A stretch of 64,000 bases of DNA, from assembly GCF_000428845.1 (NCBI RefSeq), contig NZ_AUAS01000006.1:124001-188000 (forward strand), in the 5' to 3' direction. Within the stretch, counting starts at the first letter, position 1; every line of letters begins with the position of its first letter. The notes under the pieces are model-generated. The model was given only the letters and a program-made list of their open reading frames with translations. It had not been told where the DNA came from and did no database searches. Positions 1-64,000 of the stretch are shown here, piece after piece. Source of the stretch: Dyadobacter alkalitolerans DSM 23607. Its GTDB lineage: Bacteria; Bacteroidota; Bacteroidia; Cytophagales; Spirosomataceae. A program made the translations under genes and the position numbers.

Positions 1-2
1 GC

Positions 3-2471
3 GAATTGAGAAACATGGAAGAACTGCTCGCAGAATGGCCGAAAGTGTTTTCCAGGCAAAAACAAGAATTTGAGCATCTAACCAGCCAACCCTTTTCGGT
101 TGACTATCTGGAAAAGAAAGCTGAGATCATTGAACGGCTCACCGACATTACCGAGCTGATAACGGAAACCACAACATTTACGCTATTTAAAAAATATATC
201 GCTACTGCAAGCGGCCATGAACGGCTTGCATTCATCAGGCAAACTACCGATGTGCTGGAAGGTTTTCTGACCGAGGATGGCATTGAATTTTCCTTACCGA
301 CGTCAAAAGTGCCTTCCTTCCTTCAATCACTGAGAAAAGCCATTGAAGCAAATAGCTCAACGGTTTCGGGTCTTTGGTGGAACATGTTTGGGAAGGAAAA
401 GAAGGAGGTGGAAGAGGTTGCGAAGGCAAATGGGCTTTCAACTGCACTGGACAATCTTTCAAAGCTTGAAATTAAACTCAAAAACAGGATCGAGCTGGAA
501 GGCTGGCTTACGAGTAAGCATTTGAATTTCGACGTTTCCTACATTGATCCGAATGAGTTAAATGCAGGTGCGGAATATATTTCTTTTTTCCAAAAATCAG
601 AATCAGCCGCCGATGCGGCGGTTAGGGCAGCATTGGATCCCTGGTTGTTGACTTTGAGGCACATTGCTTCCGAAAGTGGTAACTATGAGACATTCAATCA
701 GCGTATCCATGAGCTGAAAGCCTGGATCATAGTTTGGAGCAAATTGGAGGCTGCTATGTTACCTTATTTGCTCCCTCAGCAAATCCGGAAATTGCTTGAA
801 GATCCGGACCTTTTCAGCCAGCAGTTGTCAGCAGCATTAGCCAGGGATTTTGATTCAATGGTTGATATGGACAACCTCACGGAAAGCATGACTGTGCCGG
901 AACAAGCGGTTACCAAAATCATCGTTGAAAAAAGCAAAAATCTTGGACATACCAGTTCGGAAGAGTTTGTGAATCTTTTTGAGAATAGCATCCGGCTAGC
1001 CTGGATTGAGCATATAGAGAGCAAATTTCCGGATTTGAGAGCGGTTACCTCATTGAAGATGAAACAATGGGAGACCAATTTACAGGAAAGTATTACGGAA
1101 AAACAGCAGTTAAGCACGGACATTACCGGGATCAAACTCAGGGAGGCGACTTATAAGGATATTGAGAAAAACCGCCTTGGTAACCGCGTCACTTATCGCG
1201 AGCTCGGGCACCAGGTGACTAAGAAAAGAATGATCTGGCCGATCAGGAAATTGCTTGAAAATTACACAGATGAGGTTTTCTCTTTAATTCCGTGCTGGAT
1301 GGCTTCACCAGAAGCCGTTTCTGCGGTGTTTCCTATGCAACGTGCATTGTTTGACCTGGTGATCTTTGATGAAGCTTCGCAATGTTATGCTGAATATGGC
1401 TTGCCCGCGGCATTTCGGGGAGCGCAGGTTGTAGTAACAGGGGATAGCAAGCAGCTGTCTCCGAGTGATTTATATAAAATACGATATGAAGAAAAGGCAG
1501 ACGAGGAAGAATATACAGCTGCCATAGAAATCGAATCATTACTGGACTTGGCAGCACAATCTCTTGATCAATACCAGCTTACTGGACATTATCGCAGCCT
1601 ATCGCTTGATTTGATTGATTTTTCCAACAGGAACTTTTATAAAGACACATTAAGATTGCTTCCTGATTTCTTGCGAATCAATAGTGATGAGCCTGGCATT
1701 CAATATATTAAGACGGATGGGGTTTGGAAGAACAACATTAACCTCGTTGAAATTGAGCAGGTTGTTTCATTGATCAAAGAGCTTGGAGAAACCGGCAGGA
1801 GCATTGGTGTAGTGACATTTAACTTTTACCAGCAAAATGCGATTCAGGACGCGCTTGAAAGGGAAAATGTGTTCTTCAAGGACCTATTCGTTAAAAACAT
1901 TGAGAACGTGCAGGGCGACGAGCGAGACATTATTATCTTTTCAATGGGATATGCGCCGGATGAGAAGGGGAGAGTTTCCATGCAATTTGGCAGCTTGAAT
2001 ATGCAGGGTGGCGAAAACAGGCTTAATGTAGCCGTGACACGCGCAAGAGAGCGGGTTTATTTCGTAACAAGCTTATGGCCTTCGCAACTTCAAACGGATC
2101 AGACAGCAAATGCAGGTCCGAAAATCTTAAAAGCTTATCTTGAATATGCCCTGAATGTGTCGGAAGGGAAATTTGTGCCGGTACCGATGGCAACCGGCAA
2201 ATTCAGGTCAGATTGGTTGCTGAAAGACCAGTTAGTGAAGCACCATCCGGATTTTGAGAAAGAGTTGCCGTTTGGCGACATTACCATAAAAAAAGAAGGG
2301 GTTTACAAGGGTTTGATCCTCACCGACGATGATCTGTATCATTACAGCAAATCGTCAAAAGAACCGCACGCTTATTTACCCCTTCTTTTGCAGCAGAAAA
2401 ATTGGCCTTACAGGCGTATTTACAGCCGCGAATACTGGACTAAGACTGTGGATTACCAGCAGTTACTATAA
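3..2471 (+). CDS. SF1 (DNA2/NAM7-like) helicase, 5' end outside the window
   Basis: C-terminal part of a superfamily 1 helicase/ATPase. Counting from the TTG at 6, visible motifs are the Walker B DEAS (about 455-458), motif III GDSKQLSP (479-486), LTGHYRS (525-531), VQGDERD (635-641) and the arginine-finger region VAVTRAR (675-681). No Walker A GxxGxGKT is present in 821 residues, and the frame is open to the left edge, so the P-loop and the true start lie upstream. Residues 1-400 are helical without recognised motifs. The last 120 residues end in a KNWPYRRIYSREYW stretch that resembles the end of the endonuclease-like domain often found on such helicases, but I cannot point to an intact PD-(D/E)xK set. 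Cellular role not determinable; related proteins act in DNA/RNA processing or defence. Confidence 0.8.
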   Translation, partial: ELRNMEELLAEWPKVFSRQKQEFEHLTSQPFSVDYLEKKAEIIERLTDITELITETTTFTLFKKYIATASGHERLAFIRQTTDVLEGFLTEDGIEFSLPTSKVPSFLQSLRKAIEANSSTVSGLWWNMFGKEKKEVEEVAKANGLSTALDNLSKLEIKLKNRIELEGWLTSKHLNFDVSYIDPNELNAGAEYISFFQKSESAADAAVRAALDPWLLTLRHIASESGNYETFNQRIHELKAWIIVWSKLEAAMLPYLLPQQIRKLLEDPDLFSQQLSAALARDFDSMVDMDNLTESMTVPEQAVTKIIVEKSKNLGHTSSEEFVNLFENSIRLAWIEHIESKFPDLRAVTSLKMKQWETNLQESITEKQQLSTDITGIKLREATYKDIEKNRLGNRVTYRELGHQVTKKRMIWPIRKLLENYTDEVFSLIPCWMASPEAVSAVFPMQRALFDLVIFDEASQCYAEYGLPAAFRGAQVVVTGDSKQLSPSDLYKIRYEEKADEEEYTAAIEIESLLDLAAQSLDQYQLTGHYRSLSLDLIDFSNRNFYKDTLRLLPDFLRINSDEPGIQYIKTDGVWKNNINLVEIEQVVSLIKELGETGRSIGVVTFNFYQQNAIQDALERENVFFKDLFVKNIENVQGDERDIIIFSMGYAPDEKGRVSMQFGSLNMQGGENRLNVAVTRARERVYFVTSLWPSQLQTDQTANAGPKILKAYLEYALNVSEGKFVPVPMATGKFRSDWLLKDQLVKHHPDFEKELPFGDITIKKEGVYKGLILTDDDLYHYSKSSKEPHAYLPLLLQQKNWPYRRIYSREYWTKTVDYQQLL

Positions 2472-3176
2472 CTCTTTAATTCGGATATTTCTGAAAGAGA
2501 CCTTATTTCCATGATCTTGCAAAGCAATTTTGCCTTTGGAAGAGGCACCAAAGCCTTCCCAGGTTTTGAATTTGCTGTCGGAAACCAATTTATCCCATTC
2601 GCCGCCTTGTGCAGGGAAGTCAACTACTTTTTTGCCGTTCAACCAGCTTTCGCCGCGACCGCCTTTGATCACAACTTTTGCCTTATTCCACTGGCCGGCT
2701 GGTTTCACAGCAGCAAAGTCAGTTGGGGGAAGCATGTCATAAAGTGATCCTGATTTGTGGTTTCCAGCCTTTCCCGCTTTTGCATCCGGGTGCTTTTCAT
2801 CATCCAGGATCTGGATTTCAGGGCCGGTCGAGTAGGGGCAGCAGTATTTTTTGTCTTCAATGACGTGGTAAATGATACCGCTATTTCCTGCTTCAGAAAT
2901 TTTCCATTCTAATTCTAATTCGAAATCGCCGTACTCTTTGTCGGTAACAAGGTCCTTGCCGCCTTTTTCCGCAAGAACAATAGCGCCATCTTCCACTTTC
3001 CATTGTGGTAACACATTATCCGACTGCCAGCTGTGCCAGCCGTTCAAACTTTTGCCGTCGAATAGTTTCACCCATTTCCCTTTTTCCTGCGCTTCTGCGG
3101 TGTTTGAAATAAGAGCGAGTGAAAATAATGCAACCACGCCTGCCTTAGTGAAAGCACGCCAATTCGTAAAATTCAT
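2466..3176 (-). CDS. secreted DUF1080 / 3-keto-disaccharide hydrolase family protein
   Basis: Secreted protein of the DUF1080 family (LamG/concanavalin-like fold), whose characterised members hydrolyse 3-keto-glycosides. The typical opening KLFDGKSLNGWHSW follows a signal peptide ending near AEAQ, and EIQILDDEKHPD and the C-terminal IALQDHGNKVSFRNI block are family hallmarks. The longest frame starts with GTG at 3203; the ATG at 3176 gives a better signal peptide and is preferred. The stop codon overlaps the end of the convergent helicase gene by 6 bp. The gene stands alone on its strand, with the divergent HIT gene about 130 bp upstream. The natural substrate is unknown. Confidence 0.88.
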   Translation of the reverse strand: MNFTNWRAFTKAGVVALFSLALISNTAEAQEKGKWVKLFDGKSLNGWHSWQSDNVLPQWKVEDGAIVLAEKGGKDLVTDKEYGDFELELEWKISEAGNSGIIYHVIEDKKYCCPYSTGPEIQILDDEKHPDAKAGKAGNHKSGSLYDMLPPTDFAAVKPAGQWNKAKVVIKGGRGESWLNGKKVVDFPAQGGEWDKLVSDSKFKTWEGFGASSKGKIALQDHGNKVSFRNIRIKEL

Positions 3177-3252
3177 ATTCTTAATGTTAAAGTTTTGGAA
3201 CACAATATTAAGTACTTTTCAGTTTTTAATTACTTATTTGGGTAAAGATATG

Positions 3253-3268
3253 GCGCGATTGGTCGCGC
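3253..3268. repeat. short GC-rich inverted repeat between divergent genes
   Basis: GCGCGA-TTGG-TCGCGC, a perfect 6-bp inverted repeat with a 4-nt centre, lies in the divergent intergenic region between the DUF1080 and HIT genes. On the minus strand TATCTTTA (3243-3250), one base off the Bacteroidota -7 box TAnnTTTG, lies just downstream of it. An operator is possible; no factor can be named. Confidence 0.3.
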
Positions 3269-3304
3269 TGATCTTCAACTAAACGATATTTAATTGATAA
3301 TTTG

Positions 3305-3697
3305 ATGGCGTCTATATTTTCAAAAATTGTAAGGGGTGAAATTCCTAGTCATAAAATCGCAGAAACAGATCATTTCCTTGCCTTCCTGGACGCTTTTCCG
3401 ATCGCCGCGGGGCATACATTAGTGATCCCGAAAAGAGAAGTGGATTATTTGTTTGATCTGGATGATCAGGAATATTCTGAGCTGTTTCTTTTTGCAAAAA
3501 GCATTGTTCCTGCGCTCCAAAAAGCAGTTCCTTGCCTTCGTATAGGCTTGACAGTCATCGGTTTGGAGGTGCCGCATACACACATTCACCTGCTTCCCTT
3601 AAATAGCATGGCGGACGCGGACTTCGCGAAAAAAATACAGACTACGCAAGAAGAATTGGCAGCGCTGGCAGCGAAGATTCGTGCAGAAATCGGATAG
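3305..3697 (+). CDS. HIT family (histidine triad) protein
   Basis: Small HINT/HIT-type nucleotide-binding hydrolase of 130 residues, the usual family size. The catalytic triad motif HTHIHLL places His91, His93 and His95 in the C-terminal third, preceded by the characteristic GHTLVIPKRE segment (about 36-45). Family members cleave AMP from adenylylated compounds such as AMP-lysine or aminoacyl-AMP; the specific substrate is not evident. The frame can begin at TTG 3302, but the ATG at 3305 is the natural start. Downstream it converges on the first Wzi gene with a 22-bp gap and no clear terminator. Confidence 0.9.
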   Translation: MASIFSKIVRGEIPSHKIAETDHFLAFLDAFPIAAGHTLVIPKREVDYLFDLDDQEYSELFLFAKSIVPALQKAVPCLRIGLTVIGLEVPHTHIHLLPLNSMADADFAKKIQTTQEELAALAAKIRAEIG

Positions 3698-3719
3698 GTT
3701 TTTAGAAAATGGATTGTCC

Positions 3720-5186
3720 TCAGTTAAAAGAAAAATCTTTTCTGATTCCCAACATAAATCCGTGTGTCTTGCGATATAGATCGCCAATATCGCTGGCATA
3801 AGAACCTTTAATGGTCATTCCACCAAGCACATTCACATTTGTTTGCGCGCCGATCAGGCCGGAGAATTGTTTGGGAGAGCCTTCAAATCGTGAATTGTAA
3901 GCTCCTGAATTACTTGAGAAAGATAATTTCGTATGCCACTGCACCTGTCTGAAAAGTGTTCCTCTTAACCCTACATGCCATACTAACACGCGATTGTTGC
4001 TGGTAAAGTTATCTGCGTAGCCGGGCCATTTCCAATTTGTCTGGGACGTCGGCGGAATAAAAGGTGTTCCGATGCCACGCCCGTAATAGGACCATCCGTC
4101 GCGGATCTGCTGGTTGTTGAAATAATTATCAATGCCCCGTTTTTTACCGGTGCTGATATCAAACTGGTTTCCGCCCTGGTCTTTTGTAAAGAGCATTTCT
4201 ACTACACCTTCCGTTATTTCGAAATTCGCGCCGTAGGAATTCTTGCGTTTGATCCGTAAGCCGGTCAGTCCGTCTTTGATGCCTTCCATATAAAACAAGG
4301 AACCATCCTCGTAAATAAATTGACGATATAGGTAAATAGTGCTCCCATATGTCTCAACCTCAATAGCCAGATCCAATGATCCTAAATGGTTTCCTACCCG
4401 GTTGGTGCTGTCAAAGTGAGTAACATCGTCACCGCTTCCACCGATTGTTCCAAAAACAGCATAGACGTAGTTTGAAAAACCATCTGGTAACCTCTTAGTT
4501 TCATTTTCTTGATATTTTGAAGTGCCGCCCCACTGCACCTGATGATTGAATCCACCGTATAATTTTAACCTCGACTGCGCTTTTCCCAGACGTGCGTAAA
4601 ATGCTTTCTGGTGAAATTTGAGACCACTCGTAGCCGGTCTGCCCTTTTCGAAAAGCCCGTCGGAATAGAATGCATTAAATGATATCCAGCCTTTTGTAAA
4701 TGGCACAGCCACAAAGCCACTGGTTCCGATGTATATTTTTGGAATCGGGAGCGCATTTCCGGACCAGGCGTAGGAACCAGTTCCGAGCGTTGAGTCGGCA
4801 AGGCCCACATTTTGCTTCTTTCTTCCTACAAAGAGCTCCCAATTTTTAAACTTCAATGTTGCATGTAACTGGGGCAGAAGCATTTTTTTGTTTTCATTCA
4901 AAATCCCAACGGCCTCCACGCCAAATCCGGCACGCCAGGACGAAGTAAGCGCCCAGTAATTTTCAAGGGAAATACGCGCACTTCCGGCGGGAACGTCCAA
5001 AGGAACGGTGCCGAATTGATTAGCCTGAATCCAAAACGGTGTATGCGTATTGTTGCTGCCAAAACCGGCAATCTCAATAAAATTATTTGTAGAATCCCGG
5101 AATTCAGTAGTCTCGGCAGGCTCGGATTGGGAAAAGCCCGCTATGGAAATGCATAACAGTAATGTCAGTATGGGAAAGATTTTCAT
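3720..5186 (-). CDS. capsule assembly Wzi family outer-membrane protein (copy 1)
   Basis: Predicted beta-barrel of the Wzi family; Wzi of group 1 capsules sits in the outer membrane and helps retain polysaccharide at the surface. Seen here: signal peptide (KIFPILTLLLCISIAGFSQ), then alternating aromatic-rich strands and motifs shared with the next two genes: HTPFWIQANQFGTVP near the N-terminus, FNHQVQWGG, NRVGNHLGSLD, YRQFIYEDGS, GLRIKRK and WSYYGRGIGTPFIPP. The longest frame opens with TTG at 5213; the ATG at 5186 directly precedes the signal peptide and lies about 50 nt from the -7 box at 5236-5243. It is the last gene of the polysaccharide locus. Confidence 0.85.
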   Translation of the reverse strand: MKIFPILTLLLCISIAGFSQSEPAETTEFRDSTNNFIEIAGFGSNNTHTPFWIQANQFGTVPLDVPAGSARISLENYWALTSSWRAGFGVEAVGILNENKKMLLPQLHATLKFKNWELFVGRKKQNVGLADSTLGTGSYAWSGNALPIPKIYIGTSGFVAVPFTKGWISFNAFYSDGLFEKGRPATSGLKFHQKAFYARLGKAQSRLKLYGGFNHQVQWGGTSKYQENETKRLPDGFSNYVYAVFGTIGGSGDDVTHFDSTNRVGNHLGSLDLAIEVETYGSTIYLYRQFIYEDGSLFYMEGIKDGLTGLRIKRKNSYGANFEITEGVVEMLFTKDQGGNQFDISTGKKRGIDNYFNNQQIRDGWSYYGRGIGTPFIPPTSQTNWKWPGYADNFTSNNRVLVWHVGLRGTLFRQVQWHTKLSFSSNSGAYNSRFEGSPKQFSGLIGAQTNVNVLGGMTIKGSYASDIGDLYRKTHGFMLGIRKDFSFN

Positions 5187-5235
5187 AGGCGTGCCCTCAA
5201 GCTTTTTCTTCAATGTGTATAATGTGACATTTTGA

Positions 5236-5243
5236 CAAAAATA
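5236..5243 (-). promoter_or_regulatory. candidate Bacteroidota -7 box upstream of Wzi copy 1
   Basis: On the minus strand TATTTTTG matches TAnnTTTG, 50 nt before the ATG at 5186, the same distance as for aspS and atpA in this window. No TTG -33 element is visible at 17-23 bp, so this is a partial match. It would allow the last Wzi gene to be transcribed apart from the two before it. Confidence 0.4.
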
Positions 5244-5298
5244 AGTATAACTTTTTGCTATTCATATTGGACATATCAGGCAACGTCAAAAAGCAACG

Positions 5299-6741
5299 TT
5301 AATCCAGGAATCCACTTTTCCTAAGTCCTATGATCAGGCCATGGGAAGTAGGATAAAGTTGTCCGAAATCAGTTGTAAGGTTGGAAAAGACACTGCAACC
5401 GTTTAATAACTTTATATTCTTTTCAGCTGTAAGCGACAAGGATACCTGCTCTTTCAGTGATTCGAAAGGGCTTAATAAAGACCCTGAATTTCTTGAATAT
5501 GTGCCTCTCAGCCCAAAATAGGTCTTTTGCCAAGTGGCAGTAACACCTGTATGAAACGCCCAGAACCGGTTATTATTAGTAAACTCTGATCCAGTAACCG
5601 GTAAAGACGGCCTGGTCATGCCCGAAGATGGTGCCAGTGGCGTGCCTATGCCCCGGTTGAAATAAGACCAGCCACGTTGATAAATGTAACTGTTGTAATA
5701 ATTTCCTTTTTCATAAATAGCTAGACCGGACAAGGGAGATTTATTTGTCTGATTATTTGTCCCAACTGCTTCGAGCAGGAAGCTTTGAAACGCAAAAGCG
5801 GTTGATCCGGATGGTAAAGGCTTGATCCGCTTCATTCTTATTCCATTCAGCCCATCTTGAAAATTGATAATGTGAAACAGGGAGCCAGTCTCGTAGATAT
5901 TTTGTCTGTACGCAAAGTAGGACCACGTTCTACCTCGCCATTCCGCACCGATATCAACGGTTCCAAAGTGGTAACCAACTTTGTTATAATTTAATGTCTT
6001 ACCAGAGATTGTATGCCAGTAAGCATTCAATGGTTCCAATTCGTACAGCGGCGTGATCTTATCCTCGCCGCCCCACATAGCCTGATGGTTAGCACCAACA
6101 TGGATTTTTAATCGGCCACGCTCGGGTCCAAACCTGAAATACAGCGATTTCTGGTGAAAATAGGTGTATGAAATGTTCCGCTCCACGCCGTAATTCAGCC
6201 TGCTGCTTCCCAGATAACCTTCGGAATAGGAAAATTTGAGAGCCACAAAATTTTTTGTGAAATACAGTGGCAGATATTCAGGAAGCGAAATCTGCAGCCG
6301 GGGAAAGGGTCTCGAATTGCCGGAAACGGACAAGGAGCCCGACGTCATAGTCGTGTCCATTAACCCGACTACATTGTTTTTTTGTCCGGCCAGGATTTCC
6401 AGCTTTCCTATCCTTGCAGCAATGTACGCATCTGAAAGAAATGCATTACCCGATTTGCCATAGCTGGCAATTCCTTGAAGACCAGCGCTCCACTGGAATG
6501 TTCTGGGGTTGTGTGGATTATAAACTTTGTAAACGCCGACATTGGCCAGACCAAAATTTCCATCCATCGGCACATTGCCGTTCTGGTTCGCGTGGGCCCA
6601 AAAAGGAGTATTATCAGTAGCACCAGACAACATTAGGCTGGCTCGGTAATAAATCGTTGAGTCTTGGGCGTTAGAATGTATCGCGAGACATGTCAAGACG
6701 GCAAAAAGGCAGACTCGTATCTGAGAGATTGGGACCGGCAT
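5299..6741 (-). CDS. capsule assembly Wzi family outer-membrane protein (copy 2)
   Basis: Second of three consecutive Wzi paralogues, 480 residues. After a signal peptide ending near IHSNAQ it shows the same landmarks: DNTPFWAHANQNGNVP, GANHQAMWGGEDKI, GYHFGTVDIG, YRQNIYETGSLF, NGIRMKR and WSYFNRGIGTPLAP, and ends in the LIIGLRKSGF strand shared with copy 3. It is closer to copy 3 than to copy 1 (shared AMWGGEDKI and IGLRKSGF/IGWRKSGF). It follows copy 3 by 47 bp and precedes copy 1 by about 110 bp on the same strand. Expected location is the outer membrane; expected role is handling or anchoring the polysaccharide made by this locus. Confidence 0.85.
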   Translation of the reverse strand: MPVPISQIRVCLFAVLTCLAIHSNAQDSTIYYRASLMLSGATDNTPFWAHANQNGNVPMDGNFGLANVGVYKVYNPHNPRTFQWSAGLQGIASYGKSGNAFLSDAYIAARIGKLEILAGQKNNVVGLMDTTMTSGSLSVSGNSRPFPRLQISLPEYLPLYFTKNFVALKFSYSEGYLGSSRLNYGVERNISYTYFHQKSLYFRFGPERGRLKIHVGANHQAMWGGEDKITPLYELEPLNAYWHTISGKTLNYNKVGYHFGTVDIGAEWRGRTWSYFAYRQNIYETGSLFHIINFQDGLNGIRMKRIKPLPSGSTAFAFQSFLLEAVGTNNQTNKSPLSGLAIYEKGNYYNSYIYQRGWSYFNRGIGTPLAPSSGMTRPSLPVTGSEFTNNNRFWAFHTGVTATWQKTYFGLRGTYSRNSGSLLSPFESLKEQVSLSLTAEKNIKLLNGCSVFSNLTTDFGQLYPTSHGLIIGLRKSGFLD

Positions 6742-6788
6742 TTAAATGTAAAAATTACTCATTAAGGGGTTGAGTTGACTTCCCAAAG

Positions 6789-8204
6789 TTATCTGATAAA
6801 ACCGGATTTTCTCCATCCAATTAAAATAGCAGTGTTGTCTGGGTAAAATTGTCCAAAATCCGTGCCAAGAGAAGCGCTCAAATGGCTTTCTTTCATAAGT
6901 TTCAGGGGCATTTCCACGCGCGCTAGGAGCGAGGTCTGGTTAACGGGAGATTTGAAAGCCTTATTATATGTTCCTGAGTTGATTGAATAACTCGCTTTCA
7001 ACAATAGCCGCATATGATTGATGGAAGCTTCCAAACCGCCATGAAAGGCAACAAGCCGGTTGTTTGCAGTGAAAAGCCTTGGCGAGGTTCGCAATTCTTC
7101 GCGCATTAAATGCTGGGGAGCGATCACTGGGGTTCCGAGCGTCCGGCCTTTGTAAGACCAACCCTGGCTATAAACGTAGTGATTAAAATAATTATCACGT
7201 CCAAATGTGCCATTCGCAAAGTCGAAAACGTCTCCGCCCTGTTTCTTCGTGTAAAGATATTCAAGCAAGATCGTGTTGAGCTGAAATCCTTTGTTTTCAA
7301 GTTTGTTCCTTTTGATTCTGAGGCCATTAAGTCCGTCGGAAGCATTCGCAGTGTTGGCAATTGAGCCATCTTCGTAAATGCTCTGGCGGTACAAAAGCGT
7401 TGTCCATCTCTTTCCGTTTATTTCCAGTCCAGCATCAATCGTACCAAAATGATTCCCAACCCGGCTGGCCGCCCATGGCTTGCCCAAAACAACGTAGCGA
7501 TAGGCTTCCGGGAATTTGAGTCCGCGTGAGAATATTTTATCTTCCCCGCCCCACATAGCCTGATGGTTAAACCCTGCATATAAATTCAGCAAATGCTTTC
7601 TCTTGCCAAGCTTGATGTATACGGACTTGTGGTGAAAATAGATTTCTGGCACGGCTCTCACATTGCCATAAATCGATTGTGCAGGGCCTAAAAGACCATC
7701 TGAATACGAGAACTTAAATGAAAAGATGTCATTGCGCGGAATCAGATTGACGAAGTGAGGGGTGGAAATTTGGATTTTTGGGAACGGCCTTGCATTGGAA
7801 GATATGGCTACCGAGCCACTCGTTAATAGGCTATCACCCAAGCCGTACAATTCTTTCCGCTGCCCAATGCTAACTTCGACCGGGCCAACTTTGCCTGCTA
7901 CAAATAAGTCGGTAAGGAATGCAGCCGACGAATGGTTTGTGCTTGCCACAACCTCAAATCCGCCTGACCATTGAAAAAACCGTGGGTTATTCTGGTTATA
8001 AATTTTATGAAGACCAGCTTGGGCCAGCAAAAACGATCCGTTTGTAGGAGTGACACCATACGTATTTGCATAAATTAAATATGGTGTTTGACTCGACGAC
8101 AGTGCGCCTTTGATTTCCGCAGAATAGTGCCATGTTGAATCCTGAGAAAAACTGCCTGTTTGCGATGCTATCATTAATAGCAGCATTAAGAATGAATTTC
8201 TCAT
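6789..8204 (-). CDS. capsule assembly Wzi family outer-membrane protein (copy 3)
   Basis: Third Wzi-family paralogue, 471 residues, the first transcribed of the trio. Signal peptide (LMLLLMIASQTGSFSQ) followed by SQTPYLIYANTYGVTP, GFNHQAMWGGEDKI, SRVGNHFGTIDAG, YRQSIYEDGS, NGLRIKRNK and WSYKGRTLGTPVIAP, ending with the membrane strand LIGWRKSGFIR. Its ATG at 8204 follows the stop of the sugar-phosphate transferase gene by about 40 bp, so it probably shares that transcript. The sequence supports a beta-barrel; polysaccharide binding is inferred from the family and the neighbourhood. Confidence 0.85.
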   Translation of the reverse strand: MRNSFLMLLLMIASQTGSFSQDSTWHYSAEIKGALSSSQTPYLIYANTYGVTPTNGSFLLAQAGLHKIYNQNNPRFFQWSGGFEVVASTNHSSAAFLTDLFVAGKVGPVEVSIGQRKELYGLGDSLLTSGSVAISSNARPFPKIQISTPHFVNLIPRNDIFSFKFSYSDGLLGPAQSIYGNVRAVPEIYFHHKSVYIKLGKRKHLLNLYAGFNHQAMWGGEDKIFSRGLKFPEAYRYVVLGKPWAASRVGNHFGTIDAGLEINGKRWTTLLYRQSIYEDGSIANTANASDGLNGLRIKRNKLENKGFQLNTILLEYLYTKKQGGDVFDFANGTFGRDNYFNHYVYSQGWSYKGRTLGTPVIAPQHLMREELRTSPRLFTANNRLVAFHGGLEASINHMRLLLKASYSINSGTYNKAFKSPVNQTSLLARVEMPLKLMKESHLSASLGTDFGQFYPDNTAILIGWRKSGFIR

Positions 8205-8243
8205 GCATGATAAGTTGACCGCGAAAGAATGTTCCAGAAGTTG

Positions 8244-9245
8244 TTACCGCCCTCTTTTGCCAAAAATGACAACAGCCGTAAGAAGAATAATCTTCAATTC
8301 AAGAAACAATGACCAGTTTTTGATGTAGTAGAGATCGTACATCAGCTTGTGCCGCGCATCGAAGACCCCTGCGCCGTAGGAATACATTACCTGAGCATAT
8401 CCAGTGATTCCGGGCTTGATGCTATGCCTGGAATTGTAGTAGGGAATAAGCTCATCAAAGGTTTCTGTAAAAACCTGTCTTTCCGGCCGTGGACCGATCA
8501 GTGACAAATCTCTTCTAAAAATATTGATGATTTGTGGCAATTCATCAATCCGGCTTAACCGCATGAAAGATCCGTATGAAAAAGTCCTCGAATCGTTCTT
8601 TTTGGAGAAAGTCGCCCCATTAGATTCTGCATCTAATGACATGGAGCGGAACTTAATACACTTGAAAGCGATGTTGTCCATCCCAACCCTTTCCTGATAA
8701 TAAAATACGGGACCGGGAGACTCAAGCTTAATGCGGAAATAGCTTAAAATCCAGAGCGGAAAAGTCAGCAGGAATAAAACAATGGAAACGGCAACGTCGA
8801 TAATCTTCTTTGGATATCTTACCCTTTTACCGAATGCGGGCATATCAGATAAATTAGGATTGATTTCCGATATGTCTTCGGGTATATAAACTTTCTTTAA
8901 GCTCTTCTCGCAGAAGTCATAAACGGTAGTGATGCGAATGGATTTGTTTTTACGAATAACCAATTCGTAAATGACCTTGTTACGCTTGTCGTAGTGAGGA
9001 TTAGTGACAAGGTGGACTTTCTCAAATTTGTCCAGTAAAGGTCTTACCGTGTAGTTAATCAGGTAATCATCGTCTTCTGTATGAGGGACCAGAATAATTT
9101 CCCTGTACGTCTGACGCAGATGTTTTAAATCGTATTTCTGTAAAAAATAGTCATAACTCGTGATAATCAAGATTTCATCGGTAGAAGCATTTTTGCTCAA
9201 CAATCGATGTACGTACTTTCGATTAGAAACAGAAGTTTGATCCAT
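8244..9245 (-). CDS. initiating sugar-phosphate transferase (polyprenyl-phosphate, WcaJ/PglC superfamily)
   Basis: Transfers a sugar-1-phosphate from a UDP-sugar to undecaprenyl phosphate, the first step of repeat-unit assembly. The C-terminal catalytic domain has one hydrophobic segment (VSIVLFLLTFPLWILSYF), then KCIKFRSM, SRIDELPQIINIFRRDLSLIGPRP and the GITGYAQV motif. Unlike WcaJ/WbaP it lacks the four N-terminal membrane helices; about 150 soluble residues with a Rossmann-like pattern precede the domain. The frame begins at TTG 9293, but the ATG at 9245 fits better. It lies in the minus-strand locus after a GT4 gene and before the Wzi genes. The sugar substrate cannot be read from sequence. 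Confidence 0.88.
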   Translation of the reverse strand: MDQTSVSNRKYVHRLLSKNASTDEILIITSYDYFLQKYDLKHLRQTYREIILVPHTEDDDYLINYTVRPLLDKFEKVHLVTNPHYDKRNKVIYELVIRKNKSIRITTVYDFCEKSLKKVYIPEDISEINPNLSDMPAFGKRVRYPKKIIDVAVSIVLFLLTFPLWILSYFRIKLESPGPVFYYQERVGMDNIAFKCIKFRSMSLDAESNGATFSKKNDSRTFSYGSFMRLSRIDELPQIINIFRRDLSLIGPRPERQVFTETFDELIPYYNSRHSIKPGITGYAQVMYSYGAGVFDARHKLMYDLYYIKNWSLFLELKIILLTAVVIFGKRGR

Positions 9246-9502
9246 ATGTGTGCGGCAATAGTAAAAGTTAAAGCGTGTGCAAAAAGAATGCAATTATAAT
9301 GTAAAAATTCCTATTTTGAAACAGCTAGCCAGGCATACTGAACCATCGGCGGCTTTCAGTTAATTAAAGGTTTATAGGTTTGAACAAACGTTAGATACGA
9401 TTGTCTGTTCATATATCGAGGAGAGGGCATTGAGCAAGTATTTCACAAAGATAAGTATGGTATATTTATACTCCGCTTTTTAGAGAGAATATTTTGAACA
9501 TA
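9246..9502. other. intergenic region before the sugar-phosphate transferase
   Basis: About 250 bp, AT-rich, no gene. It contains an interrupted palindrome GTTTG-AA-CAAAC (9378-9389) and on the minus strand a lone TATCTTTG (9446-9453) that matches the -7 box TAnnTTTG, with no matching -33 element. A promoter for the transferase and Wzi genes is possible but weakly supported. Confidence 0.35.
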
Positions 9503-10669
9503 TTATTTTCTTGCCGCCAGGTTTGAGCTATAAAATGCATGAATGGCTCGCCAAAGTTGCTGCTGTTCGAAATTCCTGAGGACAAATTGTTGCGCCAGTT
9601 TGCCCATTTTTCTACTGTCCTGCGGATTGTTTATCAGCTTCTCACAGGCATTTACTATGGCGTTGATACTTTTTGGCTGGATCAATATTCCCGTATTTCC
9701 ATCATCGATCATTTCATTGCAGCCGTTAATGTTGGTTGCAATGCATGGAATGCCCATGGCGCTGGCCTGCAACAGCGCTTGCGGAAAGCCCTCCCGGTAA
9801 CTAGGAAACACAAATATGTCAGAAGCAGCCAAGAACTTTCGCACGTCATGCTGATGCCCCACCGCAATAATGGACTTATTATTTGTGATTTCCGCATAGG
9901 TGTGTTGTTCCAGCGGATTCAGGTCTTCTGGCGCTCCTATCAGTACAAGTTTGAGGTTTTCGTGGCGTTTCTGGAGCACTAAAAATGCGGCTACCAATTC
10001 ATTAACACCCTTATAATTAGCAAGCCGGCCCATGAAGGATAGTACAATATCGCTGTGGCCAATGTTATGTGCTTTTCTGAATTCATTGCTTTCTGCCAGC
10101 AATTTCGGCGTAACTGAAAAATATTCCAGATCGATTCCGTTGCTGCTACCGTTGCCGATAACCTGCACTTTCGATTTGTCAGGACTGAGGTCGTTATCTA
10201 AAATAAATTTTTTGAGCTCCTGTGAGTTCGGTAAAACCCAGTGCGCACACTTATAGGTCAACGTTTCGACGAAGTCAAGAAGCTTTCTTTTCGGGCCGGT
10301 GACTTCCATGAGCGGCAGCCCGGCTACTGTGTGCATTCTAAGTGGAACCCTGCAAATGTAAGCCGCAAGCATTCCGATGATTCCAGCCTTAGGCGAATGG
10401 GTATGAACAACTTGTGGTTTGATTTTCCTGATGAGCCGGATGGTTGCAAAAAGAGCAAAAAGGTCTTTGAAAGGTGTTAATTCCCGCGAAAGATTAAGAG
10501 GGTAAAACGGGGCTCTCTGATTAAGCACCAAGTCACCAACATGTTTATCCGGAGAGCTGGCCATCGATACTTCCACACCCTGTTCAGACATGAATTTCAG
10601 TTGGCCCTTTAATAATATACGTAGCGAATAAGTTTCGGTTGTTATCCTAAGTAATTTGATTTTCTCCAT
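9503..10669 (-). CDS. glycosyltransferase family 4 (GT-B fold)
   Basis: Cytoplasmic retaining glycosyltransferase expected to add one sugar to the lipid-linked repeat unit. The N-terminal domain includes VVHTHSPKAGIIGMLAA (about 85-105); the C-terminal nucleotide-binding domain shows LSFMGRLANYKGVNEL and the donor-site region FVFPSYREGFPQALLQASAMGIPCIAT with the EGFPQALLQA variant of the EX7E motif. Length of 388 is normal. Resembles GT4 enzymes of O-antigen and capsule loci that begin with LLRITTETYSL. Donor and acceptor are not predictable. It lies 63 bp after the epimerase gene. Confidence 0.88.
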   Translation of the reverse strand: MEKIKLLRITTETYSLRILLKGQLKFMSEQGVEVSMASSPDKHVGDLVLNQRAPFYPLNLSRELTPFKDLFALFATIRLIRKIKPQVVHTHSPKAGIIGMLAAYICRVPLRMHTVAGLPLMEVTGPKRKLLDFVETLTYKCAHWVLPNSQELKKFILDNDLSPDKSKVQVIGNGSSNGIDLEYFSVTPKLLAESNEFRKAHNIGHSDIVLSFMGRLANYKGVNELVAAFLVLQKRHENLKLVLIGAPEDLNPLEQHTYAEITNNKSIIAVGHQHDVRKFLAASDIFVFPSYREGFPQALLQASAMGIPCIATNINGCNEMIDDGNTGILIQPKSINAIVNACEKLINNPQDSRKMGKLAQQFVLRNFEQQQLWRAIHAFYSSNLAARK

Positions 10670-10732
10670 TCAAGTGTGCTGTATTTTGTTTTAATCGGTG
10701 GAAGTTTGATTGATCCGAACATGCCGGGCCAA

Positions 10733-11725
10733 TCAGGAAGCGCTTGTCAATTCCTGGAAATAAAGAATAGTTTCTTTAAGTCCGTTTTTGAAAAGTACTT
10801 CCGGTTGATATTGTAATTGTGCTTTTGCTTTTGAAATATCCGCGAGGCTATGCTTCACGTCACCCCTTCTTTCTGGTACATAAGTTGGTTCGAGTGGGCT
10901 GCCTAATTCCTCAGTAATAGCCGAAACGAGTTCGGTAAGGGAAGTCTGCTCATTGCAGGCAACATTGAAAACCTCGTGCTTCGTCAGATTGTCGGCAAGT
11001 AACGCCTTAATATTCGCCTGAACAACATTGGATACGAAAGTGAAATCGCGAGAGGTTAAGCCATCGCCGTTAATCACCGGTGCCTGACCATTCAAAACCT
11101 GGGTTATAAACAGTGGAATTACAGCAGCATAAGGACCATTGACATTCTGTTTTGGCCCGAATACATTAAAATACCGTAATCCAACGCTGTGAAACTGATA
11201 GGTCCTTGAAAACACATCCGCATAAAGCTCATTGACATATTTTGTAACTGCGTATGGTGAAAGCGGGTTTCCAATGATCGCTTCCTGTTTTGGCAGCGAT
11301 GGACTGTCCCCATACGTTGACGACGATGCTGCATAGACCATACGCTTCACGCCAGCCTCCTTGGCGGCCTGGAGAATATTCAAAAAGCCGCTGATATTTA
11401 CTTCATTAGTTGTAATTGGGTCATTAATGCTTCGTGGGACCGAACCAAGCGCAGCCTCATGCAGCACGTAGTCAACATCCTGCATCGCCTTTACGCAGGT
11501 TTGATAATCCCTGATGTCGCCTTCGATAAACTCGACTTGTCCTTTATCAATGTACGCTGCAATGTTTTCCAGGTAACCCGTTGATAAGTTATCAAGTACT
11601 ACGATCTTAGCAGCTTGATATTGAACAAGATATGCTACCAAGTTGGAACCGATGAATCCGGCTCCCCCGGTGATGAGGAACTTTGAGGAAGTAATATCCT
11701 GCTGATGATATTGGTTAAAAGTCAT
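10733..11725 (-). CDS. UDP-N-acetylglucosamine 4-epimerase (WbpP/TviC type SDR)
   Basis: Extended SDR enzyme: NAD-binding GGAGFIG (20-26), serine-rich catalytic stretch AASSSTYGD (132-140), Tyr158 and Lys162 in PYAVTK, and RDFTFV near residue 216. The order NPLSPYAVTKYVNELYA and GPYAAVIPLF match the WbpP/TviC group, which interconverts UDP-GlcNAc/UDP-GalNAc or their uronic acids. Paired with the adjacent dehydrogenase it would give UDP-GlcNAcA and UDP-GalNAcA, as in Vi-antigen and Pseudomonas O6 pathways. Located 59 bp after the dehydrogenase gene on the same strand. The exact sugar is inferred from pairing. Confidence 0.85.
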   Translation of the reverse strand: MTFNQYHQQDITSSKFLITGGAGFIGSNLVAYLVQYQAAKIVVLDNLSTGYLENIAAYIDKGQVEFIEGDIRDYQTCVKAMQDVDYVLHEAALGSVPRSINDPITTNEVNISGFLNILQAAKEAGVKRMVYAASSSTYGDSPSLPKQEAIIGNPLSPYAVTKYVNELYADVFSRTYQFHSVGLRYFNVFGPKQNVNGPYAAVIPLFITQVLNGQAPVINGDGLTSRDFTFVSNVVQANIKALLADNLTKHEVFNVACNEQTSLTELVSAITEELGSPLEPTYVPERRGDVKHSLADISKAKAQLQYQPEVLFKNGLKETILYFQELTSAS

Positions 11726-11784
11726 TGAGTTATGCGACTAAGATATAATTTGAATAGCTAAATTTCGGGAGCGTGATGCAACCC

Positions 11785-13050
11785 TTATAGCCTGGTGTAG
11801 CCTTTATCTTTTGGAAAAATTCCCTTCACGTCGTAGACAATCGGGGCACTTTCTCCTGATGGAATTTCCAGATCAAGTAATTGAGCGTGACCCACGGCCG
11901 CAATGATGCCCTGGTATCCGTTGAGTCCGTCCAGGTTGTCGATCAGGCGAATGCCGTATTCGTGCTCAACTTCATTTTTATCTGCCCAAGGGTCATATAC
12001 ATGCACATTCATGTCATATGATTCCAGCTCCCTGATAATGTCAATAACCCGGCTATTGCGAATATCCGGGCAGTTTTCTTTGAAAGTTATTCCTAAAATC
12101 AGCACATCCTGCCCCTTTATTTTGCGCTCGCTTTGGATTAGTAATTTCACAAATTGGGTAGCCACGTAAGGACCCATAGAGTCATTCAGTCTTCGGCCAG
12201 CGAGGATGATTTCGGGATGGTAACCTACTTCCTTTGCCTTTTGTGCCAGGTAAAAAGGATCAACGCCGATGCAATGTCCTCCTACCAATCCAGGCTTAAA
12301 TGGAAGGAAATTCCATTTCGTTCCGGCTGCTTCGAGCACTTCACTGGTGTCAATTTTTAGCAGATTGAAGATTTTCGCCAGCTCATTGACAAATGCAATG
12401 TTAATGTCGCGTTGAGCATTCTCAATTACTTTCGCAGACTCCGCAACTTTGATGCTTGATGCTTTAAAAGTGCCTGCTGTAATAATAGACGCATATAAAT
12501 TATTGACTTCTTCTGCAATTTCGGGTGTAGAACCGGACGTGACCTTCCTTATTTTGGTCAGTGTATGGTGTTTGTCGCCCGGATTGATCCGTTCGGGAGA
12601 ATATCCGCAGAAAAAATCCTGATTAAACATTAAACCGGAAATTTTCTCCAAAATAGGAACGCAATAATCTTCCGTCACTCCGGGATAAACCGTTGATTCA
12701 TAGATGACAATGTCACCGGCTTTCAGATTACGGGCAACAGTTTCAGTTGCTTTTCGGACGGGTGTAAGATCAGGATTATTGAATTGGTCGACGGGCGTCG
12801 GAACGGTAATAATGAAGATGGAGGCTTGTTTAATATTTGCCGGATCGAAAGTGAAGCTTAATTTGGAAGCTTTTTTCAAACCTTCCTCATCGACTTCTAA
12901 TGTTCGATCGAAATGGTTTTTTAACTCTGTAATCCGTTGCTGGTCAATGTCAAGACCGATTGTATCAAAAATTTTCCCAAACTCAACTGCGAGTGGCAGT
13001 CCCACGTAACCCAAGCCGATTACACAAATTGTTTTGTTTTCTAGGTGCAT
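11785..13050 (-). CDS. UDP-GlcNAc/GalNAc 6-dehydrogenase (TviB/WbpO type)
   Basis: Nucleotide-sugar dehydrogenase that oxidises C6 of a UDP-HexNAc to the uronic acid with two NAD+. Seen from the upstream TTG frame: GLGYVG NAD motif (about 19-24), STVYPG (126-131), the catalytic cysteine in [12 protein letters not shown] (Cys267) and the [14 protein letters not shown] block typical of TviB/WbpO rather than WecC or UDP-glucose dehydrogenase. The frame can open at TTG 13071, but the ATG at 13050 gives the normal N-terminus. It is the first sugar-nucleotide gene after the beta-helix gene and before the 4-epimerase, which supports a GalNAcA-type product. Confidence 0.88.
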
Positions 13051-13120
13051 ATAGTCTGTTAGTATTGCCAATAAATGACAAAAATAGTCGATGTGCTGAA
13101 AAAATGATTGCCATTAAAGG

Positions 13121-13168
13121 AAAATGTTATCAAAATTGTTTCATAGGAATCAATTTTGATAACATTTT
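13121..13168 (-). terminator. AT-rich perfect hairpin after the first beta-helix gene
   Basis: Perfect 18-bp arms (13121-13138 and 13151-13168, AAAATGTTATCAAAATTG and its complement) with a 12-nt loop, ending in TTTT on the minus strand. It lies 60 bp past the stop of the 735-aa gene and 70 bp before the dehydrogenase start. It is a plausible terminator or processing site between the two genes. Confidence 0.6.
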
Positions 13169-13228
13169 ATAATATACAATCACCGTGCTGCACTATGACA
13201 AATGCATCTGTGATGATTTGGTGTGCAA

Positions 13229-15436
13229 TTACGGCTGGACAGTCCAGGTTCCGATCATATCCTTAACTTGCCATGTATTCGTACTGGTTTTGCGAAGTGT
13301 GATTTTGCTGCCAACCGTTCCGCTTTGGATATATTTGCCTTTTGTAGGAGCCAAGGGGACTATGTTATCGTTGACAGTTGGTATAAGCCTTAGGATTTGC
13401 GCATTCCTCACTTCAAATGTTATTTCTGGATAATTCGCAGGCAAACCATTTAGTGAGATTGTTCTCAATCCGGTAGACGTTGTATTGTGAAACACCTTTT
13501 TGAAGAAGCCATAGGTGAGCGTTCTGTTTGTTTGTGCTACATCAAAAGTCAACTTTTCGTGTTCATCTGACAATGCGAGGTTTTCAAGCACTGCAAAATG
13601 TACATATTTAAGGGGATCAAGACCATCGAGTACAACAGGATTGATCAGACTGCAATTTTTGACACTTCCTTTTTTTGATACATCTTCAAACGCAAAGGCT
13701 GAAATGATCTTTTTTACACTTCTCGTATCATACACTTTGGGACGGCTGATATGCACATTTCCAACGTTTGCATCGCCAATAGCGCTAGCCTCTCTGTACA
13801 CCAACATTGCAGATCCGAAAAGTGCGTGAGTCATGCCGTTTCCATTGCAATCGATAACGGTTGGGTCGTTGACCTGAACCGTACAAGCATTAGCACTGTA
13901 GTTACTGGCACAAAAGCCGTTTGCCTTGTTATTCTTCCAAACGGGGTTTTGAAATACGATGGAACCCGCAATTGCTCCGGTTGCCCGGGATACGTATGCT
14001 CCATACATGCTCCCGTCATCATTGTGATTGGTAATAGTAATATCAACTACACGGTTGGTTCCTTTGAAATCGTCGATAAGTATTACAATGCCAGACCCAA
14101 CGTTGTTTCTAGTGGTAGGATTCGAGATGCGTATGCCTTCAAGGAATTCATCGGCAGTGTTAGGTTCAATGTCAATGCCTGCGCTAGGGGCTGTACCATT
14201 AGAATTCGTTAAAACCGGACTAATCACTTCAATATTTTTGCCGGAGACAATGGAGAGGCCCTGTCTTCTGTTATTATCTGCACTTATATTTATCAGTTTA
14301 ACGTTCTGAGAAAATTTCTGCGTAGTGCTTGATCCGATATAGTAACCGTCGCCACCGCTGTTGTTGGCAGCAATCCCTTCAATTGTTACATTCGTTACGC
14401 CTAGCATCGCGAAAATATGCCGCTGTTCTCCGCTGGTATATTGCGCTTTCTGATCTTTAAATACAACATTATAACCCTTTATTGAAATATTCTGAACGCC
14501 ATTCATCATTACCATCCTTTCCTCGGCACCAAGCGTACCAAGTCCTTCCACCACTGTGCCGTCCTGAAAAACAATATTTTTATTGGAACGCAGAGACATT
14601 TTCTTCAAACGATAAGAAATCGCAGGTTTAGGAAAGTAAATGTTTCCCAGATCCTGCCTGTCCAAAATTAATTGGATCATAGCGGTGTTATCAGTGGCTC
14701 CATCGCCGTTAACCCCAAACCACTCCACATTTACAGCACCTTCGTAAACGCGCTCAAATCGTTTCCCGGATGAAACAACCGTCAATGCTCCGTCATCTGC
14801 ACGGGTTGAAGTAGGGTTGTACTTGAATATGCCAGCCCGTCCCGGATCTGTGATAAATACTGTGGAAGCTGTGTCAGGTAGCTGACGAAGGCTTGCCATC
14901 GTAAGGTAAGGGACATAGGATACTGTGCCTACAAGTGCGATCCTGGCATTGGATGGGTTCTCTGATGCGGTTTCGGCCATGCCAAAAGGCAGTCTGCCTA
15001 CCTCGATGAAGTCACTGCTATTATTCGCATTTTCATGACTTCTGAGTAACTGAAATACGCCTGCCTGTTCCGAACTTACGAATTTTCCTTTCAGATGAAA
15101 TACGGCGGATGGTCTGCTCGCAGTCAGTTCCAAGCCGATGAAATCATGAAATGAACCGCCGGTTTGCTGGAAACCCTGTGGCAAGATCACTTTTAATTTA
15201 AATGAACGCGAACTCTTGAATACGTAGACCGTATTCATTGGAATGTCAATTAGATCCGCTTTAATTTCAATATCAAACTCCTCATTCACCGAAACTTCCG
15301 TCGTTCGGGTGCTTATTGAAAAACGAATCGGATCAATAAATGCTACTGCTTGTGTCAGATTGTGGACTGCGGCGTTCATCACAAAAAAGCAGAATAGCGC
15401 TACAGTACGAATAACCATTGGTTTGTAAGTTTTCAT
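13229..15436 (-). CDS. secreted right-handed beta-helix protein with N-terminal sandwich-like domain
   Basis: Exported 735-residue protein. A signal peptide (about 1-30) is followed by a 120-residue beta-rich domain, then a Pectate_lyase_3-like start (VEWFGVNGDGATDNTAMIQ, about 250-268) and a long solenoid of short strands with many Asn turns (SNKNIVFQDG, VQNISIKGYNV, NVTIEGIAANNSGGDGYYIG, ISNPTTRNNVGSG). A C-terminal 100-residue beta-rich tail follows. Such folds occur in polysaccharide lyases, hydrolases, C5-epimerases and phage tailspikes; the active site cannot be assigned. It is the first gene after the terminator at 15617-15661. Its position inside a polysaccharide locus suggests it acts on that polymer in the periplasm or outside. 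Confidence 0.8.
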   Translation of the reverse strand: MKTYKPMVIRTVALFCFFVMNAAVHNLTQAVAFIDPIRFSISTRTTEVSVNEEFDIEIKADLIDIPMNTVYVFKSSRSFKLKVILPQGFQQTGGSFHDFIGLELTASRPSAVFHLKGKFVSSEQAGVFQLLRSHENANNSSDFIEVGRLPFGMAETASENPSNARIALVGTVSYVPYLTMASLRQLPDTASTVFITDPGRAGIFKYNPTSTRADDGALTVVSSGKRFERVYEGAVNVEWFGVNGDGATDNTAMIQLILDRQDLGNIYFPKPAISYRLKKMSLRSNKNIVFQDGTVVEGLGTLGAEERMVMMNGVQNISIKGYNVVFKDQKAQYTSGEQRHIFAMLGVTNVTIEGIAANNSGGDGYYIGSSTTQKFSQNVKLINISADNNRRQGLSIVSGKNIEVISPVLTNSNGTAPSAGIDIEPNTADEFLEGIRISNPTTRNNVGSGIVILIDDFKGTNRVVDITITNHNDDGSMYGAYVSRATGAIAGSIVFQNPVWKNNKANGFCASNYSANACTVQVNDPTVIDCNGNGMTHALFGSAMLVYREASAIGDANVGNVHISRPKVYDTRSVKKIISAFAFEDVSKKGSVKNCSLINPVVLDGLDPLKYVHFAVLENLALSDEHEKLTFDVAQTNRTLTYGFFKKVFHNTTSTGLRTISLNGLPANYPEITFEVRNAQILRLIPTVNDNIVPLAPTKGKYIQSGTVGSKITLRKTSTNTWQVKDMIGTWTVQP

Positions 15437-15616
15437 GTATAAATTTTACTATGTTAATAGAACTCCGTCTACAAATTTATAGAGTAAATTTACACTATGA
15501 TTTTTAATATCTACAATCATATAGAATATTTTTCTTTTGTTGCTGTATTGATTTTTCTCAAATTAACTCTCTGATTTGCAGTTATCTGTCTTTAAACCGC
15601 CTTTTGGGGGGCATAC
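15437..15616. other. AT-rich leader of the second transcription unit
   Basis: About 180 very AT-rich bases between the terminator and the start of the 735-aa beta-helix gene. No gene is seen. It must hold the promoter of the downstream half of the locus if the terminator works, but I could not find a full TTG / TAnnTTTG pair. Confidence 0.35.
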
Positions 15617-15661
15617 AAATTAAAAAGGCACAGGCATATAATGCCTGTGCCTTTTTAATTT
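15617..15661 (-). terminator. strong terminator splitting the polysaccharide locus
   Basis: Perfect 21-bp arms (15617-15637 and 15641-15661) around a 3-nt loop, with a GC-rich core GGCACAGGCAT flanked by A and T runs on both sides. It starts 12 bp past the stop of the GT4 gene at 15674 and is symmetrical, so it could work in both directions. It probably ends the transcript that begins at the SLBB exporter gene. Confidence 0.85.
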
Positions 15662-15673
15662 GTCGTAGAAGTT

Positions 15674-16780
15674 CTATTTCTGTTGCAGCTCGTAGTATAG
15701 TTTGATATACTTATCAACCATCAAATCCATGTTGAAGTTTTTGACAAAGTGCATACCTTCCGCTGCTCTATCCGATGCCAGGCTGTTGTCATCTACAATC
15801 ATTCTCACTTTTTGTGCCAGTTCCTGATGATCCGCAGGAGCAAACAGAAAGTCGTCATTGGGTACGATTTCGCGTATACCAGCTACATTAGATCCTAAAA
15901 AAGGAACGTCCGCTGCCAGGGATTCCAGTGTAACGCCCGACATTCCTTCATAAGCGGAGGAAAGGACATTCAAATCAACGGATTTCATTAGAGAGGATAT
16001 ATCCGTCCGAAATCCCAGGTAGTGAATTCTATTTGATACGCCACATTCAGCAGCTATTTTCATAGTGTCTTCTTTTGCCTCACCTTCGCCTGCTAAAAGA
16101 ACATGATAACTTTCGCCTAGCAGTGCACAGGCTCGGATAAGTGTCGCCTGATCCTTTGGATATCTGAAACTGGCGGCCATGAGCATTAGTCTTGAATCTT
16201 TGGGAATATTGAGTTCTGAACAAAGACGTTGTCTCTCTATCCTGGTGGCTTTTGCAATGTTTGTGAGGTCAACGCCATTGTTAATCACCCGTATTTTGTC
16301 GCCCTGACCAATCCACTCGGACAATTTATCCTTTACGCTATCGGTGATTGCTATTATGGCCGAGTAGGGGCGATAAACTGCCCTTTCCAGCGGCCGCAGA
16401 TATTTCTTATCCCGTCTCTTATTGTGATTACTGTGCTCGGTGAATATGAGGACAGGTTTGATCCGTAACAGGGAAATGGCCAGGCTAGACCAGTATGAAG
16501 CTGGAAACAAATGAACATGGACGACATCAAACGGGTTAGCTTTCAAAAATTTCCATATCGCAATCGCGCACATGGGATTATAGAAGGTTGACATTCGAAG
16601 GTCATGAATGGCAATTCCCGCACTTTCAATGTTTTTTAAAAAGGCTGGAACCGACTTTTCCGCATTGAGCAGCAAGAGACTAATGTCGATATTTTTCCCT
16701 TTAAATATGGGCAGAGAAGATGCCAGAAGTTTCTCCCCGCCGCCCTGCGAAATGTCATTGGTAATTACGAGTACTTTCAT
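15674..16780 (-). CDS. glycosyltransferase family 4 (GT-B fold)
   Basis: 368-residue GT4 enzyme. N-terminal donor-independent motif SQGGGEKLLASSL (11-23) and FDVVHVHLFPASYW (about 84-97); C-terminal Rossmann domain with LMLMAASFRYPKDQATLIRA and SSAYEGMSGVTLESLAADVPFLGS, which carries the EGMSGVTLE form of the EX7E motif. Expected to act on lipid-linked intermediates at the inner face of the cytoplasmic membrane. It is the last gene before the strong terminator, 40 bp after a beta-helix gene. Sugar specificity unknown. Confidence 0.88.
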   Translation of the reverse strand: MKVLVITNDISQGGGEKLLASSLPIFKGKNIDISLLLLNAEKSVPAFLKNIESAGIAIHDLRMSTFYNPMCAIAIWKFLKANPFDVVHVHLFPASYWSSLAISLLRIKPVLIFTEHSNHNKRRDKKYLRPLERAVYRPYSAIIAITDSVKDKLSEWIGQGDKIRVINNGVDLTNIAKATRIERQRLCSELNIPKDSRLMLMAASFRYPKDQATLIRACALLGESYHVLLAGEGEAKEDTMKIAAECGVSNRIHYLGFRTDISSLMKSVDLNVLSSAYEGMSGVTLESLAADVPFLGSNVAGIREIVPNDDFLFAPADHQELAQKVRMIVDDNSLASDRAAEGMHFVKNFNMDLMVDKYIKLYYELQQK

Positions 16781-16820
16781 TAAACTGCTTTATGCCTGTT
16801 GCTGCTCATTTATTCTCCGT

Positions 16821-18143
16821 TTACTCTACCAAAACATTGTTTTGAAAGATATTGGCTGAACCTGATGTTCTTGAAGACGCTGTACTCTTTGCACTGATGG
16901 TTTTTTTCGCCTGGGCCTCATCCCTGATGTCTACTTTTTGGTCTTCCAGAAGTACGACTTTCGTGCCGCTGATCCTGTTATTAACAAATCTGTAACCCGT
17001 ATTTTTCCTTCCAAGATTAATCGCGCGACTGGAACTTCTAATGTTGCATCCGTCAAAAGTAATGTTAGACGAGCCAAGCCCGAATTTTGCCAATATTTCA
17101 CCAGAGCTGTTATTGCTGAATTTGCATTTCAGAAATTTAACATTCGTCACCAGCTTTTCCTGCCTTTTCGCATCTATCTGGGCCTCAATGTCTACACCGG
17201 TTCCTGTCGCTGCATACAGGCAACGTCCTGTATTGGTTAATGAAGTATTAATGATGTCGATTTTATCGCCGCCGGTTAATGCTAATCCAGTTCTGGCATT
17301 AAAATCCAGGTCACAATCGATGACTTTTATATTCTTTTGGGTCGCTGCTGTATGAGAATTGGCTATCTGCATGCCATCAAGGCCAAAACGTTTTGCAGTC
17401 ACCTTTTCAACCACAATATTACCGGAATGCGAAATGAATACGCCATAATGTGCCAGCTGAATGCCACAGTCGCCGTATCCGCCACCAATGTTAATTTTTG
17501 TCGGATCAAAGGACGTGCTCTGTTTATCAGTGCACTTCACTTTGAAGGTGTTCATATTGTTAAGATTTTCCGAGTAGAAATTCCCGTCCAGGATTAAGTT
17601 TTCAATTCTGACATTGCTGCTGCTGGCTATTACAACGCACCTTCCAAGATCAGCCCTTTTATCCGAAGTTGTCTTAGTTTTGGGTGTACAGTCTAATGTA
17701 ATGTCTGAACTGGAACCATCTTCGGGATTAAAAGAGCCAAATCGAAAGCCTGTATCATATATCAGTTTGCTGCCGGGTTGCCCTTTTACTACAACATTTT
17801 TGGAATTGATTATTTGAATAACATCAGCTCCGCGATAATAATAATCGCGGTTTTTGAGCTTCACCTGCTTGCCTACAATGTAAGTGCCAGTGGGTATAAG
17901 CAGTTCGCAGTTACCTTTCCGACTGTTAATAAACTGAGACGCAGCTTCAAATGCAGCCTGGTCATTTATGGTGTCATTGGGAACCGCACCAAAGTCTTTT
18001 TGAATGTTAAGCTTGATGACGGATTTATTAGCCCTGCTTGAATGCTTTGTTGAATCGTAGGATAATACTTTTCGTTGTGAATAGGCTTGGGAACAAAAGA
18101 AATGGAGGCAGATAACAGTTGCCCAAAGTGCTATTAGTTTCAT
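16821..18143 (-). CDS. secreted right-handed beta-helix / pectate-lyase-superfamily protein
   Basis: Exported protein of about 440 residues. The frame opens with TTG at 18179, but the ATG at 18143 directly precedes a signal peptide (LIALWATVICLHFFCSQAYSQ). The mature protein begins with a Pectate_lyase_3-like segment (DFGAVPNDTINDQAAFEAA, LLIPTGTYIVG), followed by repeated helix rungs (SNVRIENLILDGNF, GNIVVEKVTAKRFGLDGMQI, KNIKVIDCDLDFNARTGLAL, SNITFDGCNIRSSSRAI). It lies between two GT4 genes in the same direction, so a role in modifying or degrading the locus polymer is likely but unproven. It is shorter than, and only distantly similar to, the 735-aa protein. Confidence 0.78.
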   Translation of the reverse strand: MKLIALWATVICLHFFCSQAYSQRKVLSYDSTKHSSRANKSVIKLNIQKDFGAVPNDTINDQAAFEAASQFINSRKGNCELLIPTGTYIVGKQVKLKNRDYYYRGADVIQIINSKNVVVKGQPGSKLIYDTGFRFGSFNPEDGSSSDITLDCTPKTKTTSDKRADLGRCVVIASSSNVRIENLILDGNFYSENLNNMNTFKVKCTDKQSTSFDPTKINIGGGYGDCGIQLAHYGVFISHSGNIVVEKVTAKRFGLDGMQIANSHTAATQKNIKVIDCDLDFNARTGLALTGGDKIDIINTSLTNTGRCLYAATGTGVDIEAQIDAKRQEKLVTNVKFLKCKFSNNSSGEILAKFGLGSSNITFDGCNIRSSSRAINLGRKNTGYRFVNNRISGTKVVLLEDQKVDIRDEAQAKKTISAKSTASSRTSGSANIFQNNVLVE

Positions 18144-18215
18144 AAGCGGAGTATTTGTTTGCAGCTGAAAGGATAACAATCATGCCTGATTGATCCGATT
18201 TTCCAAAAAGCCGGG

Positions 18216-19334
18216 TCAATTTGACATCATTCTTAGCTTATACAATTCATGGTATTTCCTTGCGGTTGAGCGGATATGGTAGTTCTGAGCAAATGTCTTA
18301 ATGCCGTTTTCTGCTATATCCGCCTTGTTTTCGGACAAGTGAAAAGCCATAATAGCATCCAGATAAGCTTTTTCAGTAACCTCGTTGCTAAGGAATCCAT
18401 TTACCCCATCGGTAATCATTTCAGGAATTCCGCCAACAGCAGTGCATATCGGGATACAACCAAGGGACAATGCTTCAATCAGTGAAATCGGCATACCTTC
18501 GTAATGACTTGACAGGCAGAAAGTGTCAGCAATGGAGAGATAATCTACAATGTTGTCCCTGGCTCCGATCAATTCTATGTAAGGATCATTTTGGACAAGC
18601 TCCCGCAGATTTCCTGCAACTTGCTCTTCTCTCACATCACCAATGATCAGCAATCGGCACTTCTTTTCAGTAACCTGCGTGTTAAATGCCTGAACAGATC
18701 TTATTAACATGGCCTGGTTCTTCGCTTCTACCACACGGCCGACATTCAGAAACAGATACTCGTCTCCCTTAGGCGCAAATCTCTCTTTGAGCGCAGGCAA
18801 TTCCGGAGTCGGATGCAATTCAGGGCGGCCATTTACAATTGTTACATCGTTGTCCAGGTTATAATATGTTTTGAATGTCGCTTTCCCGTCCTGTGAAATC
18901 GTAATGGGAACTACACGGTTATTTTGATAATAATGTTTACGAATGCTTTTTAACACCGGGTTAGGACATTCCCGAGCGGCCTGATTATGAACAGTTTGGA
19001 AATACTTTGTATTGGAAGGAAGTCTCAGAGATAAATTTAAATTGACATATTCGAATGAGCTGGTATGTGTGTTTACAATATCTGGTTTAATCTTATTGAT
19101 CCAGCCAGCGACTTTTAACAAGAGTTTCGGGTCAAATCCTGCCTTTTTCCCGAATGAGATGTAATTAACCTGCTTATCCAATTCTGAAACAAAGGACTCT
19201 GAATCTTGATTATCCCTCAATGAAACCAGGTATACATCGGTTTCTTCAATTTTGGCAAGCGCATTGCATAAATCAACAACAAACCTTTCTGCACCGCCTC
19301 TACTCAGCGATGGAATAATGTGTACTATCCTCAT
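18216..19334 (-). CDS. glycosyltransferase family 4 (GT-B fold)
   Basis: About 372 residues from the ATG at 19334; the TTG at 19346 is less likely. N-terminal IPSLSRGGAERFVVDLCNAL (nucleotide-sugar enzyme signature GGAERF), DIVNTHTSSFEYVNL, and C-terminal FLNVGRVVEAKNQAMLIRSV and LSSHYEGMPISLIEALSLGCIP with the EX7E region. It overlaps the end of the polymerase gene (stop at 19300) by about 35 bp, consistent with translational coupling. Predicted cytoplasmic step of repeat-unit assembly; donor unknown. Confidence 0.88.
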   Translation of the reverse strand: MRIVHIIPSLSRGGAERFVVDLCNALAKIEETDVYLVSLRDNQDSESFVSELDKQVNYISFGKKAGFDPKLLLKVAGWINKIKPDIVNTHTSSFEYVNLNLSLRLPSNTKYFQTVHNQAARECPNPVLKSIRKHYYQNNRVVPITISQDGKATFKTYYNLDNDVTIVNGRPELHPTPELPALKERFAPKGDEYLFLNVGRVVEAKNQAMLIRSVQAFNTQVTEKKCRLLIIGDVREEQVAGNLRELVQNDPYIELIGARDNIVDYLSIADTFCLSSHYEGMPISLIEALSLGCIPICTAVGGIPEMITDGVNGFLSNEVTEKAYLDAIMAFHLSENKADIAENGIKTFAQNYHIRSTARKYHELYKLRMMSN

Positions 19335-20592
19335 TGTTGGTTTCAATTTGTTCAGATTTGTGTGGTATTTGCATTCTAAATAATGTGAGTCCGCTATAAA
19401 CGAGCAGGAAGTAGTTCAGGGAATACAACGTGGGTCTTTGAAAGAAAACCATAGCCAGGATCGCCATTGAAATACAGCTGAATATCAGATACTTGCGCCA
19501 CGGATGGAAATATGCAAACAGGAAAACAAGGTATATTAGGATCAATATTCCTCGTTCAAGTACAAAAACCCGGTAAGACAGCGTAGATCCCCCATACGCT
19601 TTCAACATATAGTCCTTTCCCTTACCAGTGTAGAAATCTGCGTCACTCTCTTGCACAAAGCCCTGATACATAGATTCAAAACCTCTGATCCGGGTGTCCC
19701 TGTTATTAACGACACCGACGATCCAGTCACCCTCCCATTCAAACCGGTGATAGACTCTCAACGATAAAATGGGATCATCCTTCGTACTTCTAGCGATGAA
19801 GACAAATGCGACATACGAAATGCAAATGAAAACGGCGGAAAATGCCAATCGAAAAAGCAGTTCTTTTGTTTTGAGCAGCCTTGTGTTTGAAAAGTAAAGT
19901 ACGGGCAAAAAAACAATCAGGAAGAACAACGAGAAAGACAGAACGCCGGAAATAATCAATACCCAAAACTCAAATCGCGTTAACATACGCCGGTAATAGA
20001 AGAGGATAAGTGGAATGATGGTGCCTACAACACCCGGCTCATCAAATACTGAGCTAAAACGATTTTCCACCCCGGCACGCGACCAATAGAACAACAAGTA
20101 ATTATCGTAAATTCTTCCTTTGCCTACTTCACCACGCTGGATAGAAAACAAAGGTGGAATATCAAAAATGTTAATCAGCAGATAAATAGGAAGCCCAATC
20201 ACCATCAGCCACAAAAACAGCTTAATGTACCAACGGGCGACTTTGTATTTTTCCTCATCATTAAGCAATATGAAGGTAAGCACAGGGAATATTCCGGAGT
20301 ACAACAATTGAAACGAGATCAGGAGCGAATCTTCATTATAATAAGCCCACCATACCGGAAAAAAAAGTGCAAGCAATATGTAGTTCTTGTACGAGTTTTT
20401 GAATATCAAAAACAACAGCGCGTACATATTCAGGAATTTCAGTCCGTATACACCTACACGGATCGGAAGGATTGTACTATATACCGGGTACGAATCAAAG
20501 AATGCTATCAACATTACATTGATACATATCAAGCTGCGGACATCAATTTTGAGGTCCTTTTTGATAGCGATACTCGGTGTCAGGATTTTCAT
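19300..20592 (-). CDS. O-antigen/exopolysaccharide polymerase-like membrane protein (Wzy type)
   Basis: Polytopic membrane protein of 430 residues with about ten to eleven hydrophobic segments and one large soluble loop (about 270-340) between late helices, the usual Wzy layout. Segments such as ENRFSSVFDEPGVVGTIIPLILFYYRR and the loop containing RIRGFESMYQGF resemble polymerase regions in Bacteroidota polysaccharide loci. It would join repeat units on the periplasmic side of the inner membrane. Wzy proteins are poorly conserved, so the call rests on topology and context: it is next to flippase and transferase genes. The reading is AT-rich compared with neighbours. Confidence 0.72.
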   Translation of the reverse strand: MKILTPSIAIKKDLKIDVRSLICINVMLIAFFDSYPVYSTILPIRVGVYGLKFLNMYALLFLIFKNSYKNYILLALFFPVWWAYYNEDSLLISFQLLYSGIFPVLTFILLNDEEKYKVARWYIKLFLWLMVIGLPIYLLINIFDIPPLFSIQRGEVGKGRIYDNYLLFYWSRAGVENRFSSVFDEPGVVGTIIPLILFYYRRMLTRFEFWVLIISGVLSFSLFFLIVFLPVLYFSNTRLLKTKELLFRLAFSAVFICISYVAFVFIARSTKDDPILSLRVYHRFEWEGDWIVGVVNNRDTRIRGFESMYQGFVQESDADFYTGKGKDYMLKAYGGSTLSYRVFVLERGILILIYLVFLFAYFHPWRKYLIFSCISMAILAMVFFQRPTLYSLNYFLLVYSGLTLFRMQIPHKSEQIETNNEDSTHYSIAE

Positions 20593-20614
20593 AGGTTATA
20601 CATCAGCACGGAAT

Positions 20615-21658
20615 TTATGCTAAAAGTACGGCTTTCATTTCTTCCGGAGTTTTAACACAATCGAACCCCCAAATGTAATTAGTCAATTCATATTGGGCAT
20701 CAGTTATCCGTTCCTCAAAAGTGTTAAAGGCATCGTATAGCATTTGGTTATCCCTGTTTTTTGTGGTGGTCACGCCTGGTTCGTAATGATTTTTCAGAAG
20801 TGTGTCTCCACTTTTTGATTTTGATACCATGGACACGTCTTGCTTATACAGATAATTGGGTTTGCCCAGGAATAGACTGTAACCAACGTGTGTGCCGGTG
20901 CTGTTGGATATCACCATGTCGGCAAGCATAATGATCGATTTTAACCTGTTTAAGAAATAAAGATCGTCCCGGTGTCCTGCGGTGGTGAGTTTATAGCCCA
21001 TATTTTCATACGCAGCATGGTCACCGTTTTGGGCGTCTTTCCAATACATGCACACCAGCACGGTGTCAAATCCCGCTTTTCTACGTTCAATTTCGTTGCA
21101 AAATTCCTGTTGATCGTATTCAGACGAAACTGCCGCGATGGAATGGGTAGGAAAAACCAACAACACACGCCCCAGTTCCTTTTTTATATTGTTAAGAGCG
21201 CTTTCACTAAGAAGGCTTTCCGCATAATGAATATACGGTCCAATCGTAACGGAAGTTTTTTTAGCTTTCTCAGCGATATATTGCGCTCGGTAATTGCTGT
21301 ATGTAAGGGTCTTTTTTGCCAGTGTCACCGAATCCGTCCTCACGAGGTTTCCGATTACGATTCCATGCTCAATGTATATTTGATGCAGGGGAAGTTTTGC
21401 ATTGGCGATATTTACCTGACAATAAGTGAGCAGGCAATTTAGAATGCCATAATAATTACAATCATCAAAATAGAATACCGGATAATATGGCAAAGGGGCA
21501 CTCAATGTTTCCAGGTCGAAAATACTTGTGGAACGCCGGGATTCTACCATTGCCGGGAAATCCAAAGACTTAGACCGCTTCATCCGGCAATAAATCTTAC
21601 GAAATAATTTGCTCCCCTCAGCCAGCTTTACAACTTCTCTTTTTAAAGTACCAATCAT
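20615..21658 (-). CDS. unassigned GT-B-like protein of the pse locus; candidate pseudaminyltransferase
   Basis: 347 residues from the ATG at 21658; the longer frame opens with TTG at 21718 and would overlap the flippase gene. No membrane segments or signal peptide. Visible blocks: IYIEHGIVIGNLVRTDSVTL with later TYSNYRAQYI, LLVFPTHSIAAVSSEYDQQEF, VLVCMYWKDAQ, and SNSTGTHVGYSLFLGKPNYLY. The last resembles the C-terminal nucleotide-site region (ST-G, GKP) of glycerophosphotransferase, Kdo-transferase and polysialyltransferase GT-B enzymes. I do not recognise a named family. Its place directly after pseI and wzx makes it the best candidate in the locus for using CMP-pseudaminate. This is inference. 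Confidence 0.5.
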   Translation of the reverse strand: MIGTLKREVVKLAEGSKLFRKIYCRMKRSKSLDFPAMVESRRSTSIFDLETLSAPLPYYPVFYFDDCNYYGILNCLLTYCQVNIANAKLPLHQIYIEHGIVIGNLVRTDSVTLAKKTLTYSNYRAQYIAEKAKKTSVTIGPYIHYAESLLSESALNNIKKELGRVLLVFPTHSIAAVSSEYDQQEFCNEIERRKAGFDTVLVCMYWKDAQNGDHAAYENMGYKLTTAGHRDDLYFLNRLKSIIMLADMVISNSTGTHVGYSLFLGKPNYLYKQDVSMVSKSKSGDTLLKNHYEPGVTTTKNRDNQMLYDAFNTFEERITDAQYELTNYIWGFDCVKTPEEMKAVLLA

Positions 21659-21684
21659 AGTATGTTTTATTTGACTTGCTGTGC

Positions 21685-23016
21685 CTACCTCGCGAAAACC
21701 AAGCGAAAGTTGAGCCAAGGCATAGGATAAACCTTTGCGCTTAGTACCATTACGATTAAGCTATTGAGTACACTAATGGCAAAGTTTGAGTAAGCTGCGC
21801 CGATGGGTCCCAGGTTTTTAACGAAAAAGTAAGATAATGCAACCTGTAATGATGAACACAAAAATGTTACTATCGCAAGGGATGCCGACCTTTTTACAAA
21901 AAAGATAAAACTGGCATACATTAGATAAACGCCTTGAAATGCCTGTGAAAAAAGTGCCCAGCCTACATATATTTTCGCATCAGCATATTTGGCCGATAAA
22001 AAATGGTCTATTACATAATCGGATGCAAGGGAAGCAAGAAATGTCAAGCCAAGCAATGCCACAATATACATATAGGTAAATTTGACCAGCTTTTGCTTCT
22101 TGGATTCCAAGATGTGCTCGTCCTGGATAGACAAACTTTTATAGACAAACGGAGCATAGGCATTGTTAAAGGCAAGCGTCAGAAATGATATTAGCAGCCC
22201 AAACTGGAATCCCGCAGCGTAAATACCACTTGCAGATACACCTGCCAAATTCGACACGATAAGGCGGTCGGATCCCGCCCTTGCCCAGATACTTAATGCG
22301 TGAGGCACTAGCGGAAGGCAAAAGCCAAAAACTTCTTTTATATAATTTTTATTAAAAAACGCATTTAGATAGCCGCGCTTCCATAATAAAAAAATACTGA
22401 TGAACCCGTATATAATTGAACTCGTACCAATACCAATGAGTCGCCCGCGCCACCCCATGTCAAAAACAGTAATAAGAACCAGTGATAAACCAACATCACA
22501 AACTGTCTGGGAGATCTGGTAGCTTCCAAAAAGCAGCGGGCGTTCCTCTAATCTCCATATTATGAGGTTTATAGAGCTCAATACCTGAGAAAGTCCTATC
22601 GCCAGTCCACTCACAACGAAGATGGTGCCTACGGAAAGGAAATCTTCTATTTGCTTATTAAATAAAAATATAACTAACCCGCAGGTGCTGAGTGTTATCG
22701 CTATGACAAAAAATATGTTAAAAATATATTTCCCAATTTCTGACTTATCAAGTTTATAGAAATTGACCGAAATGATACTCTGAACGCTAATGCCGATGAA
22801 TATGACCAGAAAATTGACATAAACATTATAATTGGCAACTATTCCGTAATCGGCAGGAAGTAAATAATAGGTCAGTAATGGAAGAATTAAAAATGGAACT
22901 GCTTTATTGATAGCATCGGTAATTACATAAAGCAGGCTATTCCTGAAAAGCGGATGATCCTTTAATGCACCAATCCTTTTCTTAAAGCCAATAGTGCTCG
23001 TCCGGTGATTCAGCAT
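21685..23016 (-). CDS. polysaccharide repeat-unit flippase (Wzx, MOP/PST family)
   Basis: 443-residue integral membrane protein with about twelve to fourteen hydrophobic segments, typical of Wzx flippases, which move the undecaprenyl-linked repeat unit across the inner membrane. The N-terminus PLFRNSLLYVITDAINKAVPFLILPLLTYYLLPADYG is characteristic of the oligosaccharide flippase family (LPxDYG). A second half-signature, SIWARAGSDRLIVSNLAGVSASGIYAAG, matches the mid-protein region. It follows pseI by about 45 bp and precedes the unassigned gene by 26 bp. AT-rich, as is common for wzx. Confidence 0.87.
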   Translation of the reverse strand: MLNHRTSTIGFKKRIGALKDHPLFRNSLLYVITDAINKAVPFLILPLLTYYLLPADYGIVANYNVYVNFLVIFIGISVQSIISVNFYKLDKSEIGKYIFNIFFVIAITLSTCGLVIFLFNKQIEDFLSVGTIFVVSGLAIGLSQVLSSINLIIWRLEERPLLFGSYQISQTVCDVGLSLVLITVFDMGWRGRLIGIGTSSIIYGFISIFLLWKRGYLNAFFNKNYIKEVFGFCLPLVPHALSIWARAGSDRLIVSNLAGVSASGIYAAGFQFGLLISFLTLAFNNAYAPFVYKSLSIQDEHILESKKQKLVKFTYMYIVALLGLTFLASLASDYVIDHFLSAKYADAKIYVGWALFSQAFQGVYLMYASFIFFVKRSASLAIVTFLCSSLQVALSYFFVKNLGPIGAAYSNFAISVLNSLIVMVLSAKVYPMPWLNFRLVFAR

Positions 23017-23061
23017 GACCGTTATTTAGGCAATTATATTTTTACTTAAAATTTCAGAACA

Positions 23062-24099
23062 TTAATCTATATGTTCCATTTCGAGCCTGCTGCCACGCTT
23101 CAATTCTTTGTTGACAGTCTTCCCCAAGATTTCGTGGTAATGTTTGGGATGTAAACCAAATCCGGGACGAATGGAACGTACATTTTTTTCTGAAATTTGT
23201 TCACCGGCGGCGATGTCTTCCACTACATATAGAGACCGTGAAAAATCCTTTCCTTTTGCCTGCTTCTCAGTCAATTGATAATCTACTTTGCCAATGGCCT
23301 GTTCGGCTTCACGGACAGATTTTACCATTTCCGAAAATTCAGATTCATTCATCGAAAAGGAAGCATCGGGGCCACCGACGGATCTATCCAGAATGAAATG
23401 CTTTTCAATGATTTTGGCACCCAGAACTGTTGCAACAACAGGAACTGTGCTGCCGATGGTGTGGTCAGAAAGTCCGCTAATGACATTGAAACGTTCGCGG
23501 AAGTCCTTGACCATTGTCATATTTGCTTCCGCAATTGGCGCGGGATAACTGGATGTGCATTTCAATAAGGCGATCTGATCATTACCTTGTCTTTTGCAAG
23601 CATCCAGTGCAAGCTCGATATCCTCCTCCGTAGCAATCCCTGTAGAAATAATCACAGGCTTGCCCTTGGAAGCAACCAACTCAATAAGTGGAATATCTGT
23701 GATTTCGAATGAAGCGATTTTGTAAGCCGGAACATTGAGATTTTCCAGAAATTCGACAGCCGTTGGATCGAAAGGGGAGGAAAAACAAATCAGACCTTCT
23801 TCTTCCGCAACCCGGAATAATTCTGCGTGCCATTCCCAGGGCGTGTAAGCTTCCTGGTATAAATCATAAAGATACTGTCCGTCCCAGATCGTTCCGCCAA
23901 TCCGGAAGTCGTCCATGCGCGAATCGATCGTAATGGTATCCGCCGTGTAAGTTTGAAGCTTGATGCAATCCGCTCCCGCGCGTTTCGCAGCCCGGATCGT
24001 TGCTATGGCTGTTTCCAAGCTGCCGTTATGGTTTGCCGAAAGTTCAGCAATAATAAATACGGGGCTGTCCTGATTTATTTCAAATGTTCCTATTTTCAT
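23062..24099 (-). CDS. pseI: pseudaminic acid synthase
   Basis: Condenses 2,4-diacetamido-2,4,6-trideoxy-L-altrose with phosphoenolpyruvate to give pseudaminic acid. NeuB-type barrel with IIAELSANHNGSLE (18-31), IKLQTYTADT, FSSPFDPTAVEFLE, YKIASFEITD, PVIISTGIAT and KHFILDRSVGGPDASFSM; a C-terminal SAF domain (about 290-346) contains VRSIRPGFGLHPKHY, which contacts substrate in the partner subunit. GGPDASFS rather than the sialate-type sequence favours PseI over NeuB. ATG at 24099 preferred to GTG at 24102; it overlaps the end of the pseG-pseH gene by about 20 bp. Confidence 0.92.
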   Translation of the reverse strand: MKIGTFEINQDSPVFIIAELSANHNGSLETAIATIRAAKRAGADCIKLQTYTADTITIDSRMDDFRIGGTIWDGQYLYDLYQEAYTPWEWHAELFRVAEEEGLICFSSPFDPTAVEFLENLNVPAYKIASFEITDIPLIELVASKGKPVIISTGIATEEDIELALDACKRQGNDQIALLKCTSSYPAPIAEANMTMVKDFRERFNVISGLSDHTIGSTVPVVATVLGAKIIEKHFILDRSVGGPDASFSMNESEFSEMVKSVREAEQAIGKVDYQLTEKQAKGKDFSRSLYVVEDIAAGEQISEKNVRSIRPGFGLHPKHYHEILGKTVNKELKRGSRLEMEHID

Positions 24100-25528
24100 C
24101 ACCGATATACATAGTGTATTTATAATTTTCGCCGTCTGTTTGTTTTACAAATCCGAAGCGTTCAAATGTTTTGCAAGATGAGATGTTTTCTCTCATAACT
24201 ATCCCCGAGATCAAGTTCACCGAATGCGGGGCATTAATGAAAGACAAAATTCCTTGCTTAAGTAACGTTGCGCCAAGCCCTTTTCCATGATATGCCGGAT
24301 CCAACAAGTAACTGATGACAGCTTCTTGCCCATCTATATCAAACCTGATGGATCCAACAGGTGCTCCTGATAATGACGCAATGTAAAATTCACACTTCTG
24401 ATCATCCAGTTTGCGCGTCAGCCAGGCGATATGTTCTTCAAATTTAATTTTACCCTTACTCAGGGAATATCTTCGGACGCTTTCATCAATTGCCCATTTG
24501 TAAGTCAATTCAGCATCATTGCTGGTCAGTTCCCTGAGCGAAAAGTTTTTCTCGTCCAATAATTGCCTGAAAAGGTTTTGAATCCGGTTTCCCGACAACC
24601 CATCAACTAGCTGCGGGTTCATGTCAGGAGGCTGTCTAAAATATGTTTCAACCGCCTTAGTCAGATTCTCTTTGGAAAAATCCGCTGCGCTGATGAAAGC
24701 ATTTGCGTCCTTATAGTTTTCAAAAACAAAGCGTTGATTTGAAACATACATTCCGGATATGATACTGGCTCCCGAGGTAAGCGCCTCCGTTAGAATCCCA
24801 CTCGAGGGAACAATGCAGAGGTCAACTTCTGACATGAGTTGTGCCATGTCCTCTGCACTGATATTCGAATAATGCAGCACACTTTCCTGCTCGCTCAGAA
24901 TCTCATCGATTGTATTGTGATGAGCGTAAGCCGCACCGGTAACTACAATTATTTCTTTGAAGCGCCTTGTGTCAAGCACTACTTCAGTTGCAAGTTTTGT
25001 TAAATTTCTGCTGTCCGATCCTCCGAAGCATATCAAAACAGAATCGCTCTTACCAGGCTGCCTGCCTTTTTTTGCCAGATTCAAAAACGCCGGTCTGATC
25101 AGGGCATATTTAGGGCCCAGTGCATATTGCGTATAAGGCTGTGCCGGATATTCATTCGGAGAAACGCAGGGCGTATGATTTAGCACAAGGTCCGCATAAG
25201 TCGTTTTCTCATGCAGATCATCAATGCAGATCAAGCCGCAGCCGATCAGTTTAATAGATTTCTGATAGTCACTTTCCAATTCATAACTATCCAGCACAAC
25301 CAGGTTGTTTGGTGACAAAATGGATATCAGATTGTCATCATTTTCCAACCGAAGCAGCTGAAAACCGTCTGTTTCTATTTCTTCAATAATGCTTTCGGGA
25401 ACTTGCTTGCAGGCGAAAATAACGTCGAAGTCGTCGCCGAGCATCTTTGCCAAAGCTATACATCTAACGAGATGACCTAGGCCAATGCTGGGGCTTCCAT
25501 CCGTTCTGATGTATAGTTTACTTTTCAT
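24080..25528 (-). CDS. pseG: fused UDP-sugar hydrolase PseG and N-acetyltransferase PseH
   Basis: Two pathway enzymes in one chain of 482 residues. The N-terminal part (1 to about 330) is PseG, which removes UDP from UDP-2,4-diacetamido-2,4,6-trideoxy-beta-L-altropyranose: IRTDGSPSIGLGHLVRCIALA at the start, CIDDLH, CFGGSDSRNLTKLA and VDLCIVPSSGILTEALTSG. The C-terminal part (about 335-482) is a GNAT domain (LRELTSNDAELTYKWA, YLLDPAYHGKGLGATLLKQGI, FERFGFVK), the expected PseH activity that acetylates N4. Separate genes are usual in Campylobacter and Helicobacter. Order BCF(GH)I and overlaps with pseF and pseI show one operon. Confidence 0.9.
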   Translation of the reverse strand: MKSKLYIRTDGSPSIGLGHLVRCIALAKMLGDDFDVIFACKQVPESIIEEIETDGFQLLRLENDDNLISILSPNNLVVLDSYELESDYQKSIKLIGCGLICIDDLHEKTTYADLVLNHTPCVSPNEYPAQPYTQYALGPKYALIRPAFLNLAKKGRQPGKSDSVLICFGGSDSRNLTKLATEVVLDTRRFKEIIVVTGAAYAHHNTIDEILSEQESVLHYSNISAEDMAQLMSEVDLCIVPSSGILTEALTSGASIISGMYVSNQRFVFENYKDANAFISAADFSKENLTKAVETYFRQPPDMNPQLVDGLSGNRIQNLFRQLLDEKNFSLRELTSNDAELTYKWAIDESVRRYSLSKGKIKFEEHIAWLTRKLDDQKCEFYIASLSGAPVGSIRFDIDGQEAVISYLLDPAYHGKGLGATLLKQGILSFINAPHSVNLISGIVMRENISSCKTFERFGFVKQTDGENYKYTMYIGDENRNI

Positions 25529-26219
25529 ATAGCAATCGAAATTTCATCTCTGCCATCAACCAATCCGAATGTGTATCAATGTCTTGCACTTCTTCTTCGG
25601 AAAGAATTACAGGAGCGCTGTTTGAAGTAAAAAGCGAGTCGGTAATGTGCAATGGATTGTACCAATACCATTGACCGGCATCATGATAAACCGTTTTTAA
25701 ATCCTGAGACCGGACATTTTTATTTTCCGGCCACACCATTTCTATCTTCCCATCATTCAATTGCAATCCACGCCAAACGGGATATGAGAATGGTACAACC
25801 GGGAATACAGAATCGTAACTAAATGTATTGAGTAATGTTAGCCCTTCTGCCAGATGTTCTTTTCTGATCAGCGGTGCAGTAGGGTATATACAGCAAATGC
25901 TATCGAATGCCTTGGATAACCGAGATAAATATTCTCGCTCAACTTCTTTGATCACGTCAACAGTGGAGGCGAAATCGTCCGAGTTCTTTTCAGTCCTTAA
26001 AAATGGAACCGCAGCGCCGAATTGTTTTGCAATCGCGGCAATCTCCTGGTCATCCGTAGACACCATCACCTCATCGAACAGGCCGGAAGCCAGCGCAGTC
26101 TCGATGGCATAAGCGATAATTGGTTTACCGAGAAAATCCTTGATATTTTTCTTCGGAATGCGCTTACTGCCGCCCCTTGCCGGAATGATTGCCAGGGATT
26201 TACTCATTGTAAAATTCAT
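25518..26219 (-). CDS. pseF: pseudaminic acid cytidylyltransferase
   Basis: Activates pseudaminic acid as CMP-Pse. 233 residues, close to the family norm, with the nucleotidyltransferase motif AIIPARGGSKRIPKKNI (10-26), DEVMVSTDDQEIA, ICCIYPTAPLI (the CMP-sialate synthetase type YPTAP) and DIDTHSDWLMAEM at the end. Two ATG starts are possible, 26219 and 26207; both overlap or abut pseC. Its 3' end overlaps the pseG-pseH start by 11 bp. Confidence 0.92.
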   Translation of the reverse strand: MNFTMSKSLAIIPARGGSKRIPKKNIKDFLGKPIIAYAIETALASGLFDEVMVSTDDQEIAAIAKQFGAAVPFLRTEKNSDDFASTVDVIKEVEREYLSRLSKAFDSICCIYPTAPLIRKEHLAEGLTLLNTFSYDSVFPVVPFSYPVWRGLQLNDGKIEMVWPENKNVRSQDLKTVYHDAGQWYWYNPLHITDSLFTSNSAPVILSEEEVQDIDTHSDWLMAEMKFRLLYEK

Positions 26220-27375
26220 TAACAGACTGTATCACAAATAATTGCTCTTCATCCGTCAGCGTAGGATACATTGGCAAGCTGATACATTTCCGATAATAGC
26301 TTTCAGCTTTTGGCATGTCACCAACTTTCCAGCCTAAGCCCTGATAATAAGGCATCAAATGGCATGGGATGTAATGGATCTGTGCGAAAATTTTCTGCTC
26401 CCGCAAATGGTTGTAAAGACCTAGACGATCGTCTGCTTCTATAATGTAAAGGTGATAAGCATGACCGGCATCCACGCCACTTTGTCCTGAAATGAAGGAT
26501 TTTCCTGAAAATGCATCGTTGTATTTTTGAGCAATCAGCCTGCGTCTCGCAATTCCTTCGCCTGCCCTTTTCAATTGGCTTGTTCCAAGGGCAGCCTGGA
26601 AATCGGTCAGGCGGTAATTGTAACCCAACGTCTGCATTTCCATATACCAGCCTGGGTAACTTTCATCTCCACCAGCTAGTTCTATGCTGTTCACATACAA
26701 GTCATTGGATTTTACGATGCCGTGGGTACGGAGTGCAAGAAGCTTTTGGTACAGCTCTATACTATTTGTTGTGACCATTCCGCCTTCCCCGCAAGCGATA
26801 TGCTTAACAGGGTGGAAGCTGAATATAGCAAGATCTGCAAATTTGCTGTTTCCACAAAGCTGCTCGTTGCCCTCAGAGTCTGTAAAAAAGCCTCCCGGCG
26901 CGTGGCATGCATCTTCAATAATCCACAAACCGTATTCATCGGCAAGATTTTTTATTTCCTCCAGATTAACGGCTCTGCCAGCGAAGTCGACAGGAACTAT
27001 GCCCTTGTAAGTCCCTTTTGGCGATGCTTCCAAAAGGCTTCTTACAGCACTGACATCAATTAAATAACTGAAAGGATCAATGTCTGCGAACACAATTTCA
27101 CCTCCGCAATAGCGGATACAGTTTGCAGAAGCTGCGAATGTAATCGGCGTTGTTATCACCTTGTCCCCCGGACTTACATTCAGTGCGAGAGCGCATAAAT
27201 GCAGTGCAGCAGTTCCATTTGCAACCGCAACAGCATATTTTGCTCCTACATACTTTGCAAATGCTGTCTCAAACTCCTGGATATTCGGACCCTGGGTCAG
27301 GTAATCGGATTTCAAAACATCCGTAACAGCCCTTAGATCTTCCTCAGTGATGTTTTGCCTTCCGTATGGTATCAT
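26200..27375 (-). CDS. pseC: UDP-4-keto-6-deoxy-N-acetylaltrosamine aminotransferase
   Basis: PLP enzyme of the DegT/DnrJ/EryC1/StrS family, 391 residues, adding the C4 amino group using glutamate. N-terminal IPYGRQNITEEDLRAV is typical of PseC. VANGTAALHLCALAL (51-65) binds phosphate, WIIEDACHAPGG has Asp155, and Lys191 in SFHPVKHIACGEGGM forms the Schiff base. FAQIHYIPCHLMPYY near residue 340 is also a PseC feature. It starts 11 bp after pseB. Confidence 0.93.
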   Translation of the reverse strand: MIPYGRQNITEEDLRAVTDVLKSDYLTQGPNIQEFETAFAKYVGAKYAVAVANGTAALHLCALALNVSPGDKVITTPITFAASANCIRYCGGEIVFADIDPFSYLIDVSAVRSLLEASPKGTYKGIVPVDFAGRAVNLEEIKNLADEYGLWIIEDACHAPGGFFTDSEGNEQLCGNSKFADLAIFSFHPVKHIACGEGGMVTTNSIELYQKLLALRTHGIVKSNDLYVNSIELAGGDESYPGWYMEMQTLGYNYRLTDFQAALGTSQLKRAGEGIARRRLIAQKYNDAFSGKSFISGQSGVDAGHAYHLYIIEADDRLGLYNHLREQKIFAQIHYIPCHLMPYYQGLGWKVGDMPKAESYYRKCISLPMYPTLTDEEQLFVIQSVNEFYNE

Positions 27376-27386
27376 ACCCGAAAAAA

Positions 27387-28403
27387 TTAAACTGTAAAAT
27401 CTGAATCTACGTGCTCCTTAATCAACGCGCGCAGACTGTCAACTGTTTCCCACTCCGTGTTATTTCCGGAATTATATGAAAACCCGTCGGGCACTTTCTT
27501 CGCATTGAAATGTGCGATGAAATCTGCTAAATTCCAATGGGGAGTCTGAGGGACAATGGCATAGTACTTACCTAAATCGTAAGTAAAGAACGAGTCTGAG
27601 GTTGTAATCATTTCCTCATGGATCTTCTCGCCAGGGCGTATCCCAATAACGCGATGCTCGCATTCAGGGCCAATGGCCTGTGCAATGTCCAGAATATTAT
27701 AAGATGGGATTTTAGGAACAAAAAGTTCGCCTCCCCATGCAGTTTCCAATGCATGCAAAACCATGTCAACTCCGCCTTGCAGGGAAATGTTGAAGCGGGT
27801 CATCGTTTCAACTGTTATCGGCAATACACCGGTTTTCTTCTTATTAATGAAAAAAGGAATAACGGAACCGTTAGAGCCCATTACGTTCCCGTAACGCACC
27901 ACCGAGAATTTGATAGGATTGCGTCCGCGAATGTTATTGGCAGCGATAAAGAGCTTGTCAGACGTCAGTTTTGTGGCGCCATAAAGATTGATCGGAGCGG
28001 CAGCTTTATCTGTTGACAGCGCAACAACGTGGCTTACCTCGGTGTCTAAGGCTGCATTAATTACATTTTGCGCTCCGTTAATGTTAGTCTTAACACATTC
28101 CGAAGGATTGTATTCTGCAATAGGCACATGCTTCATAGCAGCAGCATGTATAACGAAGTCGATCCCTTTGAAAGCTCTTCTTAACCGTTCTTCATCTCTT
28201 ACATCACCAATGAAAAAACGGATTTGTGGGTATTTTTCTGGTGTGTATTCCTGCGCCATCTGGAATTGCTTCTGCTCATCCCTTGAAAAGATTACTAACC
28301 TTTTCACATCCGGCCATCTTTTGAAAATCGTTTCGGTCAATGCTTTACCTAAAGAACCAGTTCCTCCTGTTATTAGTATTGATTTACCGGTCAAATCTAG
28401 CAT
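27387..28403 (-). CDS. pseB: UDP-N-acetylglucosamine 4,6-dehydratase (inverting)
   Basis: First enzyme of the pseudaminate pathway; dehydrates UDP-GlcNAc and inverts C5. Short FlaA1-type SDR without membrane helices: GGTGSLGK (13-20), RDEQKQFQM, HAAAMKHVPIAEYNP, LSTDKAAAPINLYGATK with Asp132, Lys133 and Tyr141, and MTRFNISL. 338 residues is normal. It is the first of five contiguous pse genes, 44 bp after the Wzz-like gene. Confidence 0.93.
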   Translation of the reverse strand: MLDLTGKSILITGGTGSLGKALTETIFKRWPDVKRLVIFSRDEQKQFQMAQEYTPEKYPQIRFFIGDVRDEERLRRAFKGIDFVIHAAAMKHVPIAEYNPSECVKTNINGAQNVINAALDTEVSHVVALSTDKAAAPINLYGATKLTSDKLFIAANNIRGRNPIKFSVVRYGNVMGSNGSVIPFFINKKKTGVLPITVETMTRFNISLQGGVDMVLHALETAWGGELFVPKIPSYNILDIAQAIGPECEHRVIGIRPGEKIHEEMITTSDSFFTYDLGKYYAIVPQTPHWNLADFIAHFNAKKVPDGFSYNSGNNTEWETVDSLRALIKEHVDSDFTV

Positions 28404-28447
28404 GTTAGTTGTGTTTAGTTTGAAACTTTATTCTTATTGATTATATG

Positions 28448-29494
28448 TTAAACAAATTGCCTGTGCAGCTTTTCCTTGAAGAATATGATGTACGAGAGCG
28501 TAACGAATATGCCAAGAACAGAGAAAATAATGCCTATGAACAAACGTTTCGGACTGCTTTTCGACAAAGGGACCCGCACAGGTTCGAGCACTTTAAATAC
28601 TGGTTTTTCTTCCTTTTCGCGAATCTTGAACTGTTCCAGCTTATTAGATAAGTCGGAATAAATGGCTTGTGACAGCACATATTCCGCTTGCAGCCTTTGC
28701 TCTTCAATTCTGGCCACGTTCAGGAAAGTATTTCTGTGTGAATCTCTGTAAGCTTGCAGTGCATACTCGGCGCCTTGCTGACGTTTCTTAGCCTCTTCTA
28801 CGCGTTTTTGTAAAAATTCAACTTGCTGCGTTGTCTTGGAAACAGTATAGTTCGTCACATACTCGATGAGATATTTCTCGCTTGCTGAAACTAACATCGC
28901 GGCGACTACCGGGTCCGTCATCTCACTTTCAATGGTGATGATTCCGTCGGTTGCGCCAACCGTAGCTTGAACCAAGCCTTTGGCAGCATTAACAAGCCGT
29001 TCTTGTTCCATTGTGAATGACAGAATTCCGGTGTCTGTTTTCGGCTTTAGTGCGGGTTTTTCTGATTTTTTACTTCCAAACGATAGCAGGCGGGACAGGA
29101 AGCTTTGAGAACTATCCCTTTTCATGAAGCTCTCAAGCGAGGCATATGAAACATTATCCTGATCAACAACCGGAACTTTCAACAAATACTGTCCGAAAGG
29201 GACGGTTGATAAAATGTTTGGATATAGCTCGGGAACAAGTTTTCCACTCGGATCAGCTCCTGCGCCAAGCGCCATACTAAAAAAGGAGCTGTTCCTGCTA
29301 GAACCCAATTCCGGTAATAATATGGTTTGAGCTGTATACCTTTTTTTAAGTAAGAAGCTTATTGCCACCCCAAGGATCCCAAAGGCAATGGCAGCAACGA
29401 CCAAAACTAAGAAATACCGCTTGAAGAATCCAAGTACCTCGAGAAAGCTGATTTCGACTGTATCGGTTGTCTTTACTGACTGAATATCGGGCAT
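28448..29494 (-). CDS. Wzz-type polysaccharide co-polymerase (no kinase domain)
   Basis: 348 residues: an N-terminal transmembrane segment (about 29-51, FLVLVVAAIAFGILGVAISFLL interrupted by short polar residues), a long periplasmic helical part with a coiled-coil stretch (QVEFLQKRVEEAKKRQQGAEYALQAY), and a C-terminal segment with a PLSKSSPKRLFIGIIFSVLGIFV proline-containing motif. This is the layout of chain-length determinants. The Wzc/BY-kinase domain is absent, as the protein ends just after the second helix. Expected role: setting chain length and linking Wzy to the SLBB exporter, whose gene ends 6 bp upstream. Confidence 0.88.
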   Translation of the reverse strand: MPDIQSVKTTDTVEISFLEVLGFFKRYFLVLVVAAIAFGILGVAISFLLKKRYTAQTILLPELGSSRNSSFFSMALGAGADPSGKLVPELYPNILSTVPFGQYLLKVPVVDQDNVSYASLESFMKRDSSQSFLSRLLSFGSKKSEKPALKPKTDTGILSFTMEQERLVNAAKGLVQATVGATDGIITIESEMTDPVVAAMLVSASEKYLIEYVTNYTVSKTTQQVEFLQKRVEEAKKRQQGAEYALQAYRDSHRNTFLNVARIEEQRLQAEYVLSQAIYSDLSNKLEQFKIREKEEKPVFKVLEPVRVPLSKSSPKRLFIGIIFSVLGIFVTLSYIIFFKEKLHRQFV

Positions 29495-29500
29495 ACTATC

Positions 29501-31906
29501 TTAAAGAATACGGATTAAAGCAATCGCCAGAGTGGTAAATAAGGATATAATTGCGAGTCTTTCTCCTCTCGACATAGGCTGTTCCAACTTCGGTTCCTTC
29601 AACGGAACTGTCACAGTAGATCCTGGCTGAAGTTTCGGGTAGGACCGGAAAAATAAGAACTTACTTGTGCGATGCGTCCTACCATTGGGGTAGGATACGT
29701 AAACCCTGTTTTTGCGCGCTCTTTCAGCAAATCCACCAGCCTGGGAAATATATTCGTGGAAGTTAAATCCTGGATCATAGTTTACCAGTGAAGGATTATA
29801 AACTCCTCCCTGGATCCTCACCATTTCCGATTTTTTAGGAATATAAATGGTATCTCCATCCGCCAACAGCAGGTTAGCAGGAATAGAAGGCTTCTCAATG
29901 ATCGCTTTCAGGTCGAGCGCGACTAACTCCTGGTTTCGGTAAAATCTGGCTCCTTCTATGTAAGCTTCTTTCCGCATGCCGCCCGCCTTAGGAAACAAGT
30001 CTGATATTTTCTCGAAGTTGTTCAGAATGGTGTAAGTTCCGGGATAATTGACCTGACCAAAAATCGTGACCGTTTTCTGTGACTCATATCGCGGGGACTT
30101 ACGCACCAGGACAATGTCGTAAGGATTAAGTGTAAACTTCTGGTCCTGCTCATTCAATGTCAGGTTATCCGCAACGTCCAGTGTGAAAATGCGAACATTC
30201 TGGTCAGAAGGAAGCCCGGTCGTATCATTTTTAACCCTACGGGAAACTTCGATGCGGTAGGGGATACCGCCTTCCGTATAGCCACCTGCCTGGAATATCA
30301 AATCCGCGATGGTGATATCTTTGTAATAATAATATTCACCAGGATTAATAACCGATCCTTTTACGGACAAGTAGGTGAATTCCTTTAAATCATCAACTGC
30401 CTTAATGGTCAGAATGTCGCCTGGCAGCAATGTAATGTCAGGGATCTCATTGTTAAGTAGTTTTCTCAGATCAATCGCAACAAGTCCCGTTTGTGAATCA
30501 CCGCTTGATCTTTCCAGCAGTGCGCGGTTAAGAAATGCTCTTGGACTGATCCCTTGCGAAATCGTAATCAGGTCTTTCACCGTTTTGGTGCGTTCGTCCA
30601 GTGGATATATGCCTGGCCTGGTCACTGCCCCGCGGATTTCAATCTGGTTAGCAACAACTTCCAGGATTCTTTTAACATTATATATATCCCCGTTTTTTGG
30701 GATGAATGTGTTCACCTGAGCAGAGTCAATGCTTCCGATTACGAAGTTATTACCTGTATTTCTTTGATATTGAATCAGCTGCGTGAATGCGTCCGGTGTA
30801 AAACCGCCTGCATATTTCAAAATGTCTTTTAAAGTTTCGCCTGCTTTGGCCTCGAAAATTCCGCTCTTCTTAACCTCACCGGTCAGTTCCAGCCGTGTTT
30901 CATAAGGACGGATCAAAATAATGTCCTGATCCTGCAACGCAATGTTGTCCCTTAGATCAGCGTCTATCAGGAACCGGTATAAGTCTATCTGACGGATTAT
31001 TTTATTATTTCTGATGATGTCAATATTCCGGTAAGAACCGTTTCTGCCTGGTCCTCCTGACACATAAAGTGCATTGAAAGCGGTAGATAGGGAAGAGACC
31101 GTGTAGGTGCCGGGACGTACAACCTCACCTGCAATCATTACCCTGATACTGCGAACATTACCAAGCGTAATGGTGGAATAGGTGCCGGATCCGGGGCGGT
31201 TTAATGTTGAATAAGCCTGTCGCAGTCTGTTGACAATTCTTTCGCTAGCCTGTTCAATGGTTAGTCCATTCACGTAAACGGGCGCCAGATTAAGCATTTT
31301 AACCGTTCCTTCCGGGCTGATCTTCATTCGGAAATTATCAACTGAATTTCCGTAAATATCTACAATCAATTCATCGTCAGGACCTAAAATGTAATTTCGT
31401 GGGGTTGGAATGCGCAGGTTCGGCTCGAACGTCGTTGAACTTCTTCTGAAAAATGCAGAGCCGAACGTTCTGTTCAATCTTCTTGCCCGCGCTCTGCCAG
31501 CAGCAGTCGTATCTCTTTCGTTGTTTGTTTCTTCTTCCAACTCGTCCAGATCATCCTGCTCCCGGGTTTCGTCCAGCTGGTCTCTGTTAGGGTCGTTTTT
31601 TGTGTTGTCTTTGGAAGTCTGTTCCAGGCGTTTCCGCATTGCAGAGATATCGTCCAGCGTGTAACCTCTTTGTAATGCTGCCTTTTCAATGTCCATATCA
31701 GACATGCCCGACTGCTTGGCCTGGTTATAGAATTCAACAGCCTGGGAGTTGGAAACGGGCGCTCCGGTTGATGGTGTCGGCGTGGTTTGCCCCGGTACAG
31801 TGGTCGGGGTCTGTGGTACAGGATTCTGGGCTTGAGTGACTGTGCTTATCAGTAGGATAAAAAACGCTATCCGGATGGCGTTAACTGTTTTAGATAAATA
31901 ATGCAT
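29501..31906 (-). CDS. SLBB-domain polysaccharide export protein (Wza-like)
   Basis: 801-residue exporter, about twice the length of Wza. Signal peptide ending near TQAQ, a Pro/Thr-rich and acidic linker (about 28-130), then the Poly_export domain (YILGPDDELIVDIYGNSVDNF, about 168-188; TVKMLNLAPVYVNGLTIEQA), followed by about five to six SLBB repeats with recurring patterns (IRVMIAGEVVRPGTYTVSSL, LELTGEVKKSGIFEAKAGETL, IEIRGAVTRPGIYPLDERT, VTIFGQVNYPGTYTI, VRIQGGVYNPSLVNYD). A C-terminal hydrophobic segment (RLAIISLFTTLAIALIRIL) could cross the outer membrane. It is the first gene of the locus, so the promoter should lie in 31907-32047. Confidence 0.9.
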   Translation of the reverse strand: MHYLSKTVNAIRIAFFILLISTVTQAQNPVPQTPTTVPGQTTPTPSTGAPVSNSQAVEFYNQAKQSGMSDMDIEKAALQRGYTLDDISAMRKRLEQTSKDNTKNDPNRDQLDETREQDDLDELEEETNNERDTTAAGRARARRLNRTFGSAFFRRSSTTFEPNLRIPTPRNYILGPDDELIVDIYGNSVDNFRMKISPEGTVKMLNLAPVYVNGLTIEQASERIVNRLRQAYSTLNRPGSGTYSTITLGNVRSIRVMIAGEVVRPGTYTVSSLSTAFNALYVSGGPGRNGSYRNIDIIRNNKIIRQIDLYRFLIDADLRDNIALQDQDIILIRPYETRLELTGEVKKSGIFEAKAGETLKDILKYAGGFTPDAFTQLIQYQRNTGNNFVIGSIDSAQVNTFIPKNGDIYNVKRILEVVANQIEIRGAVTRPGIYPLDERTKTVKDLITISQGISPRAFLNRALLERSSGDSQTGLVAIDLRKLLNNEIPDITLLPGDILTIKAVDDLKEFTYLSVKGSVINPGEYYYYKDITIADLIFQAGGYTEGGIPYRIEVSRRVKNDTTGLPSDQNVRIFTLDVADNLTLNEQDQKFTLNPYDIVLVRKSPRYESQKTVTIFGQVNYPGTYTILNNFEKISDLFPKAGGMRKEAYIEGARFYRNQELVALDLKAIIEKPSIPANLLLADGDTIYIPKKSEMVRIQGGVYNPSLVNYDPGFNFHEYISQAGGFAERARKNRVYVSYPNGRTHRTSKFLFFRSYPKLQPGSTVTVPLKEPKLEQPMSRGERLAIISLFTTLAIALIRIL

Positions 31907-32047
31907 GCAGTGTTAATTATATTAAATCGCGTCGGTACGCATGTCCTAATTTGATCCGGGGTGCTTGACCAAGCAAGCAGTAAAACTACGAAATCTTACA
32001 ATATCTAAATTCCCCGGTAAAATATATTAATCCGATAAATATTTTCA
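31907..32047 (-). promoter_or_regulatory. presumed promoter region of the polysaccharide locus
   Basis: The 141 bp between aspS and the SLBB exporter gene. On the minus strand TAGTTTTA (31981-31988) is one base off TAnnTTTG, 75 nt before the start codon; no clear -33 TTG is seen. A weak AT-only hairpin (32019-32025 with 32039-32045) just after the aspS stop could end aspS transcription. Both assignments are tentative. Confidence 0.35.
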
Positions 32048-33805
32048 CTATTCTACTTTAATCGCTAATTCCTTCAATTGTGCGTCGGATATAACAGAGG
32101 GAGAATCAATCATCACATCACGCCCTGAATTATTCTTTGGAAACGCGATGAAGTCCCTGATAGAGTCCGCTCCGCCAAAGATGGAACACAGACGGTCGAA
32201 TCCAAACGCAATCCCTGCGTGGGGAGGAGCCCCGAATTCGAAGGCGTTCATCAAAAATCCAAACTGCTCCTGAGCCTCTTCCTCGGTAAAGCCAAGGATT
32301 CCGAACATTTGCTTTTGAAGATCTTTTTCAAAAATCCTTACAGAACCTCCGCCAACTTCAACGCCATTGATAACCATATCGTATGCATTGGCCCGAACTG
32401 CTCCTAAATTACCGTCCAGTAACGCAATATCCTCGGGCTTCGGACTGGTAAAGGGATGGTGCATGGCAAACCAGCGATTTTCAGCTTCTCCATATTCCAA
32501 AAGAGGGAAATCCAGCACCCATAATGCTCTGTATTCATCCGGTTTTCTCAATCCCAGCCTCGTTCCCATTTCAAGGCGAAGCTCATTCAATTGCTTACGT
32601 GCTTTGTCTGCTGCGCCTGAAAGGATCAAAATTAAGTCTCCTGGCTTAGCATTAAACGCCTCAGCCCATTTCTTAATATCCTCTTCGGCGTAGAATTTGT
32701 CAACGGACGATTTCAGTGAACCATCGGTATTATAACGGACATAAATCAAGCCTTTGGCTCCGATTTGCGGACGCTTCAACCAGTCCGTTAGTTCGTCCAT
32801 CTGCTTGCGGGTATATACGGCACTATCGGGTGCGCAGATGCCCACCACCAGTTCGGCATCATCAAATACACTGAAACCTTTGCCCGAAGTAAGATCCTGC
32901 GAAGCTCCTTTTAATTCAACAAACTGCATATCAAACCGGATATCCGGCTTGTCTGAACCGTAAAGACGCATTGCATCCGCATAAGTCATGCGCGGAACCT
33001 CCGGCAAGTCCATTCCTTTTACTTTTGCAAACAGGTTACGGATAAGTCCTTCAAATGTATTCAAAATGTCTTCCTGCGTCACAAACGACATTTCACAGTC
33101 GATCTGCGTAAATTCTGGCTGACGATCAGCGCGTAAATCCTCATCCCGGAAACATTTAACGATCTGATAGTAACGGTCGAAACCTGCTACCATGAGCAAT
33201 TGCTTGAATGTTTGCGGAGATTGTGGCAGTGCGTAAAATTCACCCGGGTTCATGCGGCTCGGCACAACGAAATCACGCGCGCCTTCCGGTGTGGATTTTA
33301 TTAATACGGGTGTTTCAACTTCTATAAAGTCCAGGTCATCCAGATATGCACGTGTATGACGCGCTACCTGATGCCTTAATTGTAGATTTTTACGAACGTT
33401 ATTTCTTCTCAAATCCAGATATCGGTATTTCATCCGGATGTCGTCGCCGCCATCCGTTTCATCTTCAATAAGGAAAGGAGGCAACTTGGCAGGATTCAGA
33501 ATATTAAGCTCAGAAACGCGGATTTCAATAGCGCCTGTGGCAATTTTATCGTTTTTAGAAAGCCTTTCTATTACCTGGCCTTTTGCTGAAATAACGAATT
33601 CGCGGCCTAATGAGCGCGCGATTTCAAGCACATCAGCCTGTGTTTTTCCCTCTTCAAAAAGAAGCTGAGTTAGCCCGTAGCGGTCACGCAAATCAAGCCA
33701 GATCATGCCGCCCTTATCGCGGACACGCTGAACCCAGCCACACAATACAACTTCTTGATTTACATGTTCTAAGCTTAACTCTCCACAGGTATGGGTACGT
33801 AACAT
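32048..33805 (-). CDS. aspS: aspartate--tRNA ligase
   Basis: Class IIb aminoacyl-tRNA synthetase of the bacterial type, 585 residues. N-terminal OB-fold anticodon domain ([26 protein letters not shown]), motif 1 region ([15 protein letters not shown]), motif 2 ([18 protein letters not shown]), the bacterial GAD insertion (about 280-410) and motif 3 (GIAFGFDRL) followed by [15 protein letters not shown]. It is transcribed towards the polysaccharide locus but separated from it by 141 bp, and a -7 box lies 50 nt upstream. Confidence 0.97.
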
Positions 33806-33854
33806 ATAACTTTTTTAATACTGATATAGTAAAACTGCCTGATAATAAATGCCG

Positions 33855-33862
33855 CAAAAGTA
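33855..33862 (-). promoter_or_regulatory. candidate Bacteroidota -7 box for aspS
   Basis: Minus strand TACTTTTG followed by CGGC, an exact TAnnTTTG match, 50 nt before the aspS ATG. At the -33 position there is TTA rather than TTG at 17 bp spacing, so the upstream element is a near match only. Confidence 0.55.
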
Positions 33863-33897
33863 CGTATTTTTAGCAAATCTAACATGAAGTGTTTTTT

Positions 33898-34815
33898 ATG
33901 AAATTATATAAAAGGCTGAGCAGACAAGCAGGAGTGGTTTTGTCATCCATTATTTTTTGTGTGAACTGTTCCTGCGATACAGACCCCACTACAAATCCTA
34001 CGACCGCTGCCGATTTCGATATGACGCCTCAGAAAGTGGCAATTACCCCCGGCATTATTGACGAAGCATCGGGCATTGTCCCGAGTTACAGCATGCCAGG
34101 AAATTTTTGGATCAACCAGGATTCAGGCCAGCCAAGCTCGTTGTATCTGTTAAGTGCAGACGGGAAAAATATAAAGGAAATGAAGGTTCCCGGTGCTGCT
34201 AACCGGGATTGGGAGGATGTCGAGATAGGCCCCGGTCCGAATGCAGGTGTTAATTATCTTTACATCGGTGATATTGGAAACAATAATGAGCCCAAAAGCC
34301 AGGTCGGTGTGATTTACAGGGTTCCGGAAGTAAGTGATGCAAATGCAAATTTTGACGAAACAAAATTGGAAAAGATCACATTCAGTTATCCTGATGGAAC
34401 CAGAGATGCAGAGGCATTAATGCTGGACCCGACCACCAAAGATCTTTTTGTTATATCAAAAGAAGGGCAGAACACCGGAATTTATAAGCTTGCTTTTCCC
34501 CAGTCTACAACGCAAACCATTGTTGCCGAAAAAGTGGGAACGGTGCCTGGCGTAGGGTTAGCTACGGCTGGAAATATTTCCAAAGATGGCAGCGAAATCC
34601 TCATCAGAACTTATCTTGCTGTATATTATTGGAAAATAAAGGCAGGCGAATCTGTGGGGCAAACATTGACTCAATCTGCTACAAGGCAATTATTAGTCGC
34701 GCTGGAACCGCAAGGAGAGGCCGTTTGTCTGGATGCCGATGGAAAAGGATTTTATACGATCAGTGAAAAATCCAATGCTGCCAGCGTCACTTTGAATTTT
34801 TACAAAAGAAAATAA
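33898..34815 (+). CDS. beta-propeller-like lipoprotein of unknown function
   Basis: About 305 residues from the ATG at 33898; the frame can begin at GTG 33889. A hydrophobic segment ending in IIFCVNCSCD suggests a lipobox and outer-membrane anchoring. The mature part has blade-like repeats (NFWINQDSGQPSSLYLLSADG, VNYLYIGDIGNNNE, DAEALMLDPTTKDLFVISKEG, AVCLDADGKGFYTISEKS), resembling esterase-like/SdiA-regulated type propellers. No catalytic set can be assigned. It precedes the CocE-type hydrolase gene by 9 bp and probably shares its transcript. Confidence 0.72.
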   Translation: MKLYKRLSRQAGVVLSSIIFCVNCSCDTDPTTNPTTAADFDMTPQKVAITPGIIDEASGIVPSYSMPGNFWINQDSGQPSSLYLLSADGKNIKEMKVPGAANRDWEDVEIGPGPNAGVNYLYIGDIGNNNEPKSQVGVIYRVPEVSDANANFDETKLEKITFSYPDGTRDAEALMLDPTTKDLFVISKEGQNTGIYKLAFPQSTTQTIVAEKVGTVPGVGLATAGNISKDGSEILIRTYLAVYYWKIKAGESVGQTLTQSATRQLLVALEPQGEAVCLDADGKGFYTISEKSNAASVTLNFYKRK

Positions 34816-34824
34816 ACCAAAGCC

Positions 34825-36708
34825 ATGTTTAAAACTTTACTAAGCGTCGTTCTGATGCTCGTTATTACTGTTGCAAATGCGCAGAATGGGGATGAGAAAT
34901 TCATCCGGGACAACTACACCAAAGCCGAATATGACATCGCGGTTCGGGATGGTGTGAAATTGCACACGATCGTTTACAGCCCGAAGGACGCCTCTGCTGA
35001 AAAGAAATATCCGTTCTTAATGCAGCGGACCTGTTATAGCGTTGCGCCTTACGGGCCGGACAATTATCCGCCGAGGATTGGGCCGAGTCCTGCATTAATG
35101 CGCGATAAATTTATTTTTGTATACCAGGATGTGCGCGGCCGCTACATGAGTGAAGGCGAGTGGACCAACATGACGCCACACATTGCACAGAAGAAAGGAA
35201 AAACAGATGTGGACGAAGCCTCAGACACTTATGACACGATCGAATGGCTGCTCAAAAATATTCCTAATAACAACGGCAAGGTAGGCCAGTGGGGAATTTC
35301 CTATCCCGGATTTTACACCACGGCGAGTGCACTTTCTGAGCACCCGGCATTGAAGGCATCCTCGCCGCAAGCACCCATCGCCGACTTCTTTTTTGATGAT
35401 TTTCACCATAATGGTGCATTCACACAAGGTTATTACCTCACATTTCCTGTTTTTGGAATTAAACCGCCCAAGCCAACGACATCTTCCTGGTTTGCGGGAG
35501 ACATGTTCGAAGCCAAGCCTGATGGTTACACATTCAACCTGAATATGGGCCCTCTCAAAAATTTTGATAAATATTATTCAAAAAATTTCTATTGGCAGGA
35601 AACAGTTAATCACCCTAACAAGGATGAGTTCTGGCAAAAAAGAGACATTCTGCCGCATCTGAAAAACATCAAGCATGCTTTCATGACGGTTGGCGGCTGG
35701 TTTGATGCAGAAGATCTTTATGGTCCTTTGAACACTTACAAAACCATTGAGAAAAACAATCCTTCTACCTATAATACGATCGTTGTCGGACCATTCGGAC
35801 ATGGAAGATGGAGCAGGGAAACCGGCCATACATTGCACAATGACATTTATTTCGGAGATAGCATTGCCACTTTTTATCAAAACAACATTGAGGCGAAATT
35901 TTTCAAACATTTCCTGAAAGAATCGGGCGATGGGAAAACGGGCTTGCCGGAGGCTTATATGTTCAATACAGGTAAAAAAGCCTGGCAAACATTCGACAAG
36001 TGGCCCGTGGCTGCTGTCGAAAAACGCAAACTATATTTCCATGAAAGTGGAAAACTGGATTTTAAGGAGCCCGCACAAGCCAAGTCGGTGAGTGAATATG
36101 TGAGCGATCCGGCCAAACCGGTTCCTTATACGGCCAATTACAAGCAAATGTCGGGTTTCACGCCATTTGAATATATGTCGGAAGATCAGCGTTTCGCTTC
36201 CACACGACCGGATGTGCTTGTTTTTCAAACAGATGTGCTGGAAAATGACATTACATTAGGAGGTGAGATTACAGCATTATTGAAGATCAGCACCACCGGT
36301 ACCGACGCAGATTTTTTTGTAAAACTCATCGACGTCTATCCTGGTGACGAGAAAAATCATGCATATATGCCCAATCCTACAACCGTTCTTGCAGGTTACC
36401 AGCAAATGGTGCGCAGCGAAATCATGAGATCGAGATTCCGGAACAGTTTTGAAAAACCGGAAGCACTGGTGGCCGGTAAAATGACGGACATTAAATTCCG
36501 CTTGCAGGATGTTTTGCATACATTCAAAAAAGGCCACCGCATTATGGTCCAGGTTCAAAGCACAGCATTCCCGCTTTTCGACCGCAATCCTCAGAAATAC
36601 GTTGAGAACATTTACAAGGCTGAGGCATCCGATTTTATCAGCGCAAAACAAACGGTTTATCATCAGGCCGGCGCAGCCAGTTCACTTGAAGTAGACGTTA
36701 TCAAGTAA
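34825..36708 (+). CDS. secreted CocE/NonD-family (S15-like) serine hydrolase
   Basis: Alpha/beta hydrolase of the X-Pro dipeptidyl-peptidase/alpha-amino-acid ester hydrolase group, 627 residues with a signal peptide ending at ANAQ. Nucleophile Ser159 in WGISYPGF, oxyanion region QDVRGRYMSEGEW (101-113), a D-containing segment in FMTVGGWFDAEDLYG and His in VVGPFGHGRWSR, then the C-terminal jelly-roll domain (about 430-620). Likely periplasmic or surface peptide/ester hydrolase. Its TAA overlaps the ATG of the next gene (TAATG), indicating translational coupling with the prolyl oligopeptidase. Confidence 0.88.
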   Translation: MFKTLLSVVLMLVITVANAQNGDEKFIRDNYTKAEYDIAVRDGVKLHTIVYSPKDASAEKKYPFLMQRTCYSVAPYGPDNYPPRIGPSPALMRDKFIFVYQDVRGRYMSEGEWTNMTPHIAQKKGKTDVDEASDTYDTIEWLLKNIPNNNGKVGQWGISYPGFYTTASALSEHPALKASSPQAPIADFFFDDFHHNGAFTQGYYLTFPVFGIKPPKPTTSSWFAGDMFEAKPDGYTFNLNMGPLKNFDKYYSKNFYWQETVNHPNKDEFWQKRDILPHLKNIKHAFMTVGGWFDAEDLYGPLNTYKTIEKNNPSTYNTIVVGPFGHGRWSRETGHTLHNDIYFGDSIATFYQNNIEAKFFKHFLKESGDGKTGLPEAYMFNTGKKAWQTFDKWPVAAVEKRKLYFHESGKLDFKEPAQAKSVSEYVSDPAKPVPYTANYKQMSGFTPFEYMSEDQRFASTRPDVLVFQTDVLENDITLGGEITALLKISTTGTDADFFVKLIDVYPGDEKNHAYMPNPTTVLAGYQQMVRSEIMRSRFRNSFEKPEALVAGKMTDIKFRLQDVLHTFKKGHRIMVQVQSTAFPLFDRNPQKYVENIYKAEASDFISAKQTVYHQAGAASSLEVDVIK

Positions 36709-38828
36709 TGCGACATTTTTTTAATCTTAAAAACATTGCAATGAGTACGATTGCCGCTTCCATGCTGACCAATGGTTTGGCTCAAAAGCTAGATTATCCA
36801 TCTACAAACCGCGTTGATCACATTGATGAATATCACGGAATCAAAGTTTCTGATCCTTATCGCTGGCTGGAAAATGACCGGTCAAAGGAAACCGGCGAGT
36901 GGGTTAAGGCACAGAATGATGTCACGTTCAAGTATTTAGATAAAATCCCTTTCAAGAATAAGATCTTTCTTGATCTGGAAAAGGCTTATAATTATCCCAA
37001 ATATTCTGCTCCGAGAAAAAAGGGAGACTATTATTATTTCTATAAAAATGATGGTCTGCAAAATCAGGCAGTGCTGTATCGCCAAAAAGGAGAAAACGGA
37101 ACGCCGGAAACGGTAATCGATCCCAACAAGCTTTCGGCGGACGGAACCACCCGACTTACGGTTTTCAGCCTTTCGAAAGACGGGAACCATGCTGTTCTGG
37201 GCTTTTCGCAGGGCGGCTCCGACTGGCAGGAATATCAGGTGATGGATATGAAAAGCCTTTCCATGCTTGCCGATAAGGTAGAATGGGTGAAGATCTCCGG
37301 CGCGGCGTGGCAAGGCGATGGCTTTTATTACAGCCGCTATCCGAAGCCCGAAGGCAGTGCATTAGCAGCCAAAAATGAGAACCACCAGGTTTATTTCCAC
37401 AAAATTGGCACCACACAAAGCGAAGACAAGCTCATATTCGAAGATGCGGCAAACCCGCAACGTTTTCACACCATCGGAACCACTGAGGATGAGCAATTTG
37501 CCGTGCTAAGTGTAAGTGATCGTGGAAAAGGAAAGGATGGAAATGGTTTGTGGATTTTGAAAAAGGGAGAAACGAAATTTACTCCTATCAAAGAAGAGAT
37601 CACCGATTTTCAATATGGTGTGATTGAGAACATTGGCGACGACTTTTTAATTGAAACCAATGAAAACGCGCCAAACAGCAAGGTTATGCGCTACGTTGCG
37701 GCATCCAAATCCTGGAAAACGGTTCTTCCCGAAAAGCCCGAGCCTCTGTTAGGCGCAGGACTTGCCGGTAATAAGCTATTTGCATCTTATTCCAAAGATG
37801 TAAGCAGCCGGGCATATGTTTACAGCGTTGACGGCACATTGGAAAATGAGGTGAAGCTGCCTGGCTTGGGAACAGCCAGCGGATTTGGCGGTGAACGTGG
37901 GGACAGCTTTGTTTTTTACACCTATACATCATTCAATTACCCGCCCACAATCTTCAAATACAACATTGCCAGCAAGAAGAGCGCTGTTTTTCGTGAGCCC
38001 GAAGTGTCATTCAAGCCGGAAGATTATGAGACTGAACAGGTTTTCTATCCTAGCAAAGACGGCACAAAGATCCCCGCATTCATCACCTATAAAAAAGGAA
38101 TGAAACGCGACGGCTCCAATCCGACGATCTTGTACGGATATGGCGGTTTTAACATTAGCCTAACCCCGGCTTTTAGTCCAACGCGCATTCCTTTTCTGGA
38201 TCAGGGCGGCATTTATGTGCAGGCCAATTTGCGTGGAGGGAGTGAATATGGCGAGAAATGGCATGAGCAGGGAATGAAACTCAAAAAGCAGAATGTGTTT
38301 GATGATTTCATTGCCGCAGCTGAGTTTTTAATCAAAGAAAAATATACGTCTGCTTCAAAATTAGCCATTCAGGGCGGTTCTAATGGCGGATTGCTGGTAG
38401 GGGCCGTGATGAACCAGCGGCCAGAGCTGTTCAAAGTTGCGTTTCCGGCAGTAGGAGTGATGGACATGCTCCGTTTCCACAAATTCACCATTGGCTGGAA
38501 TTGGATCGCCGACTACGGCAGCAGCGATAACGCCGAGGAATTCAAAGTCCTTTACGCTTATTCTCCGTTGCACAACATTAAGGAAGGCGGCAAATATCCG
38601 GCAACAATGATCACAACAGCTGATCACGACGACCGCGTGGTGCCCGCACATTCGTTCAAATACGCGGCTGAACTCCAAGCCAAAGCCGGTAAATCATCCG
38701 ATAACCCGTTACTGATCCGCATCGACACCAACTCCGGCCACGGCGCCAGCAACACAAAAAAAGCACTAGAAACGCAGGCAGATATTTACGCTTTTATGTT
38801 TGCGAATATGGGATTGGTTTGGAAGTGA
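36708..38828 (+). CDS. prolyl oligopeptidase family serine peptidase (S9A)
   Basis: 706 residues with a probable signal peptide (ending LAQ). N-terminal seven-bladed propeller (about 75-430) and C-terminal alpha/beta hydrolase. The triad is visible: Ser558 in QGGSNGGLL, Asp642 in DHDDRVVP and His678 in SGHGA. YPSTNRVDHIDEYHGIKVSDPYRWLE at the N-terminus is the standard S9A entry region. It cleaves short peptides after proline. It is coupled to the upstream S15-like gene by a 1-bp overlap and followed by a terminator hairpin. Confidence 0.93.
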   Translation: MRHFFNLKNIAMSTIAASMLTNGLAQKLDYPSTNRVDHIDEYHGIKVSDPYRWLENDRSKETGEWVKAQNDVTFKYLDKIPFKNKIFLDLEKAYNYPKYSAPRKKGDYYYFYKNDGLQNQAVLYRQKGENGTPETVIDPNKLSADGTTRLTVFSLSKDGNHAVLGFSQGGSDWQEYQVMDMKSLSMLADKVEWVKISGAAWQGDGFYYSRYPKPEGSALAAKNENHQVYFHKIGTTQSEDKLIFEDAANPQRFHTIGTTEDEQFAVLSVSDRGKGKDGNGLWILKKGETKFTPIKEEITDFQYGVIENIGDDFLIETNENAPNSKVMRYVAASKSWKTVLPEKPEPLLGAGLAGNKLFASYSKDVSSRAYVYSVDGTLENEVKLPGLGTASGFGGERGDSFVFYTYTSFNYPPTIFKYNIASKKSAVFREPEVSFKPEDYETEQVFYPSKDGTKIPAFITYKKGMKRDGSNPTILYGYGGFNISLTPAFSPTRIPFLDQGGIYVQANLRGGSEYGEKWHEQGMKLKKQNVFDDFIAAAEFLIKEKYTSASKLAIQGGSNGGLLVGAVMNQRPELFKVAFPAVGVMDMLRFHKFTIGWNWIADYGSSDNAEEFKVLYAYSPLHNIKEGGKYPATMITTADHDDRVVPAHSFKYAAELQAKAGKSSDNPLLIRIDTNSGHGASNTKKALETQADIYAFMFANMGLVWK

Positions 38829-39119
38829 TGCATTAGCGTGATTCAATGCATCTATACTAATTCACATATTAAGTAAGGTAAAAAGCTCTTAAAATGGTCT
38901 GAACTATGAAAGCATGGTTCAGACCATTCTTGTTTTTGGTTAACTTCTTAATTTCCCATTATTTCTCAATTTATTTCTACGTGCAGGATACAACAGGACG
39001 GTGGGAATTGGTAAGTTTTCTAATCTTGTGACAGTTACAGAGTAGTATTCATGAAGTGATGCCCTTTCAGAAATTGGAATCACTTACCTCAAAAATGATA
39101 ATTAATCAACTAAGAATAT
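38829..39119. other. intergenic region before the rhamnose genes
   Basis: About 290 bp. Besides the terminator at 38893-38928 it holds an AT-rich stretch and the leader of the aldolase gene. TAATCTTG (about 39020) is one base off the -7 box, with no -33 element at the right distance. An operator for the GntR-type regulator encoded at 42.8-43.9 kb could lie here, but no clear palindrome is visible. Confidence 0.35.
38893..38928 (+). terminator. terminator after the prolyl oligopeptidase gene
   Basis: Perfect 12-bp arms AATGGTCTGAAC / GTTCAGACCATT (38893-38904, 38917-38928) with a 12-nt loop, followed by CTTGTTTTT. It lies 64 bp past the stop codon. Confidence 0.8.
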
Positions 39120-41243
39120 ATGAGCAGTTCTAATGTAAGCCAGTACAGGTATGTTAGCTATTTATGGGATGAAAGCAAAGCGGCCTCGCTTGGTGATGAT
39201 CAGGTAGCACTTCTTTTATACCGTTCCAATTTGTTGGGTGCGGACCTCCGTCTTACTAACTACGCGGGTGGTAACACAAGTTGTAAAACCATTGAAAAAG
39301 ATCCACTAACCGGCAATCCGGTGGAGGTAATGTGGATCAAAGGTTCTGGTGGCGACATTGGCACTTTAACAAGAAGCGGCCTGGCTGGACTTTATCAGGA
39401 CCGCCTGCACAATCTGAAAAACATTTACCGCGGACTGGAATTTGAGGATGAAATGGTGGAGCTTTTCAACCATTGCATTTACGATCTTAAATCCAAAGCA
39501 CCGTCCATAGATACGCCTTTGCACGGCTTATTGCCCTTTAAGCACATTGATCACTTGCACCCGGATGCATTAATTGCCATTGCAGCGTCCAAAGAAGGAG
39601 AGGCCATTACCAAAGAACTTTTTAGCGGAGAACTGGCGTGGGTGCCCTGGCAACGTCCCGGTTTTGATCTTGGATTAAAACTGGAACAAGCACTGGCAGA
39701 AAATCCGGGCATACGCGGAATCGTATTGGGCGGTCACGGCCTGTTTACCTGGGGCGACACGGCTTACGAATCTTACATTAATACGCTGGATACAATTGAA
39801 AAAGCTTCGGAATATCTGAATGAGCATTATGGCAAAAGCCGTCCGGTTTTCGGAGGTCAGCGCCTGGAAAGTGAGCCGGAAGCACGCCGTTCGGAAATTG
39901 CCGGCAAGCTGGCCCCTTACCTGCGCGGATTAGCTTCTGAGCAGCAAGCCATGATCGGTCATTTTACGGATGATGCACGCGTGCTTGAATTCATCGGCAG
40001 CCATGATCTGGATAAACTGGCACCATTGGGCACCAGCTGCCCCGACCACTTCCTTCGCACGAAAATACGTCCGTTGGTTCTGGATTTTCCATTTGAAAAG
40101 CTCGGTGCGACAGATCAGGAAATCCTGGATCAAATCCGTCCGCAGTTTGAAGCTTACCGTGTTGATTACCAGGCATACTACGATCGTTGTAAGCATGACA
40201 ACAGCCCTGCTGTCCGCGATCCAAACCCAGTCATTATCTTGTTGCCGGGCGTCGGTATGTTCTCTTTTGCGAAGGACAAACAAACTGCACGTGTTGCGGC
40301 TGAGTTCTATATCAATGCAATCAATGTAATGAAAGGTGCGGAAGCGATCTCATCGTATGTTTCATTGCCGGAACAAGAAGCATTTGACATTGAATACTGG
40401 CTTCTGGAAGAGGCTAAATTGCAGCGTATGCCGAAAGAAAAGTCCGTATCACGCAAGATTGCGGTTGTTACAGGCGGTTCGGGCGGGATTGGAAAAGCTA
40501 TTGCATTAAAATTACTGCAAGAAGGTGCCTGCGTTGTGATTTCAGATATTGATGAAAAAGCATTGGCAGAAACCAAAGCGGAATTTGACGCGAAATTTGG
40601 CAAAGACTTTTCTGCAACTACCCTAGCCAATGTGCTTGAAGTGGATCAGATCAAAGCTGCGCTCCATACTACGAAGTTGAAATACGGCGGCGTGGATATT
40701 ATTGTAAACTGTGCTGGTTTATCTATTTCGAAACCTCTGGCAGAAACGACCATTAAAGATTGGGATATTTTGCAGGATGTTTTGGTAAAAGGCCAGTTTC
40801 TGGTTTCTCAGGAAGCGGTTGCTATCATGCGTCAGCAGGGATTAGGCGGTGATATCATTAACATTGCCAGCAAAAACGGAATTGTTTCTGGGCCTAACAA
40901 TGTGGCTTATGGAACGGCAAAAGCGGCTCAGCAGCATATGTCACGCCTTTTGGCAGCGGAATTAGGACCTGATAAAATCCGTGTTAACGTTGTGAATCCC
41001 GATGCTGTAATTGCTGGAAGCAAAATATGGGAAAGCGGCTGGGCAGCAGGACGTGCGAAAGCTTATGGCATCAGCGTAGCCGAATTGCCTGCCTATTACG
41101 CAAAAAGAACAGTTTTGAACGCTGAAATTCACACAGAAGACATCGCTAACGGCGTTTACATTTTCGTGAGCGGCTTATTAAACAAAAGCACCGGAAACGT
41201 AATCAACGTGGACGGCGGTGTCCCCGCAGCATTCCTAAGATAG
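39120..41243 (+). CDS. bifunctional rhamnulose-1-phosphate aldolase / alcohol dehydrogenase
   Basis: Fusion of a class II aldolase domain (about 20-400) with a short-chain dehydrogenase domain (about 445-707), 707 residues as in the RhaEW/YuxG family. The aldolase part has LTNYAGGNTSCK, MWIKGSGGDIGTL, LHGLLPFKHIDHLHPDALIAI and VLGGHGLFTWG; the SDR part has AVVTGGSGGIGKAIA, NCAGLSISKPL, NIASKNGIVSGPNN and YGTAKAAQ. Expected to cleave rhamnulose (phosphate) to lactaldehyde plus DHAP and to oxidise or reduce lactaldehyde. No rhamnulokinase is seen nearby. The isomerase gene follows 127 bp downstream. Confidence 0.9.
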   Translation: MSSSNVSQYRYVSYLWDESKAASLGDDQVALLLYRSNLLGADLRLTNYAGGNTSCKTIEKDPLTGNPVEVMWIKGSGGDIGTLTRSGLAGLYQDRLHNLKNIYRGLEFEDEMVELFNHCIYDLKSKAPSIDTPLHGLLPFKHIDHLHPDALIAIAASKEGEAITKELFSGELAWVPWQRPGFDLGLKLEQALAENPGIRGIVLGGHGLFTWGDTAYESYINTLDTIEKASEYLNEHYGKSRPVFGGQRLESEPEARRSEIAGKLAPYLRGLASEQQAMIGHFTDDARVLEFIGSHDLDKLAPLGTSCPDHFLRTKIRPLVLDFPFEKLGATDQEILDQIRPQFEAYRVDYQAYYDRCKHDNSPAVRDPNPVIILLPGVGMFSFAKDKQTARVAAEFYINAINVMKGAEAISSYVSLPEQEAFDIEYWLLEEAKLQRMPKEKSVSRKIAVVTGGSGGIGKAIALKLLQEGACVVISDIDEKALAETKAEFDAKFGKDFSATTLANVLEVDQIKAALHTTKLKYGGVDIIVNCAGLSISKPLAETTIKDWDILQDVLVKGQFLVSQEAVAIMRQQGLGGDIINIASKNGIVSGPNNVAYGTAKAAQQHMSRLLAAELGPDKIRVNVVNPDAVIAGSKIWESGWAAGRAKAYGISVAELPAYYAKRTVLNAEIHTEDIANGVYIFVSGLLNKSTGNVINVDGGVPAAFLR

Positions 41244-41260
41244 CAAAGGACAAACTATTC

Positions 41261-41280
41261 CCGCGACTTTAAAGTCGCGG
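41261..41280 (+). repeat. perfect 20-bp palindrome after the aldolase gene
   Basis: CCGCGACTTTAAAGTCGCGG is fully self-complementary, 17 bp past the aldolase stop. It can form a GC-rich hairpin in RNA or act as a protein-binding site. A U-run does not follow, so it is not a classical terminator on its own. Confidence 0.6.
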
Positions 41281-41320
41281 AAATGTTTACAATAATCTTA
41301 CATTTCAAGAATTTTAAATC

Positions 41321-41353
41321 AGACTTTCTAAGTTGTTACAACTTGGAAAGTCT
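41321..41353 (+). terminator. hairpin with T-run directly upstream of the rhamnose isomerase
   Basis: Arms of 16 bp (41321-41336 and 41338-41353) with one G-T pair, followed by TTTTAAATTTTG and then the isomerase ATG at 41371. It has the form of an intrinsic terminator yet sits only 17 bp before the next gene, so it may be an attenuator or a leader hairpin that tunes isomerase expression. Confidence 0.6.
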
Positions 41354-41370
41354 TTTAAATTTTGACAAAA

Positions 41371-42654
41371 ATGAAAATCGACCAATATCAGATAGACCAG
41401 CATAACGACAGCATATTGTCGCGCCATAACAACCAGTTTAACTTCCTGAATGAGCAGCTGGGCGAGCAGGACATTAATTCAAACGAGATTATCAACGCTC
41501 TGAAAGCATTTCAGGTTGCTATTCCAAGCTGGGCGTTAGGCACTGGCGGGACGCGTTTTGGTCGTTTTTCGGGTGGCGGAGAGCCGCGTTCTCTGGAAGA
41601 AAAAGTGGAGGACGTAGGTCTGTTACATGCATTGAACCGTTCGAGCGGATCCATTTCGCTGCACATTCCCTGGGACATTCCCCAGCAGGCAGAGTCCATC
41701 ATCAGCCTTGCAAATTCACTCGATCTGAAATTCGACGCTGTTAATTCCAATACATTCCAGGATCAGAAGGATCAGGCGCATTCCTACAAGTTTGGGTCAC
41801 TTTCTCATGTGGATCCTGCGGTTAGGAAACAGGCTGTTGAGCACAACATTGAAGTGATCAGATATGGCAAAGACCTGGGATCAAAAGCGCTATCAATCTG
41901 GCTTTCAGACGGATCATGTTTTCCGGGACAATCCAATTTTGTAAAAGCATTTCAAAACACGCTGAAATCTTTACAGGAAATTTACGCAGAATTGCCCGCC
42001 GACTGGAAAGTTTACGTGGAATATAAAGCTTACGAGCCAAATTTCTATTCGACCGTAATCCAGGATTGGGGCAGTTCATTGTTATTCTGCCAAAAATTAG
42101 GGCCAAAAGCCGATGTCCTGGTTGACTTAGGACACCATTTGCCTAATGCAAACATTGAGCAGATTGTGGCCACACTAATGATGGAAGGCCGTCTGGCAGG
42201 TTTCCATTTCAACGATTCCAAATATGGCGACGACGACCTGACCGTAGGCAGCATTCGTCCATATATGCTGTTCCTGATTTTTGTAGAACTGGTAGAAGGC
42301 ATGAAACGCGCCAACCGCGCAGCAGACACATACGCCTGGATGATCGATGCAAGCCATAATATAAAGGATCCGTTGGAAGATCTGCTGCAATCGGTTGAAG
42401 CCATTTTGATATCCTACGCACAGGCATTGCTCGTGGACCGCAACAAACTGGAACAAGCCCGAATGCAAAACGACGTCGTCCTCGCCCAGCAAATCCTGCA
42501 AAACGCTTTCCGAACAGACGTCCGTCCATTGGTCCGCGAATCTATGCGAATGAACTGCGGCTCACTGGATCCGATTGGGTTGTTCAGGAATCTGAAAGTT
42601 AGGAATGAGCTGATGAATGAGCGGGGGAGAGTGACGGTGGCGACTGGGCTTTAG
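41371..42654 (+). CDS. L-rhamnose isomerase (RhaI type)
   Basis: Metal-dependent TIM-barrel isomerase, 427 residues, converting L-rhamnose to L-rhamnulose. Signature regions are SWALGTGGTRFGRFSGGGEPRS (about 52-73, shown here as two neighbouring stretches), VEYKAYEPNFYSTVIQDWG with a metal-binding glutamate, VLVDLGHHLPNANIEQ, and FHFNDSKYGDDDLTVG with metal-binding Asp/His. It belongs to the Pseudomonas stutzeri/Gram-positive-like RhaI family rather than the E. coli RhaA family. The frame begins at TTG 41362; the ATG at 41371 is used. Adjacent to the aldolase fusion, as expected for rhamnose catabolism. Confidence 0.88.
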   Translation: MKIDQYQIDQHNDSILSRHNNQFNFLNEQLGEQDINSNEIINALKAFQVAIPSWALGTGGTRFGRFSGGGEPRSLEEKVEDVGLLHALNRSSGSISLHIPWDIPQQAESIISLANSLDLKFDAVNSNTFQDQKDQAHSYKFGSLSHVDPAVRKQAVEHNIEVIRYGKDLGSKALSIWLSDGSCFPGQSNFVKAFQNTLKSLQEIYAELPADWKVYVEYKAYEPNFYSTVIQDWGSSLLFCQKLGPKADVLVDLGHHLPNANIEQIVATLMMEGRLAGFHFNDSKYGDDDLTVGSIRPYMLFLIFVELVEGMKRANRAADTYAWMIDASHNIKDPLEDLLQSVEAILISYAQALLVDRNKLEQARMQNDVVLAQQILQNAFRTDVRPLVRESMRMNCGSLDPIGLFRNLKVRNELMNERGRVTVATGL

Positions 42655-42668
42655 GAAAGCTTGGTGCG

Positions 42669-42807
42669 CTTCACTTCGGCCGCCCGGCGGCCCGGTCCGC
42701 TTAGTGTGACAGAGCTGGGTTTATGCCGTGTCACACTGAGCGTACCGAGCGCCGGGCGGGCGAAGTGAGGACCGCAACGCCCTGTCAGCCTGAGCGGAGT
42801 CGAAGGC
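42669..42807. repeat. REP-like repeat cluster, locus 1
   Basis: An extended inverted repeat: CTTCACTTCG (42669-42678) pairs with CGAAGTGAGG (42761-42770), the GC-rich arms CGCCCGGCG/CGCCGGGCG pair inside it, and AGTGTGACA pairs with TGTCACACT at the centre. It is followed by a unit GTCAGCCTGAGCGGAGTCGAAGGC (42784-42807) that recurs at 54.7-54.8 kb. It fills the gap between the convergent rhamnose isomerase and GntR genes. No transposase is nearby. Confidence 0.75.
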
Positions 42808-42840
42808 ACGTCCACAACGCCTCCCACAATCCAACCGTTT

Positions 42841-43860
42841 TCAAAGCGACTTCCTCCTAATCAACGTAAACGGGTTCTTCACAACTGCCCTTCTATTCTC
42901 CGTAATCAGCTCTGCCGCGGTCTTTCCCATTTGTTCATGGTCCGTGGAGATGGTTGTAATCCCGTCCAGGAGGATTTCTTTTAATGGGGTTTCGTTGTAG
43001 GAAATGATGCCGATGTCTTTGCCGATTGTTAGTTGCTGTTCACGGCATTTTTTGATCAGATTAACGAGGTCATTTTCTTCAATGACCACGTAGGCCGTAT
43101 CTTTTACTGCCGTGCTGTTTTCATGGAAATCGTACATGATCTCGTGTTCAAACTCGTGTTGGATGCAGAAGATCCGGAAACCTTTGATGATTTCTTTGGG
43201 ATAACGGATAATGGTGGGAAAGATGAGAATCAATTTTTTGTAGACTTTCAGCAGGTCAACGGCCTCATTTAAAGCAGAAACGATATCTTTTTCGAAGTTT
43301 TGGAAGACAGAAGAATGCTTTTTACTGTTCAGTTCAATGTCTTTATCCAATAAAATCAGCTTCTCTGGCGGAATCATTTTCAAGACTTCAATAGCCTCCT
43401 CCGCTCTTTCGTAGAAGTGCGGCATGATCACATAGTAATCGTATTCGCCGAGGCTGTTCTTAATCAGATTTTTAAAAATGTTGGCATTAGAGTGATGGAT
43501 ATGCAGGTCAACATTCACATTGCGACCGACATTCTCCACAAAAGCATTGTAAATCTGCTTCTTATAGTTGCTTATTTTATTGAAAACCAGCAGAATCCGC
43601 ACCGATGTCTCGATGTCGACGCGGTTGATAAAGTAACCTTTGCCCCGAACGGAAATCAGTACACCGTCTTTGATCAAATGTTTGTAAGCCTTTTCAACAG
43701 TGTCCCGGGAAAGCAAATACTCTTCACTTAACTGATTGATCGAAGGAATTTTATCGCCGCGTTTTAATTTGCCCTTACTAATCGCCTGCAACAGCGACTT
43801 GATGATCTGCATGTATTTTGGCGCGCTTTCCTTAAACTCAATGTCAAACTGTATTTCCAT
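42841..43860 (-). CDS. GntR-type regulator with LacI-like sugar-binding domain
   Basis: 339-residue repressor/activator. N-terminal winged helix (about 10-80: KYMQIIKSLLQAISKGKLKRGDKIPS in family terms, then LSEEYLLSRDTVEKAYKHLIKDGVLISVRGKGYF), followed by a periplasmic-binding-protein-like domain (about 88-330: VRILLVFNKISNYKKQI, DIGIISYNETPLKEILLDGITTISTDHEQMGKTAAELI). This architecture senses sugars. It converges on the rhamnose isomerase gene, so control of rhamnose use is likely but not proven. ATG at 43860. Confidence 0.88.
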   Translation of the reverse strand: MEIQFDIEFKESAPKYMQIIKSLLQAISKGKLKRGDKIPSINQLSEEYLLSRDTVEKAYKHLIKDGVLISVRGKGYFINRVDIETSVRILLVFNKISNYKKQIYNAFVENVGRNVNVDLHIHHSNANIFKNLIKNSLGEYDYYVIMPHFYERAEEAIEVLKMIPPEKLILLDKDIELNSKKHSSVFQNFEKDIVSALNEAVDLLKVYKKLILIFPTIIRYPKEIIKGFRIFCIQHEFEHEIMYDFHENSTAVKDTAYVVIEENDLVNLIKKCREQQLTIGKDIGIISYNETPLKEILLDGITTISTDHEQMGKTAAELITENRRAVVKNPFTLIRRKSL

Positions 43861-43896
43861 TAAAACGGTATTTAAATGCCCGGTGACTATAAATTA

Positions 43897-43939
43897 AAAA
43901 CAGCCGGGCAAGAAAACTACTTTCTTACCCGGCTGTTTT
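43897..43939 (-). terminator. terminator of the DUF6600 gene
   Basis: 19-bp arms (43897-43915 and 43921-43939) with a 5-nt loop, GC core CAGCCGGG and flanking A and T runs. The single non-Watson-Crick pair is a G-U on the minus-strand RNA, which favours that direction. It begins 17 bp past the stop of the minus-strand gene. Confidence 0.85.
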
Positions 43940-43955
43940 ATTGGGCTTTTAAAAT

Positions 43956-45314
43956 TTATCTCGGCCCTCTGCTGCTTCTTTCGGAAGCGCCGCCGCCACC
44001 GCTGCGTGAGCCTCTTTCAGAACTTCCTTGTGAAGAACGCGCATCAGGCGCGCTGCCTCTGGACTCGTAAGAACCTCTATCCGCTGAACTACGCTCCGAA
44101 CGGCTTTCACGTTGGACAGGCGCTTCATAAGAACCCCGGTTGGAACGGCTCTCGCGCTGTGCAGGCGCTTCATAGGAACCTCTATTGGAACGGCTTTCAC
44201 GTTGAACAGGAGCCTCATAGGAGCCTCTTTCCTGGCGACTTTCTCGTTGAGCCGGTGCTTCATACGATCCTCTTTCCGAACGGCTTGGTCTTGTTGCAGG
44301 CACTTCATAAGATTCTCTGTTTCCGCCGGAATTCACCGGCTCATTACCACGTTCCGACCGACTGCTTCTTTCCGAGCCGTAGTCCGGCACGTCACGGTTG
44401 GGAGCTCGCTGCGCACGGGTTGGCGCTTCGTACTCGCGATTGCTGCGGCTATTGTTATCACTGCGGTTGGCCTCATATCCGGGGTTTCTGCCATTGCCTC
44501 TGCTGCTTCGGTCCGATGAACCTGCGTCGATGGTTGATCCGCGGCGATTCGCATCGTTATATCTGCTGCTGCGGTCGTCATAACCGCGGCTGTTGTCGTA
44601 TCTGTCATTGCCACGGCTATTGCCCGCAACAACTACCCGTCCCCTATTCCGCATATCAATTTCACGAACGGAAACACTTCTTCTTGTTACACGCTCAATT
44701 TCATCGCGTCTCGGGCCGTAAGCGTAGGTTCTGTTGTTATTGTAATAGTAGTTGTTGATAATGGTCGTTCTGCCATAATAATGCGAAACGCGATTGCGCG
44801 GAGCGCAGTAGGAATGCCAGCGCGGGCTGGTAATGTAACGTTGCGGCACGAAAACCCACCAGAAAGAAGGCAGATTTACCGAAATGTTCACTTGCATACC
44901 AGGACCCAACGGTGCCCAGCCATAATATCCGCCACCCGAACGCCAGTTAACCCATGCCGGGCCCCATTCATAACCCGGAATCCAGAACCAGCCATTGTAA
45001 TCATCAAAAGACCAGCGGCCGTAGTGAAATGGCGCCCAGCCCCAGTCGTATTCCGAAACCCAGGTGTTACCATATTCGGTCACTTCCCAGTATCCCGCAG
45101 TGGAGTAGGGCTGGAAGCCGGATGGCGCATCTGGCACCCAAACGGAGCCATATTGCGGCGTCCGGACCCATCGTCCGTAAGGAGATAGCTCTTCATAGAA
45201 TGTTTGAAAAGAAATGTTAACTCCGGGCTGGGCCTGTGTCTTATTAGATATGGAAACACCGCCGAGCAAAAGCAAGATCAGGCCCATTATCCGAAGTTTT
45301 CGCATGATTTTCAT
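43956..45314 (-). CDS. DUF6600-type secreted protein with low-complexity repeat tail
   Basis: About 452 residues from the ATG at 45314; the longest frame starts with GTG at 45365. Signal peptide ending KTQAQ, then a Trp/Tyr/Gly-rich domain (about 25-190) of the DUF6600 type, with SPYGRWVRTPQYGSVWVPD, WAPFHYGRWSFDD, GWFWIPGYEWGPAWVNWR and GGGYYGWAPLGPG. The rest is disordered, rich in Arg, Ser, Asn, Asp and Gly. Four 15-residue units of the pattern RESR-x2-RGSYEAP-x-Q lie at 44101-44280. The end is SRSGGGGASERSSRGPR. Function unknown; probably envelope-associated. Confidence 0.8.
   Translation of the reverse strand: MKIMRKLRIMGLILLLLGGVSISNKTQAQPGVNISFQTFYEELSPYGRWVRTPQYGSVWVPDAPSGFQPYSTAGYWEVTEYGNTWVSEYDWGWAPFHYGRWSFDDYNGWFWIPGYEWGPAWVNWRSGGGYYGWAPLGPGMQVNISVNLPSFWWVFVPQRYITSPRWHSYCAPRNRVSHYYGRTTIINNYYYNNNRTYAYGPRRDEIERVTRRSVSVREIDMRNRGRVVVAGNSRGNDRYDNSRGYDDRSSRYNDANRRGSTIDAGSSDRSSRGNGRNPGYEANRSDNNSRSNREYEAPTRAQRAPNRDVPDYGSERSSRSERGNEPVNSGGNRESYEVPATRPSRSERGSYEAPAQRESRQERGSYEAPVQRESRSNRGSYEAPAQRESRSNRGSYEAPVQRESRSERSSADRGSYESRGSAPDARSSQGSSERGSRSGGGGASERSSRGPR
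44101..44280 (-). repeat. four tandem 45-bp coding repeats
   Basis: Units at 44101-44145, 44146-44190, 44191-44235 and 44236-44280 keep the frame and encode a 15-residue SYEAP-containing repeat in the tail of the DUF6600 protein. A fifth, degenerate unit follows. Such repeats can vary in copy number between strains. Confidence 0.85.
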
Positions 45315-45617
45315 GGCTATATGGATTAGTTGTTTTTCTTTATTTAAATCGTAGGTAAGACACACTTTTTTGGTTTTGGTTTAAACGCTGTGAAACGCTG
45401 CAATTGGTATAAACAATCCACGTTTCAACAGAGTAACATTCGGATTCCCGCTTTGTTGTTAAATGATGACATTAAGTAATTGATTATTAATGCTTTATTT
45501 ATCTATTGTAAAAGATATCAATCGCTGCTTGCTGACTGTAAGACAATTGTAAACTAATTTAGCCCTATCCGCCATCATCAACATTAACAACACATTAACA
45601 ATATTTTCAGTCAGCCA
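45315..45617. other. intergenic region without a recognisable gene
   Basis: About 300 AT-rich bases between divergent genes, holding the promoters of the DUF6600 gene and arfB. I see no RNA gene, repeat or full promoter match. Confidence 0.5.
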
Positions 45618-46025
45618 ATGGTCAACCCTGAAATTTTACACAACGAACTGGTCTTTCAAACTGCGCGCAGCGGCGGAAAAGGAGGGCAGAATGTGAATAA
45701 AGTCGAAACAAAAGTGGAGCTGAGATTTGATATCAAAAATTCACAGCAACTTACCGAAGAGCAAAAACAGACATTGATCGAAAAGCTCGCCAACAAGCTT
45801 ACCAACGAGCAGGTTCTCATCCTGTATCATCAGACCGAGCGTTCGCAGCTGGCCAATAAGGATAAAATTATAGCCAAGTTTAATGATCTGATCAAAAAAG
45901 CATTCACCGTACAAAAAAGCCGCCGTGCTACACGGCCTACGCTTGCTTCGAAACTGGACAGGCTCCAAACGAAGCAGCGGAATTCCAGCATTAAATCATT
46001 ACGTAAAAAGTCATTCGAAGAATAG
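45618..46025 (+). CDS. arfB: alternative ribosome-rescue factor ArfB (YaeJ)
   Basis: Peptidyl-tRNA hydrolase that frees stalled ribosomes. 135 residues with the catalytic GGQ motif in RSGGKGGQNVNKVETKVEL (GGQ at 22-24) and a basic C-terminal tail (KLDRLQTKQRNSSIKSLRKK) that enters the empty mRNA channel. It lacks the other release-factor domains, as expected. It precedes the MFS gene by 33 bp and could be co-transcribed. Confidence 0.93.
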   Translation: MVNPEILHNELVFQTARSGGKGGQNVNKVETKVELRFDIKNSQQLTEEQKQTLIEKLANKLTNEQVLILYHQTERSQLANKDKIIAKFNDLIKKAFTVQKSRRATRPTLASKLDRLQTKQRNSSIKSLRKKSFEE

Positions 46026-46058
46026 ATCCCCGGCGTTGCCATTTCCTCATTTATCCAA

Positions 46059-47300
46059 ATGAATGCCATCACTCCTGCTCAGCCTAAATTAAGTGCCGTT
46101 CTGACCATTCCCGTTATCGTTGCCTCGCTGGGTTACTTTGTGGATGTGTATGACCTGCTGTTGTTTAACATTGTCCGTGTGCCCAGCCTGAAAGATCTTG
46201 GGTTGTCCGAAGAGGAGATTTCCCACATCGGTGCCAATATTTACAACTGGCAGCAGGCGGGCTTGCTCATTGGCGGCTTTATGTGGGGCATATTGGGCGA
46301 TAAGCTGGGCCGGAGGTCGGTTTTGTTTGGATCTATTTTTACTTATTCGCTGGCGAACATTGCCTGTGGTTTTGCCAATAATGTTGAGTTGTATTCATTT
46401 TTGAGATTTATTGCAGGATTAGGACTGGCCGGAGAGCTCGGCGCAGGCATTACGCTCATTGCCGAAATCTTACCAAAAGAGCTGCGTGGCTACGGCGCAT
46501 CTGTGGTTGCCAGCGTAGGCCTGGCCGGTGCTATCGCGGCATTTTTTGCGGTAAAACTGACAGATTGGCGCATCGCTTATTTCATAGGAGGAGGAATGGG
46601 GCTGATACTCCTGGGTTTACGGATTAATGTGCTGGAATCAGTCATTTTTAATAAAAGCATAGAAAACCGGGGGAGCAAGTCCGTTCCCTGGTGGACGATT
46701 TTTACGAGCTGGTCGCGGTTTGTGCGCTATATCCGCTGCATGGGCATCGGGTTACCTACTTATATGGTCATTGGAATTTACTCCACTTTTGGAAACGAAT
46801 TTGCGAAAGCGCTGGGCATTACCGCCGACGTACAAGCAGCATCGTGCGTGCTTTACACCTACATTGGCGTTGTAACTGGTGATTTTTTTAGTGGGATTTT
46901 AAGTCAATGGCTGCAATCCAGGAGAAAGGCAATCCTTTTAATGATGTCAATGACGCTAGCCGGGGTAGTGTGGCTGCTTTACGGCGGGATTGAGTCGACT
47001 ACAATGCTTTATGCTTGTTATGTATGGCTCGGATTCTCAATCGGCTACATTGCCATGTTCCTGACCACAACTGCAGAACAGTTCGGGACCAATCTTCGGG
47101 CGACCGTAACAACCTCTGTTGCTAATAATGTAAGGGCAACTGTCCTGATCACATTGCCTGTTTTCCAGCTTTTGAAGCCGGGTTGGGGCGTTTTGAGTTC
47201 GGGTGCAATCGTTGGTGCCGTTTGCTTCGGGCTGGCATTGCTTTCGCTCTGGAAGATGGAAGAGACGTACGGAAAGGAACTGGATTATGAAGAAGCCTGA
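46059..47300 (+). CDS. major facilitator superfamily transporter
   Basis: 413 residues, twelve predicted membrane helices. The loop 2-3 signature is GDKLGRRSVLFGS, and the N-terminal half contains GYFVDVYDLLLFNIVRV, similar to metabolite:proton symporters. LRFIAGLGLAGELGAGITLIAE is the helix 4 motif. The substrate cannot be inferred; neither arfB nor the convergent downstream gene gives a hint. Confidence 0.87.
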   Translation: MNAITPAQPKLSAVLTIPVIVASLGYFVDVYDLLLFNIVRVPSLKDLGLSEEEISHIGANIYNWQQAGLLIGGFMWGILGDKLGRRSVLFGSIFTYSLANIACGFANNVELYSFLRFIAGLGLAGELGAGITLIAEILPKELRGYGASVVASVGLAGAIAAFFAVKLTDWRIAYFIGGGMGLILLGLRINVLESVIFNKSIENRGSKSVPWWTIFTSWSRFVRYIRCMGIGLPTYMVIGIYSTFGNEFAKALGITADVQAASCVLYTYIGVVTGDFFSGILSQWLQSRRKAILLMMSMTLAGVVWLLYGGIESTTMLYACYVWLGFSIGYIAMFLTTTAEQFGTNLRATVTTSVANNVRATVLITLPVFQLLKPGWGVLSSGAIVGAVCFGLALLSLWKMEETYGKELDYEEA

Positions 47301-47312
47301 AAGCGAAAGTTC

Positions 47313-47654
47313 TTATTCTGCTTTTTGTGAAAATATCAGCTGATCCGGCCGCGGGTAGTCGATGAGTTTTGAAAAATCTACTTTCCAGAAGTCGAGGTCT
47401 AGGAGGTGATTTTGAGTGTCTTTCGTAAGTGTGATAACAACCGGTGTGCCATCGCTGTCGACATATTCCGCCTGAATTAAGTCGCCCTCATACGCGTCAA
47501 CATTGCCTCCCAAACTAATGCTGCCCATTTTTCCGCCCTCATATTCATCCACGTCGTTGTTGATAGGATAGTCGCCAGGATTGAGATTTAATGTTTGGAG
47601 CAGAAAATGAATGAGGTCAATTTCGTTTTGTTTGATGGGCCTTATGCTGCTCAT
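47313..47654 (-). CDS. small conserved hypothetical protein (DUF6984-like)
   Basis: 113 residues, acidic, no signal peptide or membrane segment. Residues IKQNEIDLIHFLLQTLNL at the start and GDLIQAEYVDSDGTPVVITL in the middle suggest a small alpha/beta protein; resemblance to the DUF6984 family is my impression only. Its ATG overlaps the stop of the membrane-protein gene (ATGA, 4 bp), so the two are translationally coupled. Confidence 0.65.
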   Translation of the reverse strand: MSSIRPIKQNEIDLIHFLLQTLNLNPGDYPINNDVDEYEGGKMGSISLGGNVDAYEGDLIQAEYVDSDGTPVVITLTKDTQNHLLDLDFWKVDFSKLIDYPRPDQLIFSQKAE

Positions 47655-48697
47655 GAATCGGCTTTTGATATGCTGTTCTTGTTTCTCAACTGCTCGGCTT
47701 TTTTTCCTACAAACCAGAATGACAGCGCGAGAACGGCAAAGAAAATTCCTTTATTGGTCCTGTCCCAGAAATATTCAAAATATCTCGTATAAATATTAAC
47801 CAGGAAAAACACCAGTCCCAGGTCCCGCAATGTTTCCAACTTGTTCTGAAACGCGTAAACAAGCAATAGGGCAAGCATAATACTGAAACCCAGTGCCCAA
47901 TACCAGAAGTAACTCTGCTTAATCGCCGTCCAGCCACTCAGGTCATCGTAATTTCCAAAAATGGATAATGTCCATGCAGCGAGGAGAAACAGGAAAAGGC
48001 CGATGGAGTACGTTGTTTCCTGGAAAAACGGCAGGAGTTTAAGCCTTTGCAAAGCAATAGAAAATAGCCAGATAGCCAGCCCGAAAATGGTCATCCGCAA
48101 CGGATAATTCATTCCCAGGAACCGATAACTGCCACCGGACCAAAAATGCGTCTGAGCGCCCCACCAGCCTGCCAGCGAAATGATCATTACCGTCCATAGC
48201 AATGTAGAACGGAGGAAAACCGCCACGCCACCGTAAACAACGGTCGCTATGAGCAGTGGAATGGCATAATTTCCTTCGAAATTGGTAAAACTGCGTGTCC
48301 AGTAAGTGATCGCGACGCCAATAGTGAGGATAATGGTAATGTTGTAGGTTTCATTGCTGGCTTTTGAAGCAGGATATTTGGTTTGTCTTCTTTTGGCCAG
48401 AAAAATAAATAGGGCAGCCAATGCAGTGAAGCCGATCCCAAAAATGGTTTCCGAAAAGCCCCATTTGTTACGCAATTGTTCCAGCCACTTTTCATCCAGA
48501 ACCAATGCGCCAAATGCAAGCAATCCACAGGAAACAGCCGAAATCAGCGCGTAAATAGCAATCGCATCCACATTAGCATTCCGCAACTGATAACTGTTCC
48601 GCAATTCCTCCGCCAATTCCCCGGAAATTTTATTGCTCTCCCGCCAATGCTGAATAGCCTTACTAACCGCCTCCGCCTCCTTCTTATCTAATTCCAT
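47651..48697 (-). CDS. polytopic membrane protein, DUF2157-like
   Basis: 348 residues. A soluble N-terminus of about 40 residues (LDKKEAEAVSKAIQHWRESNKIS) resembles the DUF2157 lead-in and is followed by about nine to ten hydrophobic helices. No catalytic residues are evident. It is co-transcribed with the following 113-residue gene through a 4-bp overlap. Function unknown. Confidence 0.72.
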   Translation of the reverse strand: MELDKKEAEAVSKAIQHWRESNKISGELAEELRNSYQLRNANVDAIAIYALISAVSCGLLAFGALVLDEKWLEQLRNKWGFSETIFGIGFTALAALFIFLAKRRQTKYPASKASNETYNITIILTIGVAITYWTRSFTNFEGNYAIPLLIATVVYGGVAVFLRSTLLWTVMIISLAGWWGAQTHFWSGGSYRFLGMNYPLRMTIFGLAIWLFSIALQRLKLLPFFQETTYSIGLFLFLLAAWTLSIFGNYDDLSGWTAIKQSYFWYWALGFSIMLALLLVYAFQNKLETLRDLGLVFFLVNIYTRYFEYFWDRTNKGIFFAVLALSFWFVGKKAEQLRNKNSISKADS

Positions 48698-48748
48698 TAA
48701 TGTTCATTGTTGATGAATTGAAATTGCGCAATACATCATCCATAAAAA

Positions 48749-48774
48749 GTCCGGGCCAATTTCATAACCCGGAC
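48749..48774 (-). terminator. terminator of the heme lipoprotein gene
   Basis: GTCCGGG / CCCGGAC perfect 7-bp arms (48749-48755, 48768-48774) with a 12-nt loop. On the minus strand TTTTTATG follows. It starts 11 bp past the stop at 48785. Confidence 0.75.
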
Positions 48775-48784
48775 CTTCTTAACA

Positions 48785-51700
48785 CTATCTCGCACTTTTC
48801 AATCCCGACAGAAACTCGACCATATCCCTGATTTCTCTTTTGGACATGATTGTGCCCATGGGGGGCATGCTGGATGGGACGTTGTCGCGTTTGGCGATCC
48901 TGGCGGTTGCGATTTTTAATGGTTCGGCTTCTGATGTTTTCAGGACCAGTTCGTGGTCACTTTCCTGGGTAAGGATTCCTGCGGCGGATGTGCCGTCTTT
49001 CAATGTTAGCATAACCATTCCGAACCCAGGCGAAAGCCGTGCGCTTGGCTCGATCAGCGCCTGTAATATTTGCTCTCTTGAAAGCACATTGCCAATGTTG
49101 GAAAGGTTAGGCCCAACTTCACCACCCTGACCGCCGATTGAATGGCAGCGCACGCATTCCGCAGCAGAATTGGTCATAAAATATCTTCTGCCCAACTGTG
49201 CATTTCCGCCAAAAAGCGCATCCTGGTAATCAGCAACGGTCATACCGGTCGCGCGCAGCGGAGCCAGTTTCGCAATCAGCGCGTCGGACTTGGTAGAGTC
49301 AACTGCCTCCGAAAGATCCAATGCAAGGCTCTGTGGCAATTTCTTATCTGACATCTTACCGATCAGATCTTCAAAAATACCTTGTGTTTTTGTCACAGGG
49401 ATCGTGCCTAAAACACGCAGCATTTGCTGTTGTTCTTTTACACTTCCTTTTTCAAAAATGCTTTTTGAGATGTCGGTCAATGCTTCTTTTGACATGTTTA
49501 CGCTTCCAGCCATTCCCAATGCTGCTGTGCGGACATCCGCATCTGTATCGGTCATGCCGAGCTTCATTGCCGTTTCCATGTCTGAATATTTCAGTTCGTT
49601 CAGCGCGACAAGCATGGCAGTTCTTACTTTCGGATCCTTATGCGTGCTCAGGATTTTTGCCAAAGCAGCATTGTTTTCAGACATCCCAAGGTTGGTCACC
49701 ATTTGCGCAGCTGCGATCAATGTGCCCGCGTCGTTGTCATTCAGTAACCCTGCAATAACCGGCTGAACTTTCGATTTCACAAGCGCTGGATCACGTTCCA
49801 CAACGCCTCTGTAACGACCATCCACGCGGTCCATAACGGATGGGCTGGCCCAGGTTCCCAATGCTGCCAATGCCTCTGTCCGAACATCTTTGTCTACATC
49901 TGTTCTTTGTGCAAATGCAATCAGATTATCCAGCTGGTCGTTCGTGCCTACACGTAGGGAAGCATTGATAGCCCTTCTCAGCAACGGCTCGGAAGTGAAT
50001 CTTTTCTCTTTCAAAAGTGCCGCTAATGCAGGTAGAGAAGCAGGAATTGACAGATCATCATTAATCGCACGAGCTGCTTCTGTAACAATGTATTCGTCTT
50101 TATCCTGCAAAAACACGCTAACCTTCTCACTGCGCAATCTTCTCAAAACAAGCACCGCAGCAGTCCTGAGCGACTTTTCAGGGCTGGATGATAATGCAAC
50201 GATCGGTTCAACTTCGCCAATCCGTGATAAGGCAAGCACAGCGGCATGTCTTAAATAAACATCCTGATCGTTATTTGTTTTAATCATGGCCAAAAGTGGC
50301 GCAACGGCTTGTTTGTCAGCAATGCGTCCAAGCGCCTGCGCTCCGAAGAACTGCATTCTTGGGTTCTTGGAAGAAAGCATAGGGATCAGCATTGGGCCAG
50401 CTTCGGCAATTTTCGCGTCGCCGAGCACTTTCGCAGCTTGAACCGAAATTTCTTCATCCGAATCTTTCAGCAATGTCATCAGCACATTCGCATAGGATTT
50501 GTCCTGACGCGCCAATTGGCCCATTCCCCAAATGCCATGAATTCTTTCCAGCTGATTGCCTGTTTGCGCAATGGCTTTGTTCAAAATAGCGGCACCTTTT
50601 GCGCCGCGCGTGGCCAGTTCAAATTGCGCTTTCTGACGGATACGCATATCCTGGTTGCCCAATAAGGTCAACAGCATATCATCCGTTTGCTTGGTATAGT
50701 CCAGCTGCATCAGACGTTTCGTAACTGTGCGCAGCTCTTTCAGGTCATTTTTGTCATCCGAGACATCCAGTTTCCAAACCCTTCCGTAATTTTTTGTATC
50801 CCAACCATTGATCCAGTCAGCCACATACAATGCACCATCCGGCCCGAATCGAATGCCCGTTGGCAGGATTCCGTTCAGAATATTTTTCTCTCCATCCAGC
50901 ACGAATGACGCACCTTTTGGCTTCAAGCCAAATGCCCAAATCGGTGAACGGGCAGGGTTACCCACGAACTCAACGAGGAAGAATTTGTTTTTCCAAGCCG
51001 ATCCCAATGCCGTTCCCGGGTTGTACTGCATACCCGTCGGACCGTTGTGGAAATTTTGAATGGGCGGGATAATGTATGCTGCCTGGCCATCCCAACGCGG
51101 TTTATACAATTGTTCATCCATCCAAACTTTATAACTATTGTTTTTAGGATCCGTATATTTTCCGTATTGCCAGTTGGATCTCCAACCTGCGTCAGAGCCT
51201 TCCACAACATGGACTAACCGCTCACTTTCGCCGGGATGGTCACCATCGTTATCCGAGCTGATCAGGTTTCCGTATTCGTCAAAAACAAATTCATGCGTGT
51301 TTCTCAAACCATGTGCAAAAACTTCAAAATCACTTCCATCAGGGTTGGAACGGGCGATAATTCCTGAGTTGGGGTGCTCATGTTTTATGCCTTCTGCTGT
51401 GGTAATGTTGGCACCGATATCCCCGATGTTCCAGTAAATCTTACCATCCGGTCCTTCGGTCGGGTTCGACATTCCGTGGCCGCCAAAGCCGATGTGGACG
51501 CCGTAACCATGGCTAATGGAGGTTTTTTGATCCAAAACCCCGTCACCATTTGTATCTGTCAGTCTCCAAAGATCCGGAGCAATTGCAACGAATGCATCTT
51601 TCGCGCGGATGAGCACACCGCCTGCAACGTCAGAAATTTCTTCAAAGAAATCGTCCAGAATCCGCATGGAAACATCTGCAATGCCATCATTATCAGTGTC

Positions 51701-52228
51701 TTCTATGCGCCAAACTTCATCTTTTTCTACGGCTAGATCTTTCCAGTCATGGCTTCCGTCGCCATTCAGGTCTTTCAGCCAGCTGTTTTCCTTGCTTTTC
51801 TCAGGCGCAAAGGTGCTGCGAAGGAAAGCGCGGCGCTCTTCCACGGTCTGCAAGGCGATAGAGGCGGTCATCCAGTTGCGATGTCCGCGAATGTCGAATT
51901 CTGAATTTTTCTGACGGTTCGTTCTGTTCAAGTAAACCCTTCCCTGATCGTCAACAGATATAGCAACCGGGTCCGGTGCCAGGGAATCTGATGCCCAAAG
52001 GTCGAGTTTGAGGCCGTCAGCAAGCTTAGCGACCGTTTTGTCACGGATTTCTTTGGCGCGTGCTTTGCCCGTCGCTGCATCCTCTTTAATGACAACCGCC
52101 GTGCTGTTCGTCTTAGACGTAGCGCCCGTTTTACCACCAGTCGGCGACATTTTCATACAAGAGACCACCACAACACCTGTGGCAGCAAGAAGAAATAATG
52201 GTTTTCGTAAATGTTTCTTGGAAATCAT
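48785..52228 (-). CDS. PVC-type heme-binding lipoprotein with propeller, HEAT repeats and cytochrome c domain
   Basis: 1147-residue lipoprotein (lipobox ending at Cys24, VVVVSC). Domain order: sorbosone-dehydrogenase-like propeller (about 55-500; GLKLDLWASDSLAPDPVAISVDD, HGLRNTHEFVFDEYGNLISSDNDGD, GIRFGPDGALYVADWING, each read with short breaks), then HEAT-like helical repeats (about 510-980), then a C-terminal c-type cytochrome with Cys1025, Cys1028 and His1029 (CVRCHSIGG). Family members are membrane-bound oxidoreductases of sugars or alcohols in Planctomycetes and Bacteroidota. Substrate unknown. It lies 41 bp after higA. Confidence 0.88.
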   Translation of the reverse strand: MISKKHLRKPLFLLAATGVVVVSCMKMSPTGGKTGATSKTNSTAVVIKEDAATGKARAKEIRDKTVAKLADGLKLDLWASDSLAPDPVAISVDDQGRVYLNRTNRQKNSEFDIRGHRNWMTASIALQTVEERRAFLRSTFAPEKSKENSWLKDLNGDGSHDWKDLAVEKDEVWRIEDTDNDGIADVSMRILDDFFEEISDVAGGVLIRAKDAFVAIAPDLWRLTDTNGDGVLDQKTSISHGYGVHIGFGGHGMSNPTEGPDGKIYWNIGDIGANITTAEGIKHEHPNSGIIARSNPDGSDFEVFAHGLRNTHEFVFDEYGNLISSDNDGDHPGESERLVHVVEGSDAGWRSNWQYGKYTDPKNNSYKVWMDEQLYKPRWDGQAAYIIPPIQNFHNGPTGMQYNPGTALGSAWKNKFFLVEFVGNPARSPIWAFGLKPKGASFVLDGEKNILNGILPTGIRFGPDGALYVADWINGWDTKNYGRVWKLDVSDDKNDLKELRTVTKRLMQLDYTKQTDDMLLTLLGNQDMRIRQKAQFELATRGAKGAAILNKAIAQTGNQLERIHGIWGMGQLARQDKSYANVLMTLLKDSDEEISVQAAKVLGDAKIAEAGPMLIPMLSSKNPRMQFFGAQALGRIADKQAVAPLLAMIKTNNDQDVYLRHAAVLALSRIGEVEPIVALSSSPEKSLRTAAVLVLRRLRSEKVSVFLQDKDEYIVTEAARAINDDLSIPASLPALAALLKEKRFTSEPLLRRAINASLRVGTNDQLDNLIAFAQRTDVDKDVRTEALAALGTWASPSVMDRVDGRYRGVVERDPALVKSKVQPVIAGLLNDNDAGTLIAAAQMVTNLGMSENNAALAKILSTHKDPKVRTAMLVALNELKYSDMETAMKLGMTDTDADVRTAALGMAGSVNMSKEALTDISKSIFEKGSVKEQQQMLRVLGTIPVTKTQGIFEDLIGKMSDKKLPQSLALDLSEAVDSTKSDALIAKLAPLRATGMTVADYQDALFGGNAQLGRRYFMTNSAAECVRCHSIGGQGGEVGPNLSNIGNVLSREQILQALIEPSARLSPGFGMVMLTLKDGTSAAGILTQESDHELVLKTSEAEPLKIATARIAKRDNVPSSMPPMGTIMSKREIRDMVEFLSGLKSAR

Positions 52229-52269
52229 TGAGTTAAGGCTTAATCATTTAATTGTAGCTAGCTGCATCT

Positions 52270-52602
52270 CTACGCAGATTGCAGTCCCTGTTTGCGACTA
52301 GGCAGAAAGTGCCTGATATCAGATCTGTTTATTTTCTTTTCGGCATGCCAAAGCTCGTAATCACGTTGGAGTTTTAGCCAAAATTCAGGACTTGATCCGA
52401 ATGCTTCCGACAATCGGACGGCTATCTCTGATGTGATACCCTGATGCTCGTTCAAGATATTTGAAAGTGTCTTCGGTGCGATACCCATGCCCTCGGCTAC
52501 CTGCCGAATGGTCAAATCTTGTCCTGTTTCATTTTTTATCCCCTCAATAACATCACGGATCATTGAACCCGGATGCGGAGGCATCATTCCCCTCTTTGCC
52601 AT
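52270..52602 (-). CDS. higA: HigA-type antitoxin
   Basis: 110-residue XRE-family antitoxin. MPPHPGSMIRDVIEG at the N-terminus and the helix-turn-helix TIRQVAEGMGIAPKTLSNILNEHQGI (read across about 33-58) are the standard HigA addiction-module pattern, followed by EIAVRLSEAFGSSPEFWLKLQRDYELW. It begins 8 bp after the toxin gene, in the toxin-first order typical of higBA. HigA binds and neutralises HigB and represses the operon. Confidence 0.93.
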   Translation of the reverse strand: MAKRGMMPPHPGSMIRDVIEGIKNETGQDLTIRQVAEGMGIAPKTLSNILNEHQGITSEIAVRLSEAFGSSPEFWLKLQRDYELWHAEKKINRSDIRHFLPSRKQGLQSA

Positions 52603-52610
52603 AATATTAC

Positions 52611-52871
52611 TTAATGATAGTCTACATAATCAACGTCTAACCGAAATGTGATCCTGTAGTTTCCATTGACTTTAATCGACCAATGGTTTTTCCGATCGCC
52701 TTTCAATTGGTGAAGACCCCAACCTATAATATTTACTTCCTCTACGGAACTAGCTTCGTCCAATCGATAAAGAATTCTTCTGATTTTTTCAATGTGGTGT
52801 GGTTGCAACCTGGACGAATCATTGCTTTCGAAAAACAACTTTAATCCTTTATGCTTAAAGTTAATAATCAT
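52611..52871 (-). CDS. higB: HigB-type mRNA interferase toxin
   Basis: 86 residues of the RelE/ParE superfamily. MIINFKHKGLKLFFES at the start, IRRILYRLDEAS in the centre, GWGLHQLKGDRKNHWSIKVNGNYRITF near the end with the conserved basic and aromatic residues. HigB cuts mRNA on the ribosome. A candidate -7 box (TACATTTG, minus strand, 52879-52886) lies 8 nt upstream of the ATG, which would make the transcript nearly leaderless. Confidence 0.92.
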   Translation of the reverse strand: MIINFKHKGLKLFFESNDSSRLQPHHIEKIRRILYRLDEASSVEEVNIIGWGLHQLKGDRKNHWSIKVNGNYRITFRLDVDYVDYH

Positions 52872-52878
52872 CGTATTT

Positions 52879-52886
52879 CAAATGTA
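52879..52886 (-). promoter_or_regulatory. candidate -7 box of the higBA operon
   Basis: TACATTTG on the minus strand matches TAnnTTTG, 8 nt from the higB ATG. No -33 TTG is seen at the usual spacing. Confidence 0.3.
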
Positions 52887-52977
52887 ATACATATCGGTCT
52901 ATGCGTTTCTGTTATTATTTGGAATAATTTTTTCATAACATGCGTTTCATTACCCTTTTTTTTAAAATACATCTTGA

Positions 52978-54270
52978 ATGGCTATCCAGGTTTTAATAAC
53001 ATTAGTACTCGTCTTGTTGAATGGTTTTTTTGTGGCTGCGGAGTTTGCGATTGTGAAAATCCGAGCCTCGCAGTTGGAGCAAAAAGCGCAGGAGGGGAAT
53101 CCAATGGCCGTTTTATCAAAAAAAATCGTTGCTAATCTGGATGGATATCTGGCTGCTACTCAATTTGGGATAACACTTGCAAGCCTTGGCTTGGGTTGGA
53201 TAGGGGAGCCGGTCGTTTCCAAAATACTGATCGGGGGAATGGAGCTGGTGGGTATTTCACTGGAACCTGAGCTGGCGCATCAGATCGCTTTGCCGGCCGC
53301 TTTCGCCATTATAACGGTACTGCACATTGTTTTTGGTGAGCTGGCGCCTAAATCCATTGCGATACAACGCCCCGAAGCGACGACTTTATTCCTTTCGTAT
53401 CCGCTGCATGGCTTCTATCTCGTTTGCAGGCCGGTTGTATGGATGCTGAATGGCATTGCTAACTTTATTCTTAAAGGAGTAGGCATCACGCCTTCGCACG
53501 GGAGCGAAGTGCATAGCAGCGATGAGTTGCGATATCTAGTTCAGCAGCAGAAAGATAGCGGCATGATTGAAGCGGCAGACTATGATCTGATCAAAAATGC
53601 ATTCAATTTTTCCGAACGGATCGCCAAGCAGATCATGATTCCAAGGCCGCAGGTTTTCGGCATTGATATCAACGATTTTGATGAGGCAAAGCTTGAAAAA
53701 GTCATTGAGGAAGGCTATTCCAGAATTCCGGTTTATGAAGATACACTAGACCAGATTGTGGGCGTGCTGCACTTGAAAGATCTGCTTTTAAGAATGAGGC
53801 AGGGAAAAGAAATCGTGCTTACTGAGCTTGTCAGGCCCATCTCTACGGTTCACGAATCCAAACCGATCGGTGCATTGTTGCGGGATTTTCAGCTTAGCAG
53901 GCAACAAATGGCTGTTATTATCGACGAATACGGCGGTGTTGATGGCATTGTGACGATGGAAGATATCCTGGAAGAGCTGGTTGGGGAAATTCAGGATGAG
54001 TACGACAACGAGATTCCCATAGTGAAGAACGAAAGCGACAATACATATACAGTCTTAGGTTCAGCATCGATCACGGATATTAATGACAAACTGCCACACG
54101 ATATTTCGAAAGAAAGTGACTACGAAACGCTGGCCGGTTATCTGATCTATAAATTCGGCAGAATTCCGGCTATCGGTGAAAAGCTCAAAACGAAACATTT
54201 CGAATTCACCATTCTCAAAAAGCAGCGCGCAACTATATCGCAGGTAAAAATCACTGTGTTTGATGATTGA
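52978..54270 (+). CDS. CNNM/CorC (hemolysin C-like) transporter-associated protein
   Basis: 430 residues. N-terminal DUF21/CNNM membrane domain (about 1-190; LVLLNGFFVAAEFAIVKIR, FGITLASLGLGWIGEP), two CBS domains (about 205-325; MIPRPQVFGIDINDF, VDGIVTMEDILEELVGEI), and a C-terminal CorC_HlyC domain (about 340-430). Proteins of this class take part in magnesium/cobalt homeostasis. Faces divergently from higBA. Confidence 0.92.
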   Translation: MAIQVLITLVLVLLNGFFVAAEFAIVKIRASQLEQKAQEGNPMAVLSKKIVANLDGYLAATQFGITLASLGLGWIGEPVVSKILIGGMELVGISLEPELAHQIALPAAFAIITVLHIVFGELAPKSIAIQRPEATTLFLSYPLHGFYLVCRPVVWMLNGIANFILKGVGITPSHGSEVHSSDELRYLVQQQKDSGMIEAADYDLIKNAFNFSERIAKQIMIPRPQVFGIDINDFDEAKLEKVIEEGYSRIPVYEDTLDQIVGVLHLKDLLLRMRQGKEIVLTELVRPISTVHESKPIGALLRDFQLSRQQMAVIIDEYGGVDGIVTMEDILEELVGEIQDEYDNEIPIVKNESDNTYTVLGSASITDINDKLPHDISKESDYETLAGYLIYKFGRIPAIGEKLKTKHFEFTILKKQRATISQVKITVFDD

Positions 54271-54312
54271 TGTTTGTTGATTAAATTCAATTGTATTTTA
54301 ATCTTAGAAGTT

Positions 54313-54726
54313 ATGAGACAAGCCCGTATTTGTTTGATTGTATCCTTCTTTGCAGCGCTTACTTCTGTTTCCGCTCAGACAAAAAAGAAAGATCCTTTCC
54401 CTACCTACGAACAAATCCGGGGCAATAAATCAGAAATATACGACTTCGTAGCGCCTCAAAGCGTTCGCATAAACCCCGTGTCCGCTGTTCCCGAAACCGG
54501 AAAATACAATTACATTAAGCGCAGCATTCTCACCGAGCACGGGTTTGACGTTTTCGGTTATCACAAAGACAGCGTTACCTATATCCTGAACGGTAAGAAG
54601 GTAAAAGACGCCAAACGCGCAGAAACGGAGATCAGGACAAACAGCAGAAACATTACCGACATTTCAATCGGCGCAGTGGATGGGAGAGGAAAGCGGGTGG
54701 TTAGGATTAATTACGAGGTGGAGTAG
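54313..54726 (+). CDS. small secreted protein of unknown function
   Basis: About 137 residues from the ATG at 54313 (the frame can begin at 54274). Signal peptide (ICLIVSFFAALTSVSAQ). The mature part contains YDFVAPQSVRINPVSAV and KDSVTYILNGKKVKDAKRAETEI, resembling a TonB-receptor plug-like or carboxypeptidase-like fold in size only. No motif is recognised. It follows the CNNM gene by 42 bp and is followed by a REP-like cluster. Confidence 0.6.
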   Translation: MRQARICLIVSFFAALTSVSAQTKKKDPFPTYEQIRGNKSEIYDFVAPQSVRINPVSAVPETGKYNYIKRSILTEHGFDVFGYHKDSVTYILNGKKVKDAKRAETEIRTNSRNITDISIGAVDGRGKRVVRINYEVE

Positions 54727-54736
54727 TTACTGGCTT

Positions 54737-54848
54737 GTCAGCCTGAGCGGACCGGGCCGCGGTCGGTCGAAGGCCCTGTCAGCCTGAGCGGAGTCGAAGG
54801 CGCGCTACTCCTTGGTAACGCGCCTTCGGCTCCGCTCAGGCTGACAGG
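54737..54848. repeat. REP-like repeat cluster, locus 2
   Basis: Three copies of the GTCAGCCTGAGCGGAGTCGAAGGC unit: a copy (54737-54775) interrupted by 14 GC-rich bases, an intact copy (54778-54801) and an inverted copy (54822-54845). The last two form a hairpin with 30-bp arms (54775-54804 and 54819-54848, one mismatch) and a 14-nt loop. It lies between convergent genes, where it could also stop transcription from both sides. Confidence 0.85.
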
Positions 54849-54863
54849 CTAGTAAATAACTCC

Positions 54864-55727
54864 CTACTTATTCAAGATATCAATCAAAAACTGCCTGAAC
54901 GGTTCGGCGAACTCTTTCCTTTTCAATGCAAACTCAACCGTTGTTTTCAGGTAATCCAGTTTATCACCTATGTCGTGGCGTTTGCCTTCTATGCGGTGTG
55001 CGTAGATGTTTTCGCGTTTGAGAAGGAGTAACAATGAATCTGTTAGCTGGATTTCGTTGTTTTTGCCCTTTGGTGTTTGCTCGATTGTATTGAAAATTTC
55101 CGGCGTCAGAATGTAGCGGCCTGCTATGGCGAGGTTGGATGGTGCGACTTCGATGGCCGGCTTTTCAACCAGGGCGCTCAATTCCATGATGGTGTCGCTT
55201 AATGATGTTCCGCCTACGATTCCGTAACGGTTCACTTTCTTGGGATCTACTTCTTCTACTGCAATTACGGAACCGCCAAACTGCTCGTAAGTGTCCATTA
55301 ACTGCTGGGTCACCGGGATTACAGAATCCATGATCGTATCACCCAAAAGCACGGCAAATGGCTCATTACCAACGTGGTGTCTTGCATAATAAATCGCATC
55401 GCCAAGTCCGTTGGCTTCTTTCTGGCGGACAAAATGCACATTGGCCATGTCCGCAAGGCGGCGCATTTCATTGAACCACATCAAATCTTCCTTCTCTTCC
55501 AGACGGCTTTCAAGTTCCACATTGCGGTCGAAATGGTCTTCTATGGCCCGTTTTCCCTTTCCTGAAATAATCAGAATGTCCTCAATGCCTGAATCAACTG
55601 CCTCCTGAACCACATACTGGATCGTAGGAATGTCAATAATAGGAAGCATTTCTTTGGGCATCGATTTGGTTGCAGGTAGAAAACGGGTTCCAAGTCCGGC
55701 AGCAGGAATTACAGCTTTACGAATCAT
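54864..55727 (-). CDS. galU: UTP--glucose-1-phosphate uridylyltransferase
   Basis: GalU makes UDP-glucose. From the ATG at 55727 the protein is 287 residues, with the classical N-terminus IRKAVIPAAGLGTRFLPATKSMPKEMLP, VQEAVDSGIEDILIISG, GLGDAIYYARHHVGNEPFAVLLGD, and EKPAIEVAPSNLAIAGRYIL. The in-frame ATG at 55754 adds nine residues and is less likely. It follows the glucuronokinase-like gene by about 110 bp on the same strand. Confidence 0.93.
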   Translation of the reverse strand: MIRKAVIPAAGLGTRFLPATKSMPKEMLPIIDIPTIQYVVQEAVDSGIEDILIISGKGKRAIEDHFDRNVELESRLEEKEDLMWFNEMRRLADMANVHFVRQKEANGLGDAIYYARHHVGNEPFAVLLGDTIMDSVIPVTQQLMDTYEQFGGSVIAVEEVDPKKVNRYGIVGGTSLSDTIMELSALVEKPAIEVAPSNLAIAGRYILTPEIFNTIEQTPKGKNNEIQLTDSLLLLLKRENIYAHRIEGKRHDIGDKLDYLKTTVEFALKRKEFAEPFRQFLIDILNK

Positions 55728-55838
55728 ATGATGTTGGCTTTCGGCCGTTAGCATTCAGCCTTCGGCATCGTTGGTGTTAATTGGTAAATATATCTTTTTA
55801 ACTAAGTCTTTTGAAGGTAACGGCGGATTACCGATGGC

Positions 55839-56834
55839 CTAAACCACGAACGGCTTAATCACCCGAGCGTTATGTTTTTTAAGCTCTACAAAAAGCTGGT
55901 TCAGCATATCGTCATCATGATAAATGCCGATGATCGTTCCGCCGGACCCCGCGAATTTCGCAGATGCGCCGCAGGAACGGGCCGCATTGATCAGCCTTTT
56001 GTTGGACTCGGGCACATTGTAAATTTTGCAGCGCAAATCGAAATTCTCATTCATTAACTGATGCAAATCATGCGCACGGCCTTCGATGAGTGCTTCGCGA
56101 CCGTCCGCTGCTTTTTTCGCAATCTGTCCCAGGACGTCAATTACGTCGGTCTCACCCCGGTCAAAACGTGTCCTGACATCGCTATGCACCTTGCCTGAAA
56201 CTTTGCTGAGGTTGGTGTTATACGCTACATATAATTTGGGAAGCAAAGCCGGATCTATCCGCTCATAATGTCCATAACCCTGCCGGTCAATGAGCTCTTT
56301 GTCAAAATCCATATAAACACAGCCTTCATAACATTGGATCACGCGGTCCTGTAACCCGGCTGTAATGCCAAGTTCTTCGGTTTCGGTCACCATGATGAGC
56401 TGCGGAAGGATTTCCTTGGGGATTTCAACTTTGTAAAACTGCATCAGCGCGCGGAACAACGCAACCACGATCGCGCTTGAACCTGACATGCCAACCTGAC
56501 GCGGAATGGAAGACCGGTAACGAACAGTGAAATTCCGGTTAGGAAGCCGGATGCCGTTATCTTCGCAATAGTCACCAAATTTTTTGATGCCGGCCTTGAT
56601 CAGCGGGATCCCACCATTGTAACCCAGCATGCTAACCGTGTCGCGCAAGTGAAAAATGCTGCGAAACGTGCTCTCATCCTGCGGCTCCGATTCAATATGG
56701 AGTTCGGGGGATTCATACAGTGAAATGGAAGCGCCAAAATTTCTGACAGAAATGGATATCGTTTTTCCAAAAAAACCATCAGAAGGATTGCCTAGCAGCC
56801 CGGCGCGGGCATAAGCACGAGTTTCAATTATCAA
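55839..56834 (-). CDS. GHMP kinase, glucuronokinase-like
   Basis: 331-residue sugar kinase of the GHMP family. RAYARAGLLGNPSDGFFGKTIS at 6-27 (shown as a continuous region with the GNPSD core at 15-19) closely resembles plant glucuronokinases. The ATP-binding loop is RQVGMSGSSA (112-121), and GASAKFAGSGGTIIG is the C-terminal motif 3. The only reasonable start is a TTG at 56834: the frame is closed upstream by a TAA and the conserved region begins six codons in. A -7/-33 promoter pair lies immediately upstream. Adjacent to galU, which suggests a sugar-1-phosphate activation pair. Confidence 0.78.
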   Translation of the reverse strand: MIIETRAYARAGLLGNPSDGFFGKTISISVRNFGASISLYESPELHIESEPQDESTFRSIFHLRDTVSMLGYNGGIPLIKAGIKKFGDYCEDNGIRLPNRNFTVRYRSSIPRQVGMSGSSAIVVALFRALMQFYKVEIPKEILPQLIMVTETEELGITAGLQDRVIQCYEGCVYMDFDKELIDRQGYGHYERIDPALLPKLYVAYNTNLSKVSGKVHSDVRTRFDRGETDVIDVLGQIAKKAADGREALIEGRAHDLHQLMNENFDLRCKIYNVPESNKRLINAARSCGASAKFAGSGGTIIGIYHDDDMLNQLFVELKKHNARVIKPFVV

Positions 56835-56854
56835 GGTAGAATTCTTTTTTTAGC

Positions 56855-56882
56855 CAAAAGTAATAACTTAATGACGATACAA
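56855..56882 (-). promoter_or_regulatory. promoter of the GHMP kinase gene
   Basis: Minus strand TTG (56880-56882), 17 bp, TACTTTTG (56855-56862): both Bacteroidota elements (TTG, 17-23 bp, TAnnTTTG) match. The -7 box ends 20 nt before the TTG start codon. This is the best promoter match in the window. Confidence 0.6.
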
Positions 56883-56932
56883 TGCGATTTTGCCCTTATT
56901 ATGCCTGCAATTATTCAGAAATAGGAAGGCAT

Positions 56933-56958
56933 AAAAAAAACGGGACGATTGCTCGCCC
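56933..56958 (-). terminator. terminator of the YceI gene
   Basis: On the minus strand GGGCGA, GCAA loop, TCG-T-CCC with one bulge (56942-56958), then eight T (56933-56940). It starts about 33 bp past the YceI stop. Confidence 0.75.
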
Positions 56959-56990
56959 ACGCTTTAACAGGAATGGTTTACTATAATATC

Positions 56991-57518
56991 TTATTGCTTT
57001 ACAACCTGGATGTTAGCGATCAGTTTCACATCGTCACCTACGACCACGCCACCTGCTTCTGTCACTGCGCTCCATTCAAGACCGAATTCTTTACGGTTGA
57101 TTTTACCAGTGATTTCAAATCCTGATTTATTGTTTCCGTAAAAGTCGGTCATGTTACCACCGTATTCAACAGCAAATTCAACTGGCTTAGTTACGTCTTT
57201 CACGGTCAGATCGCCTTTCAAAGTATAGCTTTCATCACCTTTTTTAACCAATGTTCCTTTGATAGTCAGTTTAGGGTGGTTCGCTGCATCAAAGAAATCT
57301 GCTGATTTCAAATGCTCATCACGTTGCGCCTGATTTGTATCAATGCTGTTGATATCTGCCGAAAACAGAATGGTTGCACCTTCAAAATCCTCTGTTTCTG
57401 TTTCTACCGAACCTTCGAATGTTTTAAATGCGCCGGTTACAGTTGAGATAACCAAGTGTTTAACTTTAAACTGAACTTCTGAATGCGTTGGATCAATTAC
57501 CCATGTTGTAGTAGCCAT
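56991..57518 (-). CDS. YceI family protein
   Basis: 175 residues, lipocalin-like fold that binds isoprenoid/amphiphilic ligands. The motif TWVIDPTHSEVQFKVKHLVIS at the N-terminus (4-24), ATILFSADINSIDTNQAQRDEHLKSADFFD and SGFEITGKINRKEFGLEW are typical. No signal peptide, so it is probably cytoplasmic. It lies between the LolA-like and GHMP kinase genes, all on the minus strand, with terminators on both sides. Confidence 0.92.
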   Translation of the reverse strand: MATTTWVIDPTHSEVQFKVKHLVISTVTGAFKTFEGSVETETEDFEGATILFSADINSIDTNQAQRDEHLKSADFFDAANHPKLTIKGTLVKKGDESYTLKGDLTVKDVTKPVEFAVEYGGNMTDFYGNNKSGFEITGKINRKEFGLEWSAVTEAGGVVVGDDVKLIANIQVVKQ

Positions 57519-57590
57519 ATCTATATCGTATTTAATGTTTTTACATTTAATGTATATACACGTATATTTAAAGATTAGTTCATGAGCACA

Positions 57591-57623
57591 AAAAAAATCC
57601 CGAACAATTTTTATCCGGGATTT
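57591..57623 (-). terminator. terminator of the LolA-like gene
   Basis: AAATCCCG / CGGGATTT arms (57595-57602, 57616-57623) with a 13-nt loop; on the minus strand a run of T (57591-57597) follows. It begins 20 bp past the stop. Confidence 0.8.
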
Positions 57624-57643
57624 GATTAAAGGTGAAAACAGGC

Positions 57644-58378
57644 CTATTGCTTGGGCATTTCGAAAATCGCAGGATCTATTTTAGGATTCACTTCCAGAGA
57701 ACTGATCTTCAAAACCATCGCCGTTCCTGGCATAGCCGAAGTTTTGACTTCGGAAGTGAAAGGATACGTGACGCCGTCAATTTGTCGGAAATCAGATTGT
57801 GTGTTTTCCGAGGTAACTTCCTGTCCGTTGATCGTTGTGGCAACGATCATTTTAAGAATGTAGAAGGTGTCTTTGGAGATAAAGTTTGTACGCTTGGTTC
57901 CATTTTTCAGCGCCATGGAAACTTTGTAAACTTTTGCCCCTGCCAGATCTTCCTCCCCATCGAGCGTAAGCGTGTAACCTTTTTGCTTGTAATTATATAA
58001 GCCGGTCAGGTCCGTTTCGGTTGACATCGCTTTCACCGATTCTTCCGGCAATGCAGTTGCAGTCGTTTGTCCGGCCATCGGGTTTATTGTCCAGCCCGTG
58101 TTACCGTTGACTGCCTGCACAACGGTCATTCCCTGCACAGTTGTTTCACTCCGGAAGCCTTTATCCTGGACAATGATGGTGCTGATCGGCACTTTCATAT
58201 TCATAACGTCCATCTCCGCTGTAATTTTTACACTTTGCAGTTTAGCAAGTTTGTCTGCGCCACCCATTGCTTTTATATGTTTGTCGATCACCTCATCAAC
58301 GGTCTGGGCAAAGGTTATATGCGTTGCTCCCAGCAGCAGGATGGCAATTAGCGATTTGGAAAATGTTGATCTTAACAT
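57644..58378 (-). CDS. outer-membrane lipoprotein-sorting protein-like (LolA/LolB fold) protein
   Basis: 244 residues with a signal peptide ending THITFAQ. The mature N-terminus TVDEVIDKHIKAMGGADKLAKLQSVK is characteristic of LolA-fold proteins in Bacteroidota, followed by alternating strands (GFRSETTVQGMTVVQAVNG, GYTLTLDGEEDLAGAKVYKV) and IDGVTYPFTSEVK. It may act in the periplasm; lipoprotein carrier activity is not proven. Downstream of atpG but separated by its terminator. Confidence 0.75.
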   Translation of the reverse strand: MLRSTFSKSLIAILLLGATHITFAQTVDEVIDKHIKAMGGADKLAKLQSVKITAEMDVMNMKVPISTIIVQDKGFRSETTVQGMTVVQAVNGNTGWTINPMAGQTTATALPEESVKAMSTETDLTGLYNYKQKGYTLTLDGEEDLAGAKVYKVSMALKNGTKRTNFISKDTFYILKMIVATTINGQEVTSENTQSDFRQIDGVTYPFTSEVKTSAMPGTAMVLKISSLEVNPKIDPAIFEMPKQ

Positions 58379-58451
58379 GAAATGTTCGTTTGTTTTAATT
58401 GGAACTCCTAATAAGCCGCTATATTGTAAGTTTGGCGAGATTTGAAAAAGA

Positions 58452-58482
58452 AAACGGACGGATTTCCAAAATCCGTCCGTTT
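58452..58482 (-). terminator. terminator of the atpAG operon
   Basis: AAACGGACGGAT / ATCCGTCCGTTT perfect 12-bp arms (58452-58463, 58471-58482) with a 7-nt loop; on the minus strand the stem ends in a T-containing tail. It starts 25 bp past atpG. Confidence 0.85.
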
Positions 58483-58506
58483 GTATAATTATATTTCTAA
58501 GTCCTC

Positions 58507-59391
58507 TTAGTTCTTCAAAGCTTCTGCTCCGCCGACAATTTCAAGGATCTCAGTTGTAATCGCCGCCTGACGCGTACGGTTATAAACCAATTTCAGTTCT
58601 TTCAAAAGCTCCTGAGCATTCTCAGTCGCCTTATCCATTGCTGTCATACGAGCGCCTTGTTCCGACGCATTTGATTCCAGAACAGAACGGTAAAGTTGGA
58701 TTTTCAAAGACTTCGGGATCAATTCTGCAAGAATCTCTTCCTCAGTTGGTTCAAAAATGTAGTTAACCTCGGCTGTTTTCGTTCTTGTTGTTTTATCTTC
58801 TGTTGCGATCGGCAGGTAACGGTCTGTGTGGATGATTTGGGTTGCAACGTTTTTAAATTCGTTATAAACCAGATCCACCGCATCGTATTGACCGTCAGAA
58901 AACGCTTTCATGATTTCTTCTGCGGCTTGTTTAACAGCCACAAAGTTCAATCTGCCGAAAAGGTCCATGTAAGTTTTATTCACTACAAAACCTCTTTTAG
59001 CAAGGGATTCGGCGCCTTTTTTACCAATGGCAAAAATTTCAACGTTTCCTCTTGCCGCCTGCGCAGCATATTTTGTCTCGATCAACAGCAATGTTGCTTT
59101 CACAATATTCGTATTGAAAGCACCACACAATCCACGGTCAGAAGTAACAACCACGATAAGCACCTTTTCAACCGGACGAACCGTTTTCAAAGGACTATCC
59201 ACCGCACTTTCTGCACCGGAAGACACTGTTGTAAGCATATCACCCAGCTTCTGAGCATAAGGACGCATCTGCATGATGTTGTCCTGAGCCCTGCGCAACT
59301 TTGCAGCTGCAACCATTTTCATGGCCTTAGTGATTTGCTGCGTTGAATTAACGGATACGATCCGGTTACGGACTTCTTTTAAGCTCGCCAT
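58507..59391 (-). CDS. atpG: ATP synthase F1 gamma subunit
   Basis: 294 residues. N-terminal helix MASLKEVRNRIVSVNSTQQITKAMKMVAAAKLRRAQ (in family terms, residues 1-36), VVTSDRGLCGAFNTNI in the Rossmann part and C-terminal MDKATENAQELLKELKLVYNRTRQAAITTE. Forms the central rotor stalk. It follows atpA by 6 bp in the usual order. Confidence 0.97.
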   Translation of the reverse strand: MASLKEVRNRIVSVNSTQQITKAMKMVAAAKLRRAQDNIMQMRPYAQKLGDMLTTVSSGAESAVDSPLKTVRPVEKVLIVVVTSDRGLCGAFNTNIVKATLLLIETKYAAQAARGNVEIFAIGKKGAESLAKRGFVVNKTYMDLFGRLNFVAVKQAAEEIMKAFSDGQYDAVDLVYNEFKNVATQIIHTDRYLPIATEDKTTRTKTAEVNYIFEPTEEEILAELIPKSLKIQLYRSVLESNASEQGARMTAMDKATENAQELLKELKLVYNRTRQAAITTEILEIVGGAEALKN

Positions 59392-59397
59392 ATTTTA

Positions 59398-60975
59398 TTA
59401 ACGATATTTTACAGCAACTTCACGCGCAACTTTGTCAACTACGTCTGTTACGCTGTTGTCCAGTTTACCAGCACGCAATGCCGATAAAGTGTCTTTATGC
59501 TGAGTAGTCAGAACGGTAAGGAAATCTTTTTCAAACTCCTTCACACGGTTCACGTCGACCAAGTCAAGCAGACCTTTTGTAGAAGCATAAACGGTTGCTA
59601 CTTGCTGCTCAACAGGAACCGGAGAATATTGAGGTTGTTTCAAAACTTCCTGATTCCGGCGACCTCTGTCAATAGCCAGTTTTGTAGCCGCATCAAGATC
59701 CGAACCGAATTTTGCAAACGCTTCCAATTCACGGAATTGCGCCTGATCCAGTTTCAATGTTCCTGAAACCTTCTTCATCGACTTGATCTGCGCATTACCA
59801 CCCACACGTGATACCGAAATACCTACGTTGATAGCAGGACGGATACCTGAGTTAAATAAGTTGGATTCAAGGAAGATCTGTCCGTCCGTAATCGAAATTA
59901 CGTTCGTTGGAATATATGCAGAAACGTCACCCGCTTGTGTTTCGATAATCGGAAGAGCGGTTAATGAACCACCACCTTTAACGATTCCCTTCAATGAAGG
60001 AGGAAGGTCGTTCATGTTTCTTGCGATTGTATCATCCGCGATGATCTTAGCGGCACGTTCCAAAAGGCGGCTGTGCAGATAAAATACGTCACCAGGATAA
60101 GCCTCACGTCCCGGAGGGCGGCGAAGCAGCAGGGAAACTTCACGATATGAAACCGCTTGCTTCGAAAGGTCATCATAGATAACCAAAGCAGGACGGCCTG
60201 TATCCCGGAAGAATTCTCCAATCGCTGCACCTGTAAATGGCGCGTAGAATTGCATTGGAGAAGGATCTGATGCACCGGCAGCAACGATTACCGTATAATC
60301 CATAGCTCCGTAGCGGCGAAGTGTGGCCTCAATCCCTTTGATGGTTGAAGCTTTTTGTCCGCAGGCAACGTAGATACAGAATACAGGTTCGCCTTTGTCG
60401 AAATATTCTTTTTGATTGATGATTGTATCGATGGCAACAGCTGTCTTACCAGTCTGGCGGTCACCGATGATTAATTCCCGCTGGCCACGGCCGATGGGGA
60501 TCATTGCGTCGATTGCCTTGATACCAGTCTGAAGAGGTTCAGTTACAGGTTGACGGAAAATAACCCCAGGAGCTTTACGCTCAAGTGGCATTTCATAAAG
60601 GTCACCTGTCAACGGACCATTTCCGTCGATTGGTTCAGCGAGTGTATTTACAACGCGGCCTATAATTCCGTCTCCAACCTTTACAGAAGCGATTTCTTTG
60701 GTTCGCTTCACGGTGGCTCCTTCCTTGATGTCGCTAAAATCACCCAGCAACACGGCTCCGACGTTGTCTTCCTCGAGGTTAAGCGCGAGGGCTTTAAGGC
60801 CGTTCTCGAAAACAAGCAGCTCACCTGCCTGCACCTGGGAAAGGCCATAAATGCGGGCAACACCGTCGCCAACCTGAAGGACTGTTCCTACTTCTTCGAG
60901 TTCTGCTTCTGATCTAGCTCCTGCAAGTTGTTCGCGCAGGATGGCCGAAACTTCATCCGGTCTAACAGATACCAT
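59398..60975 (-). CDS. atpA: ATP synthase F1 alpha subunit
   Basis: 525 residues. N-terminal [20 protein letters not shown]-loop [14 protein letters not shown], and the [10 protein letters not shown] region are standard. No atpH, atpF, atpE or atpB lies upstream; the divergent FKBP gene begins about 290 bp away. So the alpha and gamma genes form their own short unit here, with a -7 box 51 nt upstream and a terminator after atpG. Confidence 0.97.
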
Positions 60976-61025
60976 AGTATAATTGACTTATTAAAAGTAT
61001 AGTAGTAAGTTTTTGAAAACTGCCG

Positions 61026-61033
61026 CAAAGGTA
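61026..61033 (-). promoter_or_regulatory. candidate Bacteroidota -7 box for atpAG
   Basis: Minus strand TACCTTTG followed by CGGC, 51 nt before the atpA ATG. The sequence around it matches that at aspS (TACTTTTGCGGC). The -33 region has TTT in place of TTG at 17 bp. Confidence 0.55.
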
Positions 61034-61265
61034 GCGTTTTATTTTAGTATAAAAAGAATGTTTCGGGTAAAACCTATCACTAAAAATTAGATTTTTCCAA
61101 GGCTCGCGACGCAACAGCCCAGCCGATCCTGATTTCGCCGTTTATCCTTCATAATGAACATTTTTAAAACTTTTTTAGGTACTATTTGTGTTTTTGTTGT
61201 AATTGAGTTCGTTAATAGCACTTACAAATCCATTTATATAACTAATCGACCATCCTTACAGCGTA

Positions 61266-62024
61266 ATGTACAAATTAGAAAAAACCATTTTAGCGGCCTT
61301 AGTTGCAGGAGTTTTGGTAACAACAGGAAGCGAAGCACAGACTATCAAAAAGACAACAAAACCGGCAGCAACAGTGAAGAAGGCTCCGGGCACACCAGTA
61401 AAAGCAGCAGCGACGCCTGCCGTACTCAAAAATAAGATGGATTCTTTGTCAGCTGCCATTGGCGTAAGCTTCTCAAATTCATTAAATTCTCAGGGAATTT
61501 CGGACATTAATACGGAGGTTTTAACAAAAACCATCAATGCTTCGCTCAAAGGCGGTAAAACAGCATTCACGCCAGAAGATGCCAATAAGTTTATCGGTGA
61601 ATATTTTCAAAAATTAACTGAGGAAAAAGGAGCTGTGTTCAGAGTAGAAGGAGAGAAATTCCTGGAAGAAAATAAGAAGAAAGAAGGGGTTGTTACAACA
61701 GAAAGTGGTCTTCAATATCAGATCATCAAGGCGGGCGAAGGCCCTAAGCCTGCGGCAACTGATAAAGTGAAAACCCATTATCATGGCACGTTAACCAATG
61801 GAACGGTTTTTGACAGTTCGGTGGAAAGAGGCGAGCCCGTGGAGTTTCCGGTTAATGGTGTGATCAAAGGGTGGACAGAAGCGTTACAGCTTATGCCGGT
61901 TGGTTCAAAATGGAAGTTATTTATTCCTTATCAACTTGCTTATGGTGAACGTGCAGCAGGCCCTCAGATCCCGGCTTATTCAGCGCTGGTGTTTGAGGTT
62001 GAATTATTAGAGATTGTTAAATAG
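61266..62024 (+). CDS. secreted FKBP-type peptidyl-prolyl isomerase
   Basis: 252 residues. Signal peptide (LAALVAGVLVTTGSEAQ) followed by a Lys/Ala/Pro-rich stretch, a helical FKBP_N dimerisation region (about 58-140; DSLSAAIGVSFSNSLNSQGI) and the FKBP domain (about 150-252; VKTHYHGTLTNGTVFDSSVERG, VIKGWTEALQLMPVGSKWKL, AYGERAAGPQIPAYSALVFEVEL). This is the Mip/FkpA type, a periplasmic folding factor. It precedes the protease gene by 13 bp and is likely co-transcribed with it. Confidence 0.93.
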   Translation: MYKLEKTILAALVAGVLVTTGSEAQTIKKTTKPAATVKKAPGTPVKAAATPAVLKNKMDSLSAAIGVSFSNSLNSQGISDINTEVLTKTINASLKGGKTAFTPEDANKFIGEYFQKLTEEKGAVFRVEGEKFLEENKKKEGVVTTESGLQYQIIKAGEGPKPAATDKVKTHYHGTLTNGTVFDSSVERGEPVEFPVNGVIKGWTEALQLMPVGSKWKLFIPYQLAYGERAAGPQIPAYSALVFEVELLEIVK

Positions 62025-62037
62025 CAAACGTTCAACA

Positions 62038-64000
62038 ATGAAAAAGTACTTAATCACGCTTATTCCGGTAGTATTACTGGGCTGGCAGAAGGGGCCTGTT
62101 CAGGAAAAAGCGGCACTTATACCAGCCGCAGAGGTGTCAATGGACGAGGATATCAAGCCTATTCCTGCTCAGTTTAAAGCTGAGGAGCTGACAACCAGGA
62201 TTCTTTCCAGTTATCATTACAGAAAGACCAGGCTCAGCGATTCGCTTTCACAAGCGATTTTTGATAAGTACATTGATGGCATTGATCATGGCAAGCTATA
62301 TTATCTGGCCAGCGATTTAGCCGATTTTGACAAATACAAAAATTCGTTTGACGATTATCTTCAAAAGAGGGAGTTGGATGTGCCATTTGCGATGTATAAT
62401 GTTTTCAGAAAACGTTATAAAGAAAGAAGTGACTACATTCAGGGACTTTTGAAAGAGGAGAAACCATTTGATTTTACGGCAGACGAGTCTATGAACACCG
62501 ACCGTGAAAAAGCGACGTGGGCTAAGAGTACGGACGAACTAAACGACACATGGCGCAAGTATCTGAAAAGTGAAGCGCTGGATTTGAAGTTGTCGGGCAA
62601 GGCGGATACGGCCGTTATTTCAACATTGAAGGACCGTTATAAAAACCGTGACCGTGCATTGGGACGCATTCGTACTGAGCAGGTTTTTCAAATGTTCATG
62701 AATGCTTATGCTGAGTCTATGGACCCGCATACGAGCTATATGGCACCAACTTCGGCGGACCGTTTCAAACAGGAAATGAGCCAGTCGCTGGAAGGAATCG
62801 GCGCATTGCTTCGTGAGGAAGATAATTATATCAAAATCGTAGAAGTAATCCCTGGCGGTCCTGCATTCAAAGGAAAGCAGCTTAAAAAGGAAGATAAGAT
62901 CATTGCAGTTGCCCAGGGAGACGAAGGTAAAATGGTGGATATTGTCGGCTGGTTTGTAGATGACGCAGTGAAACTGATCAAAGGGCCGAAATCAACTGTG
63001 GTAAGGCTTCAGGTAATCTCCGCGGATGCGATTTCAGGAACACCTCCAAAAGAATACAGATTGGTACGTGAGAAGATCAAATTGGAAGAGCAGCGTGCAA
63101 AAAGTGAGATCGTTTCAGTTAATAATGCCAACAAAGAATACAAAATCGGCGTAATCGACATTCCGCTTTTCTACCGTGACTTTGAAGGCGCGCAACATAA
63201 AGAGAAGGAGTTTTCAAGCACAACACGCGATGTACAAAAGCTGATTACTGAGCTGCAAGCGTCTAATGTTGACGGAATTGTAATTGACCTGAGAAACAAC
63301 GGTGGTGGTTCATTGACAGAGGCGGTTTCACTGACAGGTTTGTTTATCAACAGAGGTCCGGTGGTTCAGGTTAAAGAAGGACAGGGAGAAGTTGAAGTTC
63401 AGTCTGACAATGATCCTACCATTGCTTATGAGGGCCCTATGGCCGTGATGGTGAACCGTTTTAGTGCTTCTGCATCAGAAATTTTCGCGGCAGCCATTCA
63501 GGATTACAAACGCGGAATCATTGTTGGAGAGCAAACTTACGGTAAAGGAACCGTTCAAACATTGATCGACCTGAACCAGTGGGTTCCGAAAGAAACAGAC
63601 CAGTTGGGACAGGTGAAGCTTACAGTTGCTAAATTTTACAGAATCAACGGAAGCAGCACGCAGCTTAAAGGTGTAATGCCTGATCTGGAATTGCCAACCG
63701 CATTTAAAGTAAATGAATTCGGTGAAGGTTCTCAGCCAAGCGCATTGCCTTGGGATCAAATTGCATCTTCGCGCTACGAGCCAACCAACAACATTAATGC
63801 CAAAGTGGTTGACCAGCTCAAAGGCAAATACAATCAGCGTTTGAAAACGGACGAAGAGTTAAAAACTTTGGTTAAAACGCTTAACGATTTTAAAGAAGCA
63901 CGCGAAAACAAGATCGTTTCCTTGCAAGAATCAAAACGTAAAGTAGAACGTGCCGAAGCGGAGAAAAAAAGGCTTGCTATGAAGCAACTTGGCGAGGACA
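62038..64000 (+). CDS. carboxy-terminal processing protease (Prc/Tsp, S41), 3' end outside the window
   Basis: 654 codons are visible with no stop before the window end. N-terminal signal-like segment (KKYLITLIPVVLLGW), an N-terminal helical domain (about 45-230), a PDZ domain (about 255-335; IKIVEVIPGGPAFKGKQLKKED), and the S41 catalytic domain with Ser478 in FSASASEIF, Asp489 in AIQDY and Lys503 in YGKGTVQT. Order and spacing match E. coli Tsp/Prc. Periplasmic; processes C-termini of exported proteins. It follows the FKBP gene, a sensible pairing for envelope protein quality control. The C-terminal DUF3340-like region begins but is cut. Confidence 0.93.
   Translation, partial: MKKYLITLIPVVLLGWQKGPVQEKAALIPAAEVSMDEDIKPIPAQFKAEELTTRILSSYHYRKTRLSDSLSQAIFDKYIDGIDHGKLYYLASDLADFDKYKNSFDDYLQKRELDVPFAMYNVFRKRYKERSDYIQGLLKEEKPFDFTADESMNTDREKATWAKSTDELNDTWRKYLKSEALDLKLSGKADTAVISTLKDRYKNRDRALGRIRTEQVFQMFMNAYAESMDPHTSYMAPTSADRFKQEMSQSLEGIGALLREEDNYIKIVEVIPGGPAFKGKQLKKEDKIIAVAQGDEGKMVDIVGWFVDDAVKLIKGPKSTVVRLQVISADAISGTPPKEYRLVREKIKLEEQRAKSEIVSVNNANKEYKIGVIDIPLFYRDFEGAQHKEKEFSSTTRDVQKLITELQASNVDGIVIDLRNNGGGSLTEAVSLTGLFINRGPVVQVKEGQGEVEVQSDNDPTIAYEGPMAVMVNRFSASASEIFAAAIQDYKRGIIVGEQTYGKGTVQTLIDLNQWVPKETDQLGQVKLTVAKFYRINGSSTQLKGVMPDLELPTAFKVNEFGEGSQPSALPWDQIASSRYEPTNNINAKVVDQLKGKYNQRLKTDEELKTLVKTLNDFKEARENKIVSLQESKRKVERAEAEKKRLAMKQLGED

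Follow-up and report, generated by a model that had tools for sequence, protein, structure and literature searches.

A GT-B protein of no recognised family is a candidate pseudaminic acid transferase in a Dyadobacter capsule locus

Pseudaminic and legionaminic acid pathways are widespread in bacteria; the transferases for these acids are, to our knowledge, few and share no single common sequence family. The capsule locus in the window (the whole stretch of 64,000 nucleotides that was analysed, from the 6.29 Mb genome of Dyadobacter alkalitolerans DSM 23607) raises the question of which enzyme transfers its pseudaminic acid (Pse). The locus is of the Wzx/Wzy capsule type and encodes the CMP-pseudaminic acid pathway in full, in line with the claim of the initial annotation that it makes CMP-Pse. 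The genes are all on the minus strand, in the order Wza-like exporter, Wzz, PseB, PseC, PseF, PseG-PseH, PseI, Wzx, GTx (the protein under study) and Wzy; beyond Wzy lie three GT4-type transferases, a dehydrogenase/epimerase pair and an initiating transferase. PseB, PseC, PseF, PseG and PseI each score above their TIGRFAM cut-off, and the PseH half of the PseG-PseH fusion alone is below its own. Because of this low PseH score, the acyl group from the GNAT half of the fusion (24080-25528) may differ from acetyl. Pfam puts the three other non-initiating transferases in GT4-type families, in agreement with the first description. Three tandem Wzi-type capsule assembly proteins (471-497 aa) are encoded at the end of the locus (window 3720-8204), and two beta-helix/pectate-lyase-like proteins (window 13229-15436, a weak Pfam match, and 16821-18179) are interleaved with the GT4 genes.

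The gene for GTx, a protein of 347 residues, is real; both the open reading frame and the orthologue starts confirm it. The start codon is the ATG at 21658, and the start Met is matched exactly or within a few residues in seven Dyadobacter orthologues. An upstream TTG at 21718 is unneeded, because the orthologues begin at or near the same Met. The ATG is 26 bp from wzx upstream and the stop codon 22 bp from wzy downstream, and because of these short gaps the three genes are read as one operon. Between Dyadobacter species dN is 0.14-0.35; dS is saturated, hence only dN is given. The features of the locus and of GTx are listed in Table 1.

Table 1. Positions in the window of the capsule genes and of the segments of GTx
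Feature	Position	Strand	Remarks
Initiating sugar-phosphate transferase	8244..9293	-	PF02397
GT4-type transferase c	9503..10669	-	Pfam
GT4-type transferase b (GT4b)	15674..16780	-	Pfam; linkage control
GT4-type transferase a (GT4a)	18216..19346	-	Pfam
Wzy-like polymerase	19300..20592	-	Membrane protein, no Pfam match, between GTx and GT4a
GTx	20615..21658	-	Predicted CMP-pseudaminic acid (nonulosonate) transferase, GT-B, 347 aa
SNSTGTHVGYSLFLGKP	20858..20908	-	Residues 251-267; predicted nucleotide-phosphate loop, putative role
Y205-W206-K207-D208	21035..21046	-	[YF][WYF]xD at the HP motif position
LLVFPTHS block	21134..21166	-	Residues 165-175; holds the first strand of the C domain and His172, which is invariant
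E97-H98-G99	21362..21370	-	Loop after N-domain strand; proposed catalytic residues
Wzx flippase	21685..23016	-	PF01943/PF13440
PseI, pseudaminic acid synthase	23062..24102	-	TIGR03586, 516.8 bits, cut-off 340
PseG-PseH fusion	24080..25528	-	TIGR03590 over cut-off; GNAT half under PseH cut-off
PseF, CMP-Pse synthetase	25518..26219	-	TIGR03584
PseC aminotransferase	26200..27375	-	TIGR03588
PseB dehydratase	27387..28403	-	TIGR03589
Wzz chain-length protein	28448..29494	-	
Wza-like exporter	29501..31906	-	Poly_export/SLBB

GTx fits no named glycosyltransferase family, as had been noted at the outset. It has no match in Pfam or NCBIfam and no relative among the PDB sequences, whether searched as a single protein or as a profile, and 18 diverse homologues (gathered from genome searches, a scan of GTDB contigs and plasmids) gave no consistent or convincing Pfam family match. 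The family is rare, with a sound match in 5 of 396 sampled Bacteroidota genomes besides its own; plasmid-borne members carry the annotation 'hypothetical protein', and no relatives were found in viral contigs or phage genomes. The GT4 transferases of the same locus share the GT-B fold and the operon with GTx, but GTx has no match to PF00534 (Glycos_transf_1) or PF13439 (Glyco_transf_4). The Maf flagellin nonulosonate transferases use CMP-nonulosonate donors, as predicted for GTx; however, GTx is located in a capsule locus rather than a flagellin locus and does not match the Maf domain PF01973. Neither GTx nor the 18 members match PF05159 (KpsS/KpsC-type) or the PF04464 (TagB/TagF-type) HMM, and hhalign of GTx with the PF04464 protein of the strain itself was negative (probability 0.2%). 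The sialyltransferases of GT38, GT42, GT52 and GT80 are CMP-nonulosonate enzymes, and the order of an acidic-x-Gly segment followed by a C-domain phosphate loop is reminiscent of GTx. They differ in that the 18 members have no Pfam match to these families and no PDB match by profile, and in the [YF][WYF]xD that GTx carries at the HP site.

The AlphaFold model of GTx, calculated from an 18-row alignment, has a mean pLDDT of 92.7 and a pTM of 0.92. The top Foldseek matches in the PDB are GT-B enzymes with TM-scores of at most 0.42: NeuC (the best), other UDP-GlcNAc 2-epimerases, GT4 enzymes, starch synthase, TagF, TarL and capsule multienzymes. The C-terminal domain folded alone matches LanGT2, TagF, a GT9 enzyme and others with weak scores, all generic GT-B neighbours, and among viral structures the GTx model finds only generic glycosyltransferases. 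The model supports the assignment of GTx as a GT-B protein with two Rossmann-like domains; placement in any of the solved families is not supported. The initial annotation as GT-B-like is borne out by this confident model and by the structural comparison that it had proposed. The same annotation had likened the C-terminal block SNSTGTHVGYSLFLGKP to the nucleotide site of glycerophospho-, Kdo- and polysialyltransferases. What stands of this is only a general GT-B resemblance: TagF does occur as a structural match, yet HMM searches gave no match and the HP motif is missing. The best 50 structures include neither a sialyltransferase nor a Kdo-transferase, and the best structural matches contain no transferase known to use a CMP-sugar. 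TagF, TarL and other PF04464 polymerases are GT-B enzymes like GTx, with TM-scores of at most 0.4 and no sequence match; the retaining Kdo transferases of GT99, GT107 and GT140, also GT-B, are absent from the best 50 and have no sequence match.

With NeuC as the best Foldseek match, GTx could instead be a GT-B enzyme of the nonulosonate pathway, such as a hydrolysing nucleotide-sugar epimerase like NeuC, and not a transferase. This is highly improbable in our view: the TM-scores (0.3-0.4) are similar for many GT-B families, GTx has no PF02350 match, and the whole Pse pathway, including PseG, is already present in the window and with several of the relatives. An epimerase role was rejected on the missing PF02350 match and on a pathway that is complete without GTx.

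Conserved residues were taken from an alignment of 18 family rows and from a wider set that adds relatives of 17-20% identity. Invariant in the 18 rows are E97-H98-G99, R124, GPYI (140-143), Y145, K159, G163, P170, H172, G221, G228, R238 and G255; in the wider set H98, G99 and H172 are still invariant, and N252 and G255 almost so. In Rossmann folds, active-site residues are placed after strands. By DSSP of the GTx model, E97-G99, H172 and S251-N252 all come after predicted strands. Two motifs, D/E-D/E-G and HP, mark TagB/TagF-type enzymes and the sialyltransferases of GT38, GT52 and GT80. For D/E-D/E-G, the nearest segment of the 18 members is always E-H-G, and the wider set shows x-H-G. The HP position is [YF][WYF] in 18 of 18, and HP itself was found only in one distant relative (L027). 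The HP motif has been described for bacterial sialyltransferases and for GtfS of Tannerella (PMC6388019).

The gene neighbourhood was compared at 23 distinct loci outside the cassette shared within Dyadobacter (L023-L027, L031-L045 and L064-L066; Bacteroidota, Bacillota and Alphaproteobacteria). A NeuB-family synthase is located within 10 kb of the GTx relative in 18 of them and within about 16 kb in 21. The three more distant synthases are at about 12-15 kb (L026/L087, L025/L088 and L041, the last distance taking G721:C2 as the contig of L041), and the two remaining loci sit on short contigs of 14.2 and 11.5 kb. Relatives of GT4b, used as a control, have a synthase within 10 kb in none of nine loci, a small control in which most rows are 23-27% identical. 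The distant loci are mostly without the other genes of the window locus; a synthase and GTx form the pair that stays constant. In Aureibacter (L064) the order is pseBCF-pseI-GT4-GTx-EpsG, with the GTx relative labelled hypothetical by NCBI. The linkage to pseI that a neighbourhood survey was expected to reveal is strong and recurs in unrelated loci.

Linkage to a synthase would be equally expected if Pse were the acceptor, with GTx adding the next sugar onto it from a UDP- or GDP-sugar donor and one of the GT4 enzymes of the locus transferring Pse; the generic GT-B structural neighbours of GTx are also mostly UDP-sugar users. Nevertheless, the GTx family accompanies nonulosonate pathways though the other transferases vary, which suits a donor-linked enzyme better, and we know of no GT4 enzyme that uses a CMP-nonulosonate. 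We regard Pse as the acceptor of GTx as unlikely.

The synthase at these loci is not of the same type throughout. In the clade of the window protein (five Dyadobacter rows, Sphingobacterium and Flavobacterium sp. IB48) a PseI over the cut-off lies beside every member, and the same is true at L032, L043, L045, L064 (Aureibacter), L024 and L023. The remaining members have NeuB-type synthases under both the PseI and the NeuB cut-offs. Polaribacter (L035) and Azospirillum (L065) are examples of members outside Pse loci. On the GTx tree the nonulosonate labels need 6-7 changes, weakly better than shuffles, and the window clade alone is uniform; a perfect sorting of sub-clades by nonulosonate type was rejected on these label changes. 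We read the family as CMP-nonulosonate transferases in at least three sub-groups, Pse-linked in the window clade. Co-occurrence with loci other than those for Pse, which the initial annotation had set against its own proposal, does exist and the family is not Pse-specific; all of these are nonulosonate loci, however, and the reading is widened rather than refuted. Two fusions, each on a single metagenome contig, fit repeat-unit assembly. The first (L032:7883-10324, a Bacilli MAG) is one 813-aa ORF in which an O-antigen polymerase/ligase domain (residues 6-477) precedes GTx; the second (L040:1056-4175) combines a GTx relative with both a sulfotransferase and a GT4 domain in one ORF.

Within Dyadobacter, 9 of 29 sampled genomes have both a GTx relative and a PseI over the cut-off, and 20 have neither (Fisher 1e-7; 2e-6 for the eight close orthologues alone). 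The window cassette is common to seven of the other eight GTx-positive genomes (L015-L021), which are not independent of the window locus because the cassette is shared. The Pse locus of genome G532 is an independent case of linkage within the genus: it is without the Wzx, Wzy and GT4 enzymes of the window and has a GTx relative, 21-23% identical, near PseI. In one Dyadobacter genome (G547; L019:5187-5305) pseF is a short remnant, with GTx and the other pse genes kept. Across the taxonomic family, 78 of 87 sampled PseI-positive genomes are without a GTx relative, even by profile, and a remote profile search over 201 genomes of this family added no relatives from PseI-positive genera other than Dyadobacter. 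Therefore at least one other type of Pse transferase operates there.

GTx had also been called the only gene left to use CMP-Pse. Within the locus this holds, yet the same strain carries another nonulosonate locus, which has a TagB-like candidate of its own. At G000:C12:191800-211700 (L089) a second NeuB-family synthase is accompanied by a NeuC-like epimerase, a CMP-transferase homologue, a 461-aa TagB/TagF-like protein that is the only PF04464 protein of the genome, Wzy and a GT4 enzyme. No protein with a Maf domain (PF01973) or of KpsS/KpsC type (PF05159, presumably the domain that ties KpsS to GT118) was found anywhere in the genome. GtfS (Tanf_01245), the transferase for a Pse derivative in Tannerella forsythia, has been described as a 445-aa protein whose domain is of TagB type and which carries the motifs D/E-D/E-G, HP and DXD (PMC6388019, PMC7439481). 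Because of this description, the PF04464 protein is the natural candidate transferase for the second locus. It could also serve the window locus, so that Pse would be transferred from outside and GTx would have another role in the capsule. Yet the PF04464 protein adjoins its own synthase, epimerase and CMP-transferase, a single such protein in the genome gives one candidate per locus, and GTx tracks PseI; we judge a transferase from outside the locus very unlikely. Proximity to nonulosonate genes can mislead, since spsB, a TagB-like gene beside the legionaminic acid (Leg) genes of B. subtilis, is dispensable for Leg transfer (PMC7439481).

Two described Pse transferases close in role differ from GTx. 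GtfS is from Bacteroidota, encoded in a pse locus and predicted to be GT-B, like GTx; compared by its published description, it differs from GTx in length (347 aa in GTx), in the E-H-G of GTx, and in that GTx has no HP and no PF04464 match. KpsS1 of Acinetobacter baumannii, a retaining pseudaminyltransferase of GT118, resembles GTx in its CMP-Pse donor, which is the one predicted for GTx, its place in capsule repeat synthesis and its GT-B type. It is, however, a KpsS relative, with a reported identity of about 30% to the KpsS of E. coli (PMC12887879), whereas the GTx family and the genome are without PF05159.

GTx is probably a GT-B pseudaminyltransferase with CMP-Pse as donor and a lipid-linked capsule repeat as acceptor, donor and acceptor both being suggested by context. 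CMP-Pse5Ac7Ac has been made enzymatically (PMC7910423). We favour a pseudaminyltransferase because the pathway is complete, GTx and PseI co-occur exactly among the sampled Dyadobacter genomes and the linkage to a synthase recurs in unrelated loci. The first proposal of a candidate pseudaminyltransferase is thus supported, as a predicted function, by linkage and predicted fold. PseB, PseC, the PseG-PseH fusion, PseI and PseF would make CMP-Pse, from which, in the cytoplasm, GTx would move Pse, or an acylated form specific to the locus, to the lipid-linked repeat unit of the capsule. Wzx would then flip the Pse-bearing repeat unit and Wzy would polymerise it. E97-H98 may act as catalytic base or acid, the CMP would be held by the PxHS, YWxD and SNxxGTH segments, and GTx is predicted to need no metal.

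On balance, and with less assurance than for GTx itself, we lean towards an undescribed family or clan of CMP-nonulosonate transferases founded by GTx, with at least three sub-families in Bacteroidota, Bacillota and Alphaproteobacteria. Its signature would be x-H-G ... PxH[ST] ... [YF][WYF]xD ... [ST]NxxG[TS], and CMP would be bound without an HP motif, by a route separate from that of the known sialyltransferases. As a new recognisable family, it would allow the missing transferase to be assigned in capsule loci where it is labelled 'hypothetical protein'. It may provide small enzymes with which Pse glycoconjugates could be made, and the way in which GT-B enzymes bind CMP-nonulosonates when the HP motif is missing could be tested further on it.
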